Made by a program: the position numbers and the translations under genes | NCBI GenBank assembly: GCA_033439255.1 | Contig: CM065880.1 | Coordinates: forward strand, 2,790,001 to 2,854,000 | Direction of reading: 5' to 3' | Origin: Hericium rajendrae | Taxonomy: Eukaryota > Basidiomycota > Agaricomycetes > Russulales > Hericiaceae | Length of the DNA stretch: 64,000 nucleotides | Shown: in pieces, positions 1 through 64,000 of the stretch | How the letters are laid out: each line of letters opens with the position of its first letter | Numbering within the stretch: the first letter of the stretch is position 1 | Notes under the pieces: model-generated | The model's database searches: none | What the model was told of the DNA's origin: nothing | The model's input: the letters and a program-made list of their open reading frames with translations, nothing else

Positions 1-1572
1 TTAGACAATAGACGGATCGTTGAATATCCAGCATTAGGCGCCCGGCCCTTCTGGGCCGTCTGTTCGAAGCAAGATGTTGATTGAAGCCAGCCCTTTCGAG
101 AATAAAGACGGTCAGTGACTCGATGTCCATCAACTCGTTATCTCGCTAAAGGTGAAATTTGACCGAAGGTATGCTTTGAAGTCCTTGTTCTGGGATTTGC
201 CATGTGCAACCGGGAAGCAGCGCGAAGCGCTAGCTCACCAGTCGAATATTATGACATATAACATTCTTTCGCAAGGAAGGCCGGTCCCCGGACGAGATAT
301 TCTGAGAACAATGGCTCAGATCTTTATGTAATGCCAAGCGATCACAAGAGCGCGCAGCACTGTGTTGCAAGGCTTTCACGATGTCTGTGGCATGTGACTG
401 TGCAGTTCTGATTTCTAGCAGGGAGCAGGCGGAACTTGCGACATGCAAGCTTCAGTGCAGCAGCAGTATGTAACTGTTTGGCAGGCAAGTCGACAGGAAC
501 TGGCTATCTCGTGCCCCGAACGTCAAGGCGCGCATAGCCAGCCGATATCCTGGAAATTCACCATAGCTGGATGCCTTGCGAGATCCACACGCGCCGGAAC
601 ACGGAACCTCACTCGACGTGATCTCAAGATCTGATCAAATTTCGTTCATTGATTAAATGGACCTCGGGACTCCGTTACATCCACGGTCTTGGCCTTTTTC
701 CTTTTCCCTACATCATCAAGCCCCCGGCGCTTGTTCTCCCTCTGTTCAACCGCAACAAAACCGACAGAAGCCAGCTCTTTCGAGAACAAGGACGATCAGT
801 GACCACCTGCGTGTTATGTCGCTAACGTTAGACCCTGACTTTCTGCTTCCAACTTAATTCGTCCAGGCTTCTGTGCAGAAGAATATCGAATATCGCAAGT
901 TCTGATACATACCGCTTCGTCTCGGAAGATTTCTTGTCTTCTCCTGCTTCTGAGCTACATACGGAACAACCCACAACGAGAATATCAAAGCGAACTATCA
1001 AAACAATTGGAATTCTTGATCACATGCTAAGCCGTCGTATGTAAATATGAGCTCAACCTGGTCATCACGCTTTGAACCGGCAGCCGAATGGAGAGCTCTC
1101 GCCCGAGGATCGAAAGGCTGATGCGCGTCAGCATTTTGGAAGACACGGACGGTCAGTCGCTACATACCCCTTCTCATAAATACAAATCTTGTTCGTTAAC
1201 AGCAATCCCTCTCGAAATATGTATTTGACCGTAACTTTAGGTACGCTGTGCCGACCACAGAGCCCGAAGCTCAAAGTTGTGTTTCAACGAGCGGGGAAAG
1301 ACTGTATGATTCAAATTATTATTTCCAGTTCTATCGGAACACAAGGATAATACGCCAATTCTTCTCCTCTTCTGAGGCTACACACGAGACAACCCAGGAC
1401 AAAACATATGAAGAGCGAGACAAGCGGGCAGGCCAACATTATAACTCCCAATACCTATCCACCTCTCAGCAAAAGACCCATCGCCAACCTCGACTCCCCA
1501 CCACCCATTCGCAGAGTCCATCTACACCCAACGCCGTCAGCCCCAACGCGGACAGAGCACCGCGAATCCGAC
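1..1572. repeat. Gene-free stretch with degenerate direct repeats
   Basis: No convincing gene. A block ending in a GGTCAGTGAC-like core recurs in decayed form near 80-120, 765-805 and 1130-1155. Each copy is preceded by words such as 'gccagcyctttcgagaa'. A second block (TTCTCCT..TCTGAG.CTACA..CG..ACAACCCA) recurs near 934-978 and 1361-1402. The copies look like an old segmental repeat or a dead transposable element. No terminal repeats or coding domain are visible. Confidence 0.4.
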
Positions 1573-2543
1573 CTACCAAGGAGAGCGGGGCTTGCGGACC
1601 AGCACACATATGCGCACGCGGAGCGGCCGGCCACGCGTACGGGGAGCCCAAGGGTCGGGGCGCTGCGCCCTCGGAAGAGGAAGCAGCGCGCGTTTCGCCT
1701 GGGGTGCGGATGATGATCAGCGCGGACGCAGACTCCAGCGCGGAGGCGCATACGTACCACCAGAATGTCCCGGTTTCCAGTCGCGGCCTGCGTCAAATGG
1801 GAAGCGAGATGAGAACGCCGCAGACGCAAGGCGGAGTCAGGGCGGCACGTACCGCGGTGTCGACTCTCTGGACGGCATTGCGAGCAGCTTGCACGCGTTC
1901 GAACTGCGCGGCGGAGATTAGCAGAGGTGGGTCGACGGGCGGCGGCACGTACGTTCTCGGTCACAGCCCGCACGTCCGCGGCGATCTGTGCGTGCTGCGT
2001 CTGCAGCTCCCGACGAAGCCCCTGCAGCGTCCACATCTCCCGACCGAGCCCCTGCAGCTCCTGCAGCAGCCCCTGCAGCTCCTGCATAAGCCTCCACATC
2101 ACTGGCCCGGGCCCCTGCATCTCTACATTGGCCCGCTGGGCCTGTTGCAAGAGCGCCTGTGCCTGCTGCTCGACACACTGGATCTGCTGCTCGAGCATCC
2201 GGTTCTGCTGCTCGAGGCGCTGGGTCTGCTGCTCAAGACGCTGGGTCTGCTGCCCGAGGCGCTGGGTATGCTGCTCGAGACGCTGGGTCTGCAGCTCGAA
2301 GCTGTCGATCTGCTGCCCGAGCCCGGCGACGGTGCGCTGGATGCCCTGCACGTGCTGTGCGCCCCGTGCATTCGTCTCGGTCTGCATGTCGCCCCGTGCA
2401 CTCGTCTCGGTTTGCATGTCGCCACGGACCAGCTGGAGGTGCGCTCTGATGGTGTCCAACTGCGCCAAGATGAGCTCCGTCTGGGCGTGCGCTGTTGCGG
2501 TTGCCGGATCTGGAGGCGCGTTGGGGGCGGGGGCGTCTGCCAT
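1573..2543 (-). CDS. Hypothetical coiled-coil protein, Gln/Glu/Leu-rich
   Basis: The ATG at 2543 opens a frame with an Ala/Pro-rich start (MADAPAPNAPPDP). A run of near-identical heptads follows, with QTQRLEQ or QRLEQQT units repeated about six times at roughly residues 85-130, and then LQELQGLxxEM units. This is a clear coiled-coil rod. A likely first intron begins at GTACGT after residue ~195 (TEN) and ends in CGCAG, with a CTAAT branch site. Two more GTACGT introns can be placed, which gives a stop near 1573. Without splicing the frame turns Arg/Cys-rich, a sign of non-coding sequence. No family is recognised. The repeats make the region prone to length variation. The exon model after residue 195 is uncertain. 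Confidence 0.5.
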
Positions 2544-3119
2544 TGTGGGGCGAGTGTCGGCAGGTGAATAAGTGAATGGAGAAGGTCGAGGAAAATGGGG
2601 TTGGGTGGGTGCGATCCATTCCTAAACGCATTTTATACGTGTGGTGGTAGTTCGGGCCACCGGGTTGATATGCAACTGTGTCTGGTACGAGTGGTTTGAA
2701 TAGCAAAAAAGGCCAGCGGTCCGGGACAGAAGGGGCTGACGACTAGACCTGACGTTTAGCTCGCGCGCCACGCTCCGAGTTGCTGGTGAGTTTCATCGCG
2801 GAGCCGACTTACTTATAAGAATTCTAGCCTAATAGGTCGCTCTTGTGCCATGATGCAGAATGCTTGATCAAGACCATACAATAAAATGATACGGGAGGTA
2901 ATCATAGGAATACAGCAAAGTACGAAAACATAAAAGGATGGGGTGTATGCAAAGAATGAGAATACAGCGTGTAATGTAATGCAAGGAATAAGAAATGAAC
3001 GCATAAATCTCCAAAAGACAGAAATACAGAACGAAAGGAAAAACTGTCAGCGGCAGAGGCTCGTTCAATCTACTAAAATACAAAAACAATCAAGACCGGG
3101 CTCCATGCAGACCGCGTGC
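2544..3119. other. Intergenic, 576 bp
   Basis: This is the upstream region of the coiled-coil gene plus A/T-richer sequence from about 2800 to 3060. No RNA gene, repeat or gene is supported. Confidence 0.5.
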
Positions 3120-3632
3120 TCACGTACTCGAGATAGCGTCGAGGACGACGAGCCCTTTCAGTGCCCGGTTGGTGTTGCTGCTGCTGCTCCTGTGCCCGAG
3201 CTCGACGCGTGGCGGCCCCTGCGATAGCGGCGTCTGCATCCCGTTCTGCGGGCTGCGGGTGGATGGAGGCCCAGCGCCCTCGTGCTCTTCTGGAACGGTG
3301 CCCGGGCGTGTGGGCGAGTCAGAGCTGCCGATCGTAAATGCGCTGTCCACCGAGCTCGTCTGGTCACTAGGTCAGCATTAGTTGAATATGTGAGGTTAGG
3401 GATTGGAAAGCAGACGTACGGAGCGCCGGCTCTCTCGCCGCTGGAGGGCGGAGGGCGGAAGATCAGTGAGTTGCAGCTCAGGAGGCGTGGTATCGGGCGG
3501 GACGAGCGGGGTGTTGAAGAGGAGCGTGATGATGGATATGAGGGACTCTGTTATGGAGCGAGAGGACGCGGTACTGGATGGTTTTGGGGGCGAAGTAGGG
3601 GGCGAAGGCGGTGTGGTTGAGGGCGAGGTCAT
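3120..3632 (-). CDS. Small Ser/Thr/Pro-rich hypothetical protein
   Basis: The ATG at 3632 starts a Pro/Ser/Thr-rich segment (MTSPSTTPPSPPTSPP), followed by a short hydrophobic helix (LISIITLLFN). A GTACGT donor after RRESRRS and a nearby CAG acceptor, with CTAAT between them, join it to TSSVDSAFTIGSSDSP and a Ser-rich tail that ends at 3120. The product would be about 140-150 residues with no known domain. Another ATG at 3998 (MSRRVRVRRKSG) could be an upstream exon of the same gene, but I could not place a clean splice between them. It may be a basidiomycete-specific orphan or a spurious call. Confidence 0.35.
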
Positions 3633-4562
3633 GGGGGGTCGTTATGGTATGATGACAGGGTGGACGCGTTTCTCGAGTCCGCCTTCTAGGAAAGTGGTGC
3701 GCGTAGCGGTATGCAAGAGGGTGGAGAGGTGTAAGCGGTATATACGGGACGCAGGGGGTCTGTGGGCAGACAGGAGACGGTGCGCGCGAAGGGTGGAGTG
3801 CGAGGAGGATGTTGGATGGAATGACGTACTTGTAGCAGTCTGGATCGAAACTGCACCCGGCGTCGGTCCAGATCCAATTTCGTCAAATCGTTGGAAATAG
3901 ACCGCATTCCGCAGCAAATCGGGCCTCGTTAGTGCGCTTCGGAGCGGAACTTGGGCCTTCGAGCCGGACTTCCGGCGCACGCGAACGCGACGCGACATAT
4001 TCTGGAAAAAGACGCGTCTCTACTCTTGGATCCTCGTAAGATACATAAAGGACATGTTCTTTACAATATGTAGGACTGTTGTTCTCTAGTCCTGTACATG
4101 GTATGAGTCATCATTTAGCGTTACTGCGGTGCTGACAGCTGGTCCAACCAATTGCCTTACTCGGGAAATGAAGAGTCACCCAAGGAAGACGTATGACGGT
4201 ACCGATCCGTAATGGAGCGCCTGAAAGTCAGCTGCGAATCATCAGCGTGAGCAGGCTGTAAATGAGAGCAGAGAAGAAGAGGGAAAGTGAGAGCGCGCGC
4301 TCCGGACTGTGCGTCGGGAAGGGCCGTATTTGTGAGCGTGGCAGGCAGTGGCATCGCGACGCGCCCACTGTCGAACAACTCGGCCTGCTCTTGGCAGTCT
4401 CTGCCGCAGCTATCTCCTCTCTATACCACGCGGCTTATATCCTAGCTAGTCTTCCTATACCTCTGGTCGCATCTATCTTCCTTCTCTTTTCCTTTCTCTT
4501 TCTGGCTCGAGGTCCGCGTGTCGTGCTAGCTCTGACTGAGGCTCTGCATTTCTCGCCATACC
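3633..4562. other. Intergenic, 930 bp, possible 5' exon of the small gene
   Basis: 3830-3998 on minus can encode a basic peptide (MSRRVRVRRKSG..) that may belong to the gene at 3120-3632. The rest is the promoter region of the SepH kinase gene. It is pyrimidine-rich from about 4400 to 4520 just before the start codon, as is common in basidiomycete promoters. Confidence 0.35.
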
Positions 4563-7500
4563 ATGGCCACCGACTCGTCGATGTCTCACGCGTCAAACTC
4601 GTCCAATCCGCGATTGCTCAATGACTTTGTGCGTGCCAAGGGTTGCATAGCGTGCTGCGGTCTTACCTTTCTCGCAGCAACTCGGCGACTCGCTCGGGAA
4701 GGGCGCGTTTGGGCAGGTCTACCGTGCGTGTCTACCCAACACGCGCTGCATTATAGTGAGAGCTGATCGACTACAGGCGCGCTCAACTGGGCCACTGGAG
4801 AGACTGTCGCGGTGAAGGAGGTTCAGCTGGGTAACATTCCGAAAGGCGAGATCGGCCAAATTATGGTGCGTGACTTCATTGCAGGGTCCCTGAATATCCC
4901 CGCCCGAGGCTCCATCCACATTCCCACCACGGTAATGGCTCGTCTTTCTGGTCACTCAAGTGTTTGGTCTTGGACGGTCGACGCTAATTCGAGTTGCGTG
5001 TGAACTACCCTCGAAAACTCAAGCTCAGGCTAAACGAAGACACCTTCCATATGGCCGCTTCTGCACAATTGCATGCCTGCCATCGAAGTTGCTTTATGCT
5101 CGCGATTTAATGTAGGATCAAGCGAGAGCTCTTGAAGCTCGTGCAGTTTAATGATCTTGTCTGCAACCAAGGATGCCTCAGCAAGTCAACGATACCTATA
5201 ACCATCGATGTATGCTGCCTGTCTGCTTTACACTTCTCTGCTCACATTCTGCACGATCCGAGCATCGTGCACACGGATGACGAGACCGACGCATGCTCGT
5301 CGCCGTTGATTTACCTTACGGGATCCTAGGATCGTCTTTTTCCGCAGTCGCTGGCGCTCGTACTTGGGCTGCGGTTTGTCTCCACGCGACCTATTTCGTC
5401 GAGATCTCAAATCCACGACGTTCAGTGCGATATGAGGACGCTATTGAAGATCACCATATTACCATTGTGTACCATGGGACACCTTGCGGCGTTAAGGTGG
5501 AATCCTAGACTCTATTTTAGTGCTCTTAGATGCGGGACGCTTGCAGCGACACTATGAGGGTGCCGTCTGGGATATTCAGGGATCCTCTCATCGTATCACT
5601 TACATATGCTGATCTCCGTTGCTTCCAGTCAGAAATTGATTTGCTCAAGAATCTAAACGTACCGTCTGTCTACTCCCTTCCCAAACCTGGAACTAACGCA
5701 CCCCACAGCATCCGAACATTGTAAAGTATAAAGGCTTTGTGAAGACACGAGAATACCTGTACATTATACTAGAGTACGCCCTCCCCCCCTCCCCGCGCGC
5801 GGCGGCTCACGCGCCGCAGGTTCTGCGAGAACGGCTCGCTGCACAACATCTGCAAGCGCTTCGGCAAGTTCCCCGAGAACCTCGTCGCTGTATATATCTC
5901 GCAGGTCCTCGAGGGGCTGGTATACCTGCACGACCAGGGCGTCATCCACCGCGACATCAAGGGCGCGAACATCCTCACGACGAAGGACGGCGCGGTGAAG
6001 CTGGCGGATTTTGGTGTTGCGAGCAGTACGACGACGGGCGTGGCGAATGACGATGCGGTGGTGGGCAGTCCGTATTGGAGTGAGTGATGGGCGTGGGGAG
6101 TGCAAGTCCGTCTGCTGATGTTTTGATGTAGTGGCTCCGGAAGTTATCGAGCAGTTCGGTGCAACCACGGCGTCGGATATCTGGTAAGGACTCATCTCTT
6201 GTAAGATGGTCGTTCTCACCGCGACGACATGACTTCAGGAGCGTAGGGTGCACGGTCATCGAATTGCTCGAGGGTCGTCCGCCGTACTACTTCCTCAAGC
6301 CCATGCCCGCGCTCTACCGCATCGTCCAGGACGATTGCCCGCCCATCCCCGAGGGCGCCTCGCCCATCGTCAAAGACTTCCTGTACCACTGCTTCCAGAA
6401 AGACTGCAACCTGCGCATCTCGGCCAAGAAGCTGCTGCGGCACCCGTGGATGGTCGCCGCGAAGAAGCAGATGAGCGACGGGAAGAGCGCGCGGGCGCAG
6501 AGCGACGGGCCGACGGGCGCGCGGCCGCTGAGCAACTATAACTTCGACGAGGCGGTGCTGAAGGTGCAGGAGTGGAACGAGGCACTGAAGTGTGAGCGAA
6601 TTTCTATGTTCACGGTTTGATTCTCTCTAATGCGTGCTCAGCGCCCACGCGGCCGTCGAAGCATCCAGCACAGCAGCGCGATCCGGCGGCACGCCGTCCG
6701 ATTCTCTCGCCGATGGCGTCGCCGACGGACGCTGCATTCCATGTATCATCTTCGATTCCAATATCCACGTCGTTAGGGTCCCAGCTGTCTTCTGCTAGTT
6801 CCGGGAGGAAGGTTCCTGCTGTCCCAGCCCCCAAGGCTGCGCCTCCACTTGCGCTCCCCGTGCCTGCCGTGCTTCAGCAACCAGAAGAGCAGACCGACAA
6901 CTGGGACGACGACTTCGAGGAGGGCATCTCCTTCTCCAAGCTGCAAGGTACATACGTCCTACTCCCCTCTCCCACTGCCTTTGCTCACCCCCACCCTCAG
7001 CGCTCGAGAAAACCGCCCTCGAAGACGAGAAACCCGAAACAGAAGAGAACGCCCAGACGATCCGCCCGACGCGCAGCCCGGGCAGCGGTGCCGCGGCCAA
7101 ACCGCCCAGCGACATCGACCCGATCGTGGAGGACTACTCGGACGTGATGTGGGACGAGGACGACGCGCTCGCGGAGAAGGTCGCGGACTTCCGGCTCAAG
7201 AACTCCGTGCGCCGCGGGCTGTTCCACCCGGACGACATCAAGACGTCGTTCGGCGCGTCCGCGTCCGCGTCCGTGCCCGTGTCGCCCGGCCCGCGCACCG
7301 CGCCGCTGCCCGACGTCGGGCTCTCGCTCTCACGCAAGGCCTCGCGCGGGGGTCTGGCGCCGCTCACGCCGTCGGTGGGTTTCCCCGTGCCGGGGCCGGC
7401 GTCCGCGTCGGCGGCGGCGCGGTCGCATTCGCGGAGCGGCTCGTGTGCGGATGGGTCGTTTGGGCGTGCGGAGGCGAGGCGGGTGTATAGCCAGAGGGTG

Positions 7501-10123
7501 TTCGGGAAGTATGCGGAGGATGACGACGACGAGGATTATGACGATGTGTTTGGAAAGCCGAGCGGCGCGTGTAAGCTGTGTTGGCTTGATGTGGAGTGCT
7601 GCGTGCTGATGCTTTTTTGGTTGCAGTGACGGAGCAGCCGACGCAGACGCTGCAGCTCAATACGAGGCTGTCGAATAAGTCATGGGTGAGTCTTCTGCGC
7701 CACGCATATATGCTTTGTCACTTAACCTGAGTCCAGCTGGGAGACGAAGACACGGACGAAGAAGATCCGTTCGCCGAGGTACGCTGTGTCTTGACTGCAG
7801 TTCTTGCAGAATACTAAATTGCCTCATCCCAGATCGACGAGGGCTACGCGGAAGACGACCTCGAAGCAAATCTACAGCGTGACAAATACGCGCGGCTCAC
7901 GAACGCGGTGAACCAGCTCATCGACGAGCTGACGCCGTCCGCGCCGGACTTCCAGCTCCGCGATGCGTGCGAACAGCTGGTATTTTTCTCCTTGCGAACT
8001 CTGTGGAATTTATCCTGATGCAGAAGCAGATTGCAATTATGTCGGACGCGCCGGAGATGCAAGGCCAGCTTGTTTCGTCGCATGGCATGCTTGCGATTCT
8101 GGAGGTGCTCGAGGGCCGATGTTCGCGTGATGTGGTGGTGCGGCTGCTGCAGATTGTCAACCTGGTGCGTTGTTCCTATTCGACACTGGCGTATTGTCTG
8201 ATTGTCGGCTGGCGTTAGCTTGTCACTGCGGATGCTGGGTTCTTGGAGAGTTTCTGCTTGATTGGGTGCGTTGTTTGTGGGCTGCATATTGCACAATTTC
8301 TAATGTCACTTGCAGAGGCATTCCGGTGCTAATGGGTAGGTTGCGATAGCACTATATTTGATCGTGTATTGACATTTTATCGCAGGCTTCACGTCAAAGA
8401 AATACACCTCGGAATGTCGACTGCAAGCATCCAATTTCATTCAACTCCTTTGCCATGCATCTGTATTGACCCTGCAGATGTTCATCTCGTACGCATGACC
8501 CGCTCCTCTCACCGACCTCCCTCATAACAGCCCTCTACAGATGTCGCGGCCTGAAGGTGCTCGTCGACCTCCTCGACGAAGACTTCTCAGAGCAGAGCGA
8601 CCTGCTCGTGCACGCGCTCAACGGCATCGGCAGCGTGTTCGAACTGCAGAGCCCGACGACGAAGAACGACTTCTGCCGCATGTTCATCCGCGAGGGTCTG
8701 CTCGACCCACTATCGTCCGCGCTGTTAAACGTCATGGCGGCGCATGGCGACGTCGCGTCCGAGATGAAAAGGAAGATCATACAGATATTGCTTGTGTTCT
8801 GCCAGGTGTCGCAGTCGGATATCCATGTGCGCAATGCGATGGGGACGCGCAAAGTCGTGCGACGTAGGTGCTCTGTGCTTAGTCCATGCAGAAGCTCACA
8901 CCTTCGTACAGGTTTGTTGCGGGCTTGCGAACTGCTTGAGCCGGAGTACCTGGTGCAGATGCTCAAGGCGATCAAGCATCTGTCGATGAACTCCAACCTG
9001 CTGGAAACCCTCGAGAACGCGAAAGCCATCGAGATCCTCGTCCGTATTCTTGACGAGCAGAGCAGTGGTCCGCACAGCACGGTATGCGATGCCTTCGTCG
9101 AATCATCTACCCGCAGTGCTCACAGTCCCTACAGGAAATGTCGAATCACATCCTGCAGACGTGCTATAACCTCTGTCGCTTGAACAAAGCGCGGCAGGAA
9201 GAGGCTGCAGAAGCCGGCATCATCCCGAGCCTGATGCGCGTAATCGAATCGCGGCCGCACCTCAAGCAGTTCGCGCTGCCGATTCTGTGCGATCTTGCGA
9301 GTGCGGGCAAGAGCTGTCGCAATTTGCTCTGGCAGCATGATGGACTGTCGATGTACATCAAGCTGCTCACCGATCCGTATTTCCAAGTCAGCGCGTTGGA
9401 GTCGATTCTTTCGTGGTATGTACGTCTTCACTGCGATGACGACAACTTCTTATGGATTGGTGCAGGTTGCAGGAAGAAACTGCTCGCGTCGAAGATGTCC
9501 TGATCAAAGTAGAATCCCTCGAAGCTCTCCTCAAGTGCTTCGTCTCTGCGAAAGCCAATTCCTTCGAGAACATCCTCGACCCGTTCCTCAAGATCTGCCG
9601 CATCTCCACCACGATCACCATCGGCGTCGCGAAATCGCAGTTCTTCCGGCGCGTCATCGAGAAGCTGGGCAACAGCAAAGCCGTCGTGAAGCTCAACCTC
9701 CTGCGCATCCTGCGCACCGTGTGCGACGTGCACCCGAACCGCGCGATCCTCGTCGAGCGCTACGGGATCTACGAGCTCGTCGCGCGGCTGAAGGAGGAGG
9801 ACGGCGCGGTGCTCGTGCGCGAGCTCGCGCGCGAGATCGAGCCGACGCTCGCGCCCGCGCTGCGCCCTGCGCCGGCCAAGTCCGTCCTGAAGGGTCTCGA
9901 TACGCCGCGCAGTGCGATCGCGCCGAAGCGGCGCGCGAACCGCCGCACCGCGAGCGAGGCGTCCGCCGTGCGCGGGCCGTCGCCTGGGCGGACGGCGAGT
10001 CTCACGCCGCTGCGCGGGCACGGGCAGGGTGGCGGGAGCAAGTCGAAGATCCTGCCGGCGCAGCACAAGCTGGGCGACGTCCCATGGGCGCCGGAGAGCG
10101 TGCATGGTCATGGGCCGCGGTGA
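4563..10123 (+). CDS. sepH: Septation initiation (SIN) kinase, SepH/Cdc7 family
   Basis: This is a serine/threonine kinase of the STE11-like Cdc15/Cdc7/SepH family. It links the Spg1 GTPase to cytokinesis and septum formation at the spindle pole body. After about 20 residues the kinase domain shows the glycine loop [16 protein letters not shown] with its Lys, catalytic HRDIKGAN, the DFGVAS loop, GSPYWMAPEVIE, and [15 protein letters not shown]. The tail after HPWM is long. It has an acidic stretch ([27 protein letters not shown]) and then helical armadillo-like repeats to the C-terminus, matching the layout of fungal SepH. I count about 20 introns and about 1,280 codons. Splice junctions were placed by homology, for example introns 4629-4677, 5774-5819, 6080-6131 and 6184-6238. 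Intron 3 (4866-5628) is far longer than the rest. The start ATG lies in a CCATGG context. The gene appears intact. Confidence 0.93.
4866..5628 (+). other. 763-nt intron inside the SepH kinase gene
   Basis: The donor GTGCGT follows the codons for GQIM and the acceptor TTCCAG precedes SEIDLLKNL. These kinase segments are adjacent in the family, so the whole interval is intronic. All other introns of the gene are about 41-58 nt. No coding domain, terminal repeats or structured RNA is evident in it. Confidence 0.75.
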
Positions 10124-10626
10124 TGTGGTTGATCGTTGTTCTCGGTCTGATTATACTGTATTGTAATTTCTGGGTCCATGTTTCACGTTCATTGCTCGTC
10201 TCGCATCGCATCATATCGGTCGTTACGCATCGCACGCATCACATATATCGCTCTTTCTCATGTTTTTTTTTTCCCTTCGATCTCTCGTTGCAAACACGTG
10301 CCTATCTGCATTGGTCCGACTCTTCTGGGAACATTACTGTATTGGCGGTGCGATACCCTTAATTCAGTGGATTGGGAAGGAGTGATCGTTGGTTACATCC
10401 GCTCGACGCGAGGAATGTGTGCTTTGTCCGTCCTGACGATCGGGGAAATGGCCCCGATTCATGAGCCAGGCCTTGCCACAGGTCTTCACAACATTGCTAT
10501 CTTCCATTACAGTAAACGAAATTGAGGGACTTTATGTTCCTCTCCAGACTACTCCATTATAGAGTCCTCACCTATCATCACGGTGCGTGTGGCAATCTCC
10601 AGGGAGCGGCTTTTGACAATATATCA
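10124..10626. other. Intergenic between convergent genes, 503 bp
   Basis: This is the 3' flank of the SepH gene and of the coiled-coil gene on the opposite strand. It has a T-run at about 10263-10271. No feature is supported. Confidence 0.5.
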
Positions 10627-11169
10627 TCATGATCGGCAACCGGGGCTGAGAAGTCTTGAAGGATACGGCCGACGATTACTCGTTCCAGGGGCCCCACCAG
10701 AGTGCGCGCCCTGCATTTCTGATCGCATGTACAGCGCGCGCCAGAGCTCCTTCATCTGCCTTTCCTCCGCCAGCAACTTCTCAGCCGCATCAGCTCGCTC
10801 GCATGCCTCCCATGCCGTCCTTCTCGAAGCCTCCGCCTCCTTCTCCGCGCGTCCTGCCCGCTCCTCCGCCTTCCGCGCCTCGCGCTCGCGCTTCACCTGC
10901 ACGCGCGTCAAAGCGTCGACTTCCTTCTCTGCGCGCTCCGCCTTCTTCTGCTCCTCCTTGAGCTTCTTCCCAAAGTCCTTGGCGCGCACCTGCTCACGCG
11001 CGAGCCGCGCGCGCAGGTCGGGGATGTTGGCGGTCTGTGCACGTTGGCGCGTGGCAGTCAGCAGCGCCGCGATTGGATTGGCTCTTCGCTCCAGCGCGCG
11101 GGCATGACGGACTGCACCGGCTGCCACAAGAGCGGCTTTCTGAGCGGGTGATCTGCGAGCGCGAGCCAT
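10627..11169 (-). CDS. Hypothetical basic coiled-coil protein, single exon
   Basis: An uninterrupted frame of about 180 residues starts at the ATG at 11169 (MARARRSPAQKAALVA). The upstream extension of the frame has no ATG. Residues ~60-150 are almost pure Lys/Glu/Ala/Arg helix (KKLKEEQKKAERAEKEVDAL and onward), so a long coiled coil is predicted. The tail is Gly/Pro/Arg-rich. The N-terminus is Ala/Arg-rich and could target nuclei or mitochondria. No family is recognised. It is divergent from USB1 with about 230 bp between the start codons, so the two may share a promoter region. Confidence 0.6.
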   Translation of the reverse strand: MARARRSPAQKAALVAAGAVRHARALERRANPIAALLTATRQRAQTANIPDLRARLAREQVRAKDFGKKLKEEQKKAERAEKEVDALTRVQVKREREARKAEERAGRAEKEAEASRRTAWEACERADAAEKLLAEERQMKELWRALYMRSEMQGAHSGGAPGTSNRRPYPSRLLSPGCRS

Positions 11170-11397
11170 CCGGGGAAATTGTATGGTGTTGGTGGGTGGA
11201 TAGTGAGCGCGCGAGTTGGGCGTCGACGACAACTTGAAGATACGCTGCCACGATGAGACGCGTCAATGCGCGCAAATAGACGCGTTGATCGCGTCACGTG
11301 TAGCGCGAATGTTGCGTCCCGCGGCGGGCCGAGGGCGCTTATTTCCTCCTGCTGGGCAAGGCGCCTACGTTTTCTTGGTAAGTTGTCTACTACGTTC

Positions 11398-12472
11398 ATG
11401 AAACGTTCTTCGGCCCTCGTATCCTATTCAGACTCTTCAGACTCAGACAATGATTTGGTAGCAAATATCCCAGAGCCAAAGAAGCGCAAGCTCCCCCCGC
11501 TAGCCTCAAGTCTCACGGTCCCAGTGCCCGTCGACGACCCCTCGAAGCACCAGGGCCGCATCCGCACGACGCCGCACGTGGAGGGCCAGTGGGCGGCCTA
11601 CGTGTATATTCCCATTCTTCTTCAGGAAGAGGAGAACAAGAAACTGCGGGGCCTTGTGCGGAAGGTCATACGTCGCGCGAGGGACGTGGAGCCGGCCTTA
11701 CAGGTTTTGGGGACCAGTGCGCCTGCGAATGGGAATGAGGTGGCGGACAGCGCGGTACCTGTGGAGCTGCATATCTCGTTAACGAGGCCTTTTTATCTCC
11801 GTGCACATCAAAGGGAAGATGTAAAAAGGGCCGTGAGGGCGGTGGCGAAAGCACATAAGCCGTAAGTGGTTCTTATTTCCTGCAGCCCTAGTGCATGTCT
11901 TCATAGGAGCATTCTTTCTGATACGCCTTGATAGTCACTATGCTGCAGATGAGGTGCGTTGCTGATTCGTTTCCTCCAGGTTTACGGCGTCATTCGCGAC
12001 CTTGGCCGAGTTGACAAACGACGAGCGGACGAGGACATTCCTCTGCATGGAGGTCGGAGCCGGCCACTCAGAGGTACGTGCGACTTCCGGGATCCATGTA
12101 CCTTAGCTTACGACATAATCGTAGTTTCAGAAGCTCTCAGACGCGCTCACCCCCACGCTTCGCGCCTTCCGACAAAAAGAGTACTACGAGCAGCCGCGCT
12201 TCCACGCGTCCTTCGCATGGGCGCTGCTCACCCACCCCTCGCAGCCCTCAACGCCCACACCACCGAGCACGCCCACACCAGAGCCGGACGCCGTCTCGAA
12301 GGAGTCTCCGCCCCCGTCCGTCTGCACCCCGATCGCCGCGCTTCCTGATGACCTTATGTCTTCGCTGCAAGCCGAGTTCGGCAGTGCGCTCGCGTCGCAG
12401 GCAGGCGTGTTCGATGTCCGGACGGTACGGGTACGCATTGGCAAGGACGTCTCGGAGTGGGCGCTGGGATAG
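11398..12472 (+). CDS. USB1: U6 snRNA 3'-5' phosphodiesterase Usb1/Mpn1
   Basis: This is a 2H-family exoribonuclease that trims the oligo(U) tail of U6 snRNA and leaves a protected 3' end. It acts in the nucleus. Both HxS/T signature motifs are visible: ELHISLTRPF at the end of exon 1 and RFHASFAWALL in the last exon. Between them lies SFATLAELTNDERTRTFLCMEV, as in the family. The N-terminus carries the usual acidic Ser/Asp stretch followed by PKKRKLPPLA, a likely nuclear signal. Introns lie at about 11863-11978 and around 12074-12127. The second motif is followed by a Pro/Ser/Thr-rich insertion before the C-terminal strand (VFDVRTVRVRIGKDV). The stop is at 12470-12472. It looks intact. Confidence 0.85.
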
Positions 12473-12947
12473 CACGAGCGCGGATGGTCGCCATGGCCTT
12501 ACACAGGGAAGAGCACCCACGATTCAGGGGACCAGTCTGTCCAGCACTAGGGAAAGTGGTCTACGAGGCTGGAAGCGTACGCGCAAAAGGCTGCTGTTCT
12601 TGCTTGCATCGCTGCTTAGCATCTATGAGCTCGTCCAGGGCTTCGATGTGATGAACTTGCGTATTGCTTCTCCTGAGCTCCTGCTTGCCTCGATGTATAA
12701 CCATCGGGATGCTATACAAGTGCTGCAATAAATGCCATTTCAGTGACTGTTTCCTCTAGGAAAGGAACAGCACACTCCTCCAGGGTGTGCACTCACATAT
12801 AATAGACTATCTGTGGCTAGACCAATGGAGGTTCCAGCATAAGATTGATTATACACATCTCTATCGGCAGCAGCAATGGTAGAAGGCGTCATAAGTAATA
12901 ATAGCTGCAAAGAAAGAAGAAAAAGTGAGTCTTTCTGTATGACATAT
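12473..12947. other. Intergenic, 475 bp
   Basis: This is the 3' flank of USB1 up to the tRNA. Short frames are present, but none has a domain or splice support. Confidence 0.5.
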
Positions 12948-13034
12948 TCCTTCGAACCGGGATCGAACCAGTGACCTTGAGATAACAATATTTCCAATTA
13001 CAGTCTCACGCTCTTCCAACTGAGCTATCGAAGG
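12948..13034 (-). tRNA. tRNA-Tyr (GTA) with intron
   Basis: On the minus strand the sequence folds as a full cloverleaf. Acceptor arms are CCTTCGA and TCGAAGG. The D arm is GCTC..GAGC. Anticodon stem TGAGA/TCTCA frames CTGTAA. The T arm is ACTGG-TTCGATC-CCGGT, containing box B GGTTCGATCC. The anticodon GTA is followed, after one purine, by an intron of about 14 nt (near TTGGAAATATTGTT), the position used in nuclear tRNA-Tyr genes. Mature length is 73 nt without the CCA end, which is not encoded. Confidence 0.93.
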
Positions 13035-13103
13035 ACATGTTCAATATCCTCACCGTATTAGAAATACAAGCTGTCATAGCCGTCATCACAGCAGACGCTC
13101 TAC

Positions 13104-14812
13104 TCATCCTTGGGTGCCTGCAATCGCCGAAACTTCGTAGTCAAAGTCAATCCAGCTCGGTCTCCCCAAGAACACCTTCTCAACCGTAAAATTTCGCGCC
13201 CCCTTTTCGGTCAGGATATGCTCAAGCGGGATGCGCGCAGTGGTGTTCCCTCCCGGGCCTTCCATACAACTCGTCAGGCGCGCCGCAGCGACTGCCAGAA
13301 GCGGGCCCACTCACCGTAGGATGCATACTCGGCGTAAAAGGTCGTGTTCATGATCATTGGCCTGCAATGAGACGCAGATATTATCTCGTTCTGTAAACGA
13401 GTCGAGGCAATCCTACCTGGAGCTGTCGAATGGTGTCCACCCGGAGGGCTCAATGCTATCGTCCATGAACGTGCGCAAGTACACGGTCGTCGCGAGATCA
13501 TTCCACGGGCGGCCTTACAGCGGCGTCAAGCTCCTGTTTTCCTAGGAAATAGGCGCTACGGACCTAAAAAGCATTTCCCGGCGGTAACAGCCGTTGCATT
13601 CGCATCAGGAGACTGCCAAACAGCGGGCACAGTCAGGCATGTGCTACGCAGGATGCCATCGGACTGACTCTAATGATCTTCGAGTCTGCGATGTAGGCGC
13701 CATAGCGGTTGCCCGGTGCGTCCGTCAGATTTGTGCCCTTCCATGCGGCGATTCCGCCGCCGCACGCGCGGTTGGCAAGGACGACGTTCTGGAACCAACT
13801 GCGCATGAAGCTCTCAGTATCAAACATGCTGAATCAAGTGCCCGCTGAAATAACTGACGCTGTTCCGAATCCAAACAGATCTGCAGGACCAGAAACCACT
13901 AGCTTCGTCAATCGCACATCTAAAAGGGTCCGAGCGCTCACAATCCGTTTGCCCGAAAATGATGCTGTCGACGACGTACGTGCTCGCATTGCGCCCCGTA
14001 TACCATGTATCCTGATAGCTCGCAAATGTACATCCATAGAATGACGCATTCGCATATGACACGTCCGTTACCAGCGCCTGCGAGATCGAGAAATTCGCCT
14101 GCCAGTTTCCAACCTCGTCAATGACGCGCCCTCAGACGCTACCCAAAAGAAATACTCGCCGCGCGGTTCTGGAAGTCAATATTGTACGCCCTGAAGTCCA
14201 CATTCCCGAACAACGGCTGCAGCGGCGCACCCGTCGGGCCTGCGCCGATGAGCGCGGCGTCGAACGACGGCGCGACGAGCAGCACGGAGGACTGCGCGTC
14301 GTCCATCCCTGTCTGCGTGAACTGGTTGTTCCATATCTGGACGAGGTTGCGCGTGGATGCGTTTCTGGCCTTGTCGAACGCGGTGCTCGCGTCCAGTTGG
14401 CCCTTAGACCATGACGTGTCGGGGCTGTGGTATTAGCTATAAGGGAAGTAGGTGCTTACCAGGAGCGTGAGTGGCCCTCGGCGCGTGACGTTGACCGTTT
14501 CGTGGTACTCGCCCGCGCCGACCAGAATGGTGGCGCTGCCATCGTCGGCACTAGCAGTTGCGCGGACAATTATTTGAGAACGTGTATTTTGAGAAATGCG
14601 AGGCACGCTCACAGCGAGGAGATGGCCGCCTGGACGGTGGTGAAGTGGGCCCGCGTATCATTCGCGGAGACGAAGAGCGTGCCAGATGGGCAGCCCACCA
14701 GCGGGTGGTCGGAGACTGAGCCTCGCAGCTGGCAGGCGAGGAAACACGCTGAGAGGGCCCACGCAGTGCTGAACGCCGAGGCGAGGAGGAGAGCGATGGA
14801 AAGGAGCTTCAT
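13104..14812 (-). CDS. Secreted pectin methylesterase (CE8)
   Basis: The enzyme removes methyl esters from plant-wall pectin outside the cell. The start ATG at 14812 opens a signal peptide (MKLLSIALLLASAFSTAWAL). Family motifs follow in order: a phosphate-loop-like HFTTVQAAISSL, YANASFYGCTFASYQDTWYT with the catalytic-site Q-D, then TDYLFGFGTAWFQN, which includes the second catalytic Asp after splicing, and finally GRPWND with the conserved Arg/Trp. The tail is KVFLGRPSWIDFDYEV. Many short introns interrupt it, with GTGAG donors near 13944 and 13851. A TATA-like GTATATTTA lies at 14853-14861 on minus. Such enzymes fit a wood- or litter-decaying lifestyle. It appears intact, although I did not trace every exon. 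Confidence 0.85.
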
Positions 14813-15219
14813 ACCTGAACGTTTGCACACTCTTGTCGGCCGTGACGGCTGGTAAATATACTTGTGAGAAGCGCAGGATGGAGGCATGCGCCACGGTCAT
14901 CCTGCAGTACCACGGGCCGCCGTCCGCGCGGTTGGGAGGACATGGATGTCATGTGGTGTCCTCATCCTTTGACCTCACGGATGCGTCGCTGTATCGTCTG
15001 TTGATGCCAGCAGCAACTGGACAACGTCGAGTACATCACATCACTTACAAACAAGAATGGCTATCACCTGTCCCTTCGCCTGGAAGTACTGGGCAGAGGT
15101 ACGCATAGAATCGTACCAGAAATACCATAAGGTCTGGGAGTGAGAGGCGCACACGTATTTCTGAACATTCCTGAAATTTGCCTCAGCTGGGAGTTGTAAA
15201 GCAGAATGAACGCAGCGGA
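14813..15219. other. Upstream region of the pectinesterase
   Basis: This carries the pectinesterase promoter. No gene is supported on either strand. Confidence 0.45.
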
Positions 15220-15256
15220 GGGAGCCTGGCAGCGAGAGAACGTTCCGGACATGGAA

Positions 15257-15427
15257 GTCCGCGTTTTGGTCTGGACGGCAGGTGATGTTGTCCGGGGAGT
15301 CACGTTTCCCCGATAAACGTGACCCTGGAGTCCGCGTTTTCCGTCGGACGCCGCACGACCCGTTTGAGACAGGAATTTGTGACATAGTGCTTACATCATC
15401 AAACAGAGTTGCAACCCGCGGGTCACA
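15257..15427. repeat. Scattered hairpin units and a perfect stem-loop
   Basis: GTCCGCGTTTT units followed by a GTCGGAC-like arm lie at about 15257-15277 and 15330-15349, related to the array at 15865-16002. At about 15300-15322, TCACGTTT and AAACGTGA form a perfect 8-bp stem around a 7-nt loop. The word CCCGCGGGTCACA at 15415-15427 recurs at 15802-15814. Confidence 0.5.
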
Positions 15428-15519
15428 GCGGGTCGTGTCCGAGTAAGAAAGAAGGGTGAAGCTCCTCACAAAAATTCTGTATAAAAATTACCTAGACTAG
15501 TCACAATCATGCGAGCCCC

Positions 15520-15632
15520 TGCCCCAACCCAACCCCCTCCCCCCCCAAGCAAACATATACCGGCCAACCCAACCCCAACCCCAACCCCAACCCAACTGCC
15601 AACCCAACCGCCAACCCAACCGATCCCAACCT
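15520..15632 (+). repeat. CCAACCC-type simple repeat
   Basis: Imperfect tandem CCAACCC/CCAACC units fill about 110 bp and are strongly C-rich on plus and G-rich on minus. The unit differs from the TTAGGG telomere repeat usual in basidiomycetes. The frame through it (Pro/Thr-rich) is probably not a gene. Confidence 0.6.
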
Positions 15633-15864
15633 CAACCAGTGTGACCGCAAAAGCTACTTTGTGGTATGCAGTCTGGAGTCTATTAATGATGTGGCTTATT
15701 ACTCAACCAAATATCTCAGTTTTACTGTCAGTCCAGCTCAACAATAGCTAAAGCTAGCCTCAACATCATGGCTGAGGGCATGGCAGGCCGTAAGGATAGG
15801 GCCCGCGGGTCACATCCGGAAAAGAGAGCTGATGTAACTATGTGACATGCATGTCTCAGATGTC

Positions 15865-16002
15865 ACGTCCGCGTTTTTGTCGGACGTCCGCGTTTTTTGT
15901 CGGACGTCCGCGTTTTTTTGTCGGATGTCCACGTTCTTCGTCCGACGTCCGCGCTCGAGTCCGACCTGTCGTCCGCGTCCGACCAAAAACGCGGACAACC
16001 CG
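15865..16002 (+). repeat. Array of 19-21-bp hairpin units upstream of syntaxin
   Basis: Five head-to-tail units of the form ACGTCCGCG-T(n)-GTCGG span 15865-15965. The T tract grows stepwise through the first three (5, 6, 7 Ts). Units four and five are diverged. A last unit at about 15974-15997 is in the opposite orientation. Each unit can fold, with GTCCG pairing to CGGAC. The array ends about 190 bp before the syntaxin start codon, so it lies in the promoter or 5' leader. Confidence 0.7.
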
Positions 16003-16189
16003 AAAACTTCCATAACCGGCACAATCTGGGCAGCGAAGCCCTTTTGTTTCCGTGTTGCACGTGACTCTTTCCACGTGCACTGCTGCGGGCCAATGTGCTT
16101 GTTCCTGCAGGAACACCCCACCTGCACCGTACCACCACCACCGCTGCGCTCCCCACGCCCACCGACGCCCCGCCTCGGCATATACCACG

Positions 16190-17306
16190 ATGAGCTTCCA
16201 AGATATTGAGACCGGGCTGACGCAGCGCTCGCATTCGCCGCCGCGCGGGGCGCCGCAGTCGCAGGAGGCCGCGGCGTTCGCGAGCCTGCAGTCGTCGCTC
16301 TCGCTGCAGGTCTTCAAGATCAATGCGAATGTGCAGGGCATGTTGAAGCTCGTGGACCAGCTAGGGACGCCGCGAGATGCTGCTGCGCTCCGCAAGAGTT
16401 TGTACGTGCTTGCTTTCGGCGCGGGGGTGCGCGATCGGGTTTGCTGATAGGGCTGTTTAACGTAGACATGATTTGACGGAGACGACACGCGCGATGGCGA
16501 AGCGCGGCTCGGAGGACCTGAAGAAGCTGGCTGCTTTGCAGGCAATGCTGGTATGTGGCCGCGGATGCATGTGGCTTTCAGGGTGCTGACGACGTCTGCG
16601 TGCTTTACGTGGATCAGCCAGAGAAGAAGATGCCGCTGCAGAAGACGTCGCATGATTTCCAATTGTCGCTGATTGCATTCCAGCGCGCACAGCAAGTGAG
16701 CGCGGAGCGGCAGCGGCATGTTGTGGAGGATGTGAAGCTTGCCGTGGAGGAGGAAGCGGTCGCGTAAGCACCCCTTGACGGTGGCCGCGAGTGCACCATG
16801 GCTTATGTCGGATTGTTTTAGGCAAGAGGAACAGATTAGCGCGACTCCGGAGCAGCAGCAGGCGCTGCTCATGCAGACACATCTGTCGCCACAAGAGCTC
16901 GCATTCCAGGAGTCGCTTATACAGGAGCGCGAAACTGAGATCCGCGAAATTGAGACGGGTATTCATGAGCTGTCAGAGATCTTTCGCGATCTAGGGACGC
17001 TTGTCAACGAGCAGGGTGGGATGCTTGGTATGCAGCCTATCATTCCGTCATTCTTGGGCCACTAGACTTCACTGCAACTACAGACAATATCGAGTCGAAT
17101 ATTTCATCGATTGCTGTTGACACCTCCGGCGCCGCTGAGGAGCTCACTACCGCATCAGAGTACCAGCGCAAGGCCGGTAGGAGGGCAGCATGTCTAATGC
17201 TTATTCTCGTCGCTGTGGTCGGAATTGTGCTTGTTGCGGTATGTCGCCAACTTTTTGCGTCAATGCGCAGCTCAACTAATATTGGGCTGATTAGATCCTC
17301 TCATGA
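16190..17306 (+). CDS. PEP12: Endosomal/vacuolar Qa-SNARE, syntaxin Pep12/syntaxin-7 type
   Basis: This is a t-SNARE for fusion at late endosome or vacuole membranes. It starts at MSFQDIETGL (16190), preceded by CACG. The N-terminal Habc region is visible (FKINANVQGMLKLVDQLGTP .. TRAMAKRGSEDLKKLAALQ). It is followed by KTSHDFQLSLIAFQRAQQVS, the usual link in this subfamily. The SNARE helix runs from LIQERETEIREIETGIHELS through NEIFRDL-like LSEIFRDLGTLVNEQG, with the zero-layer Gln in VNEQ. The last exons give DNIESNISSI, a basic YQRKAGRR, and a single C-terminal membrane anchor (LMLILVAVVGIVLVAILS). There are five introns of about 50-60 nt. The gene is intact. Confidence 0.88.
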
Positions 17307-18330
17307 GTTTAGCTGACGGACATACACTGGATGGAGCATTATGTTTTTTTGTTTATATGGTAATCTATGGTATACTCTACATCAATCCTTGATCGGCACT
17401 GCGGCGATCGTGTCCCCGGACAGAGCTTGCACACAGCTTACCCCGCTCCATTCATTATCATGGGGATCATGGCACTTTCAGCAATGTGGTCAGTGAAGAA
17501 ACTCTTGTACGATGCGGGGTGGGTTCCCATCAGATATTACCCCGCACCAACCCCGCACTTCGCGGGGGCGGACAATGTTCTAGTAGCGTTCTAGTCCATC
17601 TTGCTAAGTGAAATCGAGTCCAATATTTTTCTACGCGCAGTCCATCGATGCCTGACTGGGCATAGGACGACTGGTGGATTGTACCTTCATCACATGGGCA
17701 CCTCTAGTGCTCCATGTCATTCTCCGAGTTCATCGACTTCAAGGAATTGCCAATCTTGGAGCTCATTCAGATTCAGGGTCCGCTGATTTGCGCGACCTGA
17801 TTGGATGAGGAGGTCATTTTGGACGAGGCATATGAAATAGTCTCTGGAATATCATATCATAGATTTAAGGCCCTGGAAAGTCATCCACTCGTCCACTTGG
17901 CAGTAGATATAGCTACGGTGACGAAGGACAAATGTTTCCAGTCAATTTTTCTTAGGAAGGCCCGGGACGTACCTTGGTCCAACGTCGGCACGTCGACGAT
18001 GCACGGGTTGTCGCAGCGAAACTGTTCTTTATTGATATTATTCCGCCCATGTTGCTCTCAATGGACTTGTGTATGACCGTTGGAGCGAGGCACACAGGGT
18101 CAAAAAGGCCTAGCGAACAAATGGGAATGATGCACAGCCCGCCCGCAGGCCGGAGCGGACATACTAGTATAAGCGAGGCGTCAAGTTTCGGCGGCTATCG
18201 CTCTGCTGGCCACGAGATGACTTTATAACAGCCTGCCTCACGCCCCCACCGCAGTCCCTATCGTCGTCGCGCCTATGCATCGGACGCCCCCCACACGCCA
18301 GAGGATCCCCGGATTTTTCACGTTCTCCTG
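17307..18330. other. Intergenic, 1.0 kb
   Basis: Several short frames, none with a domain. At about 17617-17655 the word AATCGAGTCCAATATTT followed by CCATCGATGCC resembles the syntaxin exon near 17090-17115 and may be a small decayed duplication. A GC-rich island around 17395-17560 is unexplained. Confidence 0.35.
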
Positions 18331-20394
18331 ATGCTGCTAGAGTCCCGGGTGGAGACCCTGTACTCGGACGACTATGGGACGTGAGTGCTGCTCGATTCGG
18401 CGATAACGCATCGGGGCGATGGCTAATGCGAGCTGCTTCGATAGGTATCTTACGAAGGTGAGAGGGCTTAATCGCGGGTGTGAACGTGGGCGAGCGAAGT
18501 ATTGAATGTGTTGGGCCAGTGCTTCGGTGTCGCATCCTTCACGATTCTAATTTGGGACCATCTGATCACGTTCTCGGATGAGGTGAGTGTCAAGCTGGAC
18601 GTCGTGTTGAGCCCTCGTTCATGAACGTATAATTCACGGCAGGTTGAGTACATATGGAACGGACGCAAACGACTCTGTGAGTCGAGATGTTGCTCGTCCG
18701 GAGGTATGGCCATGCCAATGCTGACGAAGTCACGATAGTTGTACTGCTATTCTTTTTGGTGAGTATTTGGCGTTCTTCATTATCATATGGTCGACTCACG
18801 ATTGTTCAGAATCGATATCTTATTCCTCTCAGTTTTATTGTAAATCTTTACGGTACGCATTTGAACCTGATTCTTGCGTTCTGCATGTCTCAAATGACTG
18901 CAGCCTACTTTAATAATTCATGGACAAACGAGGTACGCCACCCATTTCTTGCTTTCTTCACATGGCCTGACCTCTTTCTCAGTCGTGCGTGCATCATGTT
19001 TCCGTGCGCTTAGGCAGGTGATTCATTTGAACATAGTTGTTCCCGTTTTGTCCGTTACGAAGGAGCCCTGACCATGGTTGGCATCGCTATCGTGCAACTC
19101 ATGTTATTTATGCGGTACGTTTAGTCCTATATTTAAATTTTCTGCAGATCTGACTCCGATCACCATAAGCATCCACGCATTTTATCCCCGCAACTATTAC
19201 GTGCAAGTTCCCGTCTTTTTGATTTTCATGACCTTTGTTGCCGTCAACTCTTGGCTTCTTACTTTCGGCCAAGGTACGCCCCCCTCCTATCGTCTCGTAA
19301 ATGCGATGGTGCTCAAATTTTTACTTTGACAGCTGTCCCTCACATTAATCCCGAACTACATTGTACGTCATCATACATCATACACCTACACAGAGCGTTC
19401 GGACTCACCATACCACAGCATGCTCAATGATTTTTGGCAAGGGCGCGTAAGTGGCACCTATCTGAGCGCCGTTTGGCACTTATTCAGATCCCAGAAGCGG
19501 CCCAATGGCCTCAGCCTCAGCCTGGCTACCGCTGCTCTACGACACCGTGGTACTTATCCTCACACTATTCCGGACAATCCGGCCCGTATGGCATAAAGAC
19601 ACTACCGCCAGCCAGGTTCTCGTCGTGCTTTTAAAAGAGGGCGTCATGTATTATAGGTGCGCTTCATGCAATCTGTGGTCTGGTATTCTGGCTGAGGCAT
19701 GATTCCTCCAGTGCTATTTTCTCCGTCACGCTAATTTTGACGGTCATGCTTTTGCGTGCTGGGCTATCAGTGCGAAATATTACTGCACAGTAAGCTTATA
19801 ACACTCCTCCATGGCACTATGATTTCTCATCACCATCTTCCCCTCAGGCTTGAGCTCCTGTAAATTCCCTCATCAGTAGTATGTTATACCTTGACTCAAC
19901 ATCATCCCCCTTTCAGACTCTCCGTTACAATGATGTCCCGCATCACCCTCCACCTCCGCCGTTTCGCGCACCTCAACCAGAACAGCAACGAAGCCACCGC
20001 CCCACCCTCCTGCCCACCCCCTGACGCCGAGGTCTCCTGCGCCGGCATCCCGCCCCCGCGGCCCGCAGTCTCTATACCGCGGCGCAGCCGCAGCGCTGCA
20101 TTTACGGACGACTCATCGTTCTTCGCGATGGTGACGATGTCAAGCACGATCGATCTCGGCCCGGAGAACACCGGCGGAGCTGCGGGGACAGTGGATCGCG
20201 CGAGCATGCGCGCGATGGCGAGTGCGGGGAGCGTGGGGAGCGTGGGCAGCTCGAGCATTAGGGTCGTGAGCAGGTTCGAGCCAGATCGGCCTGCGGCGGG
20301 TGAGCGTCTGTGGAGTACGGGGAGGGGGAGGAGGGGGCGAGGTGTAAGGCGGGATGGGGTTCGCCAGGCGTACGAGATGGACGATATGGTATAA
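18331..20394 (+). CDS. DUF6533 integral membrane protein
   Basis: This belongs to a basidiomycete-expanded family of multi-pass membrane proteins of unknown function. The signature comes right after the second exon join: YLTK then CFGVASFTILIWDHLITFSD, followed by EVEYIWNGRK. Next are hydrophobic segments (VLLFFLNRYLIPLSFIVNLY), AYFNNSWTNE, a helix with FLIFMTFVAVNSWLL, then LYDTVVLILTLFRTIRPVWH and VLLKEGVMYY. After a further TM helix (SVTLILTVMLLRAGLS) comes LSVTMMSRITLHLRRF, the usual family end. A Ser/Arg-rich cytosolic tail stops at 20394. The ATG at 18331 (MLLESRVETLYSDD) is short of any signal peptide. About nine introns. Function is unknown; neighbours give no clue. Confidence 0.8.
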
Positions 20395-20990
20395 GGTGTC
20401 CGTAAGCTATTATCACATTCAGGCTATCGTTCTAGCTTTACTTCATGGGAGACTAACTATGTACGTGTAAACGTTTTGGTCTTCCGCCGCTGATCTGACA
20501 TACTTAGCGTTTCATCAGAGTCTGCGGTTTTTGTGGGTATCGAGAGAACTCAAGAGGCATTAGCTTTTGGGAATTGGATAAAATGGGCACACCGCAGAGT
20601 TGAAAACCATATGTTTCGCGCGCAGATGAATCATGATAGGCACGCAATGGACCGACGATCAGTGCCCAAATGCGGGCTCGCATGCTGCGACCGCACAACC
20701 CGTATCCCGGTGAACCCCGGCTCACCGTGCCCTCATTGAAGCTTGGTGGCGCACTGAACCTCGCAAGCGATGGTGAGTGAAGCCAAGTCGCACGGCGTGT
20801 CCTTGTTCCTGTGATCTATCTAATGCCGAACGGTATCGGTAGCCATGGCTGACGCTTTGCTCAGTGTTATCGAAGGAACTGAGCACTTTTTCTCTCATGC
20901 ATGCACTGACCGAAGCTCACTGTTGTTGTCTGCGGTTTAACTGCGCCATGTGTCGATATCATCATGCTCCCCTCCGCCAGGCTCTCAAAC
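20395..20990. other. Intergenic, about 600 bp
   Basis: This is the 3' flank of the DUF6533 gene and promoter of the reductase gene. Nothing else is recognised. Confidence 0.5.
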
Positions 20991-20991
20991 G

Positions 20992-20998
20992 TATATAA
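20992..20998 (+). promoter_or_regulatory. TATA box of the aldo-keto reductase gene
   Basis: TATATAA lies 81 bp before the start codon at 21079, in the normal range for a fungal TATA promoter. Confidence 0.55.
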
Positions 20999-21078
20999 CA
21001 TGGGTCCAACTCTGTTTCTCTCATCGTCCACCAATCTATCAGCCCCTTCAACACTTCATCTCGAAATACTCAGCAATC

Positions 21079-22567
21079 ATGTCCTTCGCCGCTCCCAAGT
21101 CACCCACCGCTTTAGGCCTCTCCCGCCCCCTCTCGTCCAACGCCGGACTGCGCGTCTCTCCAATCCAACTCGGCGCGATGTCCATCGGCGATAAGTGGAG
21201 CTGGATAGGCTCCATGGACAAGGAGCAGAGCTTCAAGCTCCTGGACGCGTACTTCGACGCCGGCGGCAACATCGTCGACACCAGCTCCAACTAGAAGGTC
21301 TCCCTCCCATAGTGCGCAGGCGCAGTCCGATTGACGCTTCTGCGCCCGCAGCCAGGACGAGGCGTCTGAGATCTTCATCGGCGAGTGGATGGAAAAACGC
21401 GGCAATCGCGACCAGATGGTCATTGCGACTAAGGTATACATTGCGCTTCGTGGCTACGCCGATTGCTGATCGGAATTTGCAGTATTCCATGCTCTACAAG
21501 GGAGCCGATCCCGCTATCAAGCAGCGCGTCAACTTCGCCGGAAACAATACCAAGAGTATGCGTGTCTCCGTCGACGCGTCACTGAAGAAGCTCCGGACGC
21601 ATTACGTCGGCGTTCTCTACGTGCACTGGTGGGACTGGGAGACCAGCGTCGAGGAAGTTATGAACAGCTTGCACAATCTCGTCGTGGCGGGCAAGGTGCT
21701 CTATCTAGTGCGTGTTTTGTCCATCGGACAGCTAGAATACGCAGACTGATGTCCGCGACCACATAGGGCATCTCGGACACACCTGCGTGGGTGGTGACCA
21801 AGGCTAACCAGTACGCCCGCGACCACGGCAAAACGCCCTTCAGCATTTACCAGGGCCAGTGGAACATCCTTGCCCGCTCGTTCGAGCGCGAGATCATCCC
21901 CATGGCCCGCGCAGAAGGTGATTGGGTCTTCTTTCCGTATGCAAATCGCGAGTGCTGATCATTATGCGTGCGACGTCAGGCCTCGCGCTGGCTCCCTGGG
22001 ATGTCCTCGCAGGCGGCAAGATCCGCACGGACGCCGAGGAAGAGCGCCGTCGCCAGACGGGCGAGAACGGGCGGCAGGTAGGCCTGCCTTGGGAGCGCAC
22101 GGAGGAGGAGCGCGCCGTGAGCCATGCCCTCGAGAAAGTCGCCAAAGAGGTCGGAGCCAAGTCCATTCAGGCCGGTGCGTCCCTGTCCCATTCCCCACAA
22201 TACCATATCCCCGAACCTTGGGCTGACTTTCATCGTAGTGGCCATCGTGTACGTCATGCAGAAGACGACGAACGTGTTCCCCGTCCTCGGTGGGCGCAAG
22301 GTCGAACACCTGCTCTCGAACCTCGAGGCACTCGAGATCGTGCTCAGCAAGAAGCAGATCGCGTATATCGAGAGCATCGTGCCGTTTGACAAGGGCTTCC
22401 CGGCCACCACATTGTGAGCACCTCTGCGGCGAGCGCAGGTGATTGGTACTGACACTGCGCCGACTTAGGGAACGGGGCCTGGAGAGGGCTTCTTGTACCA
22501 GATGTCGTTTGCACAGCAGACGGTTTCTTGGCCGGATCGCGAGCCGATCGTTGCTACCAAGAACTAG
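21079..22567 (+). CDS. Aryl-alcohol dehydrogenase-like aldo-keto reductase, possibly inactivated
   Basis: NADPH-dependent aldo-keto reductase of the fungal aryl-alcohol dehydrogenase / norsolorinic acid reductase group. Seen in order: [20 protein letters not shown], the NADPH/active-site entry [17 protein letters not shown] with Asp and Tyr, catalytic Lys in [56 protein letters not shown], and [19 protein letters not shown]. Two junctions do not work. At 21291-21294 the exon reads into TAG, and the splice that would give the conserved Tyr-Gln needs a GA donor instead of GT. Near 22418 the only plausible intron (GTGAGC..TTAG) leaves the last exon ([14 protein letters not shown]..) out of phase. 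The gene may be a recent pseudogene, use unusual splicing, or contain sequence errors. Confidence 0.7.
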
Positions 22568-22879
22568 AGTCTAGAGACGGTCAATAAATCTCCTAGGCTG
22601 CGACCTTTGGACACGAACGATATACTTGTGTAGTTGACCTATTCCCAACTCATGTGAGATCTTTTCATCTGCGTTGATACACATGCTTTCGGCTCTACTA
22701 CGACGAGGGCAGAGGATAGATTGAACGCAAGTTTTGATGGCGTGAAGCAAAAAGTATCAGATGAAGGAAATCTCAGAGTACGCTCAAACGGGATTCAGAC
22801 CTACGTGGACTCTTTATCTTGACGAATAGCACACAATGGTGCAATGAAGATATTCCGTCTGCAAGATGTTTTGTCGAAA
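22568..22879. other. Intergenic before the first module, 312 bp
   Basis: This is the 3' flank of the reductase gene. No feature is supported. Similarity to the other modules begins only at about 22,880-22,905. Confidence 0.45.
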
Positions 22880-22904
22880 TGACGAATACTCGACTGTGAT
22901 GTGG

Positions 22905-23622
22905 ACGGTCCGGGACCGGTCCAGCGCTAAAGTGCAAATGCTTTAGTTTGGTCCGGCCTTGTCTTCTCCGACTCTTCGCATGTCCTTAAGCTTGTTTGGC
23001 GATTTCTTCTTCTCGCTGAATGCTATATATCTAGTTCACCTAGGAAAATATTGTTTGGATGTGTATATCGTGCCTCGCGCGTCATGCATCATATTGAAGG
23101 TATGTTTGAGTTTCGCCCTCCCATCGTTCATTGACCGTGATCAGTTTTGTTACTTGCCATGCTACCATCTCGGGAACAAAGGTAACGTACATCTGCCTCC
23201 ATCTCACCATGCGTGGCATTGACCGCATTGCATAGTGATTCGAACATCCGCGAACGTGGGAAGTCTGCTTTGATGACTCGGAAGCTACAGCGCTTTTCCT
23301 TGTACTCGATCAGGCAGGTTCTTTATCATCGTGTAGGAGGAATATCACTGTCGAATATGGACTACTTTGTCAATCCGTCCTTCGAAGAACAAGGCTCGAT
23401 TTATTCAAAGCGAGGCAAATGCATCATGTCGTATGTAGCCCTTGTTCTATTTCTTGCTCGACGAAGTCACCACAGCATATAAAGCTTTGAGGCCTGCTTT
23501 GACCGCAGCCATTCAGTTCCAGCTCCTGGAGAGTCAGGTTAGTCATCATTCTTGCTTCACCCACCTTTAGATTGACGTGATCTCATTTGTGGCCTCACAG
23601 TGACCGCCCGTTCATTTCCAAC
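22905..23622 (+). promoter_or_regulatory. Conserved leader of gene A1
   Basis: About 700 bp ahead of A1 is conserved in all three modules. Splice-like words are shared, such as a GTATGT/GTAAGT donor, then CTCGGGAACAAAGG with a following GTAACG, and GAGAGTCAGGTTAGTC with an acceptor CACAG just before the start codon. The reading frames are not kept, so it is more likely a spliced 5' untranslated leader than protein-coding. Confidence 0.45.
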
Positions 23623-24265
23623 ATGTCGCGTCGAACGCACTTTCCTCCAAGTCCCGGATTGCCTCCGAGTCTCTACTCCGGAATGTCATTGCTTCAGATC
23701 AACCAGGCCGGCCCTGTCTCTGTCACAGAAGCATCTTTCCATTCGCGTACGTCTCAGCCCCAGAAGGCCTTGCTCAAAGGTCCCAAGACCGCCCGGCACC
23801 AGAGCAGGAAGACCGAGCACCCGAGCTCATCCGCTCCTTGGAAAGATCCGCGCAAGGCGGTGGCAGTTTCTGCTGGACACAAGCGCACGGTCAAGGACGA
23901 TGTTTTTTACAGAAACATTCAACACCTTTGGAGTCCCTTCCCTCCCGATGCCCGTCCGGTGACGCACAAGGAAAGGGACATTATGCTTTGTGCGGGTAGG
24001 ACATCGTCATTGTTCATCGGACAGGGTCGGATACTCATCATAATCCTATTCTATTCAAGTGACCGATCATGTCGTAGACAGACAGACTAAAGCCGACATC
24101 TTCTACAGCGGGTGTGAGCGGCGAGTATCTGTCCTTGAGGAACAATACGCAGCAGAGGCAGAAGGCCTGCGGGAACTTCGACAGGATGTGGAACGTCTTG
24201 GCCAGCGTTTGGATGAGAGAGATCGCCTCCGGCGAGCTCAATCGATAGCAACTCGACGGAGGTAA
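23623..24265 (+). CDS. Module gene A1, small protein with C-terminal coiled coil
   Basis: Exon 1 (about 124 codons) starts MSRRTHFPPSPGLPPSLYSG. It carries two blocks kept in all three A genes: PPSLYSGM.LLQINQAGP and QKALLKGPKTARHQ..K.EHPSS..PWKDPR. A phase-1 intron (GTAGGA..CAAG, about 23996-24058) leads to exon 2, a charged coiled coil (CERRVSVLEEQYAAEAEG and onward) that ends at 24265. The protein is about 190 residues. It has no known domain, signal peptide or membrane segment. Its 3' end faces that of B1 across about 250 bp. Exon 2 is much shorter than in A2 and barely alignable to it. Function is unknown; a dimer partner of the neighbouring B protein is my inference. Confidence 0.65.
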
Positions 24266-24512
24266 GTTCAGAAAGTTCCTACGTCTCCTAAATCCTGACG
24301 TAAAACCAAAAATAGTGATCAAGACAGGACAGATTAATCCAACCGTCGAGAATGTTAGATTACAACATAGGATATCATGATGGGTTCTTTAATCTCTAAC
24401 AGTTCTACTGATGCAGCCATACCACAGTGTAAAAGAAAGGACCCGTTTGTATGGGTAACATCAAATACTGCTATCCTAAGATGCCCCGTGGTCGTACGCT
24501 CGTTCTACGCTA

Positions 24513-25896
24513 CTATATTCTCTGATCATACGCTTTGATTGTTGCCCGTAACACTTCTATTTCTGCTATGCGTTGTCTGCCCCATTCTTCAAGCTCCCTA
24601 ATTCTGGCGTGCAGCGCTGCCTCTCGACTCGTCACATCTTTGAGCACCTTAGCAGCTGCGTAGTATGTGGTTAGAAAGCTACCAAGCGGCGCATGATAAG
24701 TAACTGACCATCTCGCATGCATTCCGGCTTTCCGTGTTCAGATCGCATGGATGGGTGTTTTTCTTCGTCAGGATACAATGCTGCACGGAGTTCATCATAT
24801 GCACCGTCGACAGTGTTGCGGTAAGCTTGCGCTCTATCCGCCTCCTTCTTCCGTTTCTCGAGTAGTTTTTCTTCCTCAAGAGATAATTTGGCTTTTCCCA
24901 TGCCCTTTGACCCGCCATTGGCGTCGTCCTGGACAGTAGCCCTCACCTTCGCGTCAGGGAGGGCGTCGCTGCCAGGCGATCTTGTCCTCTTCGATCCAGA
25001 AGACGAGCTCGGCTCCGGCCCCATGTCGACGATCCGAAACCGTTGCATCTGGTCCCTCGGAATCCCGTCCAGCTTCGACTGCCTAGCGGACTTTCTTGGT
25101 TTCTGCCGTTCCTTGTCACGCGGCTCGGTTGGCGGTGCCTCCATGTGCGGCGCCTGCGACGACGGTCGATGCCATTCACTCGGAATGGGCAGACGAGACT
25201 GGGCGGAGGCAGATGCCGCATGCCTGTAGATTCCTTGCAGAGGGACACTCGCCGGCGATGTGCCCCTTGGTGGGTACGTGCGCGTACCAGTATAGGGAGC
25301 CGAGAAACCCTGGTTTGGAGGTTGTGTACTAGCAGAGACAGCATTCCCGGTCATGAAAGGCGCGCCGTGCGCGGTATAGGTATAGCTTTCTTGTTGAAGA
25401 GGAAGAGGACCAGTTGAGGAGTATGGAGAGGACTGCAGAGGTGCCCTGCCGTACAAGCTGCTTGCGTGCTGGTGGATCATTGGTTGGTATGAAGAGTGTA
25501 GGGTCGGCAGCCCAGCGCCGGAGGCGGTTGGTGTCGCTTGACGGAAAGAATCGTAATTCCTGACTGGGTACGATTGGGTCACCGCAGATGGCTTCCGTTC
25601 CCACTTAGGCCGTCGCGGCGGCTGAGAAGGGTCGTCGAAGATACCCCAATTCGCGGGATGGTTCAGGTCGATGTCATCTGGGTTTGTGTCTGCCGGAGAT
25701 ACTGATTTGGCAATACGAGGACGAGGCTCATCATAGTGGTTCGTTACTGGGGCGTATGTTGAGCTTCGTCTTTCAGATGGTTAATATCTGCACAGTCAAG
25801 CCAGTTGAATCCGTTTGCCACTCACGAAGACTGGACATCACTACTTTGATTATACGTGTTATAAAGAGACGTCGTATGGATATTATGTTGTGACAT
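24513..25896 (-). CDS. Module gene B1, Ser/Pro-rich bHLH-zipper-like protein
   Basis: Three exons: 25826-25896, 24709-25769 and 24513-24655, about 424 residues by my reading. Start MSQHNIHTTSLYNTYNQSS is shared with B2. The long middle exon has DDIDLNHPANWGIFDDPSQP, then Ser/Pro/Tyr-rich sequence, KPRKSARQSKLDGIPRDQMQ, KRTRSPGSDALP, and a basic helix KRKKEADRAQAYRNTVDGAY continuing into DELRAALYPDEE. After a phase-1 intron the last exon encodes a second helix running into a coiled coil (AAKVLKDVTSREAALHARIR, then ELEE..). This order resembles basic-helix-loop-helix-zipper factors, although the basic region is not a textbook match. The donor of the last intron is GTCAGT, where B2 and B3 have GTGAG. 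A nuclear, DNA-binding role is inferred. Confidence 0.7.
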
Positions 25897-26081
25897 CTTC
25901 GGTCGTTTAGAATAGGCGTGATTCAATTATTGAGGTCGTTAGAAGTCGTAGTTGAGGTGATTAGAGCCGGTCTATGTAATAGTGGTCTTGTCGTGTCGTA
26001 GAATAGAGGCGAGCCAGCGCCGATGCTTGTAGTAGAATAGAATAGGCTGGAGGGAGAGCGGACGCGGAGGATAGTACGGAG

Positions 26082-26112
26082 CCTCAGGCTTGGACCTCGG
26101 CATTTAATAGCC
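26082..26112 (-). promoter_or_regulatory. Conserved core promoter of B1
   Basis: On minus the block GGCTATTAAATGCCGAGGTC, continuing CAAGCCTGAGGC, is kept almost unchanged ahead of B2 and slightly diverged ahead of B3. It holds a TATA-like TATTAAAT about 200 bp upstream of the start codon. Confidence 0.5.
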
Positions 26113-26498
26113 AACATCTCATAGCCTGCGTCCTGGAGAAACAAAAAGCAGGCTTTCGGTTCCATAAAAGCAACGAGTAAAAAGGACGGCTTACACTTAT
26201 GGTTATTGTAGCGTCGGGGCAGTAGAACGACGAGTACAGGGACTCACAATACATCAGGGCAGCGTGCCTCTGCACGGAATCGTCGACATCGCGATGTCTT
26301 AACAATTACGATGTCGTTAAGACTTGATTTTGTGTCACGGATTCGAAATCGAGCTTCTATCCTGCATAGCCAAAAACTGATGGTGGGTTGCTCGCGTGAA
26401 AGCGACAATTGCGAGAATTAGAGACCTGTTACCACTTCATGTCCATTGTCAGGAGTTGCTTTTTTTGTCGACATCAAGAAGGCATACGTTCGTGCATT

Positions 26499-26503
26499 TG
26501 GCA
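26499..26503. repeat. Target-site duplication, left
   Basis: TGGCA directly before the 5' LTR. The same five bases follow the 3' LTR at 32249-32253. Confidence 0.85.
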
Positions 26504-26883
26504 TGTTGGAATAACACGTGAGAGTACGTGTTGTTTACGCCGGGAGACGCGAGTCTCTCTTGTCCCGTTTTGGTTCTCTTTTATCTGCTTTCGGTTCTCA
26601 TCTGTCTGCTCTGTCTGCCTATGATATCATGTTCATCGTCATGTATTGTCCCGCCAGTCCCATCTTGTTCGTATATATACTGTACCGCTCTCGTCTACCT
26701 CCCTCAGTCGTTTTATCCCCCTTCACGACTGAGGTGAGTTGCTATTTTTCCTCTGCCTTGCGCCTGTATTACGTTACTTACGTATCTTACCCGATAGTCT
26801 CATCGGGATCGTTCAGGTGCATAATAAAGTCGTTTTATCCCCCTTCACGACTGAGTCTCATCGGGATCATTCAGTTTCTAACA
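26504..26883 (+). repeat. 5' LTR of the copia element
   Basis: 380 bp, TG..CA ends. It contains a hairpin (CTCAGTCG/CGACTGAG, 26703-26733) whose loop and 3' arm recur at about 26829-26854 within a short internal duplication. Confidence 0.93.
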
Positions 26884-26895
26884 GGTTATGGGCCC
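26884..26895 (+). other. Primer-binding site, initiator tRNA anticodon-arm type
   Basis: GGTTATGGGCCC directly follows the 5' LTR. Its complement, GGGCCCATAACC, matches the anticodon arm of initiator tRNA-Met (loop CAU flanked by GGGC and AACC). This is the half-tRNA priming type known from Drosophila copia and Ty5. Confidence 0.65.
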
Positions 26896-26971
26896 CGAGA
26901 GCTCGTGTTAAACCTCAGTATTACCGCGCTCTCAGAAACGTTACTACCTGAACTCCCACTTCCTCGTCACT

Positions 26972-29900
26972 ATGCCTGAAGACGATACCACCTGCAAAGG
27001 CGCCGACACGTCGAAGCAAGCTGCGAACAAAACCCCTCGTTCCCTTATCACTTCGTCCTCCGGCACCGTCTCGAACTTTACCTTGCTCCAGCGCTCATCG
27101 CCTCTTCCACCTGACCCACTATTCGCGAATCGCGTCGGCGCCGTCAAGTCTCCCCTCAGCTATAAGGATGAGACCGCTTTGCGTCAGGTCCTCATGTCCG
27201 TCAGCAGCAAGTTCCCTGCCGTTGAGAAGCTTACCGACACCAACTATGTCGACTGGGCTCGTGACTTCACCAGCAGCCTCGACCGTATCTTCTGCTGCGA
27301 CCACATCGACAGCACTCTCCTCGAGAAGCCAACCGACCCCGTCGACCTCTACAGCTGGGTCAAGCACGATCAATTGGTTGTTCAACTCATACTCTCGAGC
27401 ATCACCCCTGCTGAACGCGAGCGCGTCGAACAACACTGCCGCGGCTATACGTCGGCCGAGGAGCTCTGGGGCGGGATGCGCCGGCTCTATCTTCACTCTG
27501 GCATCGTCGCCCAGGTGAACTACCTCCGCCGCGCCTTCTCCCACGTCTTCCCGCCTACTGGTCTTTTTGGCCCCACTGCTCGTGAGCTTCGTATCGACGT
27601 TGAACGCCTCTACGCCGTGGGTGCCCCTACTGTGGAAGATATGTACTCTATTCTACTCTTGCAAGCTCTCGCTACGCATCATCCCACGAAGTACGACAAT
27701 CTTCAGTCCTCGGGCACTTTCGACTCCTTTACCATTTGCCAGCGCTTGGAAGGATACGACATCCAATACCGCGAGGACCTTCGTCGTGCTGCCCGCGCCT
27801 CTGCCTCCAAAGCTGGGACTGACGTCGCGGCGGCTGCTACGGCCGGCAAGCCGTCCCGCGATCGCACCCCATGCAAGCACTGCAATAAAACCAATCATCC
27901 TTCGGACAAATGTTGGCAGAAATTCGGCAAACCCGAGTGGCAGCAAATCAAGGAGCACGACCGCAAGGCCGCCCGTGGGGGCACTGGCTCTGGCTCCACT
28001 TCCGGCGCCAACTCCGGCACTAGCACTCCCGCCCAAGCTCACGCTACTATCGAGACCTGTGCCGCTGTCTCCTTCGCTGATATCGACGGCTACTTCTCTT
28101 GTGCCGCCGCTGATGAGTCTTGCTCTGTCGACTGGGCTGCCCACACTACCGTCTCGCCGCCTGCCTCGGGTGCCTACCATCTCGACAGCGCCTCTAGCTG
28201 CCATCTTACTCCGGATCGCCAGGACTTTGCCACCTTCACCGGCGTTCCCCCTCGTGCCATCCGTGGTATCAACGGCTCCAGTATCTACACTACAGGTGTT
28301 GGTGATGTCCACCTTCATCTTGGCGAGGGCCGACAACTCGTCATGCACGACGTTCTGTACGTTCCTAGCGCCGCGCTTCGCCTGATCTCGGTTGGCTGCC
28401 TCTGCGACAAAGGGTACATCGTCTCCTTCAACGGCCCCTCCACCTGCGCCATCTCTCAAGGCTCTGGTACTCGCAAGCTCGTTGCCACCGGTACTCGTCG
28501 TGCCGGTGCTCTCTACACGCTCGACGGCCGTACATCCTTACCCGCCGACACCGCTTGCCTTGCCCGTGCCGCTCCCTCGCTCGAGACTTGGCACCGTCGC
28601 CTCGGCCACATCAACATGGACTCTGTTGTCCATATGGCTCGTCACGGCCTTGCCTCAGGTATGCCCGTTGACCTATCTGTCCAACCCCCTATCTGTGAAC
28701 ACTGTGTTCTCGGTAAACAGGCCAAGACGAACATGCCTCGCGTGCGTGAAGGGCGCCGTGCTACTCGTTCGATGGAAATTGTGTTCACCGACTTGATGGG
28801 TCCCGTGATGCCAGAAACGATGGGAAAGAAATCCTACTCTCTTACGCTTATAGACGACTACGCCTCGATGTCCTTTGTCTTTCTTCTGCGTTTAAAATCC
28901 GAAGCTATTACCGCTTTCCGTTCCTGGCGTGCATGCGCTGAACGCTCTTCCGGTCACCCTCTTGGCATCTTTCGCACCGACAATGGCGGCGAATTTACTG
29001 CTGATGCCTTCGAAGCCTACCTCGCCACTGAAGGGATCACCCATCAAGTCTCAGCGCCTTACTCCTCGGCGCACATGGGTCGTGTCGAGCGCCTTCACTG
29101 TACCCTTATGGGTCATGCTCGCGCGATGCGTTCATCTGCGGCCCTTCCGGACGGTCTCTGGGGAGAGACCCTCCTTACGGCCTGCTATTTGCACAACCGC
29201 ACACCGACGCGCACCCTCCACAACCGCACGCCTTACGAAGCTTGGTTTGGTGTCAAGCCGGACCTTTCCTCTCTGCGTGAGTTTGGTTGTCGTGCTTTTG
29301 TTCTTGTCCAGAACGTGCACAACCCTAAAGCTCTTGATCGTTCGCTGGAGTGTGTATTGGTTGGCTACTCGCCGAATTCCAAGGCCTACCGCTGTTACCA
29401 TCGTGCGTCTCGGCGCATCATTGTTTCGCGAAACGTTTTCTTTATTGAGTCGCAGGACGCTATCTCGCGCCCACTTTTTCCGGGCCGCGTTGTCCCTTCT
29501 CTTGATTCTGATTCTGTTTCTCCTACTGTCTCGTCTTCGTCGAGTCACTCTTCTTTGCCTTCTTCTGTTTCTCCTGTGTCCTCTTTTCCTTCGCCCGCGT
29601 CTTCGACGCCCCTTGTTCCTGTCCCTCTGGACTCTGATCCTTTGGATCTTTCGTGCCTCGATCCTCTTCCGGATCCTGTTCCTGTGATGCCCGTCTCGGC
29701 AGAACCCGTTCCTTCTATTTCCTCGGAACCTGTTCCCTCTGCCTCTTTTGCGCCGGTTCCTTCTGTTTCCTCGGAACCTGCTCCTTCTGCTCCTTCGTTG
29801 CCTTTACCTACCATTGCGCTTCCGCCTTCTTTGTCTCCACCTCTTCGGCCTTCGCGTTCACGCATTCCTACCCCGAAGCAGGCTTTTATTTCTGGCCTTC

Positions 29901-31762
29901 CTGTGCCTATTTCTCGTGTTGATCGCGCCGTCGCTGAGTTGCGTGCTGCTGGCATGCGCCGCCTCGCTGACCGTCGCTCGGTCTCTAACCTTTGTGTTAC
30001 AGTCCCGAGTGCTGGCCCCTCCTCCCAGCCAGCCTCCGATCACCTTGCGCCACCTACTCCATCTACGGGTCCCTCTACTCCCTCGACTGGCGACTTCGAG
30101 CATGTCTCCCTACCCTCTCCCGCCGGCTCCGACTTTGAGACCATCCTGGCAACAATCGACGCCTCCGCCGACGAACCGCGCACCTGGTTGGAAGCTCAAG
30201 CCTCCCCGTTCGCTGCCGAATGGCGCCAAGCCTACATCGACGAGATTGCGTCCCTCCGTCAGCACAAGGTTTGGGAACTTGTTCCCCGCGCATCCATCCC
30301 GGCCGGCCGTCGTGTCGTCAAATGTCGACCCGTGTTCAAACTCAAACGCGACGCCGCCAATAACCCCGTACGTTTCAAAGCTCGTCTCGTTGCGAAAGGT
30401 TTCACCCAGGTACCGGGTGTTGATTTCCACGAGACCTACTCTCCCGTCGCTCGCCTCGAGTCACAACACCTCGCGTTGCATATCGGGGCGACTGAAGACT
30501 GGGAGATGGAACAGCTTGACGTCAAAACGGCCTTCCTCCATGGCATCCTCGAGGAGGAGGTGTACATGGAGCAGCCCCCGGGTTTTGAGGAACCCGGCAT
30601 GGAAGACTTCGTCTGTCGTCTCCTCAAGGGCATATATGGCCTCAAACAGGGCGGGCGCGCCTGGAACCTCCTGTTCGACTCTGTCATGCGCGAACTCGGC
30701 TACACACGCCTCGCTTGTGAGTGGTGCATTTACTATCGCACTCACTCCACGGGCCGCTCTATCATCGTCGTTCATGTGGACGACATGAATGTCGTCGCTG
30801 ACAGCAAGGACAAGATGGCCCGCGTCAAGCGCGAGCTCCGCTCTCACTTCGACATTGTCGAGCTCGGCCCCGTCAGCTGGCTTGTCGGCCTTGCCGTCTC
30901 TCGTGACCGCGCCGCCCGCACCGTCACTATCTCGCAGACGGCTCTTATCGATTCGGTTGTCACTCAGTTCGGTCTCGACGATGCCCATCCCGTCTCTACG
31001 CCTCTCGACCCCAACATCCGTCTCACCCACGCCGACTGCCCTACCGACGATACGTCTCGCGCCGACATGGTCTCCGTCCCATACCGTGAACTTATTGGGT
31101 CCCTCATGTACCTCGCCATCGGCACCCGACCCGACATCGCCCACGCTGTCCAACACCTCAGCCAGTTCAATTCCAATCCTGGCCGAAACCACTGGCAAGG
31201 CGCTAAACACGTCGCTCGGTACCTCAAAGGCACGCGCACCCTCGGTCTTGTCCTCGGTGGCACGCAACCGCTCGCCCTCTCCGGCTTCTCCGATGCCAGC
31301 TTCGGCGGTCAACCCGGTCCCACCGGGGCCCGACGCTCGATCAGCGGCTTCGTCTTCACCTTAGGCAGCGGCGCCATCTCCTGGAGCTCCAAACGACAAC
31401 CTGTGACCGCGCTCTCTACGTGCGAATCCGAGTATGCCGCAGCCGCCCACGCAGCGCGCGAGGCACTCTGGCTTCGCAACGTACTCACGCTCTTGGACTT
31501 TGCCCCTCCCGGCCCCGTCCCCATCGCGTGCGATAACCAAAGCGCCATTCGTCTTACTCACGAGCAATCTAGTCACTGCCGCTCCAAATATTTTGATCTC
31601 GACCATCACTTCCTCCGCGATCGCGTCGCCCTCGGTCACATCTCCGTCCACTACGTTCCGACCAACGACATGACGGCCGACATCCTCACGAAATCCCTTT
31701 CACGCGCGCCGCACGTCAAATTTTGCTCTGCCCTTGGTCTTGCACCTATAGCCGCACGATGA
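26972..31762 (+). CDS. Copia Gag-Pol polyprotein
   Basis: A single 1,596-codon frame that looks whole. Parts in order, with approximate residues: gag with a UBN2-like domain (60-260); CCHC zinc knuckle CKHCNKTNHPSDKC (~301); aspartic protease around YHLDSASSCHLT (~403); the GAG-pre-integrase block WHRRLGHINM (~540); integrase core with TDLMG and DNGGEF (~606-672) and the downstream Glu; a Ser/Pro-rich linker (~850-1010); reverse transcriptase with VHVDDMNV (~1268); RNase H with SGFSDASFGG and STCESEYAA (~1435-1490). The protease-integrase-RT-RNase H order is diagnostic of Ty1/copia. Gag and Pol in one frame is common in this family. Confidence 0.95.
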   Translation: MPEDDTTCKGADTSKQAANKTPRSLITSSSGTVSNFTLLQRSSPLPPDPLFANRVGAVKSPLSYKDETALRQVLMSVSSKFPAVEKLTDTNYVDWARDFTSSLDRIFCCDHIDSTLLEKPTDPVDLYSWVKHDQLVVQLILSSITPAERERVEQHCRGYTSAEELWGGMRRLYLHSGIVAQVNYLRRAFSHVFPPTGLFGPTARELRIDVERLYAVGAPTVEDMYSILLLQALATHHPTKYDNLQSSGTFDSFTICQRLEGYDIQYREDLRRAARASASKAGTDVAAAATAGKPSRDRTPCKHCNKTNHPSDKCWQKFGKPEWQQIKEHDRKAARGGTGSGSTSGANSGTSTPAQAHATIETCAAVSFADIDGYFSCAAADESCSVDWAAHTTVSPPASGAYHLDSASSCHLTPDRQDFATFTGVPPRAIRGINGSSIYTTGVGDVHLHLGEGRQLVMHDVLYVPSAALRLISVGCLCDKGYIVSFNGPSTCAISQGSGTRKLVATGTRRAGALYTLDGRTSLPADTACLARAAPSLETWHRRLGHINMDSVVHMARHGLASGMPVDLSVQPPICEHCVLGKQAKTNMPRVREGRRATRSMEIVFTDLMGPVMPETMGKKSYSLTLIDDYASMSFVFLLRLKSEAITAFRSWRACAERSSGHPLGIFRTDNGGEFTADAFEAYLATEGITHQVSAPYSSAHMGRVERLHCTLMGHARAMRSSAALPDGLWGETLLTACYLHNRTPTRTLHNRTPYEAWFGVKPDLSSLREFGCRAFVLVQNVHNPKALDRSLECVLVGYSPNSKAYRCYHRASRRIIVSRNVFFIESQDAISRPLFPGRVVPSLDSDSVSPTVSSSSSHSSLPSSVSPVSSFPSPASSTPLVPVPLDSDPLDLSCLDPLPDPVPVMPVSAEPVPSISSEPVPSASFAPVPSVSSEPAPSAPSLPLPTIALPPSLSPPLRPSRSRIPTPKQAFISGLPVPISRVDRAVAELRAAGMRRLADRRSVSNLCVTVPSAGPSSQPASDHLAPPTPSTGPSTPSTGDFEHVSLPSPAGSDFETILATIDASADEPRTWLEAQASPFAAEWRQAYIDEIASLRQHKVWELVPRASIPAGRRVVKCRPVFKLKRDAANNPVRFKARLVAKGFTQVPGVDFHETYSPVARLESQHLALHIGATEDWEMEQLDVKTAFLHGILEEEVYMEQPPGFEEPGMEDFVCRLLKGIYGLKQGGRAWNLLFDSVMRELGYTRLACEWCIYYRTHSTGRSIIVVHVDDMNVVADSKDKMARVKRELRSHFDIVELGPVSWLVGLAVSRDRAARTVTISQTALIDSVVTQFGLDDAHPVSTPLDPNIRLTHADCPTDDTSRADMVSVPYRELIGSLMYLAIGTRPDIAHAVQHLSQFNSNPGRNHWQGAKHVARYLKGTRTLGLVLGGTQPLALSGFSDASFGGQPGPTGARRSISGFVFTLGSGAISWSSKRQPVTALSTCESEYAAAAHAAREALWLRNVLTLLDFAPPGPVPIACDNQSAIRLTHEQSSHCRSKYFDLDHHFLRDRVALGHISVHYVPTNDMTADILTKSLSRAPHVKFCSALGLAPIAAR

Positions 31763-31859
31763 GGAGGAGATTGCCGCGTAGCGGCCTTGGATTCAGGAGG
31801 AGTTGAGGAGGAGTTGGGGAGGAGCTTCTCCTTCAGGAGGAGTCTTCGCGTCCCCCTGC

Positions 31860-31868
31860 GAGGAGGAG
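31860..31868 (+). other. Polypurine tract of the copia element
   Basis: GAGGAGGAG sits immediately before the 3' LTR. Similar GGAGGAG words recur several times between the stop codon and the LTR. Confidence 0.7.
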
Positions 31869-32248
31869 TGTTGGAATAACACGTGAGAGTACGTGTTGTT
31901 TACGCCGGGAGACGCGAGTCTCTCTTGTCCCGTTTTGGTTCTCTTTTATCTGCTTTCGGTTCTCATCTGTCTGCTCTGTCTGCCTATGATATCATGTTCA
32001 TCGTCATGTATTGTCCCGCCAGTCCCATCTTGTTCGTATATATACTGTACCGCTCTCGTCTACCTCCCTCAGTCGTTTTATCCCCCTTCACGACTGAGGT
32101 GAGTTGCTATTTTTCCTCTGCCTTGCGCCTGTATTACGTTACTTACGTATCTTACCCGATAGTCTCATCGGGATTGTTCAGGTGCATAATAAAGTCGTTT
32201 TATCCCCCTTCACGACTGAGTCTCATCGGGATCGTTCAGTTTCTAACA
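31869..32248 (+). repeat. 3' LTR of the copia element
   Basis: 380 bp, nearly identical to 26504-26883 and followed by the TGGCA duplication at 32249-32253. Confidence 0.93.
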
Positions 32249-32829
32249 TGGCACAGGTCTGGAGTTCAGGCGCTGGAGCCAGCATAACAATAAGCCCATC
32301 GCAATTTGCAATCAAGCGACGAAAGTGCAAGCCTCAACATGGCGTAGTGCCAGCTAGCTGGAGTGTTCTCTGCGTAACTACTTCTTGTTGATGAGACTGG
32401 CATTTTCGGCAGATACAGACGTGCATGTAGGCAAAGATGCTCCTCATCGGCAGTACACTGATTATAGATGAGTAGAAGTGCCACAAAAACAAACGAGTAA
32501 TTGCACACCAGAAATTCATGTAGCGACATGACTGTCCTTAAAACCATGGGCGACATCAGGCGTCGTATGTCGAAGGCCAATGACAGTTGGGCGTATTGGG
32601 CGCCGGCGTTTGACGCGTGCGCGTGCGAGGAGAAACATGCTCTCAGGTTCTTGTTCAAGAGCTAGCAAAGCTAGCCTTTACTAACTGTCTTGACATATAT
32701 CAGCATATCTTCACCAAGACGAATGAATTCGAATGATCTATGATGGGCGGTCGCAGACTGAGTAGCGCCAGAAAACCGTGTTGAATGTCGGTTGCGTCGA
32801 GTCGTTTCGCAGAGGTGACGGTAACTCAG

Positions 32830-33571
32830 ACGCGGACACCGGGTGACTGTTGTCCACGGCCCGGGGGGCCGGGACGGTCGATATACAGTAAGCGACGGGC
32901 GGCTGGTGCCGTCACTCATACAGTTCTTCTAGTTCGAAGTCGATTTCGTCTCTCCTACTTCGGCTGTTGACTACCCCTCTAGTTCACCGACGGCGCAGGT
33001 GTAAGTATGATATCTAGAAGGAATGGACCATGCATTGTTGTCTGATAATTATCACTGATGTCTATTTTAGTTTGAGCAGATCGTCCATGCGGCTACCACT
33101 GGCATCTCGGAAATGAAGGTAATGCACATATGCATCTGTTTCGCTATGCGTGGTGCTCATTTCGCACACAACATAACATCGGCCTTGTGTCACGAAGGCG
33201 GCAGGTCTGCTTTGATGAGACGGTCACGGCTTAAGACTTACGGCGTTTGTCGCTCCTTGTACTCGATCAGGCAGGCTCTTCATCGTCATGCAGGAGGAAT
33301 ATCACTGTTGAATGTGGACTACTTTGTCATGCTTTCTTTTGAAGAACAAGACTCGGCTAGATGCGAGGCGAATGCACTAAATTGTAGGTGGCCCTTGTTC
33401 TATATCTTGCTCAAAGAAGTCACCACAGCCTATAAAGCTTTGAAGCCTGCTTTGACCGTAGCCATTCAATTCTAGCTCCTGGAGAGCAAGGTTAGTCGTC
33501 TTTATTGCTTCGTCAATTTCCAAACTGACTCTCGTCAGTGGTCTTGCAGTGACCGCCCGTTCGTTTCCAAC
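32830..33571 (+). promoter_or_regulatory. Conserved leader of gene A2
   Basis: This is the counterpart of the A1 leader. GTAAGTATGA..TTTTAG looks like a complete intron at about 33002-33070, and GGTTAGTC..CTTGCAG another just before the start codon. Long identities with module 1 include TTGTACTCGATCAGGCAGG and GAAGTCACCACAGC.TATAAA. In-frame stops in the conserved part argue for an untranslated leader. Confidence 0.45.
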
Positions 33572-34335
33572 ATGTCGCACCGAACGCCCTTCCCCCCGAG
33601 TCCAGGCTTACCTCCGAGCATCTACTCCGGGATGTCATCGCTTCAGATAAGCCAGGCTGGACCTGGTTCTGTCGCAGGAACATCTCCTCATCCGCACACG
33701 TCTCAGTCCCAGAAAGCCTTACTCAAAGGGCCCAAGACTGCGCGGCATCAGAGCAGGAAGGGCGAGCACCCGAGCTCATTCGCTCCTTGGAAGGATCCGC
33801 GCCAGGCGGCTGCAGCGTCTTCGGGACACAAGCGCACATTGAAAGAAGATGTGTCTTACAGGCAGATTCAAGCATGCTGGTGGCCCTTCCCTCCCGACGC
33901 TCGAGCGACCACGCGGAAGGAAGACGACGTCATGGTCCGTGCGGGTACGCCATAGTCTCTGCCGCGGAATAAGGAAGATACTGACTCTATGTCTTTCTGC
34001 TTCTAGCGGCCAACCACATCCGACAGACGGAAGCGCTGGGTAATCAGATGTACGAGGAGAAATGGGGCAACGCTGATCGGCGAGTTTCTAAGCTGGAGGC
34101 TATTGTGGCTGTGCGGCAGGAGTCGGCACAGATTATCGCAGACATGCGTCGAGAACGGGAGAGCTACATGTCAGGTGAACTGCTTGAACTGATTGCAACG
34201 GCACCGGACGAGGAGATCCGACAAGACAACTTGAAGCTCCTGGAGTACTACCGCAGACGGAAGAGAGACGATGAGCTAGAGGACGAACGACGTGCGGCAC
34301 GAGTCGCTGCAAGGCAATCAGCTTCGCGGTTTTGA
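33572..34335 (+). CDS. Module gene A2, small protein with C-terminal coiled coil
   Basis: Start MSHRTPFPPSPGLPPSIYSG. The first exon is about 70 percent identical by eye to A1 and keeps the YSGMSSLQISQAGPGS and QKALLKGPKTARHQSRK blocks. A phase-1 intron (GTACGC..TTCTAG) is followed by AANHIRQTEALGNQMYEEKW and a long charged helix (ADRRVSKLEAIVAVRQESAQ, then IIADMRRERESYMSG..), ending RQSASRF at 34335. The protein is about 225 residues. The second exon is almost unrelated to that of A1 beyond RRVS.LE. The 3' end faces B2 across about 90 bp. Confidence 0.7.
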
Positions 34336-34426
34336 CTTACCTGCTACATTCATAAGTCTTAGCTCCTTAGCTCTTCAGTACTTCAGACACGCAATAAATA
34401 AAATTAACATGGCTGTAGTCAATCAA

Positions 34427-35886
34427 TTATCTTTGTCTTTCTTTTTCCGCAAGTTTCCTCTGCAATCTGGCATTTCTCTCTTGTAGGATTGCTATCTCTT
34501 GCTTGCTCTCCTGAAGTTGCGCATGGGCACTACTTTCCTCTGAAAATTCTTGGCTGGAAATGATTGCTTCCAACTCTCTTATCCTGGCATACAAGATAGC
34601 CTCCTTTTGTTGGCAGATGTCATTCAATGTCGAGGTCCTGATCCGCCTCGCAGCTATAGTCAACAGGTTAGATCATGGTCGGCCGTAAAGGGAGAGCAAC
34701 TCACCATCTTGCATACATTTCCGCTTTCCGTGGTCAGATCGCACGGACGGGCATTTTTCTTCGTCAGGATACAATGCCGCACGTAGTTCGTCATAGGCAC
34801 CATCGACGGTGTTGCGGTAAAGCCGCACTCTATCTGCCTCCTTCTTCCGCTTCTCGAGCAATTTCTCTTCTTCAAGAGATAATTTGGCCTCTCCCTTGCC
34901 CTTTGACCTGCCATTGGCGTCGTCCTGGACAATAGCCCTCACCTTCGCGTCAGGAAGGGCATCGCTGCCGGGCGATCTTGTCCTCTTCGATTTAGAAGAC
35001 GAGCTCGGCCCCGGCCCCATGTCGATTATCCGAAACCGTTGCATCTGGTCCCTCGGAATTCCGTCCAGCTTCGACTGCCTAGCGGGCTTTCTTGGTTTCT
35101 GCCGTTCCTTGTCACGCGACTCGGCTGGCGGCGCCTCCATGTGCGGCGCCTGCGACGACGGTTGATGCCACTCATCCGGGATGGGCAGACGAGACTGGGC
35201 GGAGGCAGATGCCGCATGCCTGGAGATTCCTTGCGAAGGGATGCTCGTCGGCACTGTGCCCCTTGATGGGTACGTGTGCGTACTAGCATAGGGAGCCGGA
35301 AAACATTGGTTTGGAGGTTGTGTACTAGCAGAGACAGCATTCCCGGTCATGAAAGGTGCCCCATGCGCAGTATAGGTGTAGCTTTCTTGGGGAAGAGGAA
35401 GAGGACCGGTTGATGAGTGCGAAGAGGACTTCAGAGGCGCCCTGCCGTACAAGCTGCTTGCGTGCCTGTCGAACATTGGTGGGTATGAAGAGTAAGGAGT
35501 CGGCAGTCCAGCATCGGAGACGGTTGGTGTGGTTTGACGTGACGAGTCGTAATTCTTGACGGGGTACGATTGGGTCGCCGCAGATGGCTTCCGTTCCCAC
35601 TGGGGCCGTCGCGGTGGCTGAGAAGGGTCGTCAAAGATACCCCAATTCGCGGGATGGTTCAGGTCGATGTCATCTGGGTTTGTGTCTGCTGAAGATAGTG
35701 ATTTGGCGACATGAGGCTGATTATAGTGGTTCGTTATTGGGGCGTATGTTAGGTTTCGTCTGTCAAATGGTCAGCTCTGCGTAATCAAACCAGATTGAAT
35801 TCGTTTGTAACTCACGAAGGTTGAACATTGCTACTTTGATTATAGGCGCCATAGACGGACGTTGTATGGACAGAACGTTGTGACAT
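34427..35886 (-). CDS. Module gene B2, Ser/Pro-rich bHLH-zipper-like protein
   Basis: The exon structure is the same as in B1, with start MSQRSVHTTSVYGAYNQSSN. The middle exon closely matches B1 (DDIDLNHPANWGIFDDPSQP, KLDGIPRDQMQRFRIIDMGP, KRTRSPGSDALP, KRKKEADRVRLYRNTVDGAY). The last exon is longer than in B1 and largely different: AARRIRTSTLNDICQQKEAI, then LYARIRELEA and a leucine/glutamine-rich coiled coil ending AEKERQR at 34427. Only the ARIRELE core is shared with B1. The last intron has a canonical GTGAGT donor. Role as for B1. Confidence 0.72.
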
Positions 35887-36068
35887 CTTCGGTCGTTGAG
35901 AATAGGCGTGATAAAAATATTGAGGTCGTCAGAAATCGTAGCTGAGATGATTAGAGCCGGTCTGTGTACAGCGATCTTGTCGTGTCGTAGAATAGAGGCG
36001 AGCCAGCGCCGATGTTTGTCGTAGAATAGAATAACCAGAGGGAGAGCGGATGTGTAGAATGGTACTGA

Positions 36069-36100
36069 GCCTCAGGCTTGGACCTCGGCATTTAATAGCC
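36069..36100 (-). promoter_or_regulatory. Conserved core promoter of B2
   Basis: This is a near-exact copy of the B1 block, including TATTAAAT, at the same distance (about 200 bp) from the B2 start codon. Confidence 0.5.
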
Positions 36101-37039
36101 AAAGTCCCATAGCCTGCATCCTGGAGAGACAAAAGGTAGGCTTTCGGTTTAAGAGGTAACGAATGGAAACGACGGCTCACAATTATGGTTATTGTAGCCT
36201 CCGGACAGTAAAGCGATGGCTACGGTGCTCACAATATGCGAGGGCCAGGCACCTGAACATATAGTTGTCGGCATCGTGATACCTAAACAATTGCAATGTT
36301 GATAAGACTTGTTGTTGTGAACTCGAAATCAAGCTTCTGTACTGCATAGTCAAAGACTGATGGTGAGCCACTCACGCGAAATTGACAATTGCGCTTAAAG
36401 AGATTAGTAACCCCTGCAAATCAATCGTCAGCTCTTGATCTTGTTATCTTCAGCATCAAGAAGACGTACGTTCGTTGATTGGGCACAGCTGTGGAGCTCA
36501 GGCGCTCGGATCAGCGAAACAATAGTCCATCGCAATGCACCGACAAAAGCTTGCGACTACAAAACCACTGACCTTAGTTGAATGATCCCTTAAGAACCGA
36601 TGCTAATAAATGAGGGAGCTAAGCATGTGCAGGCCAAGTATGTCAGCGACGGCGATGCTCGTCAGCCTCTCGCTGTGATGCAGTGACTACAGAACGACAG
36701 GGTTCTTCGGAGAGATTCAATTGATTAAGTACAGAAAAAAAAGAGATGGCGAAGACGAAGGGCAGAAAATTTCCTCTAAATGAGGCGCACCAGTTGCGAC
36801 ATAACTTGCATGAGCTGCCAGTGCCAATCTGTGCCGATGTCGGGCGTCGGGCGTCGGGCGTCAAATTTGGTGGGTATCTGTCGTGCAGAAGAGTCCGGGC
36901 GCTTGATCATGGAAGTACCTTGAGAAACATTCTCGAAGTGAACGATGTGTCTGCACAAAGTTAGAGACAAATGAGCTGTGTCTGACTGTTCTGACATGTT
37001 TCGAAGTTGGAGGAATGAACGAGTTGAAGTGACAGTACT

Positions 37040-37772
37040 GACTGGACCGTGGTGCGTCCGTGGTCCCGGACCGCCCCGGCTGCATAGCTTCCGTGCGCGC
37101 TATTCGGGTTCCGGAATTGTTCAATTGAGTCGATTTCGTCCGTTTTCACGAACATTTCACTGGATTCCAAGCTCATAGATAAAGTCTACACCGGCAAAGC
37201 TACTGAAGTATGTCTTTGGTAAGTACCGCAAGTCTCTATTCGAGTTTCACCCGTAACCGCACCTGATTTTCTTCAGCTTTGATGATACTGTACTGCCGTA
37301 CGTCGGGAACAAAGGCAATCCACGCTCGCCCCTACCTGCCGCGCGCAGTGGTGCTTAACGCGCACGGTTTAGGCATTGGCCTTGTACTGAACTCGAGCGT
37401 AGCTAGTCCAATCCGACTTTGTCAAGAGCAGTGATGGCGCTCGGTCGCTCCTTGTTCTCCTTGAGGCAGGTGCCCTCGATGCAGGAGAAACGTTACTTTC
37501 GAATGTGGACGACCGGTTCACGCCGTTATTCATATGACCACTCCTGATACAAAGCGAAGTATAAGGGTGGCGAAAGCGCTGTTCTTGTTCTCTTTGTTCT
37601 ATCCTTGCTCGACGATGGTGGTCATCCACTATAAGACTCTGAAAGCGATGGCCGATGCCATTCATTTCTAGCTCCTGGTGAGCACGGTAAGTCTATGCTG
37701 TCTACTTGATTTATCCCTCGATGACGTGAAGTCGTTTGTGATCCAGTAGCGTCCCGCCTGTCCACCTCCACC
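37040..37772 (+). promoter_or_regulatory. Conserved leader of gene A3
   Basis: Homologous to the other A leaders but more diverged. GGTAAGTACC..TCTTCAG (about 37221-37277) and the GGTAAGTC..ATCCAG join before the start codon look like introns. The word GTCGGGAACAAAGG is kept. Confidence 0.4.
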
Positions 37773-38490
37773 ATGTCCCACCCCCACCGGATGCCTGTCC
37801 CTTCGAGTCCCGAGATACCTCCGAGTCTGTACTCGGGGATGTCGTCTCTCCAGATAAACCAGGTTGGTCCTGGCTCTAACGCAGGATCCTCATATCATTC
37901 CCCTCCGTTTCAACCACAGAAAGCTTTGCTCAAAGGCCCGAAGGCCGCGCGACACCAGGGCAGGAAGAACGAGCACCCAAGCTCGTCTGTTCCTTGGAGA
38001 GATCCACGCGAGGCAGCGGCGGCGTCTGCTACACGCAGGCGCTCTTTGAAAGACGATGCATCCTTCAGGCAAGGTCAGACGATGTGGACTCCATTTCCTC
38101 CCGACACTCGTCCGACCACACGCGACGAGGGCGTGGTTGTGATGCGTACATGTATGTTTCAGTGCTCAACGTTCGGAGAAGACGAACGAGATACTGATCC
38201 ATTTTCTACCAGTGGTCGAGCATTTGAAAGCACAGGAGGATGCATGCTTTAGGGACGCGAAACTTGAGCTGCGTTCTATCAAGGATGTGGTCTCGAACAA
38301 CGAACAACGAACAGATGAATTCGTAGAAATCATCAACCAGGACCATCGTGACCTGGAACCTGCCTTTCACAAGCTGCTTCAAATGTCGCCAAATGAAGAG
38401 TTTCGACAAGCATGCCAGAAAGCCATGAACACTTACTACCAAAATCGACGAGACATGGAGTTGAGAGCAGGACATCATTCCAGAGTCTAG
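37773..38490 (+). CDS. Module gene A3, small protein with C-terminal coiled coil
   Basis: Start MSHPHRMPVPSSPEIPPSLY. The two A-family blocks remain (YSGMSSLQINQVGPGS, QKALLKGPKAARHQGRK), followed by PWRDPREAAAAS and RRRSLKDDASFR. A phase-1 intron (GTATGT..CTACCAG) leads to VVEHLKAQEDACFRDAKLEL and a helical tail that ends at 38490. FHKLLQMSPNEEFRQACQKA in A3 matches LLELIATAPDEEIRQDNLKL in A2, so the far C-terminus is related although the coiled coil between is not. About 205 residues. Convergent with B3, 130 bp apart. Confidence 0.7.
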
Positions 38491-38620
38491 GATAGGGAGG
38501 GATACCGCTTAGGACTATGTAAATCGTACGGCGTGGAGTATTAAATTATGTACATGTCATTACATCTCGTCTGGACAGGGACTACACCTACTTCTCACCT
38601 TTGCGACAAAGCTTTCACGC

Positions 38621-40082
38621 CTAATTGCCTTTGGCCGCCAGAGACCTTTGCAAATAGTCCACCAGTTCGTGTAATGCACTGGTATCCTGCCGATGTGCAG
38701 CTACGCTAGAGAGCCATTTCCCTTCGTATTCACTGACACGTTCCTTCAGAACTCTTATTTCGGCTTGTAACTTAGCTTCCTCTCGCTGCCAGACGGAATT
38801 CGGTGTCGAGTTTTGGAGTCGATCGATGGCTATCAGAATATGATGATTTTGTTAGGTCATGAAACCATGATAGACAATGAATATGGGCTCACCATCTCGA
38901 ATGGATCTGATCTTTGCATGATTAGGGGCGGCCAGCTTGGAATTTTCTTCATTAGGGTATAAGAGTGCGCGGAGCTCAGCATAGAGATCGTCGAGCTGAT
39001 CTCGGTAAGCTTTCACTCTGTCGGCCTCCTTCTTCCGCTTCGCGACTACCTCCCTGTCATCGAGCGACAAGCCAGCTTTGCTCTTGCCTTTTCTCGCAGG
39101 AGGAAGGGCGTCGCTGCCCGGCGATCTTGTCCGCTTCGTTCCAGACGAGCTCGGTCCCGGCCCTGAGTGCACAACGCGGAATCGTTGCATCTGATCTTTA
39201 GGGATACCATCGAGTTTCGAGCTTCTGTGGGATTTACGGGGCTTCTGCTGTTCCTTGTCATGAGTCTTGGCACTGGTAGAAGGTCCCAAATCCTGCGCCG
39301 CAGGCTGGGAGGAGTAATAGGAAGAAGACGAAACTGGCTGCGCCGACGGTTGATACCATTCCTTCGGAAGAAGCTGAGGAGATGGAACATGCGCATGCGT
39401 TCTGGAGGAAATCATATGTCTAGAGCTTCCGTCCTGTGAAGAGATAGCAGCCGAAGGGACAGACCTCGACGATCGCGCATGCGGATTGACGTAGGACATC
39501 GGTTGAGTTGCGGGATGAGAACTGAATTGCAGAATCGTCGCATTCGTTGCAGGCGCTTCGTGACCAGGACGGCTAGGGCCCATCCGCGGGGCAGATCCGC
39601 TCGAATATTCCGCGGACTGGGTGACGGCACTCGTGTAAGGATAGTTCGCGGAGTTTTCATGTGATGAGTCGTATGCATAGTATGAGATCGACGGCTGGGT
39701 GGTTTCGGCAGTGGGAATGCCCTGGTACGAAGCATTATAATGATATGGTTGTGCAGAGCCTTGAGTTGCCGTCGCCGGGTCAGTGGCCCATCCGAGATGC
39801 TGGGTGCCCGGCTGCGTGGAGTTGCCGTATGCACCCCAATTCGAGGGATTATGGTTGTCAACTTGGTTGCTGTCGGGTATCAAGGACGGTCTATTATTGT
39901 GCGAGCTGTAGTGGCTCGTTGCCGGGATATATGATGAGTTGCGTCTTGGGAACAAAGGGGCTCAATTTCACAGCTAGGCAGACGGATATCCTTGAGACTC
40001 ACGGATAATATGCATTGTTACTATATCCATTATATGCGTCATAGTCAGATGCTGGCGGTGTGCATGTTGAACGTGGAGACAT
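38621..40082 (-). CDS. Module gene B3, Ser/Pro-rich bHLH-zipper-like protein
   Basis: Three exons as in B1 and B2. Exon 1 begins MSPRSTCTPPASDYDAYNGY. The middle exon is diverged in its Ser/Tyr-rich part but keeps NPSNWGAYG, KPRKSHRSSKLDGIPKDQMQ, KRTRSPGSDALPP and the helix KRKKEADRVKAYRDQLDDLY running on to AELRALLYPNEE. The phase-1 intron after IRDG has a GTGAGC donor. The last exon encodes AIDRLQNSTPNSVWQREAKL and a coiled coil with LVDYLQRSLAAKGN at the end. Alternative upstream in-frame ATGs exist, but homology to B1 and B2 supports 40082. Confidence 0.72.
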
Positions 40083-40245
40083 CGTTGATCGTGACTGATA
40101 GGCGTGAATTGATTGTTGAAATCGTAAGGTCACGTAGACGGTAAGATAAGAACCAGTACGTGCAGAATACCGTAGATTAGAGGCGTTCCAGCGCCGGACG
40201 TCCCAGTAGACTGATGGGCAGTAGCGAGTATTAGGATTGTGACTG

Positions 40246-40278
40246 AACCTCAGACTTGGACCTTGGTATTTAACCGCC
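40246..40278 (-). promoter_or_regulatory. Conserved core promoter of B3
   Basis: GGCGGTTAAATACCAAGGTC, a diverged copy of the B1 and B2 promoter block, lies about 180 bp before the B3 start. Confidence 0.4.
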
Positions 40279-40730
40279 AGCATCCTGTAGCAAGTATCCG
40301 GGAAAGACAATAACGGCAACTTTGAAGGCCATATTGTGAGCAGATGGAAACGGGAAGACGACTCACAATTATGGATGTTATAGCCTCGGACAAGTCAGAG
40401 CAACAGGGGGTACGGAGTCGCAACACATGAAGGCCCAGCGCTCCGGCAAGTATACGTCGAGATCATTCATTCTAAACAATTACGATGTGTGAGAGTAGAC
40501 TTTGTGTTGCAAACTCGAAGTCGAGCTTCTCTCCCGCATAGCCATAGTCTGATGGCAGGTTGCTCCTGGCGCGAAAGGTGACAATTACAAACCTGTGGGA
40601 TATTTGTAACTAAAGCTTTTGTTTTCAACAGAAATAAGAAAGAGTACGTTCGTTCGTCATGATCCATCTAGCACAGCTCAGGAAGTCAGGCGCTCAGGTC
40701 AACATAACAATAAGGCATTCACAACATACT

Positions 40731-41532
40731 GTATATCAACCAATAAGGGCAGCGAAAAGGACTGCGTCTTCGAATCCGAAGGTAGTCGCATCCTGTCTTA
40801 TTGTACGGTCACTGAAGGAATCTAGAGGTAGTGCAGGTACTTATGAAAGGTGGATGTGGTGGTCCAGGCTGTCAGGTTACAGGACGTCCTCCAGCGCATG
40901 CGAGAATGAATCGTGTTAGTTGTCGTGCCTACTTTTGGGCGCTTCGATAGCACACTGGATTCCGTCCCAAGGCAGATTCGTCAACGCGCCCAAGTTAGAT
41001 GATGGCATGGGGATCTTCGACAAAAGGATTGGGACGGCGTCTGACGGCGTGCGACTGACTGACAGCGTCACGCAGTGCTCGGGTACATGCTCGGGTTCGC
41101 TCAGCCTGATGAGCAGCGCTGCTGCTGCGATGACGACTCCCGGTGTTCTGTAAGATGTTTCGTTAGAAAAAGAGGATTCGAGGACTGTTCTGTTGTTCAA
41201 CTTGCAAGAATCGCTTTGAACGTCACAAATGTGATCAATTCACGGTCACGTGGCTGCTATATTCAGCCCTCTCGGGCCAGTCTGAGTTTGTCTCTCGGGC
41301 AAACTGCACTGCGTGCGCATGCTCAGCACCAAGGAAGCTTTGCGGGAGACCCACCTACAGCACCTCCAACTCGACGCTCCAAACAATCAATCTAAATGCT
41401 GACGCTGAGCAACGGTGTTTGTCATGCATCGAAAGTTCTCAGTGTCCATGTACAATGCCTCGATTAATCTATCACTACAGTATTACTTCTCTTTTGTGTT
41501 CACTTCTTCCGGCGATGATTATGGTATCCCTC
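40731..41532. other. Intergenic, 800 bp
   Basis: This lies between the end of module 3 and the 3' end of the glutamate dehydrogenase gene. No gene or repeat is supported. Confidence 0.5.
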
Positions 41533-44500
41533 TTAATTGGCCAGCGCTCTCGCAAAGTGGAAGAAGTCCACACTCGATCCACGCACGCCGTACTTGTAGA
41601 TCTAAAAGCAACACCAATACCACTCAGCAACGTCCAGAAGAGCAAACAAGCAAGACTCACGAAATGCGCCGCAACCCAGCTCGAGAACAGCGCGCGCTGG
41701 TACGGCTCCGGCAGGCGCTGCATGAGCGTCTCGAGCCCCACCTTCTCCACAAGCGTGCGCGGGATCGCGCGCCGCAGCACGCCCTCGCGGCTCGTGCGGT
41801 CGTCGAACAGGTCCGAACCCTCGAGCTCCGCCTGCAGCGCGTTGAGCGTGCTCGACAGCTCATCTGAGATCGTCGTGCGCGCCTTGGCGCCGCCGCAGCG
41901 CGCGTGCTCCTTCCAGATGCATGTGAACTCCGCCGCGGCATTCTCCTGGATCACAGCTTGGATGTCGCGCACGTATGATTCGTAGAACGGGCTTGGTTTG
42001 CCGTCTTTGAAGATCATGAGGTCTGTGTATTCTCCGTTGGAGAGCGCGAGGCCGGCGAGCACTTCGAGGGAGGAGCTTGTTACGCCGCCTGTGCATGCCA
42101 TGTTAGACGTATTGTTCACGGTCAGGAAGGACAGACTTCGACGTGCCCTTGTTTGCGCTCGAATCCTTGAAGAGCACGACCCTGCGCTTCTCGAGGTAGA
42201 GCCGCGCCTGCTGCGTCAGGAACAAGTTTGCGCCTTCGACAATGTACTTGAAGTGCGGCTTGCCCTCCGTATCAACGAGGGCTGCAACATTCGAGATGTT
42301 CACGGCCTCAGGACTGCATAGTTGGCGCTGTCGGCACGCTGATGGGTGAAGGCAATTTGGAACACGTACCGTCCACCACACGGCACAAGTAAGTCCGCCT
42401 TGAACCGCAAATGCGCGCCATTGCGGAAGTCTGTCCCATCGAGCACAACCTCGCCCGCTGAACACCCATCAGTCTTCATCCTCTCCACAAACACAAGACA
42501 ACTCACAAGGCAGCTTGACGTCCTGGTCCTCGACGCGCACGAGGTACCCGTCCTTGCTGAGCTTCGACAGGTCAAAGCTCGACACCATCTTCCGGAGCTT
42601 TGCGAGGCGCACGAGCTCCTCGCGGTTGAGCCCCGCCGGATCTGCGAGCACACCACTGCCGTCGATGACCGCGACCGTCTTGTCCGAGCTGAGCAGGATC
42701 TCATCTATTGCACACCAAACAGGTTAGCATACCTATTCTGCGGATCATACAACTATCCAGCACTCACTCGATCCCAAATCGCCATCTGCAAAAGTATCAG
42801 CAATGTAACGCGTGATGCAGGATGAGAGGGAGAGACGCACCAGGCCCGCCGGTCTGCACCTTCGTGATGTCTTTCTCGCGCAGGCCGAGCTGCTTGTAGA
42901 GGCCGAGCACGTACTGCCGGATCGACAGCGACGTCATCCCGTACTGATCGTGCGGCACGCCGCCGAGCGTCTCCGCGCTCTTTCCCGTCGTGAACGACTT
43001 CCACCACCCGTCGGCGCCGCGCTCCCGCGCGTGCACTGCGTCGCCATTCCCAGTCAGCAAGGGTCACAGTACGGGCCGTGGAAAGGCGTACGTGCTGCCC
43101 AGTCCATCATGTCGGCGGTGCCCTCTGCATTAATGGGGTACGTGAGTGACATTCTAGTCCAGCGTGGTGGCGGACGCACCGTCGGGCCCGAAGAACAGGA
43201 TCTCGGGTTTGCCGTACAGATCGACGAGCCGCTCCTTGATGCCGGGACTCTGGCCCGGGATGAGCAGATCGAGGATGGACTGCGCGGGGTGAGGCGGGTA
43301 TGATGTCAGTTCGTTGCTATGGAGAACGGGCGGGAGCAGTAACGTACATCGACATATTTTTCAAAGGACAGCCGAGGGGACGCGTTCAGCCTGCATTCGA
43401 CGTGGCGTTAATCAACAAGAATAAGGTAAAGGATACTGAAGGACTGACGAAGGCAATATAGTACCCTTCGCGCCACCTTCAGGGATATCCTTATTCTTCA
43501 ACGACTGCGTAGACGCAAGAGCATAGTTCTCGTCGAACAACTGGCGCTGGTTAATTGAGTAGTTCCTACGAACACGTCAGGGACGCGCGAGCAGTGAAAG
43601 AGCGAAGTAGGTCTGACTCCTTGTTGCGCGAACGCACAATCCGGATTCCACCGCGCGCGACGTCACGGAAGCGGATGTGGAACCCGCGGAACTCGTTGCC
43701 TGCATCCCCACAACGCTCATCAGTCATGAAGCACGCAATGAGTCGGTCTGCGTGGCGCACCGATCACGAAGAACAGCCCGAACGGCTTGACGGGATATTC
43801 GATCTCAGGCAAGAAATCAGGCGCGAGGCGGAAGGACAGCGCGACCTTCGTCGGCTGGTAGAAGTTTGTCTTGAGGACGTGCCTATGCAGCCACGTTAGT
43901 TCCGGACGCAAACGAAGAAGAGAACAAGAGACGCACTTGTTGAAGATCAAGAAGCTCTCGAGCACCTGCGCCTCATGCTTGTTCGGCACGGTGCGGCGGA
44001 TGCGGTCGTACAGCTCCTGGTCTGTGAGCGGCTGTTCCGTCTGCAAGCGTTGGTACGAAAGGGTGGGCCTAGAGGACATCGCAAGAAGCACAGCCGATGA
44101 TGGCGGTCCTCGACGTCAGAGCTGTGTGAAAGTGAAAGACGATGACAGCATACATCAAGCGCTGCGCGTCGTCCTGCGGATAATGCACCATCGCGAAGTT
44201 GACATACAGCATCCTAATCTGTCCGCAACGAATAAGCACCACTCCTATCACATCCACAAGAAAAGAAACGCACAAGCTCCGGATGCGCCTCGATGACGCG
44301 CTGCACACTCTCGCGCGTGAACGTCTCCTCGCGGAAGCGGCGTTTGATGTCGTTCAGCACCTCTGCGTGCGCAGGGTTCGTCTCGTCGAGCGTGTTCTTC
44401 AGCGCGAGGTACGCCGGGCCGAGCCTGTTGCAGAAATGCTGCGCGAAAATCCAGCCAGAGTCTGGCATGCATTGAACGCGTCAGACAGAAAAGTGGAGGA

Positions 44501-46294
44501 TGGGGGAAGGAGCGACGTACAGGCGTAGGCTGCGTCCTGCACGGCGTGGCCTGCACTGCCGTCTGCGGTGCTGAAGAACGGGTTGTCCGGTAGGCAGTAG
44601 AGGAGCGAAACTTCTTTCATGACCTGTGCCCGATGCAAACGCGGTTAAGAGTGGTACGAGAGTGTGTGTGCAGTGTGTTACCTGGAAGATCGAGTGCTCG
44701 ATTGGCGGCGCGTCGGGCGCGAGTGAAGGTGGAAGGGGTCGCAGGTATAGCGAGACAATGGTAATACCATTGGAGAATTGCTCTGCGTGGAATGGTGAGA
44801 TAGAAAGGACGGACGAAAGGGAAATCGCATGCTTACCGACGTATTTGCGGGTAGAATAGAGAGAGTAATAATGGTAGAGGTTGGACAAAGCACTATATGC
44901 ACAAGAATCCGTGAATTTCCATGGTTTTCTGAGAAAACAAGCAGCAAACCTGAAAAAGTGGCTCGTCGTGCCCATCTTATACCCAATCACCATCCTGCGC
45001 TCGCGCGTCCCCTCGACCTCAAACACCTCAATGACAGGCCCATGGCGCACCTCGGCGCCCCGCATGATGCGTTGATACACCTCGAGCGTGTTCTCGCTCG
45101 CCTTCTCGAGGAACACGGGGTCCGAGACCGTGCGGATGTCGGTCTTGCCGGAGGCGGAGGGCGCGGGGCGCGGAGGAAACGAACACTTGGAAACGAAGTA
45201 GCAGCGGAGCTGCTGCTCCGCCGTCGCGGAGATGGAGCCTGTGGAGCGGAAGGTTTCGAGGCGGTAGCAGTTCTCAGGCGTCGCGCCGTCAAGGAACATC
45301 GTGTCGATCCTTTTAGGCGGCACGACATGAGTACGCTAGAAGGGAGAGCAAGACGAGAAACGCACCGTGTCTCGCAGGTCGCGCCAGGCCCGGTGGTGGT
45401 CGTGAGACCGGGCTGGGAGGTGTGGATGAACGTCGCGCCTTTCTTCTTGTCGATGCGCTCGAGATCGATGAGGAGCTGTGAGGGGTCATGCTTCGTGTAG
45501 GCGAGGACCTTCGCACCGAAGAGCGCGAGGATGTGGTCGGAGATGACCTCGGTTGACTCATTGCGGAAGTAGGTGTCGTCGATCCCCAGGTGCATGTAGA
45601 ACCATGCGACTTCATTGGGCACGAGCTCGCGAGGGATGAAGCCCTGAAAATGAAGGTATTAACGGGAGGATGAGAGTCTAGGAAACCAGTAGAACAATAA
45701 ATGCCGAATCATGTTCGTTTCACGTCGCCATCAAGCCCAAGCTCGTGCGCGACTTGTGAGCACCAAAGCAGAGCTCAAACCGAGGTTACAGCATTATACA
45801 GAACTGTATAACGATCTGCTCTCTTCGCATCTGAAGACATGGAAGAGGGATTGCCATGAGAGCGAATGATGCGAATGCAAATTGATGGCAGGCACGGGCC
45901 GGACAGCGAACATAAGAGACAGTCCTTGATTTCCTGAAACTCTCGCGCATCTCGCATGGGCTCTGAGCTCGTGCAAGACGCGCAGAACCTCAAGACTTTC
46001 GGCCTGCAGAGCAGGGGGGCACGCGAAACAGACAGCCGGCGGCTATTCTACCGATGACGACGAACGACTCACCTTGGCAGCTACAATGTTCTGCACCTTC
46101 GCGCGCTGCTCATCCTTTCCCGTGAATACGGGCGTTGTGTAGCCCGGGAGGTTCTTTATGCGATGCAGAGACGTGTCGCTGGCCGAGCACGACGATGTCT
46201 CTGAGTTGTACGGGCCCTGTCCCGGCACCGCCAGATGGGCTTTGGCGGGGTCAGCGAGGGGGCTGGGCGCGTCTGAGATGGGCGTGGTGGACAT
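41533..46294 (-). CDS. GDH2: NAD-specific glutamate dehydrogenase (GDH2 type)
   Basis: The enzyme oxidises glutamate to 2-oxoglutarate and ammonium with NAD, the catabolic route of glutamate use. Start MSTTPISDAPSPLADPAKAH. The long N-terminal region includes RELVPNEVAWFYMHLGIDDT and GATFIHTSQPGLTTTTGPG. Catalytic-domain pieces are GNEFRGFHIRFRDVARGGIR, YSINQRQLFDENYALASTQS, KDIPEGGAKGTI, FFGPDEGTADMMDWA, TTGKSAETLGGVPHDQYGMT and VQTGGPDGDLGSNEIL with the dinucleotide-binding glycines. The C-terminus, after splicing, reads IYKYGVRGSSVDFFHFARAL-AN and stops at 41533, as in fungal GDH2. There are many introns of about 50 nt, while the first (about 45643-46072) is roughly 430 nt. The gene appears intact and of normal size for the ~1,000-residue fungal class. 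Confidence 0.9.
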
Positions 46295-48896
46295 GATGGT
46301 GGAAGATGGAGGAGATGGTCAGGCTAGAACGTATCGATCGTAGTTTTATGGTTGCCAGAGCGTGGTTAGCTCCGAGATGCAGCTCAGCCTCAGCGCTGTC
46401 GCGTTTCCGTGCCCGAATTACGTTCCCCGCCCTGCCTCCGTCCGTCATCACCCCTGCCCCAGCCGACGCTCATGCGCTCATACTCCCAAATACTCGATTC
46501 TAGGCCTGTGCAAACGTGAAGTCCCCCGCTTCCAACGTTCGTCCTCGCTGCAGCACACGCAGGTGACTGGCGCTGCCGGCGCACCTGACCCGACGCGTCC
46601 CAGACATCACGGGCGGATCTGGGCCTTCCCACCTTGTTACCCCGCATTTTCGCGCCCTCGGCCAGCAACATCCGGGTGCATCGCCTCGGATGTCGCGTAC
46701 TGTATATTTCATCATTTTCCGGCCTTTTCTGCTTATTTTTATCATGTCAGGCATCGTCGGCGCGGCTCAAGGTGCAAGTTTGTCCGTGCACGTGCATGCC
46801 GACGTTTGGACTTCTTGTGCACGGTTGCGGGTAAGTATGTAAGTACCTCCCCGGCACAACCCAGGGATCTGCTTCTCAGAAACGTGAGTCATTCCAGAAC
46901 GATCATTGACTTTGGCGGTGTCTTTCCGGACTCAGTCCTCGGCGCTTGGCAGCGGGTATGAAGGGCATCAAGAACCCTCTTCCGGATCGCGCTGGATCGC
47001 GCTGTCGTGTGTCGTGAGGCTTCTCTCGCGGTGAAGCTGTGCACGGCTCTTTTGGAATCCTGCCATTGCTATGTCTTTATGGCTGTGAGTCCACGCGTTA
47101 TCTGGCTGAAGAGCTGCTAAACATATCCTTTCCATATCTCTCTCCATGATGTATGATAAGATAGGTTCTTCGGCAGAATGAAGCTTGAGCGAAGCTCATG
47201 TGGGCGATCCCTTGTCAGGCGGAGCTACAGGAGCACTTTGAAAGCATCCAACGAACCATATACGTGTGCGTATGAGTCATTGTAGGTGAAGCTGAAGCCA
47301 GTAGCTCGACGAAACCCCTGGGGCTGTCAATGGCAACCTCAAAGATCCGTCATGTCTTCGTCTCTTACATGCGCATTTCTGGATAGTTGTACGCGGAGCC
47401 AACTTTGTCTCCGAGGATCAGAGAAGATTAGGCCCTTTCTCACTGGCTGTCGACGAAACCAGTTTGAGTCTCGTCTCACGAAGGATTCTTTCGTGAGTCA
47501 CCCGGAGCTTTATCGTATTCTGTTGATCGCTCTACGCACCCTTTCAGAAGCACTCGTTACGGAACTAGGGAAGCGCCGACTGCGTCGGCATAAACCTTGC
47601 TCGTCTTGACGAAGGCAAATTGTTACAAAGTGACCTCCCTCGTGTTAGATAATTCTTAAGTGTCCTCGAGACTATAAATGAAAAGTTCGGGTACGGTGTG
47701 TCTGTGGTCTTATTACAAATAACTCCAAAAAAAAATTAATCTCATCATGTACATGTACTTACTGGACAACGGAATGCTAGACAAGTGAGGTGCACAAGAC
47801 TAAGTAGTTGTGTCGTATGTATGGCAAGCTCGAACACCGCGCGCCCGCGCGGGTTCCCCAATTGCTGTTCTTTGTCTTCAAGTCAACCACGGGCCGATAG
47901 AAATCTAAATCGCAAGCTTGCAACTGCCCGCGCGGTGCTTGGGAATGCCTCACTTGCGCAAGCCATGATCTCGCAGGCATGTGGATCCCGAGCGAACAGC
48001 AGAACCGGCAGAAGCTTCAGCGTCGTCACCCCGCCCTTGCCCGCATGCCCAAGCACGAAGGCTCGCTGACCCTGTCGGACGCCCTCGTGTCGCCGACCCT
48101 CCCCTTTGCCGCCGGCCGCATGTGCTCGCTGAGCAGCGACTGCTTCTCAAATCCAGGCTCGCGCACACCCTTATCCCGTTCCAGCTCCTTGTCACTGTGG
48201 AACCACGGCAGTACGGATTGCCATAGACGCTGAGGGCTTTAATGATGCTGACCCTGTCGTCCAGGTCGTCGTCGACGTCGGAGGCCGAAAAGAAGCGCTG
48301 CACGCTGCAGATGCAGGCTTGTGAATGGCACCTTGAGAACCTGCCGGAAATCATCCTGTGAGTGTTCCGCCTATGCAATGTTGCACCAAGGGCGCTTGAA
48401 CGCGAATGTAGTGGGCCCGGGCGCGATGAAGTTGATGCTTGCTGAAGGAGCCGTTAGTCTACTTCTTCCAAACTCACCAATGGGTTACTTGGATCTTGAA
48501 GTCGTAGCGCCGTTGACTGTGCCTGGCGTGCTGGTGAATTGTACGCTCGTTGAACTGTACTTGACTCGTGCTTAAGTTGTCTTCGAGTTCGAGTCGAGCG
48601 GCAAGTCTTCGGTTTCGCAGGGATGGCAACTCCCGCCAGAGGATTTGCCAGAGGACCTGCAATGGTCTGCCAGAATCCAGAGATACCAATAGCGTGCCCC
48701 AGGTCTTGCCTGTTCTTGCAAGTTAATACAGTAAGTATTGCGAGCCGACTGTCGACAAATGGGAAGAAGTTACTCAAGTTACCGGTGCCGTGACTAGTCA
48801 CAATGTTTGGCTCCTCAAGTTTTAACTCCTTACCCGTCAAATCCTAAGACAATGGATGGAAACAAGTCGTATGAGAAGCATAAAATACGATCTCTA
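46295..48896. other. Gene-poor stretch, 2.6 kb
   Basis: The first part is the GDH2 promoter. Open frames at 46362-46961 and 47286-47609 (plus) have no recognisable domain, start context or introns. Around 48242-48360 a plus-strand frame ends in CTLQMQACEWHLENLPEIIL just before a GTGAGT-like donor, reminiscent of the first helix of an F-box, but nothing convincing follows. It may be a gene remnant. Confidence 0.35.
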
Positions 48897-49351
48897 TGGT
48901 GCGGGACACCTAGTCACCGCTACTTTTGTACAACCCAAATAGGAAGGTGACATTTCACCCGATTTCTTATTCCTCTTGCAAAAGTGCTCCGTTTGAGGGG
49001 AGGAACAATCCTACAAGAGCATTTGTCGCTGCGCTCAAAACTGACGGAGATAATGATTCCGGCGGGCCGGATTTGGCCACCGTATGTAAGCATATACCAT
49101 ATATGGTAATACCACACGTGATACTTGCCTAACTGGGACGGCGCCTAACAGACACCTCCTGCTCGAGACAAGCCATTCGAAGGGCAGATTGCGGCGAAAT
49201 GGGTCGGAATCAGCATCAGCCCGCATCCTGCAGCTCACAGATGCATTTTGAGGCAAAATCGGCCATATTTGAGGTACAATTTGATTTTTTTTTTCGGCGG
49301 GGCCGATTTGGCCACTGTCCAAATGTAGCGGGGACTAGGTGTCCCGCACCA
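48897..49351. mobile_element. MITE-like DNA element with TA target duplication
   Basis: A 455-bp non-coding element with terminal inverted repeats of about 27 bp (TGGTGCGGGACACCTAGTC and onward), one mismatch between the arms, flanked on both sides by TA (48895-48896, 49352-49353). The TA duplication and short TIRs suggest a non-autonomous Tc1/mariner-type element. The word GATTTGGCCAC occurs twice inside, at about 49071 and 49307. No transposase frame. Confidence 0.8.
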
Positions 49352-49353
49352 TA

Positions 49354-52177
49354 GATATGAGAAAAAGAATTCCGATACATGAGAAGAGTGATACCGCTCG
49401 AGGCGCCGAGCCTTTGTTTGTCACTGTTGACGATGTGAGTTAGGGCGCTAATAATTACGAGGGTGCGAGACACCTTGACAAGCAAGGTAACTCAGCGAGG
49501 AAGCATTCGGCCTTTCTGGACCCTAGGACAGCAGCTCTTAGGATGTGGACCCACGGTCGCATCTTTGTGAGGTGTTTATAGGGATGGTGTCTTAACACGG
49601 GCAGCAACAATGACATCAACGTCACCCATAAAGCAATCCGGGTATCATCGCCCTACGGCACGAAGCGAACTGCCCTGAATCAACCGTCAAGACCGTTGGT
49701 CGGTCAGGTCAATTGAACGGCGTAGCTGGCTTTTTATGATCGTGACTCTGTACAGCTAAGTTTGCATCTGTCATGCCGGGAATATCTCGCTCCTTCATGG
49801 CTAATAGTAATAATACTATCTAGGCACCTCTCCCACCACCTGCACGAACCACCACCTGCACGAACCCGACAACCAACAAGAATCGTCAGCCTTCCTTGGA
49901 GATCATCATAACATCAACTTCTGACCAATTCATCAGATCATCAAATCATGATCATCGTGCCTACGTCCGCCCACGGTGGGCACTGCCTTCCCACTGGCAT
50001 CCCTCTCCGTGTGGGCGCCGTTTTCGCACTCACGCCCTCAGGGACATCTTGGATCAACTTGGAGATGGGCGCTGTTCCTCGCAGGATGGTGAGATCGTGG
50101 GGAGGGTGCGATTATGGGCATCTCGATTGTTGTCTGGTCTTCGAGAGCACGTTCTCTGGCTTGTGGACGTGTCTATTGTCTTGATCGACTGAATGCTCCC
50201 AGGAGATCCCGGGATCAACTCTTTCCAAGAAGCGAGAGCCATGATCTCTCAAGTGTGTTTACACATCACCCGATTGATTTGTTTTCACAGGATGCAACTG
50301 GTTCTCTCAAGGATCAACATGAGGTCGGTTCGACATGGTAGCGGGTTTTGACATCTGAATGGGTTTTGATGTCCTGGGATATGGGTAATCGTTTTTTTTT
50401 CAAGGTCGAGATGCGAGGAACCACGTCCGTACAGCAAGGGTCGACGCTATTATGCTTAACGCATGCAACGCCATCACCTGAGAGACTTGTATCCGCGTAG
50501 TCATGGATCTCGATTCGTCGTAGATCACCATCCTGACGGCCCAGGTGTATCACTGCTGTGCCATCTCCTCAGGCGAAGGCCAGTCTCCCTTCAAACTTCA
50601 AGCTTTACGTGTCAAGCGTGCCGATAGTGCTCTTATCTTGGTTGGAAGGTAATCGACCAAAGTAGTAGAACTGGTGATTGGCTATAATCAAGAGATACTC
50701 TGGCTAACTTACGATTTGCCGCCTTGAGGGTAACAATGCATAGACAGAGGTAGATAGACGTAGGCAAATAGACTTGGATCAAAGTAGGGTGGTTGACGAT
50801 TCTAACGATCGTTACTTCGACGACGACGAAGTGCTGAGACGATCGACGCTGACCATCGACCAGGACGGCGTAGAAGGATGGCCGCCTTGCCGGCCCGACG
50901 GCGCGCCGATCAGATACGACGCGCTCCTCCCATCTCTCCGTTGCTTTCAACGGCCAGCACCACGTCCGCACCTCATGCAACACCTCATGCAATGAGAGCA
51001 ATAGTCAGGAAACCCAGCTTTCTTTGTCCTTTGCTCTGGTCGTTTGCAATGGAGGAGGAATGGCCTGTCTGATTGAACGCGCCGGGAGCTATCGAATGGG
51101 CGCCGCCCGCTAGTCCGACCGCGTGCTGGGTCCGTACCCTCTGCAAAATTGCCTAGTTTGTCGCTGACGGCTGTGCCTCTTTCTCTCATGTGTCTTCCGT
51201 CAGAACCTTCTCATACCCTTCTAGTGCCATGGCGCTGCAGCCAGAAGAAAAACGTGTTTTGCCCATCAGAGGAAATCGCATCGTACGTTCGTCTCCTATG
51301 TGTATCGATTTCTGCCATGCTTTGTTATGTGCCGTCCGCAAATTGGGGGTGGGCAGCCATAGCCTCCGCACCATGGTCCCCTTCTGATATTACAACGCGA
51401 CGGCTGCATCGCAGGATCAATGAAAGGGTGTTCGTTATTGCTATCGATGCCTGCGCGAGTCAAGTGGGCTGATGCGCAGCGGTCGGGTAAGCGCGCCAGC
51501 TGGACGTGGGATGTCAAAGCTTCAGACCCAAGAGACGCCCTTCCGCAAAGCAGCCCCGAGGATGGGCAGGCCATTACGACAGCTTGGTTCTCGAGCGTCT
51601 GTCCTCTCAGACAGAAGCCCACCACCGGGTGGACCGTGCCGCCGGGACGCCTGCCAGGGGACGAGCCCTCGTATCGTGTCTTTTGTCTTTTTGTTTTCCT
51701 GAATGCTTCATGTAGGCAATGGCAACACAATTGTGCTCGATACGGCTCTCCTGGACTCAGGCTTTCCCTACAGGTGAGTGACAATTACAATGAAGATAAG
51801 GGATTGATATCATCTGATGTTCTGCAGGACATTCATGTTATCGCTGGGCACAGCAGAAGCGCATTCGATTGAGCCTGGGCGCTCTAATGATGTTGCCCAA
51901 AACGGTCAAAATTTTGGTATTTTACAGCGTACGTGCTGCCTCGTGCAGAATTCACCCCCAAACTGTCATGCTCTGTGCTGTTTACACGAGGCTGGAACAA
52001 TAGGAAAAGGATCAGATTGTGATGGATTGAGGTCCGTTGCCCGCCGTGTGCGCGGAGTGGCTCAGGCTGTCCGAGCTTCTGGCGGGTCAGATCCGATATC
52101 TCGATTTGGGCTCTGTTGTTCTGTCTGCAGCATGCTTTTCGCCATGAGGCCTGCCCTGCTGGGTGGTGGATGGAGAG
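49354..52177. other. Gene-poor stretch, 2.8 kb
   Basis: Scattered short frames on both strands without domains or consistent splice sites. A tandem CCACCACCTGCACGAACC-type duplication is seen near 49836-49868. Two poly(T) runs (about 50392-50400 and inside 49,285) are present. No gene can be supported. Confidence 0.4.
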
Positions 52178-52184
52178 TATATAT
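52178..52184 (+). promoter_or_regulatory. TATA box of the zinc-finger gene
   Basis: TATATAT lies 93 bp before the start codon at 52277. Confidence 0.5.
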
Positions 52185-52276
52185 GACCAGGAATCTGTCT
52201 CCGTCCATGCCCCCGTCTCTCGCGTCTCCCGCGTCTCACTTACGACTCACTTCATCTCACGTCTCGCCTATACGAC

Positions 52277-54158
52277 ATGGAGCACGTACCCCACCTACCC
52301 GCCCTCCAGGCCATCTACGCGCAGACACATGTCTCCTATCGCGGAGACGACGATCATCTCTACTCCGGAGTCGGCGACCGCGTCGTGAATGTCGAGTGCC
52401 ACACATATCCGGAAGAAAATCACCAGCGATTGAGCCCGCTGAGAGTGGCGTTGAGCACTTGGAACAGCCCCGTCGCTGTCCAGCTGCGAAGCCTTGCGAT
52501 TATCGCCGCGTGCCAAAGGTATGACTCTATCGCAACTCAATGGCTCGCGTTGATGAACGCGTCGAACGCCTCAGTCAACCGACTTCCGATCGCGTCGTGC
52601 TCCCCTCCGATCGCGCCGACATCGGCTCGGCGACCAGCATCAGAGTCTTAGACTCCACACTGGGTCTATGTGAGGTAGACCCGAGCGAATCCGCAGCGCT
52701 GATTGTGAGTAGCTCGTTTTTGCTGTGTTTGCTGTGCTGATCAATATCGACCATGTGTTTAGCGTTCCGAGGGCGTCTTGGTCGTCGGCGGCGACTCGTT
52801 CGACTCGATCGTCAGCAAGTGCGGGCATATACAGCGCGGCATCGAGTCGCGCATGCCCTACGAAATGCACATTAACGACCTCGACATAAGCAGCTCCGCC
52901 CCGACGGACGGCTCGTTCATGTTCGACCTGTCTCTGTTCAATGCAGAGATGTACTGCGGCGACGCTATGGACCAAGTCATGCCATGTGCACAGGTCCCGT
53001 CGCTCTCGATGCTGCCCGAGCTCTCCCACCTTTCGACACTCCCTCAGGGAAGCTCACGCTCGCCGAGCACTTCGCCCTTTCTCCGAGCGGAGCTTATCCC
53101 AGGCACGCTTGATTCGCCGATGGCTGGCCTTCAGGTAAGGGCGCTCTTTCACTTTCTGACAGCGACGCGCCTTACCTCTTTCCTCCCAGAATGCCTTCGA
53201 CCAGCTTCGGACAGAGAGCTCGCCATGGAGCATCAGCAGCTCGACATCCTCCTCGTCGCTGCTCTCCCCTGGACGGCAGTACATCCACCTGGGAGAGATA
53301 TCGCCCGCACCTCCAGTGACCCCCGAGATCGAGTTCTTCGAATCTGAAAATGAGTTGCAGCCGGACACCAGCTGTGACTTCTGCGGCGCAACGTATGGGG
53401 ATATCTACCACAACACAGGGTGCAAAGCCGCGCGGGAGGCGTTCCCCGAGTACCTCTCCCCCGCGCCGCCGCCGAGCTCCTCCTTCGACAGCGACCTCGC
53501 GAGCCCCTCCGCATCGCAAAACCCGTCGCCCGCATATCCCCATCCTTCCCTGCCCCCGACCACCCACCGCCGCAACTCCGTGGACGGGCCCACGCGCCGC
53601 ATCGGGCAGAAATCCAAGCGAGGCGCTTCGCGCTCTGAGGACGACAGCGACGACGATGCCGACGACGAGTACGTCCCCGACGCCGCGACGCGCATCGCAC
53701 TCGGCCTGCGCCCGACGAAGCGCTTCTCCGGTGCGGCGCAGCGCGCCTCCGCGCCGCCGACCGTCTGCGCGTCCTCAACCTCCGCCGCCTCCACCCCCAC
53801 CGCAACGCCCGCGCTGGCCCCCATCTCCCTCCCGCGCGTCTCGCCCGCCCCTCCCGCTGTGGCATCCTCCTCCTCGGCCCCCGCGCCCCGCGCGAAGCCG
53901 AAGGCAAAGCCCGCGAAGAAGAAGCGTGCGCGCCGCCAGAAGGGCCACTCGCGCTGCAACTTCTGCTCCAGGGTGTTCACGCGCGACAAGGACCGCGACC
54001 GGCACGAGCAGCACTCGTGCAACATAAACCCGGATAAGCAGATCTCAGTGTGCCCGGAGTGCGGCGAGTGCCTCTCGCGCCCGGACTCTGCGCGGCGCCA
54101 TCTCAAGGTGCACGAGGCGAGGGGCCTGCCGCCGCCGAAGGACAAGCTGCCCCTGTGA
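52277..54158 (+). CDS. C2H2 zinc-finger protein, probable transcription factor
   Basis: Four exons. Start MEHVPHLPALQAIYAQTHVS. A regulatory-looking N-terminal half follows, with Ser-rich parts and ESEGVLVVGGDSFDSIVS-like sequence. In the last exon CDFCGATYGDIYHNTGC has Cys/His spacing of a degenerate finger. A long Ser/Pro/Ala-rich linker includes an acidic run (SEDDSDDDADDEYVPD) and a Lys/Arg-rich nuclear signal (RAKPKAKPAKKKRARRQK). The C-terminus holds two adjacent fingers: CNFCSRVFTRDKDRDRHEQH with SC, a C2HC-like variant, and CPECGECLSRPDSARRHLKV-H, a regular C2H2. Introns lie after residue ~78, near 52705 and near 53134. The target genes cannot be told from sequence. Confidence 0.8.
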
Positions 54159-55002
54159 CCGTAGCGAACGCGCAAGGTATTGTCGTTGTCATGACGTTCA
54201 GCTTTTTGTTGTGCTTTTGTTTTTGCATTTGTTTTCTTCTGCTGCTGTTGCCGCGATCTATGTTCCCCTCTGCTGTATCTGTACATCTACATCTGCCGTT
54301 TGCTCTGCTTGGCTTTGGATCCCACTACTGTATACCCGCGTACGCCGTGGCTTCGTTGTGGCTTGCATTGCATACCCCGACCCAAGGACTCTGCATGTCT
54401 CGCATCACTATTCCGCGCATCTGATCATCACCGCATCCATCATCATCACCACTCGTGTTCTCGTCGTGTTGTCTTGTCTTGCCCCGCTTTCGTCTGCTCT
54501 TCGCTTGTTGTTCGCCACTCATACGCACGGATCACTATCAATCAGATCGGTTGTATTGTCTGCGCTCCCTTTTGTCTTATCAGTGATTATATATCAGCAC
54601 GGCACATCGCGGCGCGTCTGATGCGGAATGCGACAAGCCGGCGGAGCACCAATCCGACATCTGCATAGGCATCAAATCGACCTGCCAGTCAGCGAACTCG
54701 AGCTTCCAATTCCCCAGGGACGGCACTGCACACAGAGCTTCTCTTCTCCCACAGCCCCGGGAGCGATGTCCGCCGGCGGTGCAGGCTGAGTGAGCGAGCC
54801 ATCATAGAGCATCCAATACACGTGTCGGCTCCTAGGAGTACCAGTAGAATATACATACAGTCCATCAGGAGGTACAAGGGCGACCACACGCGAAAGCAGA
54901 CTACTCGGCCATCATCTCCCCCATCTCGCTGCACGATACCCGCCGCGCACGCAGGTGTCGCGCGAGGGAAGTTGGCGCCAGGGGACCGGGAGCCGTCTGG
55001 GC
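54159..55002. other. Intergenic between convergent genes, 840 bp
   Basis: T/C-rich 3' flank of the zinc-finger gene and 3' flank of the Aurora gene. No gene or RNA is supported. Confidence 0.5.
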
Positions 55003-56436
55003 TTATGACGCGCCGCTGACCGAGGGGCCCTTGACCCGGTGTCGCACGACCCACGGGTGCTTGCGCACGTCAGACAACGGCAGCCTCTTCTCCGGATCAT
55101 ACTGCAGCAGCTGGAGAATGCAGGCGATCAGCAAGCGCGCGTGGGCAGACAGACACGGCCCATGGCGCACCTTCATGATCAGATCCTTTGCCTCCGCGGA
55201 CACCTTGGCGGGGATCTTCAGATCGACCTTCGCTATGCGCTTGTACGTGGCTGGCGCGCGGGAAAGATCAGCGTCACGTCGCGAAACGGCAGCTGCGAGA
55301 TCAGCTCACCATTGTAACCGCTCAGGTCCTCAAAGGGCGGCGCCCCGCAAATGAACTCATACGTGAGGACGCCGAGCGCCCAGTAGTCGACCTTCTCCGA
55401 GTGGTCGCGCCCCTCGACCATCTCCGGCGGGAGGTAGTCAAGCGTCCCGCAGAGCGTCGTGCGGCGGTTGCCCGGCGCGTGCACGCTCCAGCCAAAGTCG
55501 CCGATCTTGAGTTCGCCGTTGATGCCGAGGAGCAGGTTCTCCGGCTTGATGTCGCGGTGGATGACGTGCTTCGAGTGCAGGTATCCCAGCGCGTCGGCCA
55601 TCTGGTCGATGTACACCGCGCTGCGACGCTCCGAGAACGAGCCGTGCTTCGAGAGCTGCTTGTACAGCTCGCCCTTGCCCGCGAACTCGAGCATGAGGAA
55701 GATGCGCTTCTCGTCGTGGAAGTAGCCGTAGAGGCGCAGGACATGCGGGTGCCGCAGGTTCTGCTGAATTTCGATCTCGCGCCGGATCTGCTTCTCGACG
55801 CGCGACTGCACGATCTCGGACTTGTACAGGCACTTGAGCGCGAGGATGTACTGCGGCTCGCACTTCGTGCGGACCATGTAGACGCGCCCGAACTTGCCCT
55901 TGCCCAGCGGGCGCCCGATGTCGAAATCGTAGAGGTGCCACTCGCGCGTCGGGCGTGTTCTGATGGGCGCCGGGTGAGTGAGGCGCGCAAGTGAAGGGCG
56001 AGACAGGGAGATCGTACCGCGATACGCTCGAGTCCAGAGCCAGCTCCTCCGCTGCCTCACCTGTCACGGCCTCGCCTCTCTTCTCGTTCTCAATCTCGAA
56101 GCCACCGTCATAATTGCCGATATCTATCTCGGGCCGTGCTTGCGATGACTGTGAGGATGTCTTGGAATGCGCAGGTGCGGGTGCTGGTTTGCTGGAGGTA
56201 GGGAGCTTCGAGACAGACGCGGTGCCCTTCTTGTGCAGGGACTTTAGGGACGACGAAGACGATGTGCTCTGTAATGAGGTCGACGATGCAAACTTGGTGA
56301 CGAGTTTCGACACGCTGGTCTGGCTGCTCGTCTTCTGGTGTGATGTCCCGGATCTTGTGGTTTTTGTCGACGTATTCTGCTTCGACGAAATTTCGAGCGC
56401 TGCGATTTGACGCGTTACTGCTCCTATGTTAGCCAT
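55003..56436 (-). CDS. ARK1: Aurora-family mitotic kinase (Ark1/Ipl1)
   Basis: This is the kinase of the chromosomal passenger complex, acting at kinetochores and the spindle midzone. The start is ATG 56436 (MANIGAV); the longer frame upstream has no ATG. The N-terminal ~120 residues are Ser/Thr/Lys-rich ([20 protein letters not shown]). The kinase domain begins [23 protein letters not shown], with catalytic Lys in [42 protein letters not shown] with the activation-loop Thr, and [10 protein letters not shown], all diagnostic of Aurora. The end after splicing reads [21 protein letters not shown] and the stop is at 55003. Late introns at about 55273-55330 and near 55110-55165 rejoin [17 protein letters not shown] and KV-LLQYDP. 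The gene is intact. Confidence 0.92.
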
Positions 56437-56948
56437 TAATGTGGTGGTGGAGGGTAGCTCGAGGTCGGGGGTTGCGCTTTTGACTTGGAGGACAATTGGC
56501 GTAAGAATGTGTCGCGAATCCAACCTCCTCGCGCGTGGGGACCCCGTGATCGTTCAACTTTTCAAACTCCGCCCATTGACGCGTCGCGGTCTCGTGATGG
56601 GAACCCCTTCCCTTTTGTAAGCTTATTCCGCCCGAGACTCGGGCACTTTCGGAGGCATCGAAGTCTGCAAATACTTCTGGATGTTAACTTACGGCCACAC
56701 CAGTCGCAGGTTGATGCTCTTCTGTGCAGAGCCATCGAACACACTGGCGATCATCGCAGGCAGTACATTAAAAAAATAGGATTTTGATTCCGATGTCTAC
56801 GAGAGGAATAACAAGAGAGGGGGAGGTGGTCGTCCGTCTCTAGCATTAAAGTACCAATACCAATCAGCCCGACTGCAACTACCAAAGCCCGAAGACAACA
56901 TTAGAAGCCGAACATAGAGAGACTTGAGTCATGAGCTCACCTGATACC
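56437..56948. other. Intergenic, 510 bp
   Basis: This is the Aurora promoter and the 3' flank of the peptidase gene. No further feature is seen. Confidence 0.5.
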
Positions 56949-58541
56949 TTAGTAGATCATGGAAGAGGTGTCCGCACGGATACGGTTGTAATCGAGGAGA
57001 CCCTCGATCGAGCCGTGGGCAGCGAGGGCAATCTGCGAATCAACGGATGTCAGTAGACTAGTAATGACATTTACAGCGACGACACTCACGTCCTTGTCCC
57101 ACAGGTACTTCTGCGCAACCCGCCGGATATCCTCAGGACCGATCGCATCGACGGCCATCTCGATCTGCTTCGGCGTCATGCGACGCCCGCTGGTCACAAG
57201 CTGGCGCCCAATGTCCTCCGCAATGGCAGTCGTGCCGTCAAGGCCGAGCAGCAGGCTCGCCTTGAGCTGGCTCTTCGCACGCTCAACCTCCACGACCGTC
57301 GGGTCGATGCTCATGCGCGTCCACTCGCGCAGCGTAAAGTGCATCAGGTCATCGAGGTTCACGAGGTTCTCCGAGACGAGGTAGATGCCCCAGAGGCCGG
57401 TGTCGGAGTAGGACGTGGAGAAGGACATGAAGCTGTTCGCGAGGTTGTTCTCGGAGATGACGTGCGAGAGGCGCGAGGAGAGCAGCGGCGCGGAGCCGAG
57501 CGCGCGGTCCCAGTTGCCGAAGATCGACTGCATGACGAGCATCGGGAAGTAGTCCGGTGATGACCAGCCGACGCCCTCGACGGCGACGGCGATGTTCGCG
57601 GTCGGGACGTCGTCGTCGCGGATGCGCACTTCCGAGCCGATAAACTCGGTCTTTGGGTGCGCGAGGCGGCCGAGGGGGATGGGGTTTGCGGAGACGGGGA
57701 GAGTGGAGAAGGACTTCTCCGCGGCCTTCACAAGCTCGGCGTGGTCGACGCCGCCCGCGCCGACGAGGACCATGCGGTCTGCGGTGTAGTTCGTCTTGAT
57801 GTACGACGCGAGGTCGTCGCGCTGGATCGAGAGAATGTTTTGCTTAGGACCGAGGATGGTACGACCGAGCGGTTGACCTGCAAGCGTCTCTCTGTCAGCG
57901 GCTTTTCCCGAGGATGCCGACGTCACGACCAAACGCACCCTGGAACGCAATGGCATGCAGATGGTCAAAGACGACCTCCTCGTGCTGCTTGTCCACCTCC
58001 TGCTGCTCGCGCAGGATGACGTCGCGCTCGCGCTCGACCGCGCTGGCGTCGAGCTTCGAGTTCTGGAGGATGTCAGAGATGATGTCGACCGCCTGGGGCA
58101 CGTCCTTGCGGAAGCTCTTGGCGTAGTAGACGGTCTGCTCGCGCGAGGTGTACGCATTGAGGTGCGCGCCGAGGTTCTCGACTTCCAGCTCGAGTGCGTG
58201 CTGCGTGCGGCGGCCGGTGCCCTTGAACGCCATGTGCTCGAGGAAATGTGCCGTGCCGTTCGTCGCATCCGTCTCCGCGCGCGAGCCGGCGTCGATCCAC
58301 ACGCCCACCGTCGCCGTCTGCGCGTGCGGATGCGCCTCCGTGGCGACCGTCAGACCGTTCGAGAGGGTGGTGACCTCCGTGAAGGGGCCCTGCGTGACAG
58401 CTGTCGCCAGCGACCGTACCGGCGCCTGTGAAGCGATTTCAGTCGGGTTTTCGCTGAGACAGAAGAGAGTATACGCACCGAGCGACGCGCTGTTGTGCGC
58501 AGAGCACGTCCTAGCGAGGTCGACAGAGCTCGTGAAACCAT
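56949..58541 (-). CDS. MAS1: Mitochondrial processing peptidase, beta subunit
   Basis: This is the catalytic subunit of the matrix protease that removes presequences of imported proteins. Start ATG 58541 gives an Arg/Ser-rich presequence ([20 protein letters not shown]). The M16 zinc site HFLEH is seen in [15 protein letters not shown], with the distal Glu of HxxEH-X76-E in the [18 protein letters not shown] region. Then follow [38 protein letters not shown] and [20 protein letters not shown]. The C-terminus is [21 protein letters not shown]. Introns occur near 58450, 57890 and 57040. An intact zinc site marks it as beta rather than alpha, and its size fits the family. It is not the intermediate peptidase (MIP) that borders mating-type A loci. 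Confidence 0.92.
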
Positions 58542-60477
58542 CAAGTTTTGAGAAAAGTTGGATGTCGCTGACAAGGAGCGGGAGGTGTCGGACACCATGG
58601 CTCGGACCGACAAATATTCATTCTCCGCTTCAATCTCGCCACGACGAATCACGATTCAGCTCTTACGCTCAAACTTGTATGCTCTTGGTTTTCTAGGTAT
58701 TGAACAGTTTGTCTTACTGTCAATGGTCTATAACCCCAGGAATGTCATAAGGTAAGGCCATGTTCCCTGATTACTCACTTTATTTTGCCAGAGACCATTT
58801 GCTATGGTATCTCAAGGGCGCGGCATCATACCCGGTGTATGTGTACCTGCCGAACCGCATGCCACTGTCTCACAGCTGTCAATTTCCCAGTTGAACTCGC
58901 CCAACATCGAAATAGGGAGCCATTGGACTTATGCGCGAAGAGTCAGGTATCTTCTCATATTTTTATGTCACTTACGATCGACTTCGTCCTTGTGAAAACG
59001 CAGCCTGGTTCCGACTTCGGAAGACATATCATGCACAGGAACTCATTGGATTGAGCAAGTCATCAGCGACGACATTATCCAAACATGACATGGCCAGTCT
59101 CTTTTGACCTATCAGAAGCCACTGGCCTACGGAGATATGTCCTGGAAGTTCAGTAAGCCTGTTCTGCGTATTTGGATTCGGCCTTTGCATAGAGCGTACT
59201 TGTCGCAGTAGCTTGAGGTTGGCATTGTCGCTAACGGTGATGGACATCAGCCGAGTTACATGGCCTAAAATGCTTTCTCCTCTCTGAGGTGATAGAACAT
59301 TCGATACAGCAAAAAGCCAACGGATCAAGCAGGATGAAACCATTCAATATGGATCGGTAATAGTCTTGGCAATGGCTTTCAGATCGTCAACTCTATCAAC
59401 AACGATACGTCACTAGGATTCAGCCTCCGCGGTCACCCTCATCGTACGTTCTGGGTCTCTATAGACCTGGACGCACCATGAATCCCTCGTTCCTGGAGTC
59501 ACCTTTCCGCTCCGAACCTATCGGAACGATCTCATGCAAGCGCAGTATTTTCTTACAATCGTGCCTTGCAGCGTTTCTCGGGACCCGAAGAACATCTTTG
59601 ACAGCGTAGCCGTGATGCCCAGTGGATCACGCGCGATGCAAGCAGGCATACGCATGGATCTTTACCCAGAGCTCCACGACCCTACCGCGAGGCTCTCACG
59701 AGCCGCACTGATGCACGACCCTGCTCGCCGTCTCATAATGATACGCGGTACATAGAACGCCCCATATAATGATAAAGTTATCACCTTGAGATGCGCCAAG
59801 CACACGATCAATTTATCCCAAATCCGCCTTATTTGATAATCTTCTCATCATCACAACTTCTATGCAGGCGGGAGAACCACTACTAGCGATATAGCGACTT
59901 TTGCGGTCGCGGCGGTGATTTTTCTGCGGCGGGTTTCGCGATCATCAGACGGCAGCCATGGCCCAATTGACGACGGGCGCTGTACCATTACGCGTCCAGC
60001 AAAGGCTTGCTCTCGTCGGTCGTGGTCGTCTGGAAGTTGACTCTTACGGGACCTAAATCCCAAAATTTTGTCCGGATGATGGAACTCCCTCAGTACCAGT
60101 TGACAGGGGTCCTACTCCTACACATTCGTAGATAGTGTGTATCAGCAAGGATCCATAGGCGAATACATTGTTACACACTTGACAGCTGCCCGCTCTAGGA
60201 AAGGCAGGTGAAACCCAGACGCTCGGCTATGTAAACTGCCACACCGCAACCAACATCGCGGCGGCCAGCGCGACGCCAAGGTCATCCCCTCGCCTGCTCG
60301 TGTATAAACGATGCTACGCGGCGGCATCCCGCGCGCACAACGTCTGGAAATTCGGATGCGCGACCCTTCGGTCCTTCTCGAAGGACGAAGGCGCTGCCGC
60401 CCAACACGTGAACCGGGAGATCTCACAACAGATCGACGGGGGGTACCTCGAAATCTCGGCCTGCACACACGCACATC
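58542..60477. other. Intergenic, 1.9 kb
   Basis: This is the peptidase promoter, then a long stretch with no supported gene or repeat. Short frames on both strands lack domains. Confidence 0.45.
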
Positions 60478-60484
60478 TATAAAT
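60478..60484 (+). promoter_or_regulatory. TATA box of the CoA-transferase gene
   Basis: TATAAAT lies 64 bp before the start codon and is followed by the C-rich leader common in fungal genes. Confidence 0.6.
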
Positions 60485-60547
60485 TGAAGTCCATCCCGCG
60501 CCCCCGGCTCCACCCTCCCAGCCTGTCCTCCACCCGTTCCGTTCGCC

Positions 60548-62651
60548 ATGGATTCATCCCCTCTCATGAAAGAGTTCGTCACCGGCCCCGCGAAGGCGCT
60601 GTGGATCGCACAGGGCTTGCCGCCGGATACGCTCGACAATCTGCATCTGTCCATCACGCCTGATCCGGCGGTGAACTCGTCGTTCAAGCTCGGGACTGCA
60701 GCGCAGGTGAGTGCTTTTGCTTGCTTTGGGGTGTCTGGCAGGATCGGCGCGTCGGGCGCGCGTCCGATGGTGGACGGGGTGTTGTGAACCCGGGCGCGCG
60801 CCACGATTGCAGGGATGCATCCGGGGTGACATGTCATCTGGGGTCTATTCTTGTGGTATTGGCAGGATACTGGGGCACGATGCACGATGGCCGCGTCCTT
60901 TATTCTGCTTTGGAAGCAGTTCTCGCGGCAAAAATAGACAGCGCGTCTCGGACGTTGTTCGGACGCGATGAAGTCGGATGACGCTGGTGTATGGTATGTT
61001 TGAAACAATATTCTTACTTTTCAATTTACAGACATCGATAGGGCTCTCCGCCCTCGCTGCCACGCACTTTCATAAACTGAGGACGACCGAGGAGCAGACG
61101 GTCACCATCGACGCTCGCCACGCTGTGATTGAATTCAGTAAGTTTCCTGCCACCTGCAGTTCCAGATCTGACCTTTGCAGACAGCGAAAAATATTATACC
61201 ATCGATGGGAAACTGCCGAAAGACCAGATGTGGGATGAGTTGTCGGATATGTACAAGACAAAAGACGGTTATGTACGGCTACACACGAACTTCTCTCAGT
61301 AAGCCCGACCCTCTACTATAAGTAAAGCTATCAGAACGCTGACGATCCCCCAGTCACAAACAAGGCATCCTCGACATCCTCGGCTGCGCATCCACCAAGT
61401 CCGCTGTCGCGGCCGCGCTCTTAGGATGGGGCGCCTTCGAGTTCGAGGACGAAGTCCGCCGGCGCAACCTCTGTGCCGTCGCTCTGCGCACCTTTGGCGA
61501 TACCGACCGCAATGCGCACAGTCGTACCATCATCAACACACAGCCCGTACACATCCGCAAGATCGGCGATGCGCCGCCACGTCCGAATCCAAAAGGGGCG
61601 GAGTACAAGCATGCACTGGAGGGCATCCGGGTGCTCGACCTCACCCGAGTGCTCGGCGGCCCAGTGGGCGGGCGCACACTAGCTGGTGCGTACACCGTCG
61701 TCTCCTTCAACGCGCGATGACTGACTAGCCACATAGCACACGGCGCGGACGTCCTCCTCGTCACCTCGCCGCACCTCCCAGACTTGCCCTTCCTCGACGT
61801 CGAGACCTCGCGCGGCAAGCGCACCACGCAGCTCGATCTCAACAACGAGATCGACAAGTCCACGCTCTGGAATCTTGTGCGCGATGCGGACGTGTTCTTG
61901 CAGTCGTATCGCCCGGGCGGCCTCGCGGCGCGCGGGTTTGGGCCGGAGGAGGTCGCGCGGCAACGACCCGGGATCGTATACGCGACGCTGACAGCGTTCG
62001 GCTTCGAGGGCGAGCTGAGCGGGCTGAAGGGGGTGCGTGCTTCCTGCGACAGCTTACTGTTGAGGGGATCTGACTGTCGGTGCAGTTCGACTCGCTGATG
62101 CAGGCGTACAGCGGCATGAACGCGGAGGAGGCAGATGCGTACCGCGAATACGTGCAGGCGACGGGGGGCGACGTGTCTGCACTGCCTCCATACCGCGCGA
62201 CGCCCATGCAGGCGCTCGACCATGCCGCGGGCTATCTCCTGGCATACGGCATCATCACCGCCCTGTCCAAAACCATCACCGTGAGCCATCCCCACAAGAT
62301 GTTCTCTGCTTGCGATACTGACTCTGCGTCTAGGAAGGCGGCAGCTGGGAAGTGAACGTCTCGCTCGCGAGCACGATGTACTGGCTGCGCTCATTACAGG
62401 GCCTCGGGGCCGTTGAGGCCTTCAGCGAGGGCAAACCCATTCCGTCGCGCGACCTACCGTGGAGCCCCGAGCTTGAGGCGCTGACGATGGAGATTGAGGA
62501 GGCGGTCCCTGATGGCGCGAAAGGGCCGCCAAGACGCATGCGCGTAGTGCGGCATGCGGCGACGCTGTCAGGGACGCCGGTGAAGGAGGGAAAGGCGCCG
62601 ATGCGCTTGGATGCGAACCGGCCGGAGTGGTTGCCCCGGGCGTCGCGATGA
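60548..62651 (+). CDS. Class III (CaiB/BaiF) CoA-transferase
   Basis: Transfers CoA between carboxylic acids, or racemises acyl-CoA; the substrate is not evident. Start MDSSPLMKEFVTGPAKALWI. The family's N-terminal signature, GIRVLDLTRVLGGPVGGRTL followed by AHGADVLLV, appears only after about 220 residues. It is followed by SRGKRTTQLDLNN, VFLQSYRPGGLAARGFGPEE, PGIVYATLTAFGFEG, FDSLMQAYSGM and QALDHAAGYLLAYG, where the Asp is the probable catalytic one. The first 220 residues look like the C-terminal half of the same fold (YKTKDGYVRLH.., GWGAFEFEDEVRRRNLCAVA, RKIGDAPP). So the order of halves is permuted, or a truncated tandem repeat. About seven short introns. The end is PEWLPRASR at 62651. 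Confidence 0.82.
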
Positions 62652-62974
62652 GCTCGAGCTCGAGGACTCCCTGCTAGTTAGATTTCGTTTCATGGACGCA
62701 TGGACGTTGTATGTATGATACCTAGACATTTTTGTGAACATTTATGTCGCATTTTCGGAACATCACAATGCCGTGGGGGTTATGAAGTGGGATTCTTGCA
62801 AGAGCTGCGCGACCGCCGGTGACTGTAGTACCCGGAGGGCGCCTATTTCGGGCGCTAGACTGCTCGACTTTACCCCACACTTGACTTCGGCCGACGTCGA
62901 CTCTACAGCTCCTTCAAGTACTCTTGGTTCCTACGTAGCTCTACAGAACAAGTGAAGGCCAGTCCATTGCAACG
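62652..62974. other. Intergenic, 323 bp
   Basis: 3' flank of the CoA-transferase gene and promoter of the ETF gene. The two are in tandem; nothing else is seen. Confidence 0.5.
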
Positions 62975-64000
62975 ATGAGACCCACCGCAGCGCGTTTGCT
63001 TAACATCCTGGTGCCCGTGAAGCGGTAGGCACCCCACGAAGTGCTGTATCGTATAGTCTACTCATTTATTTGTGGTTTTTATGACAGGTGCGTGGACTAT
63101 GCAGTCAAGATTCGTGTCAACCCGCAACAGACGGGCATTGACACCAACGTCAAGCACTCCATGGTGAGCGCGCCCCGCCTTTCCCCAACACCTGCTCACC
63201 CACCCGCCCCCAGAACCCCTTCGACGAGATCGGTACGTGTACCCCCTCCGCATCGCACGCGCGACGCAACCGACACTAACACCCCCCAGCCGTCGAAGAA
63301 GCCGTCCGCCTGCGCGAGCGCCTGAAGGACGCCGTCAAGTCCATAAAGGTCGTCACCATCGGCCCGCCCAAAGCCTCCGAGACGCTGCGCACCGCGCTCG
63401 CAATGGGCGCCGACGCCGCCATCCACATCGAGCTGCCCGACGCCGCGCCCAGCCCCGAGCCGCTCGGCGTCGCGCGCGCGCTGCGCGCCGTCATCGAGCG
63501 CCAGAAGACGGCGGGCGGCGTGGATCTGGTGATCATGGGCAAGCAGGCGATCGACGACGACCTCGGGCAGACGGGGCAGATGCTTGCGGCGATGATGGGC
63601 TGGGGGCAGGCGGCGCAGGCGAGCAAGGTCGAGGTGGACGTCGCGGGGAAGGCGGTGAGCGTTACGACGGAGATTGATGGCGGGTCGGAGGAGCTGCGGT
63701 GTCGGTTGCCGCTGGTCATCACTACGGATCTGCGGTGCGTTCCTTATTCTGCGTGTGGGGTTTTCTAGACTTATGCAGTGTTGATATGACAGGCTGAATG
63801 GTGAGGGATTTGTTTTATGGTGGAGGTTGATCTGACTATTTTGCAGAGCCGCGATACGCGTCCCTGCCCAATATCATGAAGGCGAAGAAAAAGCCCATTG
63901 AGAAGCTCACTCCTGTAGACCTCGGTGTCGACCTCACACCCATACTCGAGACCATCAAAGTCACAGAACCGGCCAAGCGCGTCGGCGGAGGAAAGGTTCG
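62975..64000 (+). CDS. ETFB: Electron transfer flavoprotein beta subunit, 3' end outside window
   Basis: Mitochondrial matrix protein that, with the alpha subunit, carries electrons from acyl-CoA and other dehydrogenases to ETF-ubiquinone oxidoreductase. Start [20 protein letters not shown]; the second exon continues YAVKIRVN and the third supplies [16 protein letters not shown]. Then [48 protein letters not shown] with the AMP/FAD-binding glycines, and [20 protein letters not shown] follow. [12 protein letters not shown] with its Lys cluster is the recognition loop of ETF beta. Five introns are seen. The gene continues past 64000 after [11 protein letters not shown]. No separate mitochondrial presequence is obvious, as is normal for this subunit. 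Confidence 0.92.

Follow-up and report, generated by a model that had tools for sequence, protein, structure and literature searches.

Three copies of a convergent gene pair, A and B, lie within a 64,000-nucleotide window of Hericium rajendrae (contig CM065880.1), and the differences between the copies are concentrated in one divergent block that spans the C-terminal halves of both genes. This block is new beyond the earlier note on the same DNA, which had described the pairs and likened them to recognition loci. Judged from the DNA and its predicted products, the pattern would fit a self/non-self recognition switch.

Three modules of a convergent gene pair

The three modules reported in the earlier note are confirmed. 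A lies on the plus strand and B on the minus strand in all three pairs, hand-built predicted frames run open from ATG to stop across GT..AG introns in six of six genes, and the modules are homologous far above chance (blastn E 0.0 for module 1 against module 2; values for the pairs with module 3 reach 5e-49 and 2e-53). Clear homology begins at about 23297, 33254 and 37444. The modules had been drawn from position 22880, and the part upstream of these points aligns weakly. The size of about 3.7 kb given for a module holds for module 1 only without its Copia insert, because this 5.7-kb element splits the closing block of that module. We found no additional copy of A or B in the window.

Gene A has two exons and gene B three in each module, and the predicted introns of both are 51-64 bases long. 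A1 occupies 23623-24265 on the plus strand (exons 23623-23995 and 24060-24265; 192 aa), A2 33572-34335 (plus; exons 33572-33944 and 34007-34335; 233 aa) and A3 37773-38490 (plus; exons 37773-38151 and 38213-38490; 218 aa), so that A proteins span 192-233 aa. The facing B genes encode proteins of 424-450 aa: B1 at 25896-24513 on the minus strand (exons 25896-25826, 25769-24709 and 24655-24513; 424 aa), B2 at 35886-34427 (minus; exons 35886-35816, 35759-34705 and 34653-34427; 450 aa) and B3 at 40082-38621 (minus; exons 40082-40003, 39944-38893 and 38829-38621; 446 aa). A three-exon reading of A1 that ends at 24337 is an alternative, and the two-exon form agrees with A2 and A3. Intron phases are equal across the three copies (phase 1 for A intron 1, phases 2 and 1 for the B introns), which bears out the earlier statement that exon structure is kept. 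The stop-to-stop gaps of 247, 91 and 130 bp in modules 1, 2 and 3 likewise match the 90-250 bp described before.

The flanking control regions are also alike. TATA-like boxes stand 141-145 bases before the A start and 192-213 bases before the B start in all three copies. In the plus-strand leader/promoter regions of A1 (23297-23622), A2 (33254-33571) and A3 (37444-37772) these are TATAAA at 145 bases, TATAAA at 141 bases and TATAAG at 143 bases before the coding start. The minus-strand promoter of B1, which together with the module 1 closing block covers 25897-26503 and is interrupted by the Copia element, carries TATTAAAT 213 bases before the coding start. The B2 promoter and closing block (35887-36485, minus) carry TATTAAAT at 211 bases, and the B3 promoter and closing block (40083-40586, minus) carry GTTAAATA at 192 bases.

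One divergent block covers the ends of both genes

Identity along modules 1 and 2 is high across the homologous span, the middle excepted. A maximal-segment scan of these two modules, with gap columns scored as mismatches, places the variable cassette of module 1 at 24009-24698 (no strand assigned), from A1 intron 1 through A1 exon 2, the intergenic DNA and B1 exon 3 into B1 intron 2. The cassette thus encodes the C-terminal halves of both A and B. By comparison with module 1, its edges fall at 33958-34694 in module 2 and 38157-38887 in module 3 (also unstranded). Identity between modules 1 and 2 is 39% within the block (756 columns) versus 85% outside it (2004 columns), and the block score of 300.7 compares with a maximum of 18.8 in 300 column shuffles. 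In a separate run with wider flanks, identity outside was 83%, and the highest value among 1000 column shuffles was 27.5 for the same block score. Column shuffles overlook the natural clustering of differences, so both results speak against a chance run and go no further.

Comparisons with module 3 return similar boundaries. Modules 1 and 3 yield a block at 24001-24703 (score 72.1 versus a shuffle maximum of 29.5) with nearly the same edges, and modules 2 and 3 a shorter one at 33950-34575 (43.4 versus 22.6) with about the same left edge. The left edge lies within A intron 1 in three of three comparisons. The right edge lies in B intron 2 for modules 1-2 and 1-3, and in B exon 3 for modules 2-3, where some similarity is left. 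Aligned alone and globally, the blocks are 0.389 (1-2), 0.390 (1-3) and 0.425 (2-3) identical, above all 30 shuffles for each pair (maxima 0.380, 0.371 and 0.364; means about 30%), which indicates deeply diverged relatives rather than unrelated DNA. The best local DNA match exceeds shuffles for the blocks of modules 2 and 3 only (26.5 bits versus a shuffle maximum of 23.8). We further note that the block of modules 1 and 2 is as diverged as that of modules 1 and 3, whereas the flanks of modules 1 and 2 are not.

Neutral sites point to an older history of the block

Between modules 1 and 2, synonymous divergence stands at 0.25 and 0.27 in the two parts of B that precede exon 3 and at 0.62 in A exon 1; within the block, A exon 2 and B exon 3 reach 2.7 or are saturated (Fisher p 9e-18, from rounded counts). 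Noncoding sites follow the same division, with 190 mismatches in 966 positions of the flanks versus 148 in 274 within the block. Even the two introns of gene B differ (12/55 mismatches in intron 1, 25/52 in intron 2; p 0.005). Since introns, intergenic DNA and synonymous sites of the block are equally diverged, the contrast does not merely reflect fast protein evolution, and the block carries an older, separate history. In the constant parts, dN/dS between modules 1 and 2 is 0.24, 0.44 and 0.25; this purifying selection speaks for retained function of A and of B in each of these two modules.

The block thus has a history that differs from its surroundings: either the old blocks persisted as the flanks became homogenised, or a block entered by exchange. 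In either case recombination near the two introns is required. Because A intron 1 and B intron 2 are both phase 1 in every copy, a swap of the block keeps both reading frames.

Conservation and predicted structure of the A and B proteins

Across the three pairs of modules, protein identity is 64-76% over the first 112 codons of A and 20-39% in the A tail; for B it is 61-88% between residue 240 and the exon 2 end, and 37-43% in the tail. The N-terminal half of B is 79% identical between modules 1 and 2, but its amino acid identity to module 3 is 31-34%, no better conserved than the B tail (38-43%). The constant/variable contrast for this half therefore comes from modules 1 and 2. Within the first 55% of B, the residues S, P, T, Q, Y and G account for 53-57%.

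No Pfam family matches whole A1-A3, B1 or B2 at E<=1. B3 resembles bHLH-zipper factors in two sub-threshold matches, one to HLH over helix 1 (E 0.051 for the whole protein; E 0.0025 and 18.0 bits against a cut-off of 20.7 for the C-terminal piece) and one to bHLH_IRO3 (E 0.017, 15.8 bits, cut-off 27), and the tail of B2 is likewise predicted to form one long helix. Unlike such factors, B1 and B2 have no HLH match, and the Glu and Arg of the basic region that usually contact the E-box seem absent from B. B3 also matches DUF6887 below threshold with scores above those of HLH (E 0.0047 whole, 0.00048 piece), and we take this and the other weak matches to be helix-like noise. PDB searches returned no bHLH protein, either by sequence with the B3 C-terminal piece (five matches, best E 0.18) or by profile (two matches, E 0.5 and 0.58). 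Of the earlier label 'bHLH-zipper-like' for B, what stands is the HLH resemblance in B3, a weak one found in one of three B proteins and below the Pfam cut-off. NCBIfam gave sub-threshold matches only, and a Pfam search of A and B brought up no toxin-like family, no HET domain or any different known domain for cell death, and neither a transposase nor a reverse transcriptase.

AlphaFold2 models, built from isolated exons of two tails with three-row alignments and showing no dimer, predict two long helices in the A2 tail (2-63 and 68-107; pLDDT 87.0) and a single helix in the B2 tail (2-73; pLDDT 94.8). Heptad periodicity is significant at p<0.05 in two of the six tails (A1 0.015, B3 0.029; the others 0.09-0.44), so that a coiled-coil label for the A and B tails is plausible, not established. 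Searched by fold, the A2 tail had 0 matches at E<=0.001 and 111 at E<=10. Patterns from the B alignment gave 106 matches in viral and 57 in prokaryotic contigs, and those from the A alignment 7 in viral and 103 in prokaryotic contigs; none was confirmed as a relative, and such collections say little on relatives of a fungal pair.

Comparison with known recognition systems

The modules resemble HD1/HD2 (MAT-A) sub-loci in that two adjacent, unlike regulator genes occur in several diverged copies at one locus. In HD1/HD2 systems, the active dimer forms only between partners of different specificities. Passages of two published accounts describe HD1/HD2 pairs with N-terminal dimerisation regions that likely contain coiled coils, together with putative activation regions rich in proline (PMC8970355, PMC8305134), and place the dimerisation and specificity domains at the N-terminus (PMC8305134, PMC8970355). 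In the homeodomain mating proteins of Trichaptum, according to a part of one of these accounts, coiled coils are linked to heterodimerisation and occur with proline-rich putative activation regions (PMC8970355).

A and B differ from HD1/HD2 in several respects. No homeodomain was found in any of the six proteins (Pfam E<=1) or the six C-terminal pieces (E<=10), and Mating_N has no Pfam match in six of six proteins. The A and B genes are convergent where HD1/HD2 are divergent, and their variable region is C-terminal where that of HD1/HD2 is N-terminal. A Pfam scan of the neighbourhood, covering 40 ORF pieces (39 neighbouring ones and the Copia frame) with not all small exons included, found no homeodomain, STE3 or peptidase M3 (mip1) match, and the earlier statement that the locus lacks a homeodomain is accordingly upheld. 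We know of no Pfam model for beta-fg, which like mip1 is a flanking gene of HD1/HD2 pairs.

A second likeness is to het-B (Bh/Bp) of Podospora, where two adjacent, different genes also have highly divergent versions; for A and B these are versions between paralogous modules, not alleles. The part of the het-B account available to us describes highly divergent, co-inherited versions of the two adjacent genes (PMC10890737). Unlike paired het loci such as het-B, A and B have no HET domain or PII-like match and vary in part of each gene only. Confinement of this kind has a parallel in het genes of Aspergillus fumigatus, for which a portion of a published study reports balanced divergence in a narrow region with similar flanks (PMC11138114). 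No published description of a comparable gene pair appeared in titles and abstract openings among the matches listed, which leave subscription literature mostly outside, and we do not claim that none exists in print.

A proposed two-gene regulator with an exchangeable cassette

Our preferred reading, held tentatively, is that the modules form a locus of two regulator genes whose specificity cassette can be exchanged; the locus would act in the manner of HD1/HD2 or of paired het genes and belong to neither. Under the same tentative reading, each module would represent a single specificity of a recognition regulator made of two proteins. B has a Ser/Pro-rich N-terminal half that is a probable activation region, followed by a basic stretch whose start is bHLH-like and by a predicted helix at the C-terminus; A has a conserved N-terminal half and a C-terminal half predicted to be helical. 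The constant part of B may serve DNA binding and activation, with A as its partner, and the helical tails of both could be dimerisation surfaces. These tails would be matching surfaces, the A and B of one module being co-inherited as a matched set.

The combination of A and B would then decide whether B is active, probably when A of one specificity meets B of another, as in HD1/HD2, and by the same logic a mixed nucleus or cytoplasm would become detectable. The opposite logic, in which a matched pair would be active and a mismatched one inert, suits the anatomy equally. Recombination or gene conversion may even out the promoters and the constant halves and leave old specificities in place. Nuclear pairing and somatic incompatibility may serve as examples of the process that would be switched.

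The earlier note had proposed a paired, multi-copy regulator family recalling recognition loci. Since divergence is concentrated in one block common to both gene ends, the anatomy now supports such a likeness more strongly than before. The proposal is partly supported, with the divergence measured between three paralogous modules of one haplotype that stand in for alleles. Against the cassette reading are the heptad result in two of six tails, the HLH match in one of three B proteins and below cut-off, and the structure search without a bHLH protein. The low identity of the N-terminal half of B to module 3, the residual similarity among the blocks and the absence of a dimer from the AlphaFold2 models also count against it. 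Three pairs in one haplotype can also come from plain duplication.

A larger claim, which we consider rather doubtful, is that this is a basidiomycete recognition locus unlike the HD and pheromone/receptor loci, in which two unrelated regulators share one intron-bounded, exchangeable cassette for their matching tails, so that new matched specificities can travel as one piece among modules and alleles. Such a locus could be a somatic-incompatibility locus of mushrooms.

The genetics of basidiomycete somatic incompatibility were called unclear, and its mechanisms completely unknown, in part of a 2021 paper (PMC8229728). A locus in which two neighbouring regulators have old variable ends offers a concrete candidate. 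If the cassette reading is true, it would show how simply two interacting surfaces can be kept in step, by placing both in one cassette between two phase-1 introns.

Alternative explanations

Nearly as likely as the cassette reading is that a regulator pair specific to the lineage was simply duplicated in tandem, that gene conversion acted on the flanks in modules 1 and 2, and that the pair has no recognition function. Ancient copies would have drifted apart, above all in their fast-evolving ends, and later conversion could not cross the block; conversion requires homology, so the diverged block would itself be a barrier. This account explains the contrast between modules 1 and 2 without polymorphism, and it agrees with a block still as diverged as in the comparison with module 3, with an N-terminal half of B as diverged from module 3 as the B tail, and with the weak coiled-coil periodicity. 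However, conversion would have had to act on either side of the block and to reach edges that fall within introns of A and of B, and the edges between modules 1 and 3 are nearly equal to these though the flanks of that pair are not homogenised. Nor does it offer a reason why both gene ends, with the introns and intergenic DNA between them, should be the most diverged.

We consider it improbable that A and B are a selfish or defensive two-component pair, such as a poison and its antidote, with the variable tails as the matching parts. Tight linkage, multiple copies and variable ends would all suit such a pair, but no toxin-like family was matched, and A and B look nuclear or regulatory from their Ser/Pro-rich and basic parts.

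Still less probable is that A and B are cargo or the coding part of a tandem transposable element. The idea draws on the repeated modules, which are typical of elements, and on a retrotransposon in the locus, a 5.7-kb Ty1/copia LTR element at 26504-32248 (plus strand) inside the module 1 closing block. This Copia element is, however, a young, separate insertion outside the A/B system: its 380-bp LTRs differ at 2 of 380 positions and it has its own 5-bp target duplication, TGGCA. Neither A nor B matches a transposase, and with no other A/B copy in the window as well, we reject a transposon identity for the pair.

A diverged HD1/HD2 homeodomain mating locus, which the paired multi-copy genes and their Pro-rich and helical parts might recall, is rejected as having almost no probability, since homeodomain and Mating_N are absent from all six proteins, the genes are convergent, and the ORF pieces scanned, which omit some small exons, contain no mip1, homeodomain or STE3 match.

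Other contents of the window

The leaders contain stop-free plus-strand frames of 93 and 107 codons in modules 1 and 2 and of 68 codons in module 3. A third gene there is not supported: mismatches between modules 1 and 2 at 23290-23430 (14/10/3 by phase, with 8 gaps) are unlike those of coding sequence and, by manual count, fall mostly at second codon positions of the frame common to the two modules. The GC-rich motif CCGGGACSGTC, which occurs upstream of A, is not clearly enriched across the window (46 occurrences with <=2 mismatches versus 38.9 expected; at least 46 in 15 of 100 shuffles).

The neighbourhood Pfam scan also identified protein kinase pieces at about 5.8-6.6 kb and 55.2-56.1 kb, an HVSL piece at 11.3-12.5 kb and an aldo/keto reductase at 21.2-22.4 kb. 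Beyond the modules it placed glutamate dehydrogenase pieces at 42.5-45.7 kb, a C2H2 zinc finger below cut-off at 53.2-54.2 kb and a peptidase M16 at 57-58.6 kb.

A Copia insertion in module 1

The closing block of module 1, the first tandem copy of the convergent A/B gene pair, holds a full-length Ty1/copia retrotransposon (26504-32248, plus strand) with one open frame, in which Pfam finds the gag-pre-integrase, integrase core, SH3-like, beta-barrel and RVT_2 domains, along with a gag match below the cut-off. Judged by its sequence, this element is a recent insertion, because its LTRs differ at only two of 380 positions and a target duplication, TGGCA, flanks it.

Leaders and other features

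Upstream of the A genes, a plus-strand frame stays free of stops over 93 codons in the leader of module 1 (23200-23622) and over 107 in that of module 2 (33150-33571). The substitution pattern in these stretches does not appear coding-like, but a short upstream reading frame may still be present.

A minus-strand open frame at 1455-2621, which spans 21/30-base tandem repeats, encodes a repetitive, glutamine-rich stretch and has only sub-threshold Pfam matches. Short tandem arrays lie at 15564-15637 (CCAAC-type, 5-base unit) and 15865-15953 (20-base unit). A 43-base inverted repeat, with arms (48890-48932 and 49316-49358) 91% identical and about 380 bases apart, is possibly a small non-autonomous element. 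Finally, Rfam (55.8 bits) places a tRNA gene at 12948-13034 on the minus strand; ARAGORN also detects it but leaves its anticodon unresolved, perhaps owing to an intron.
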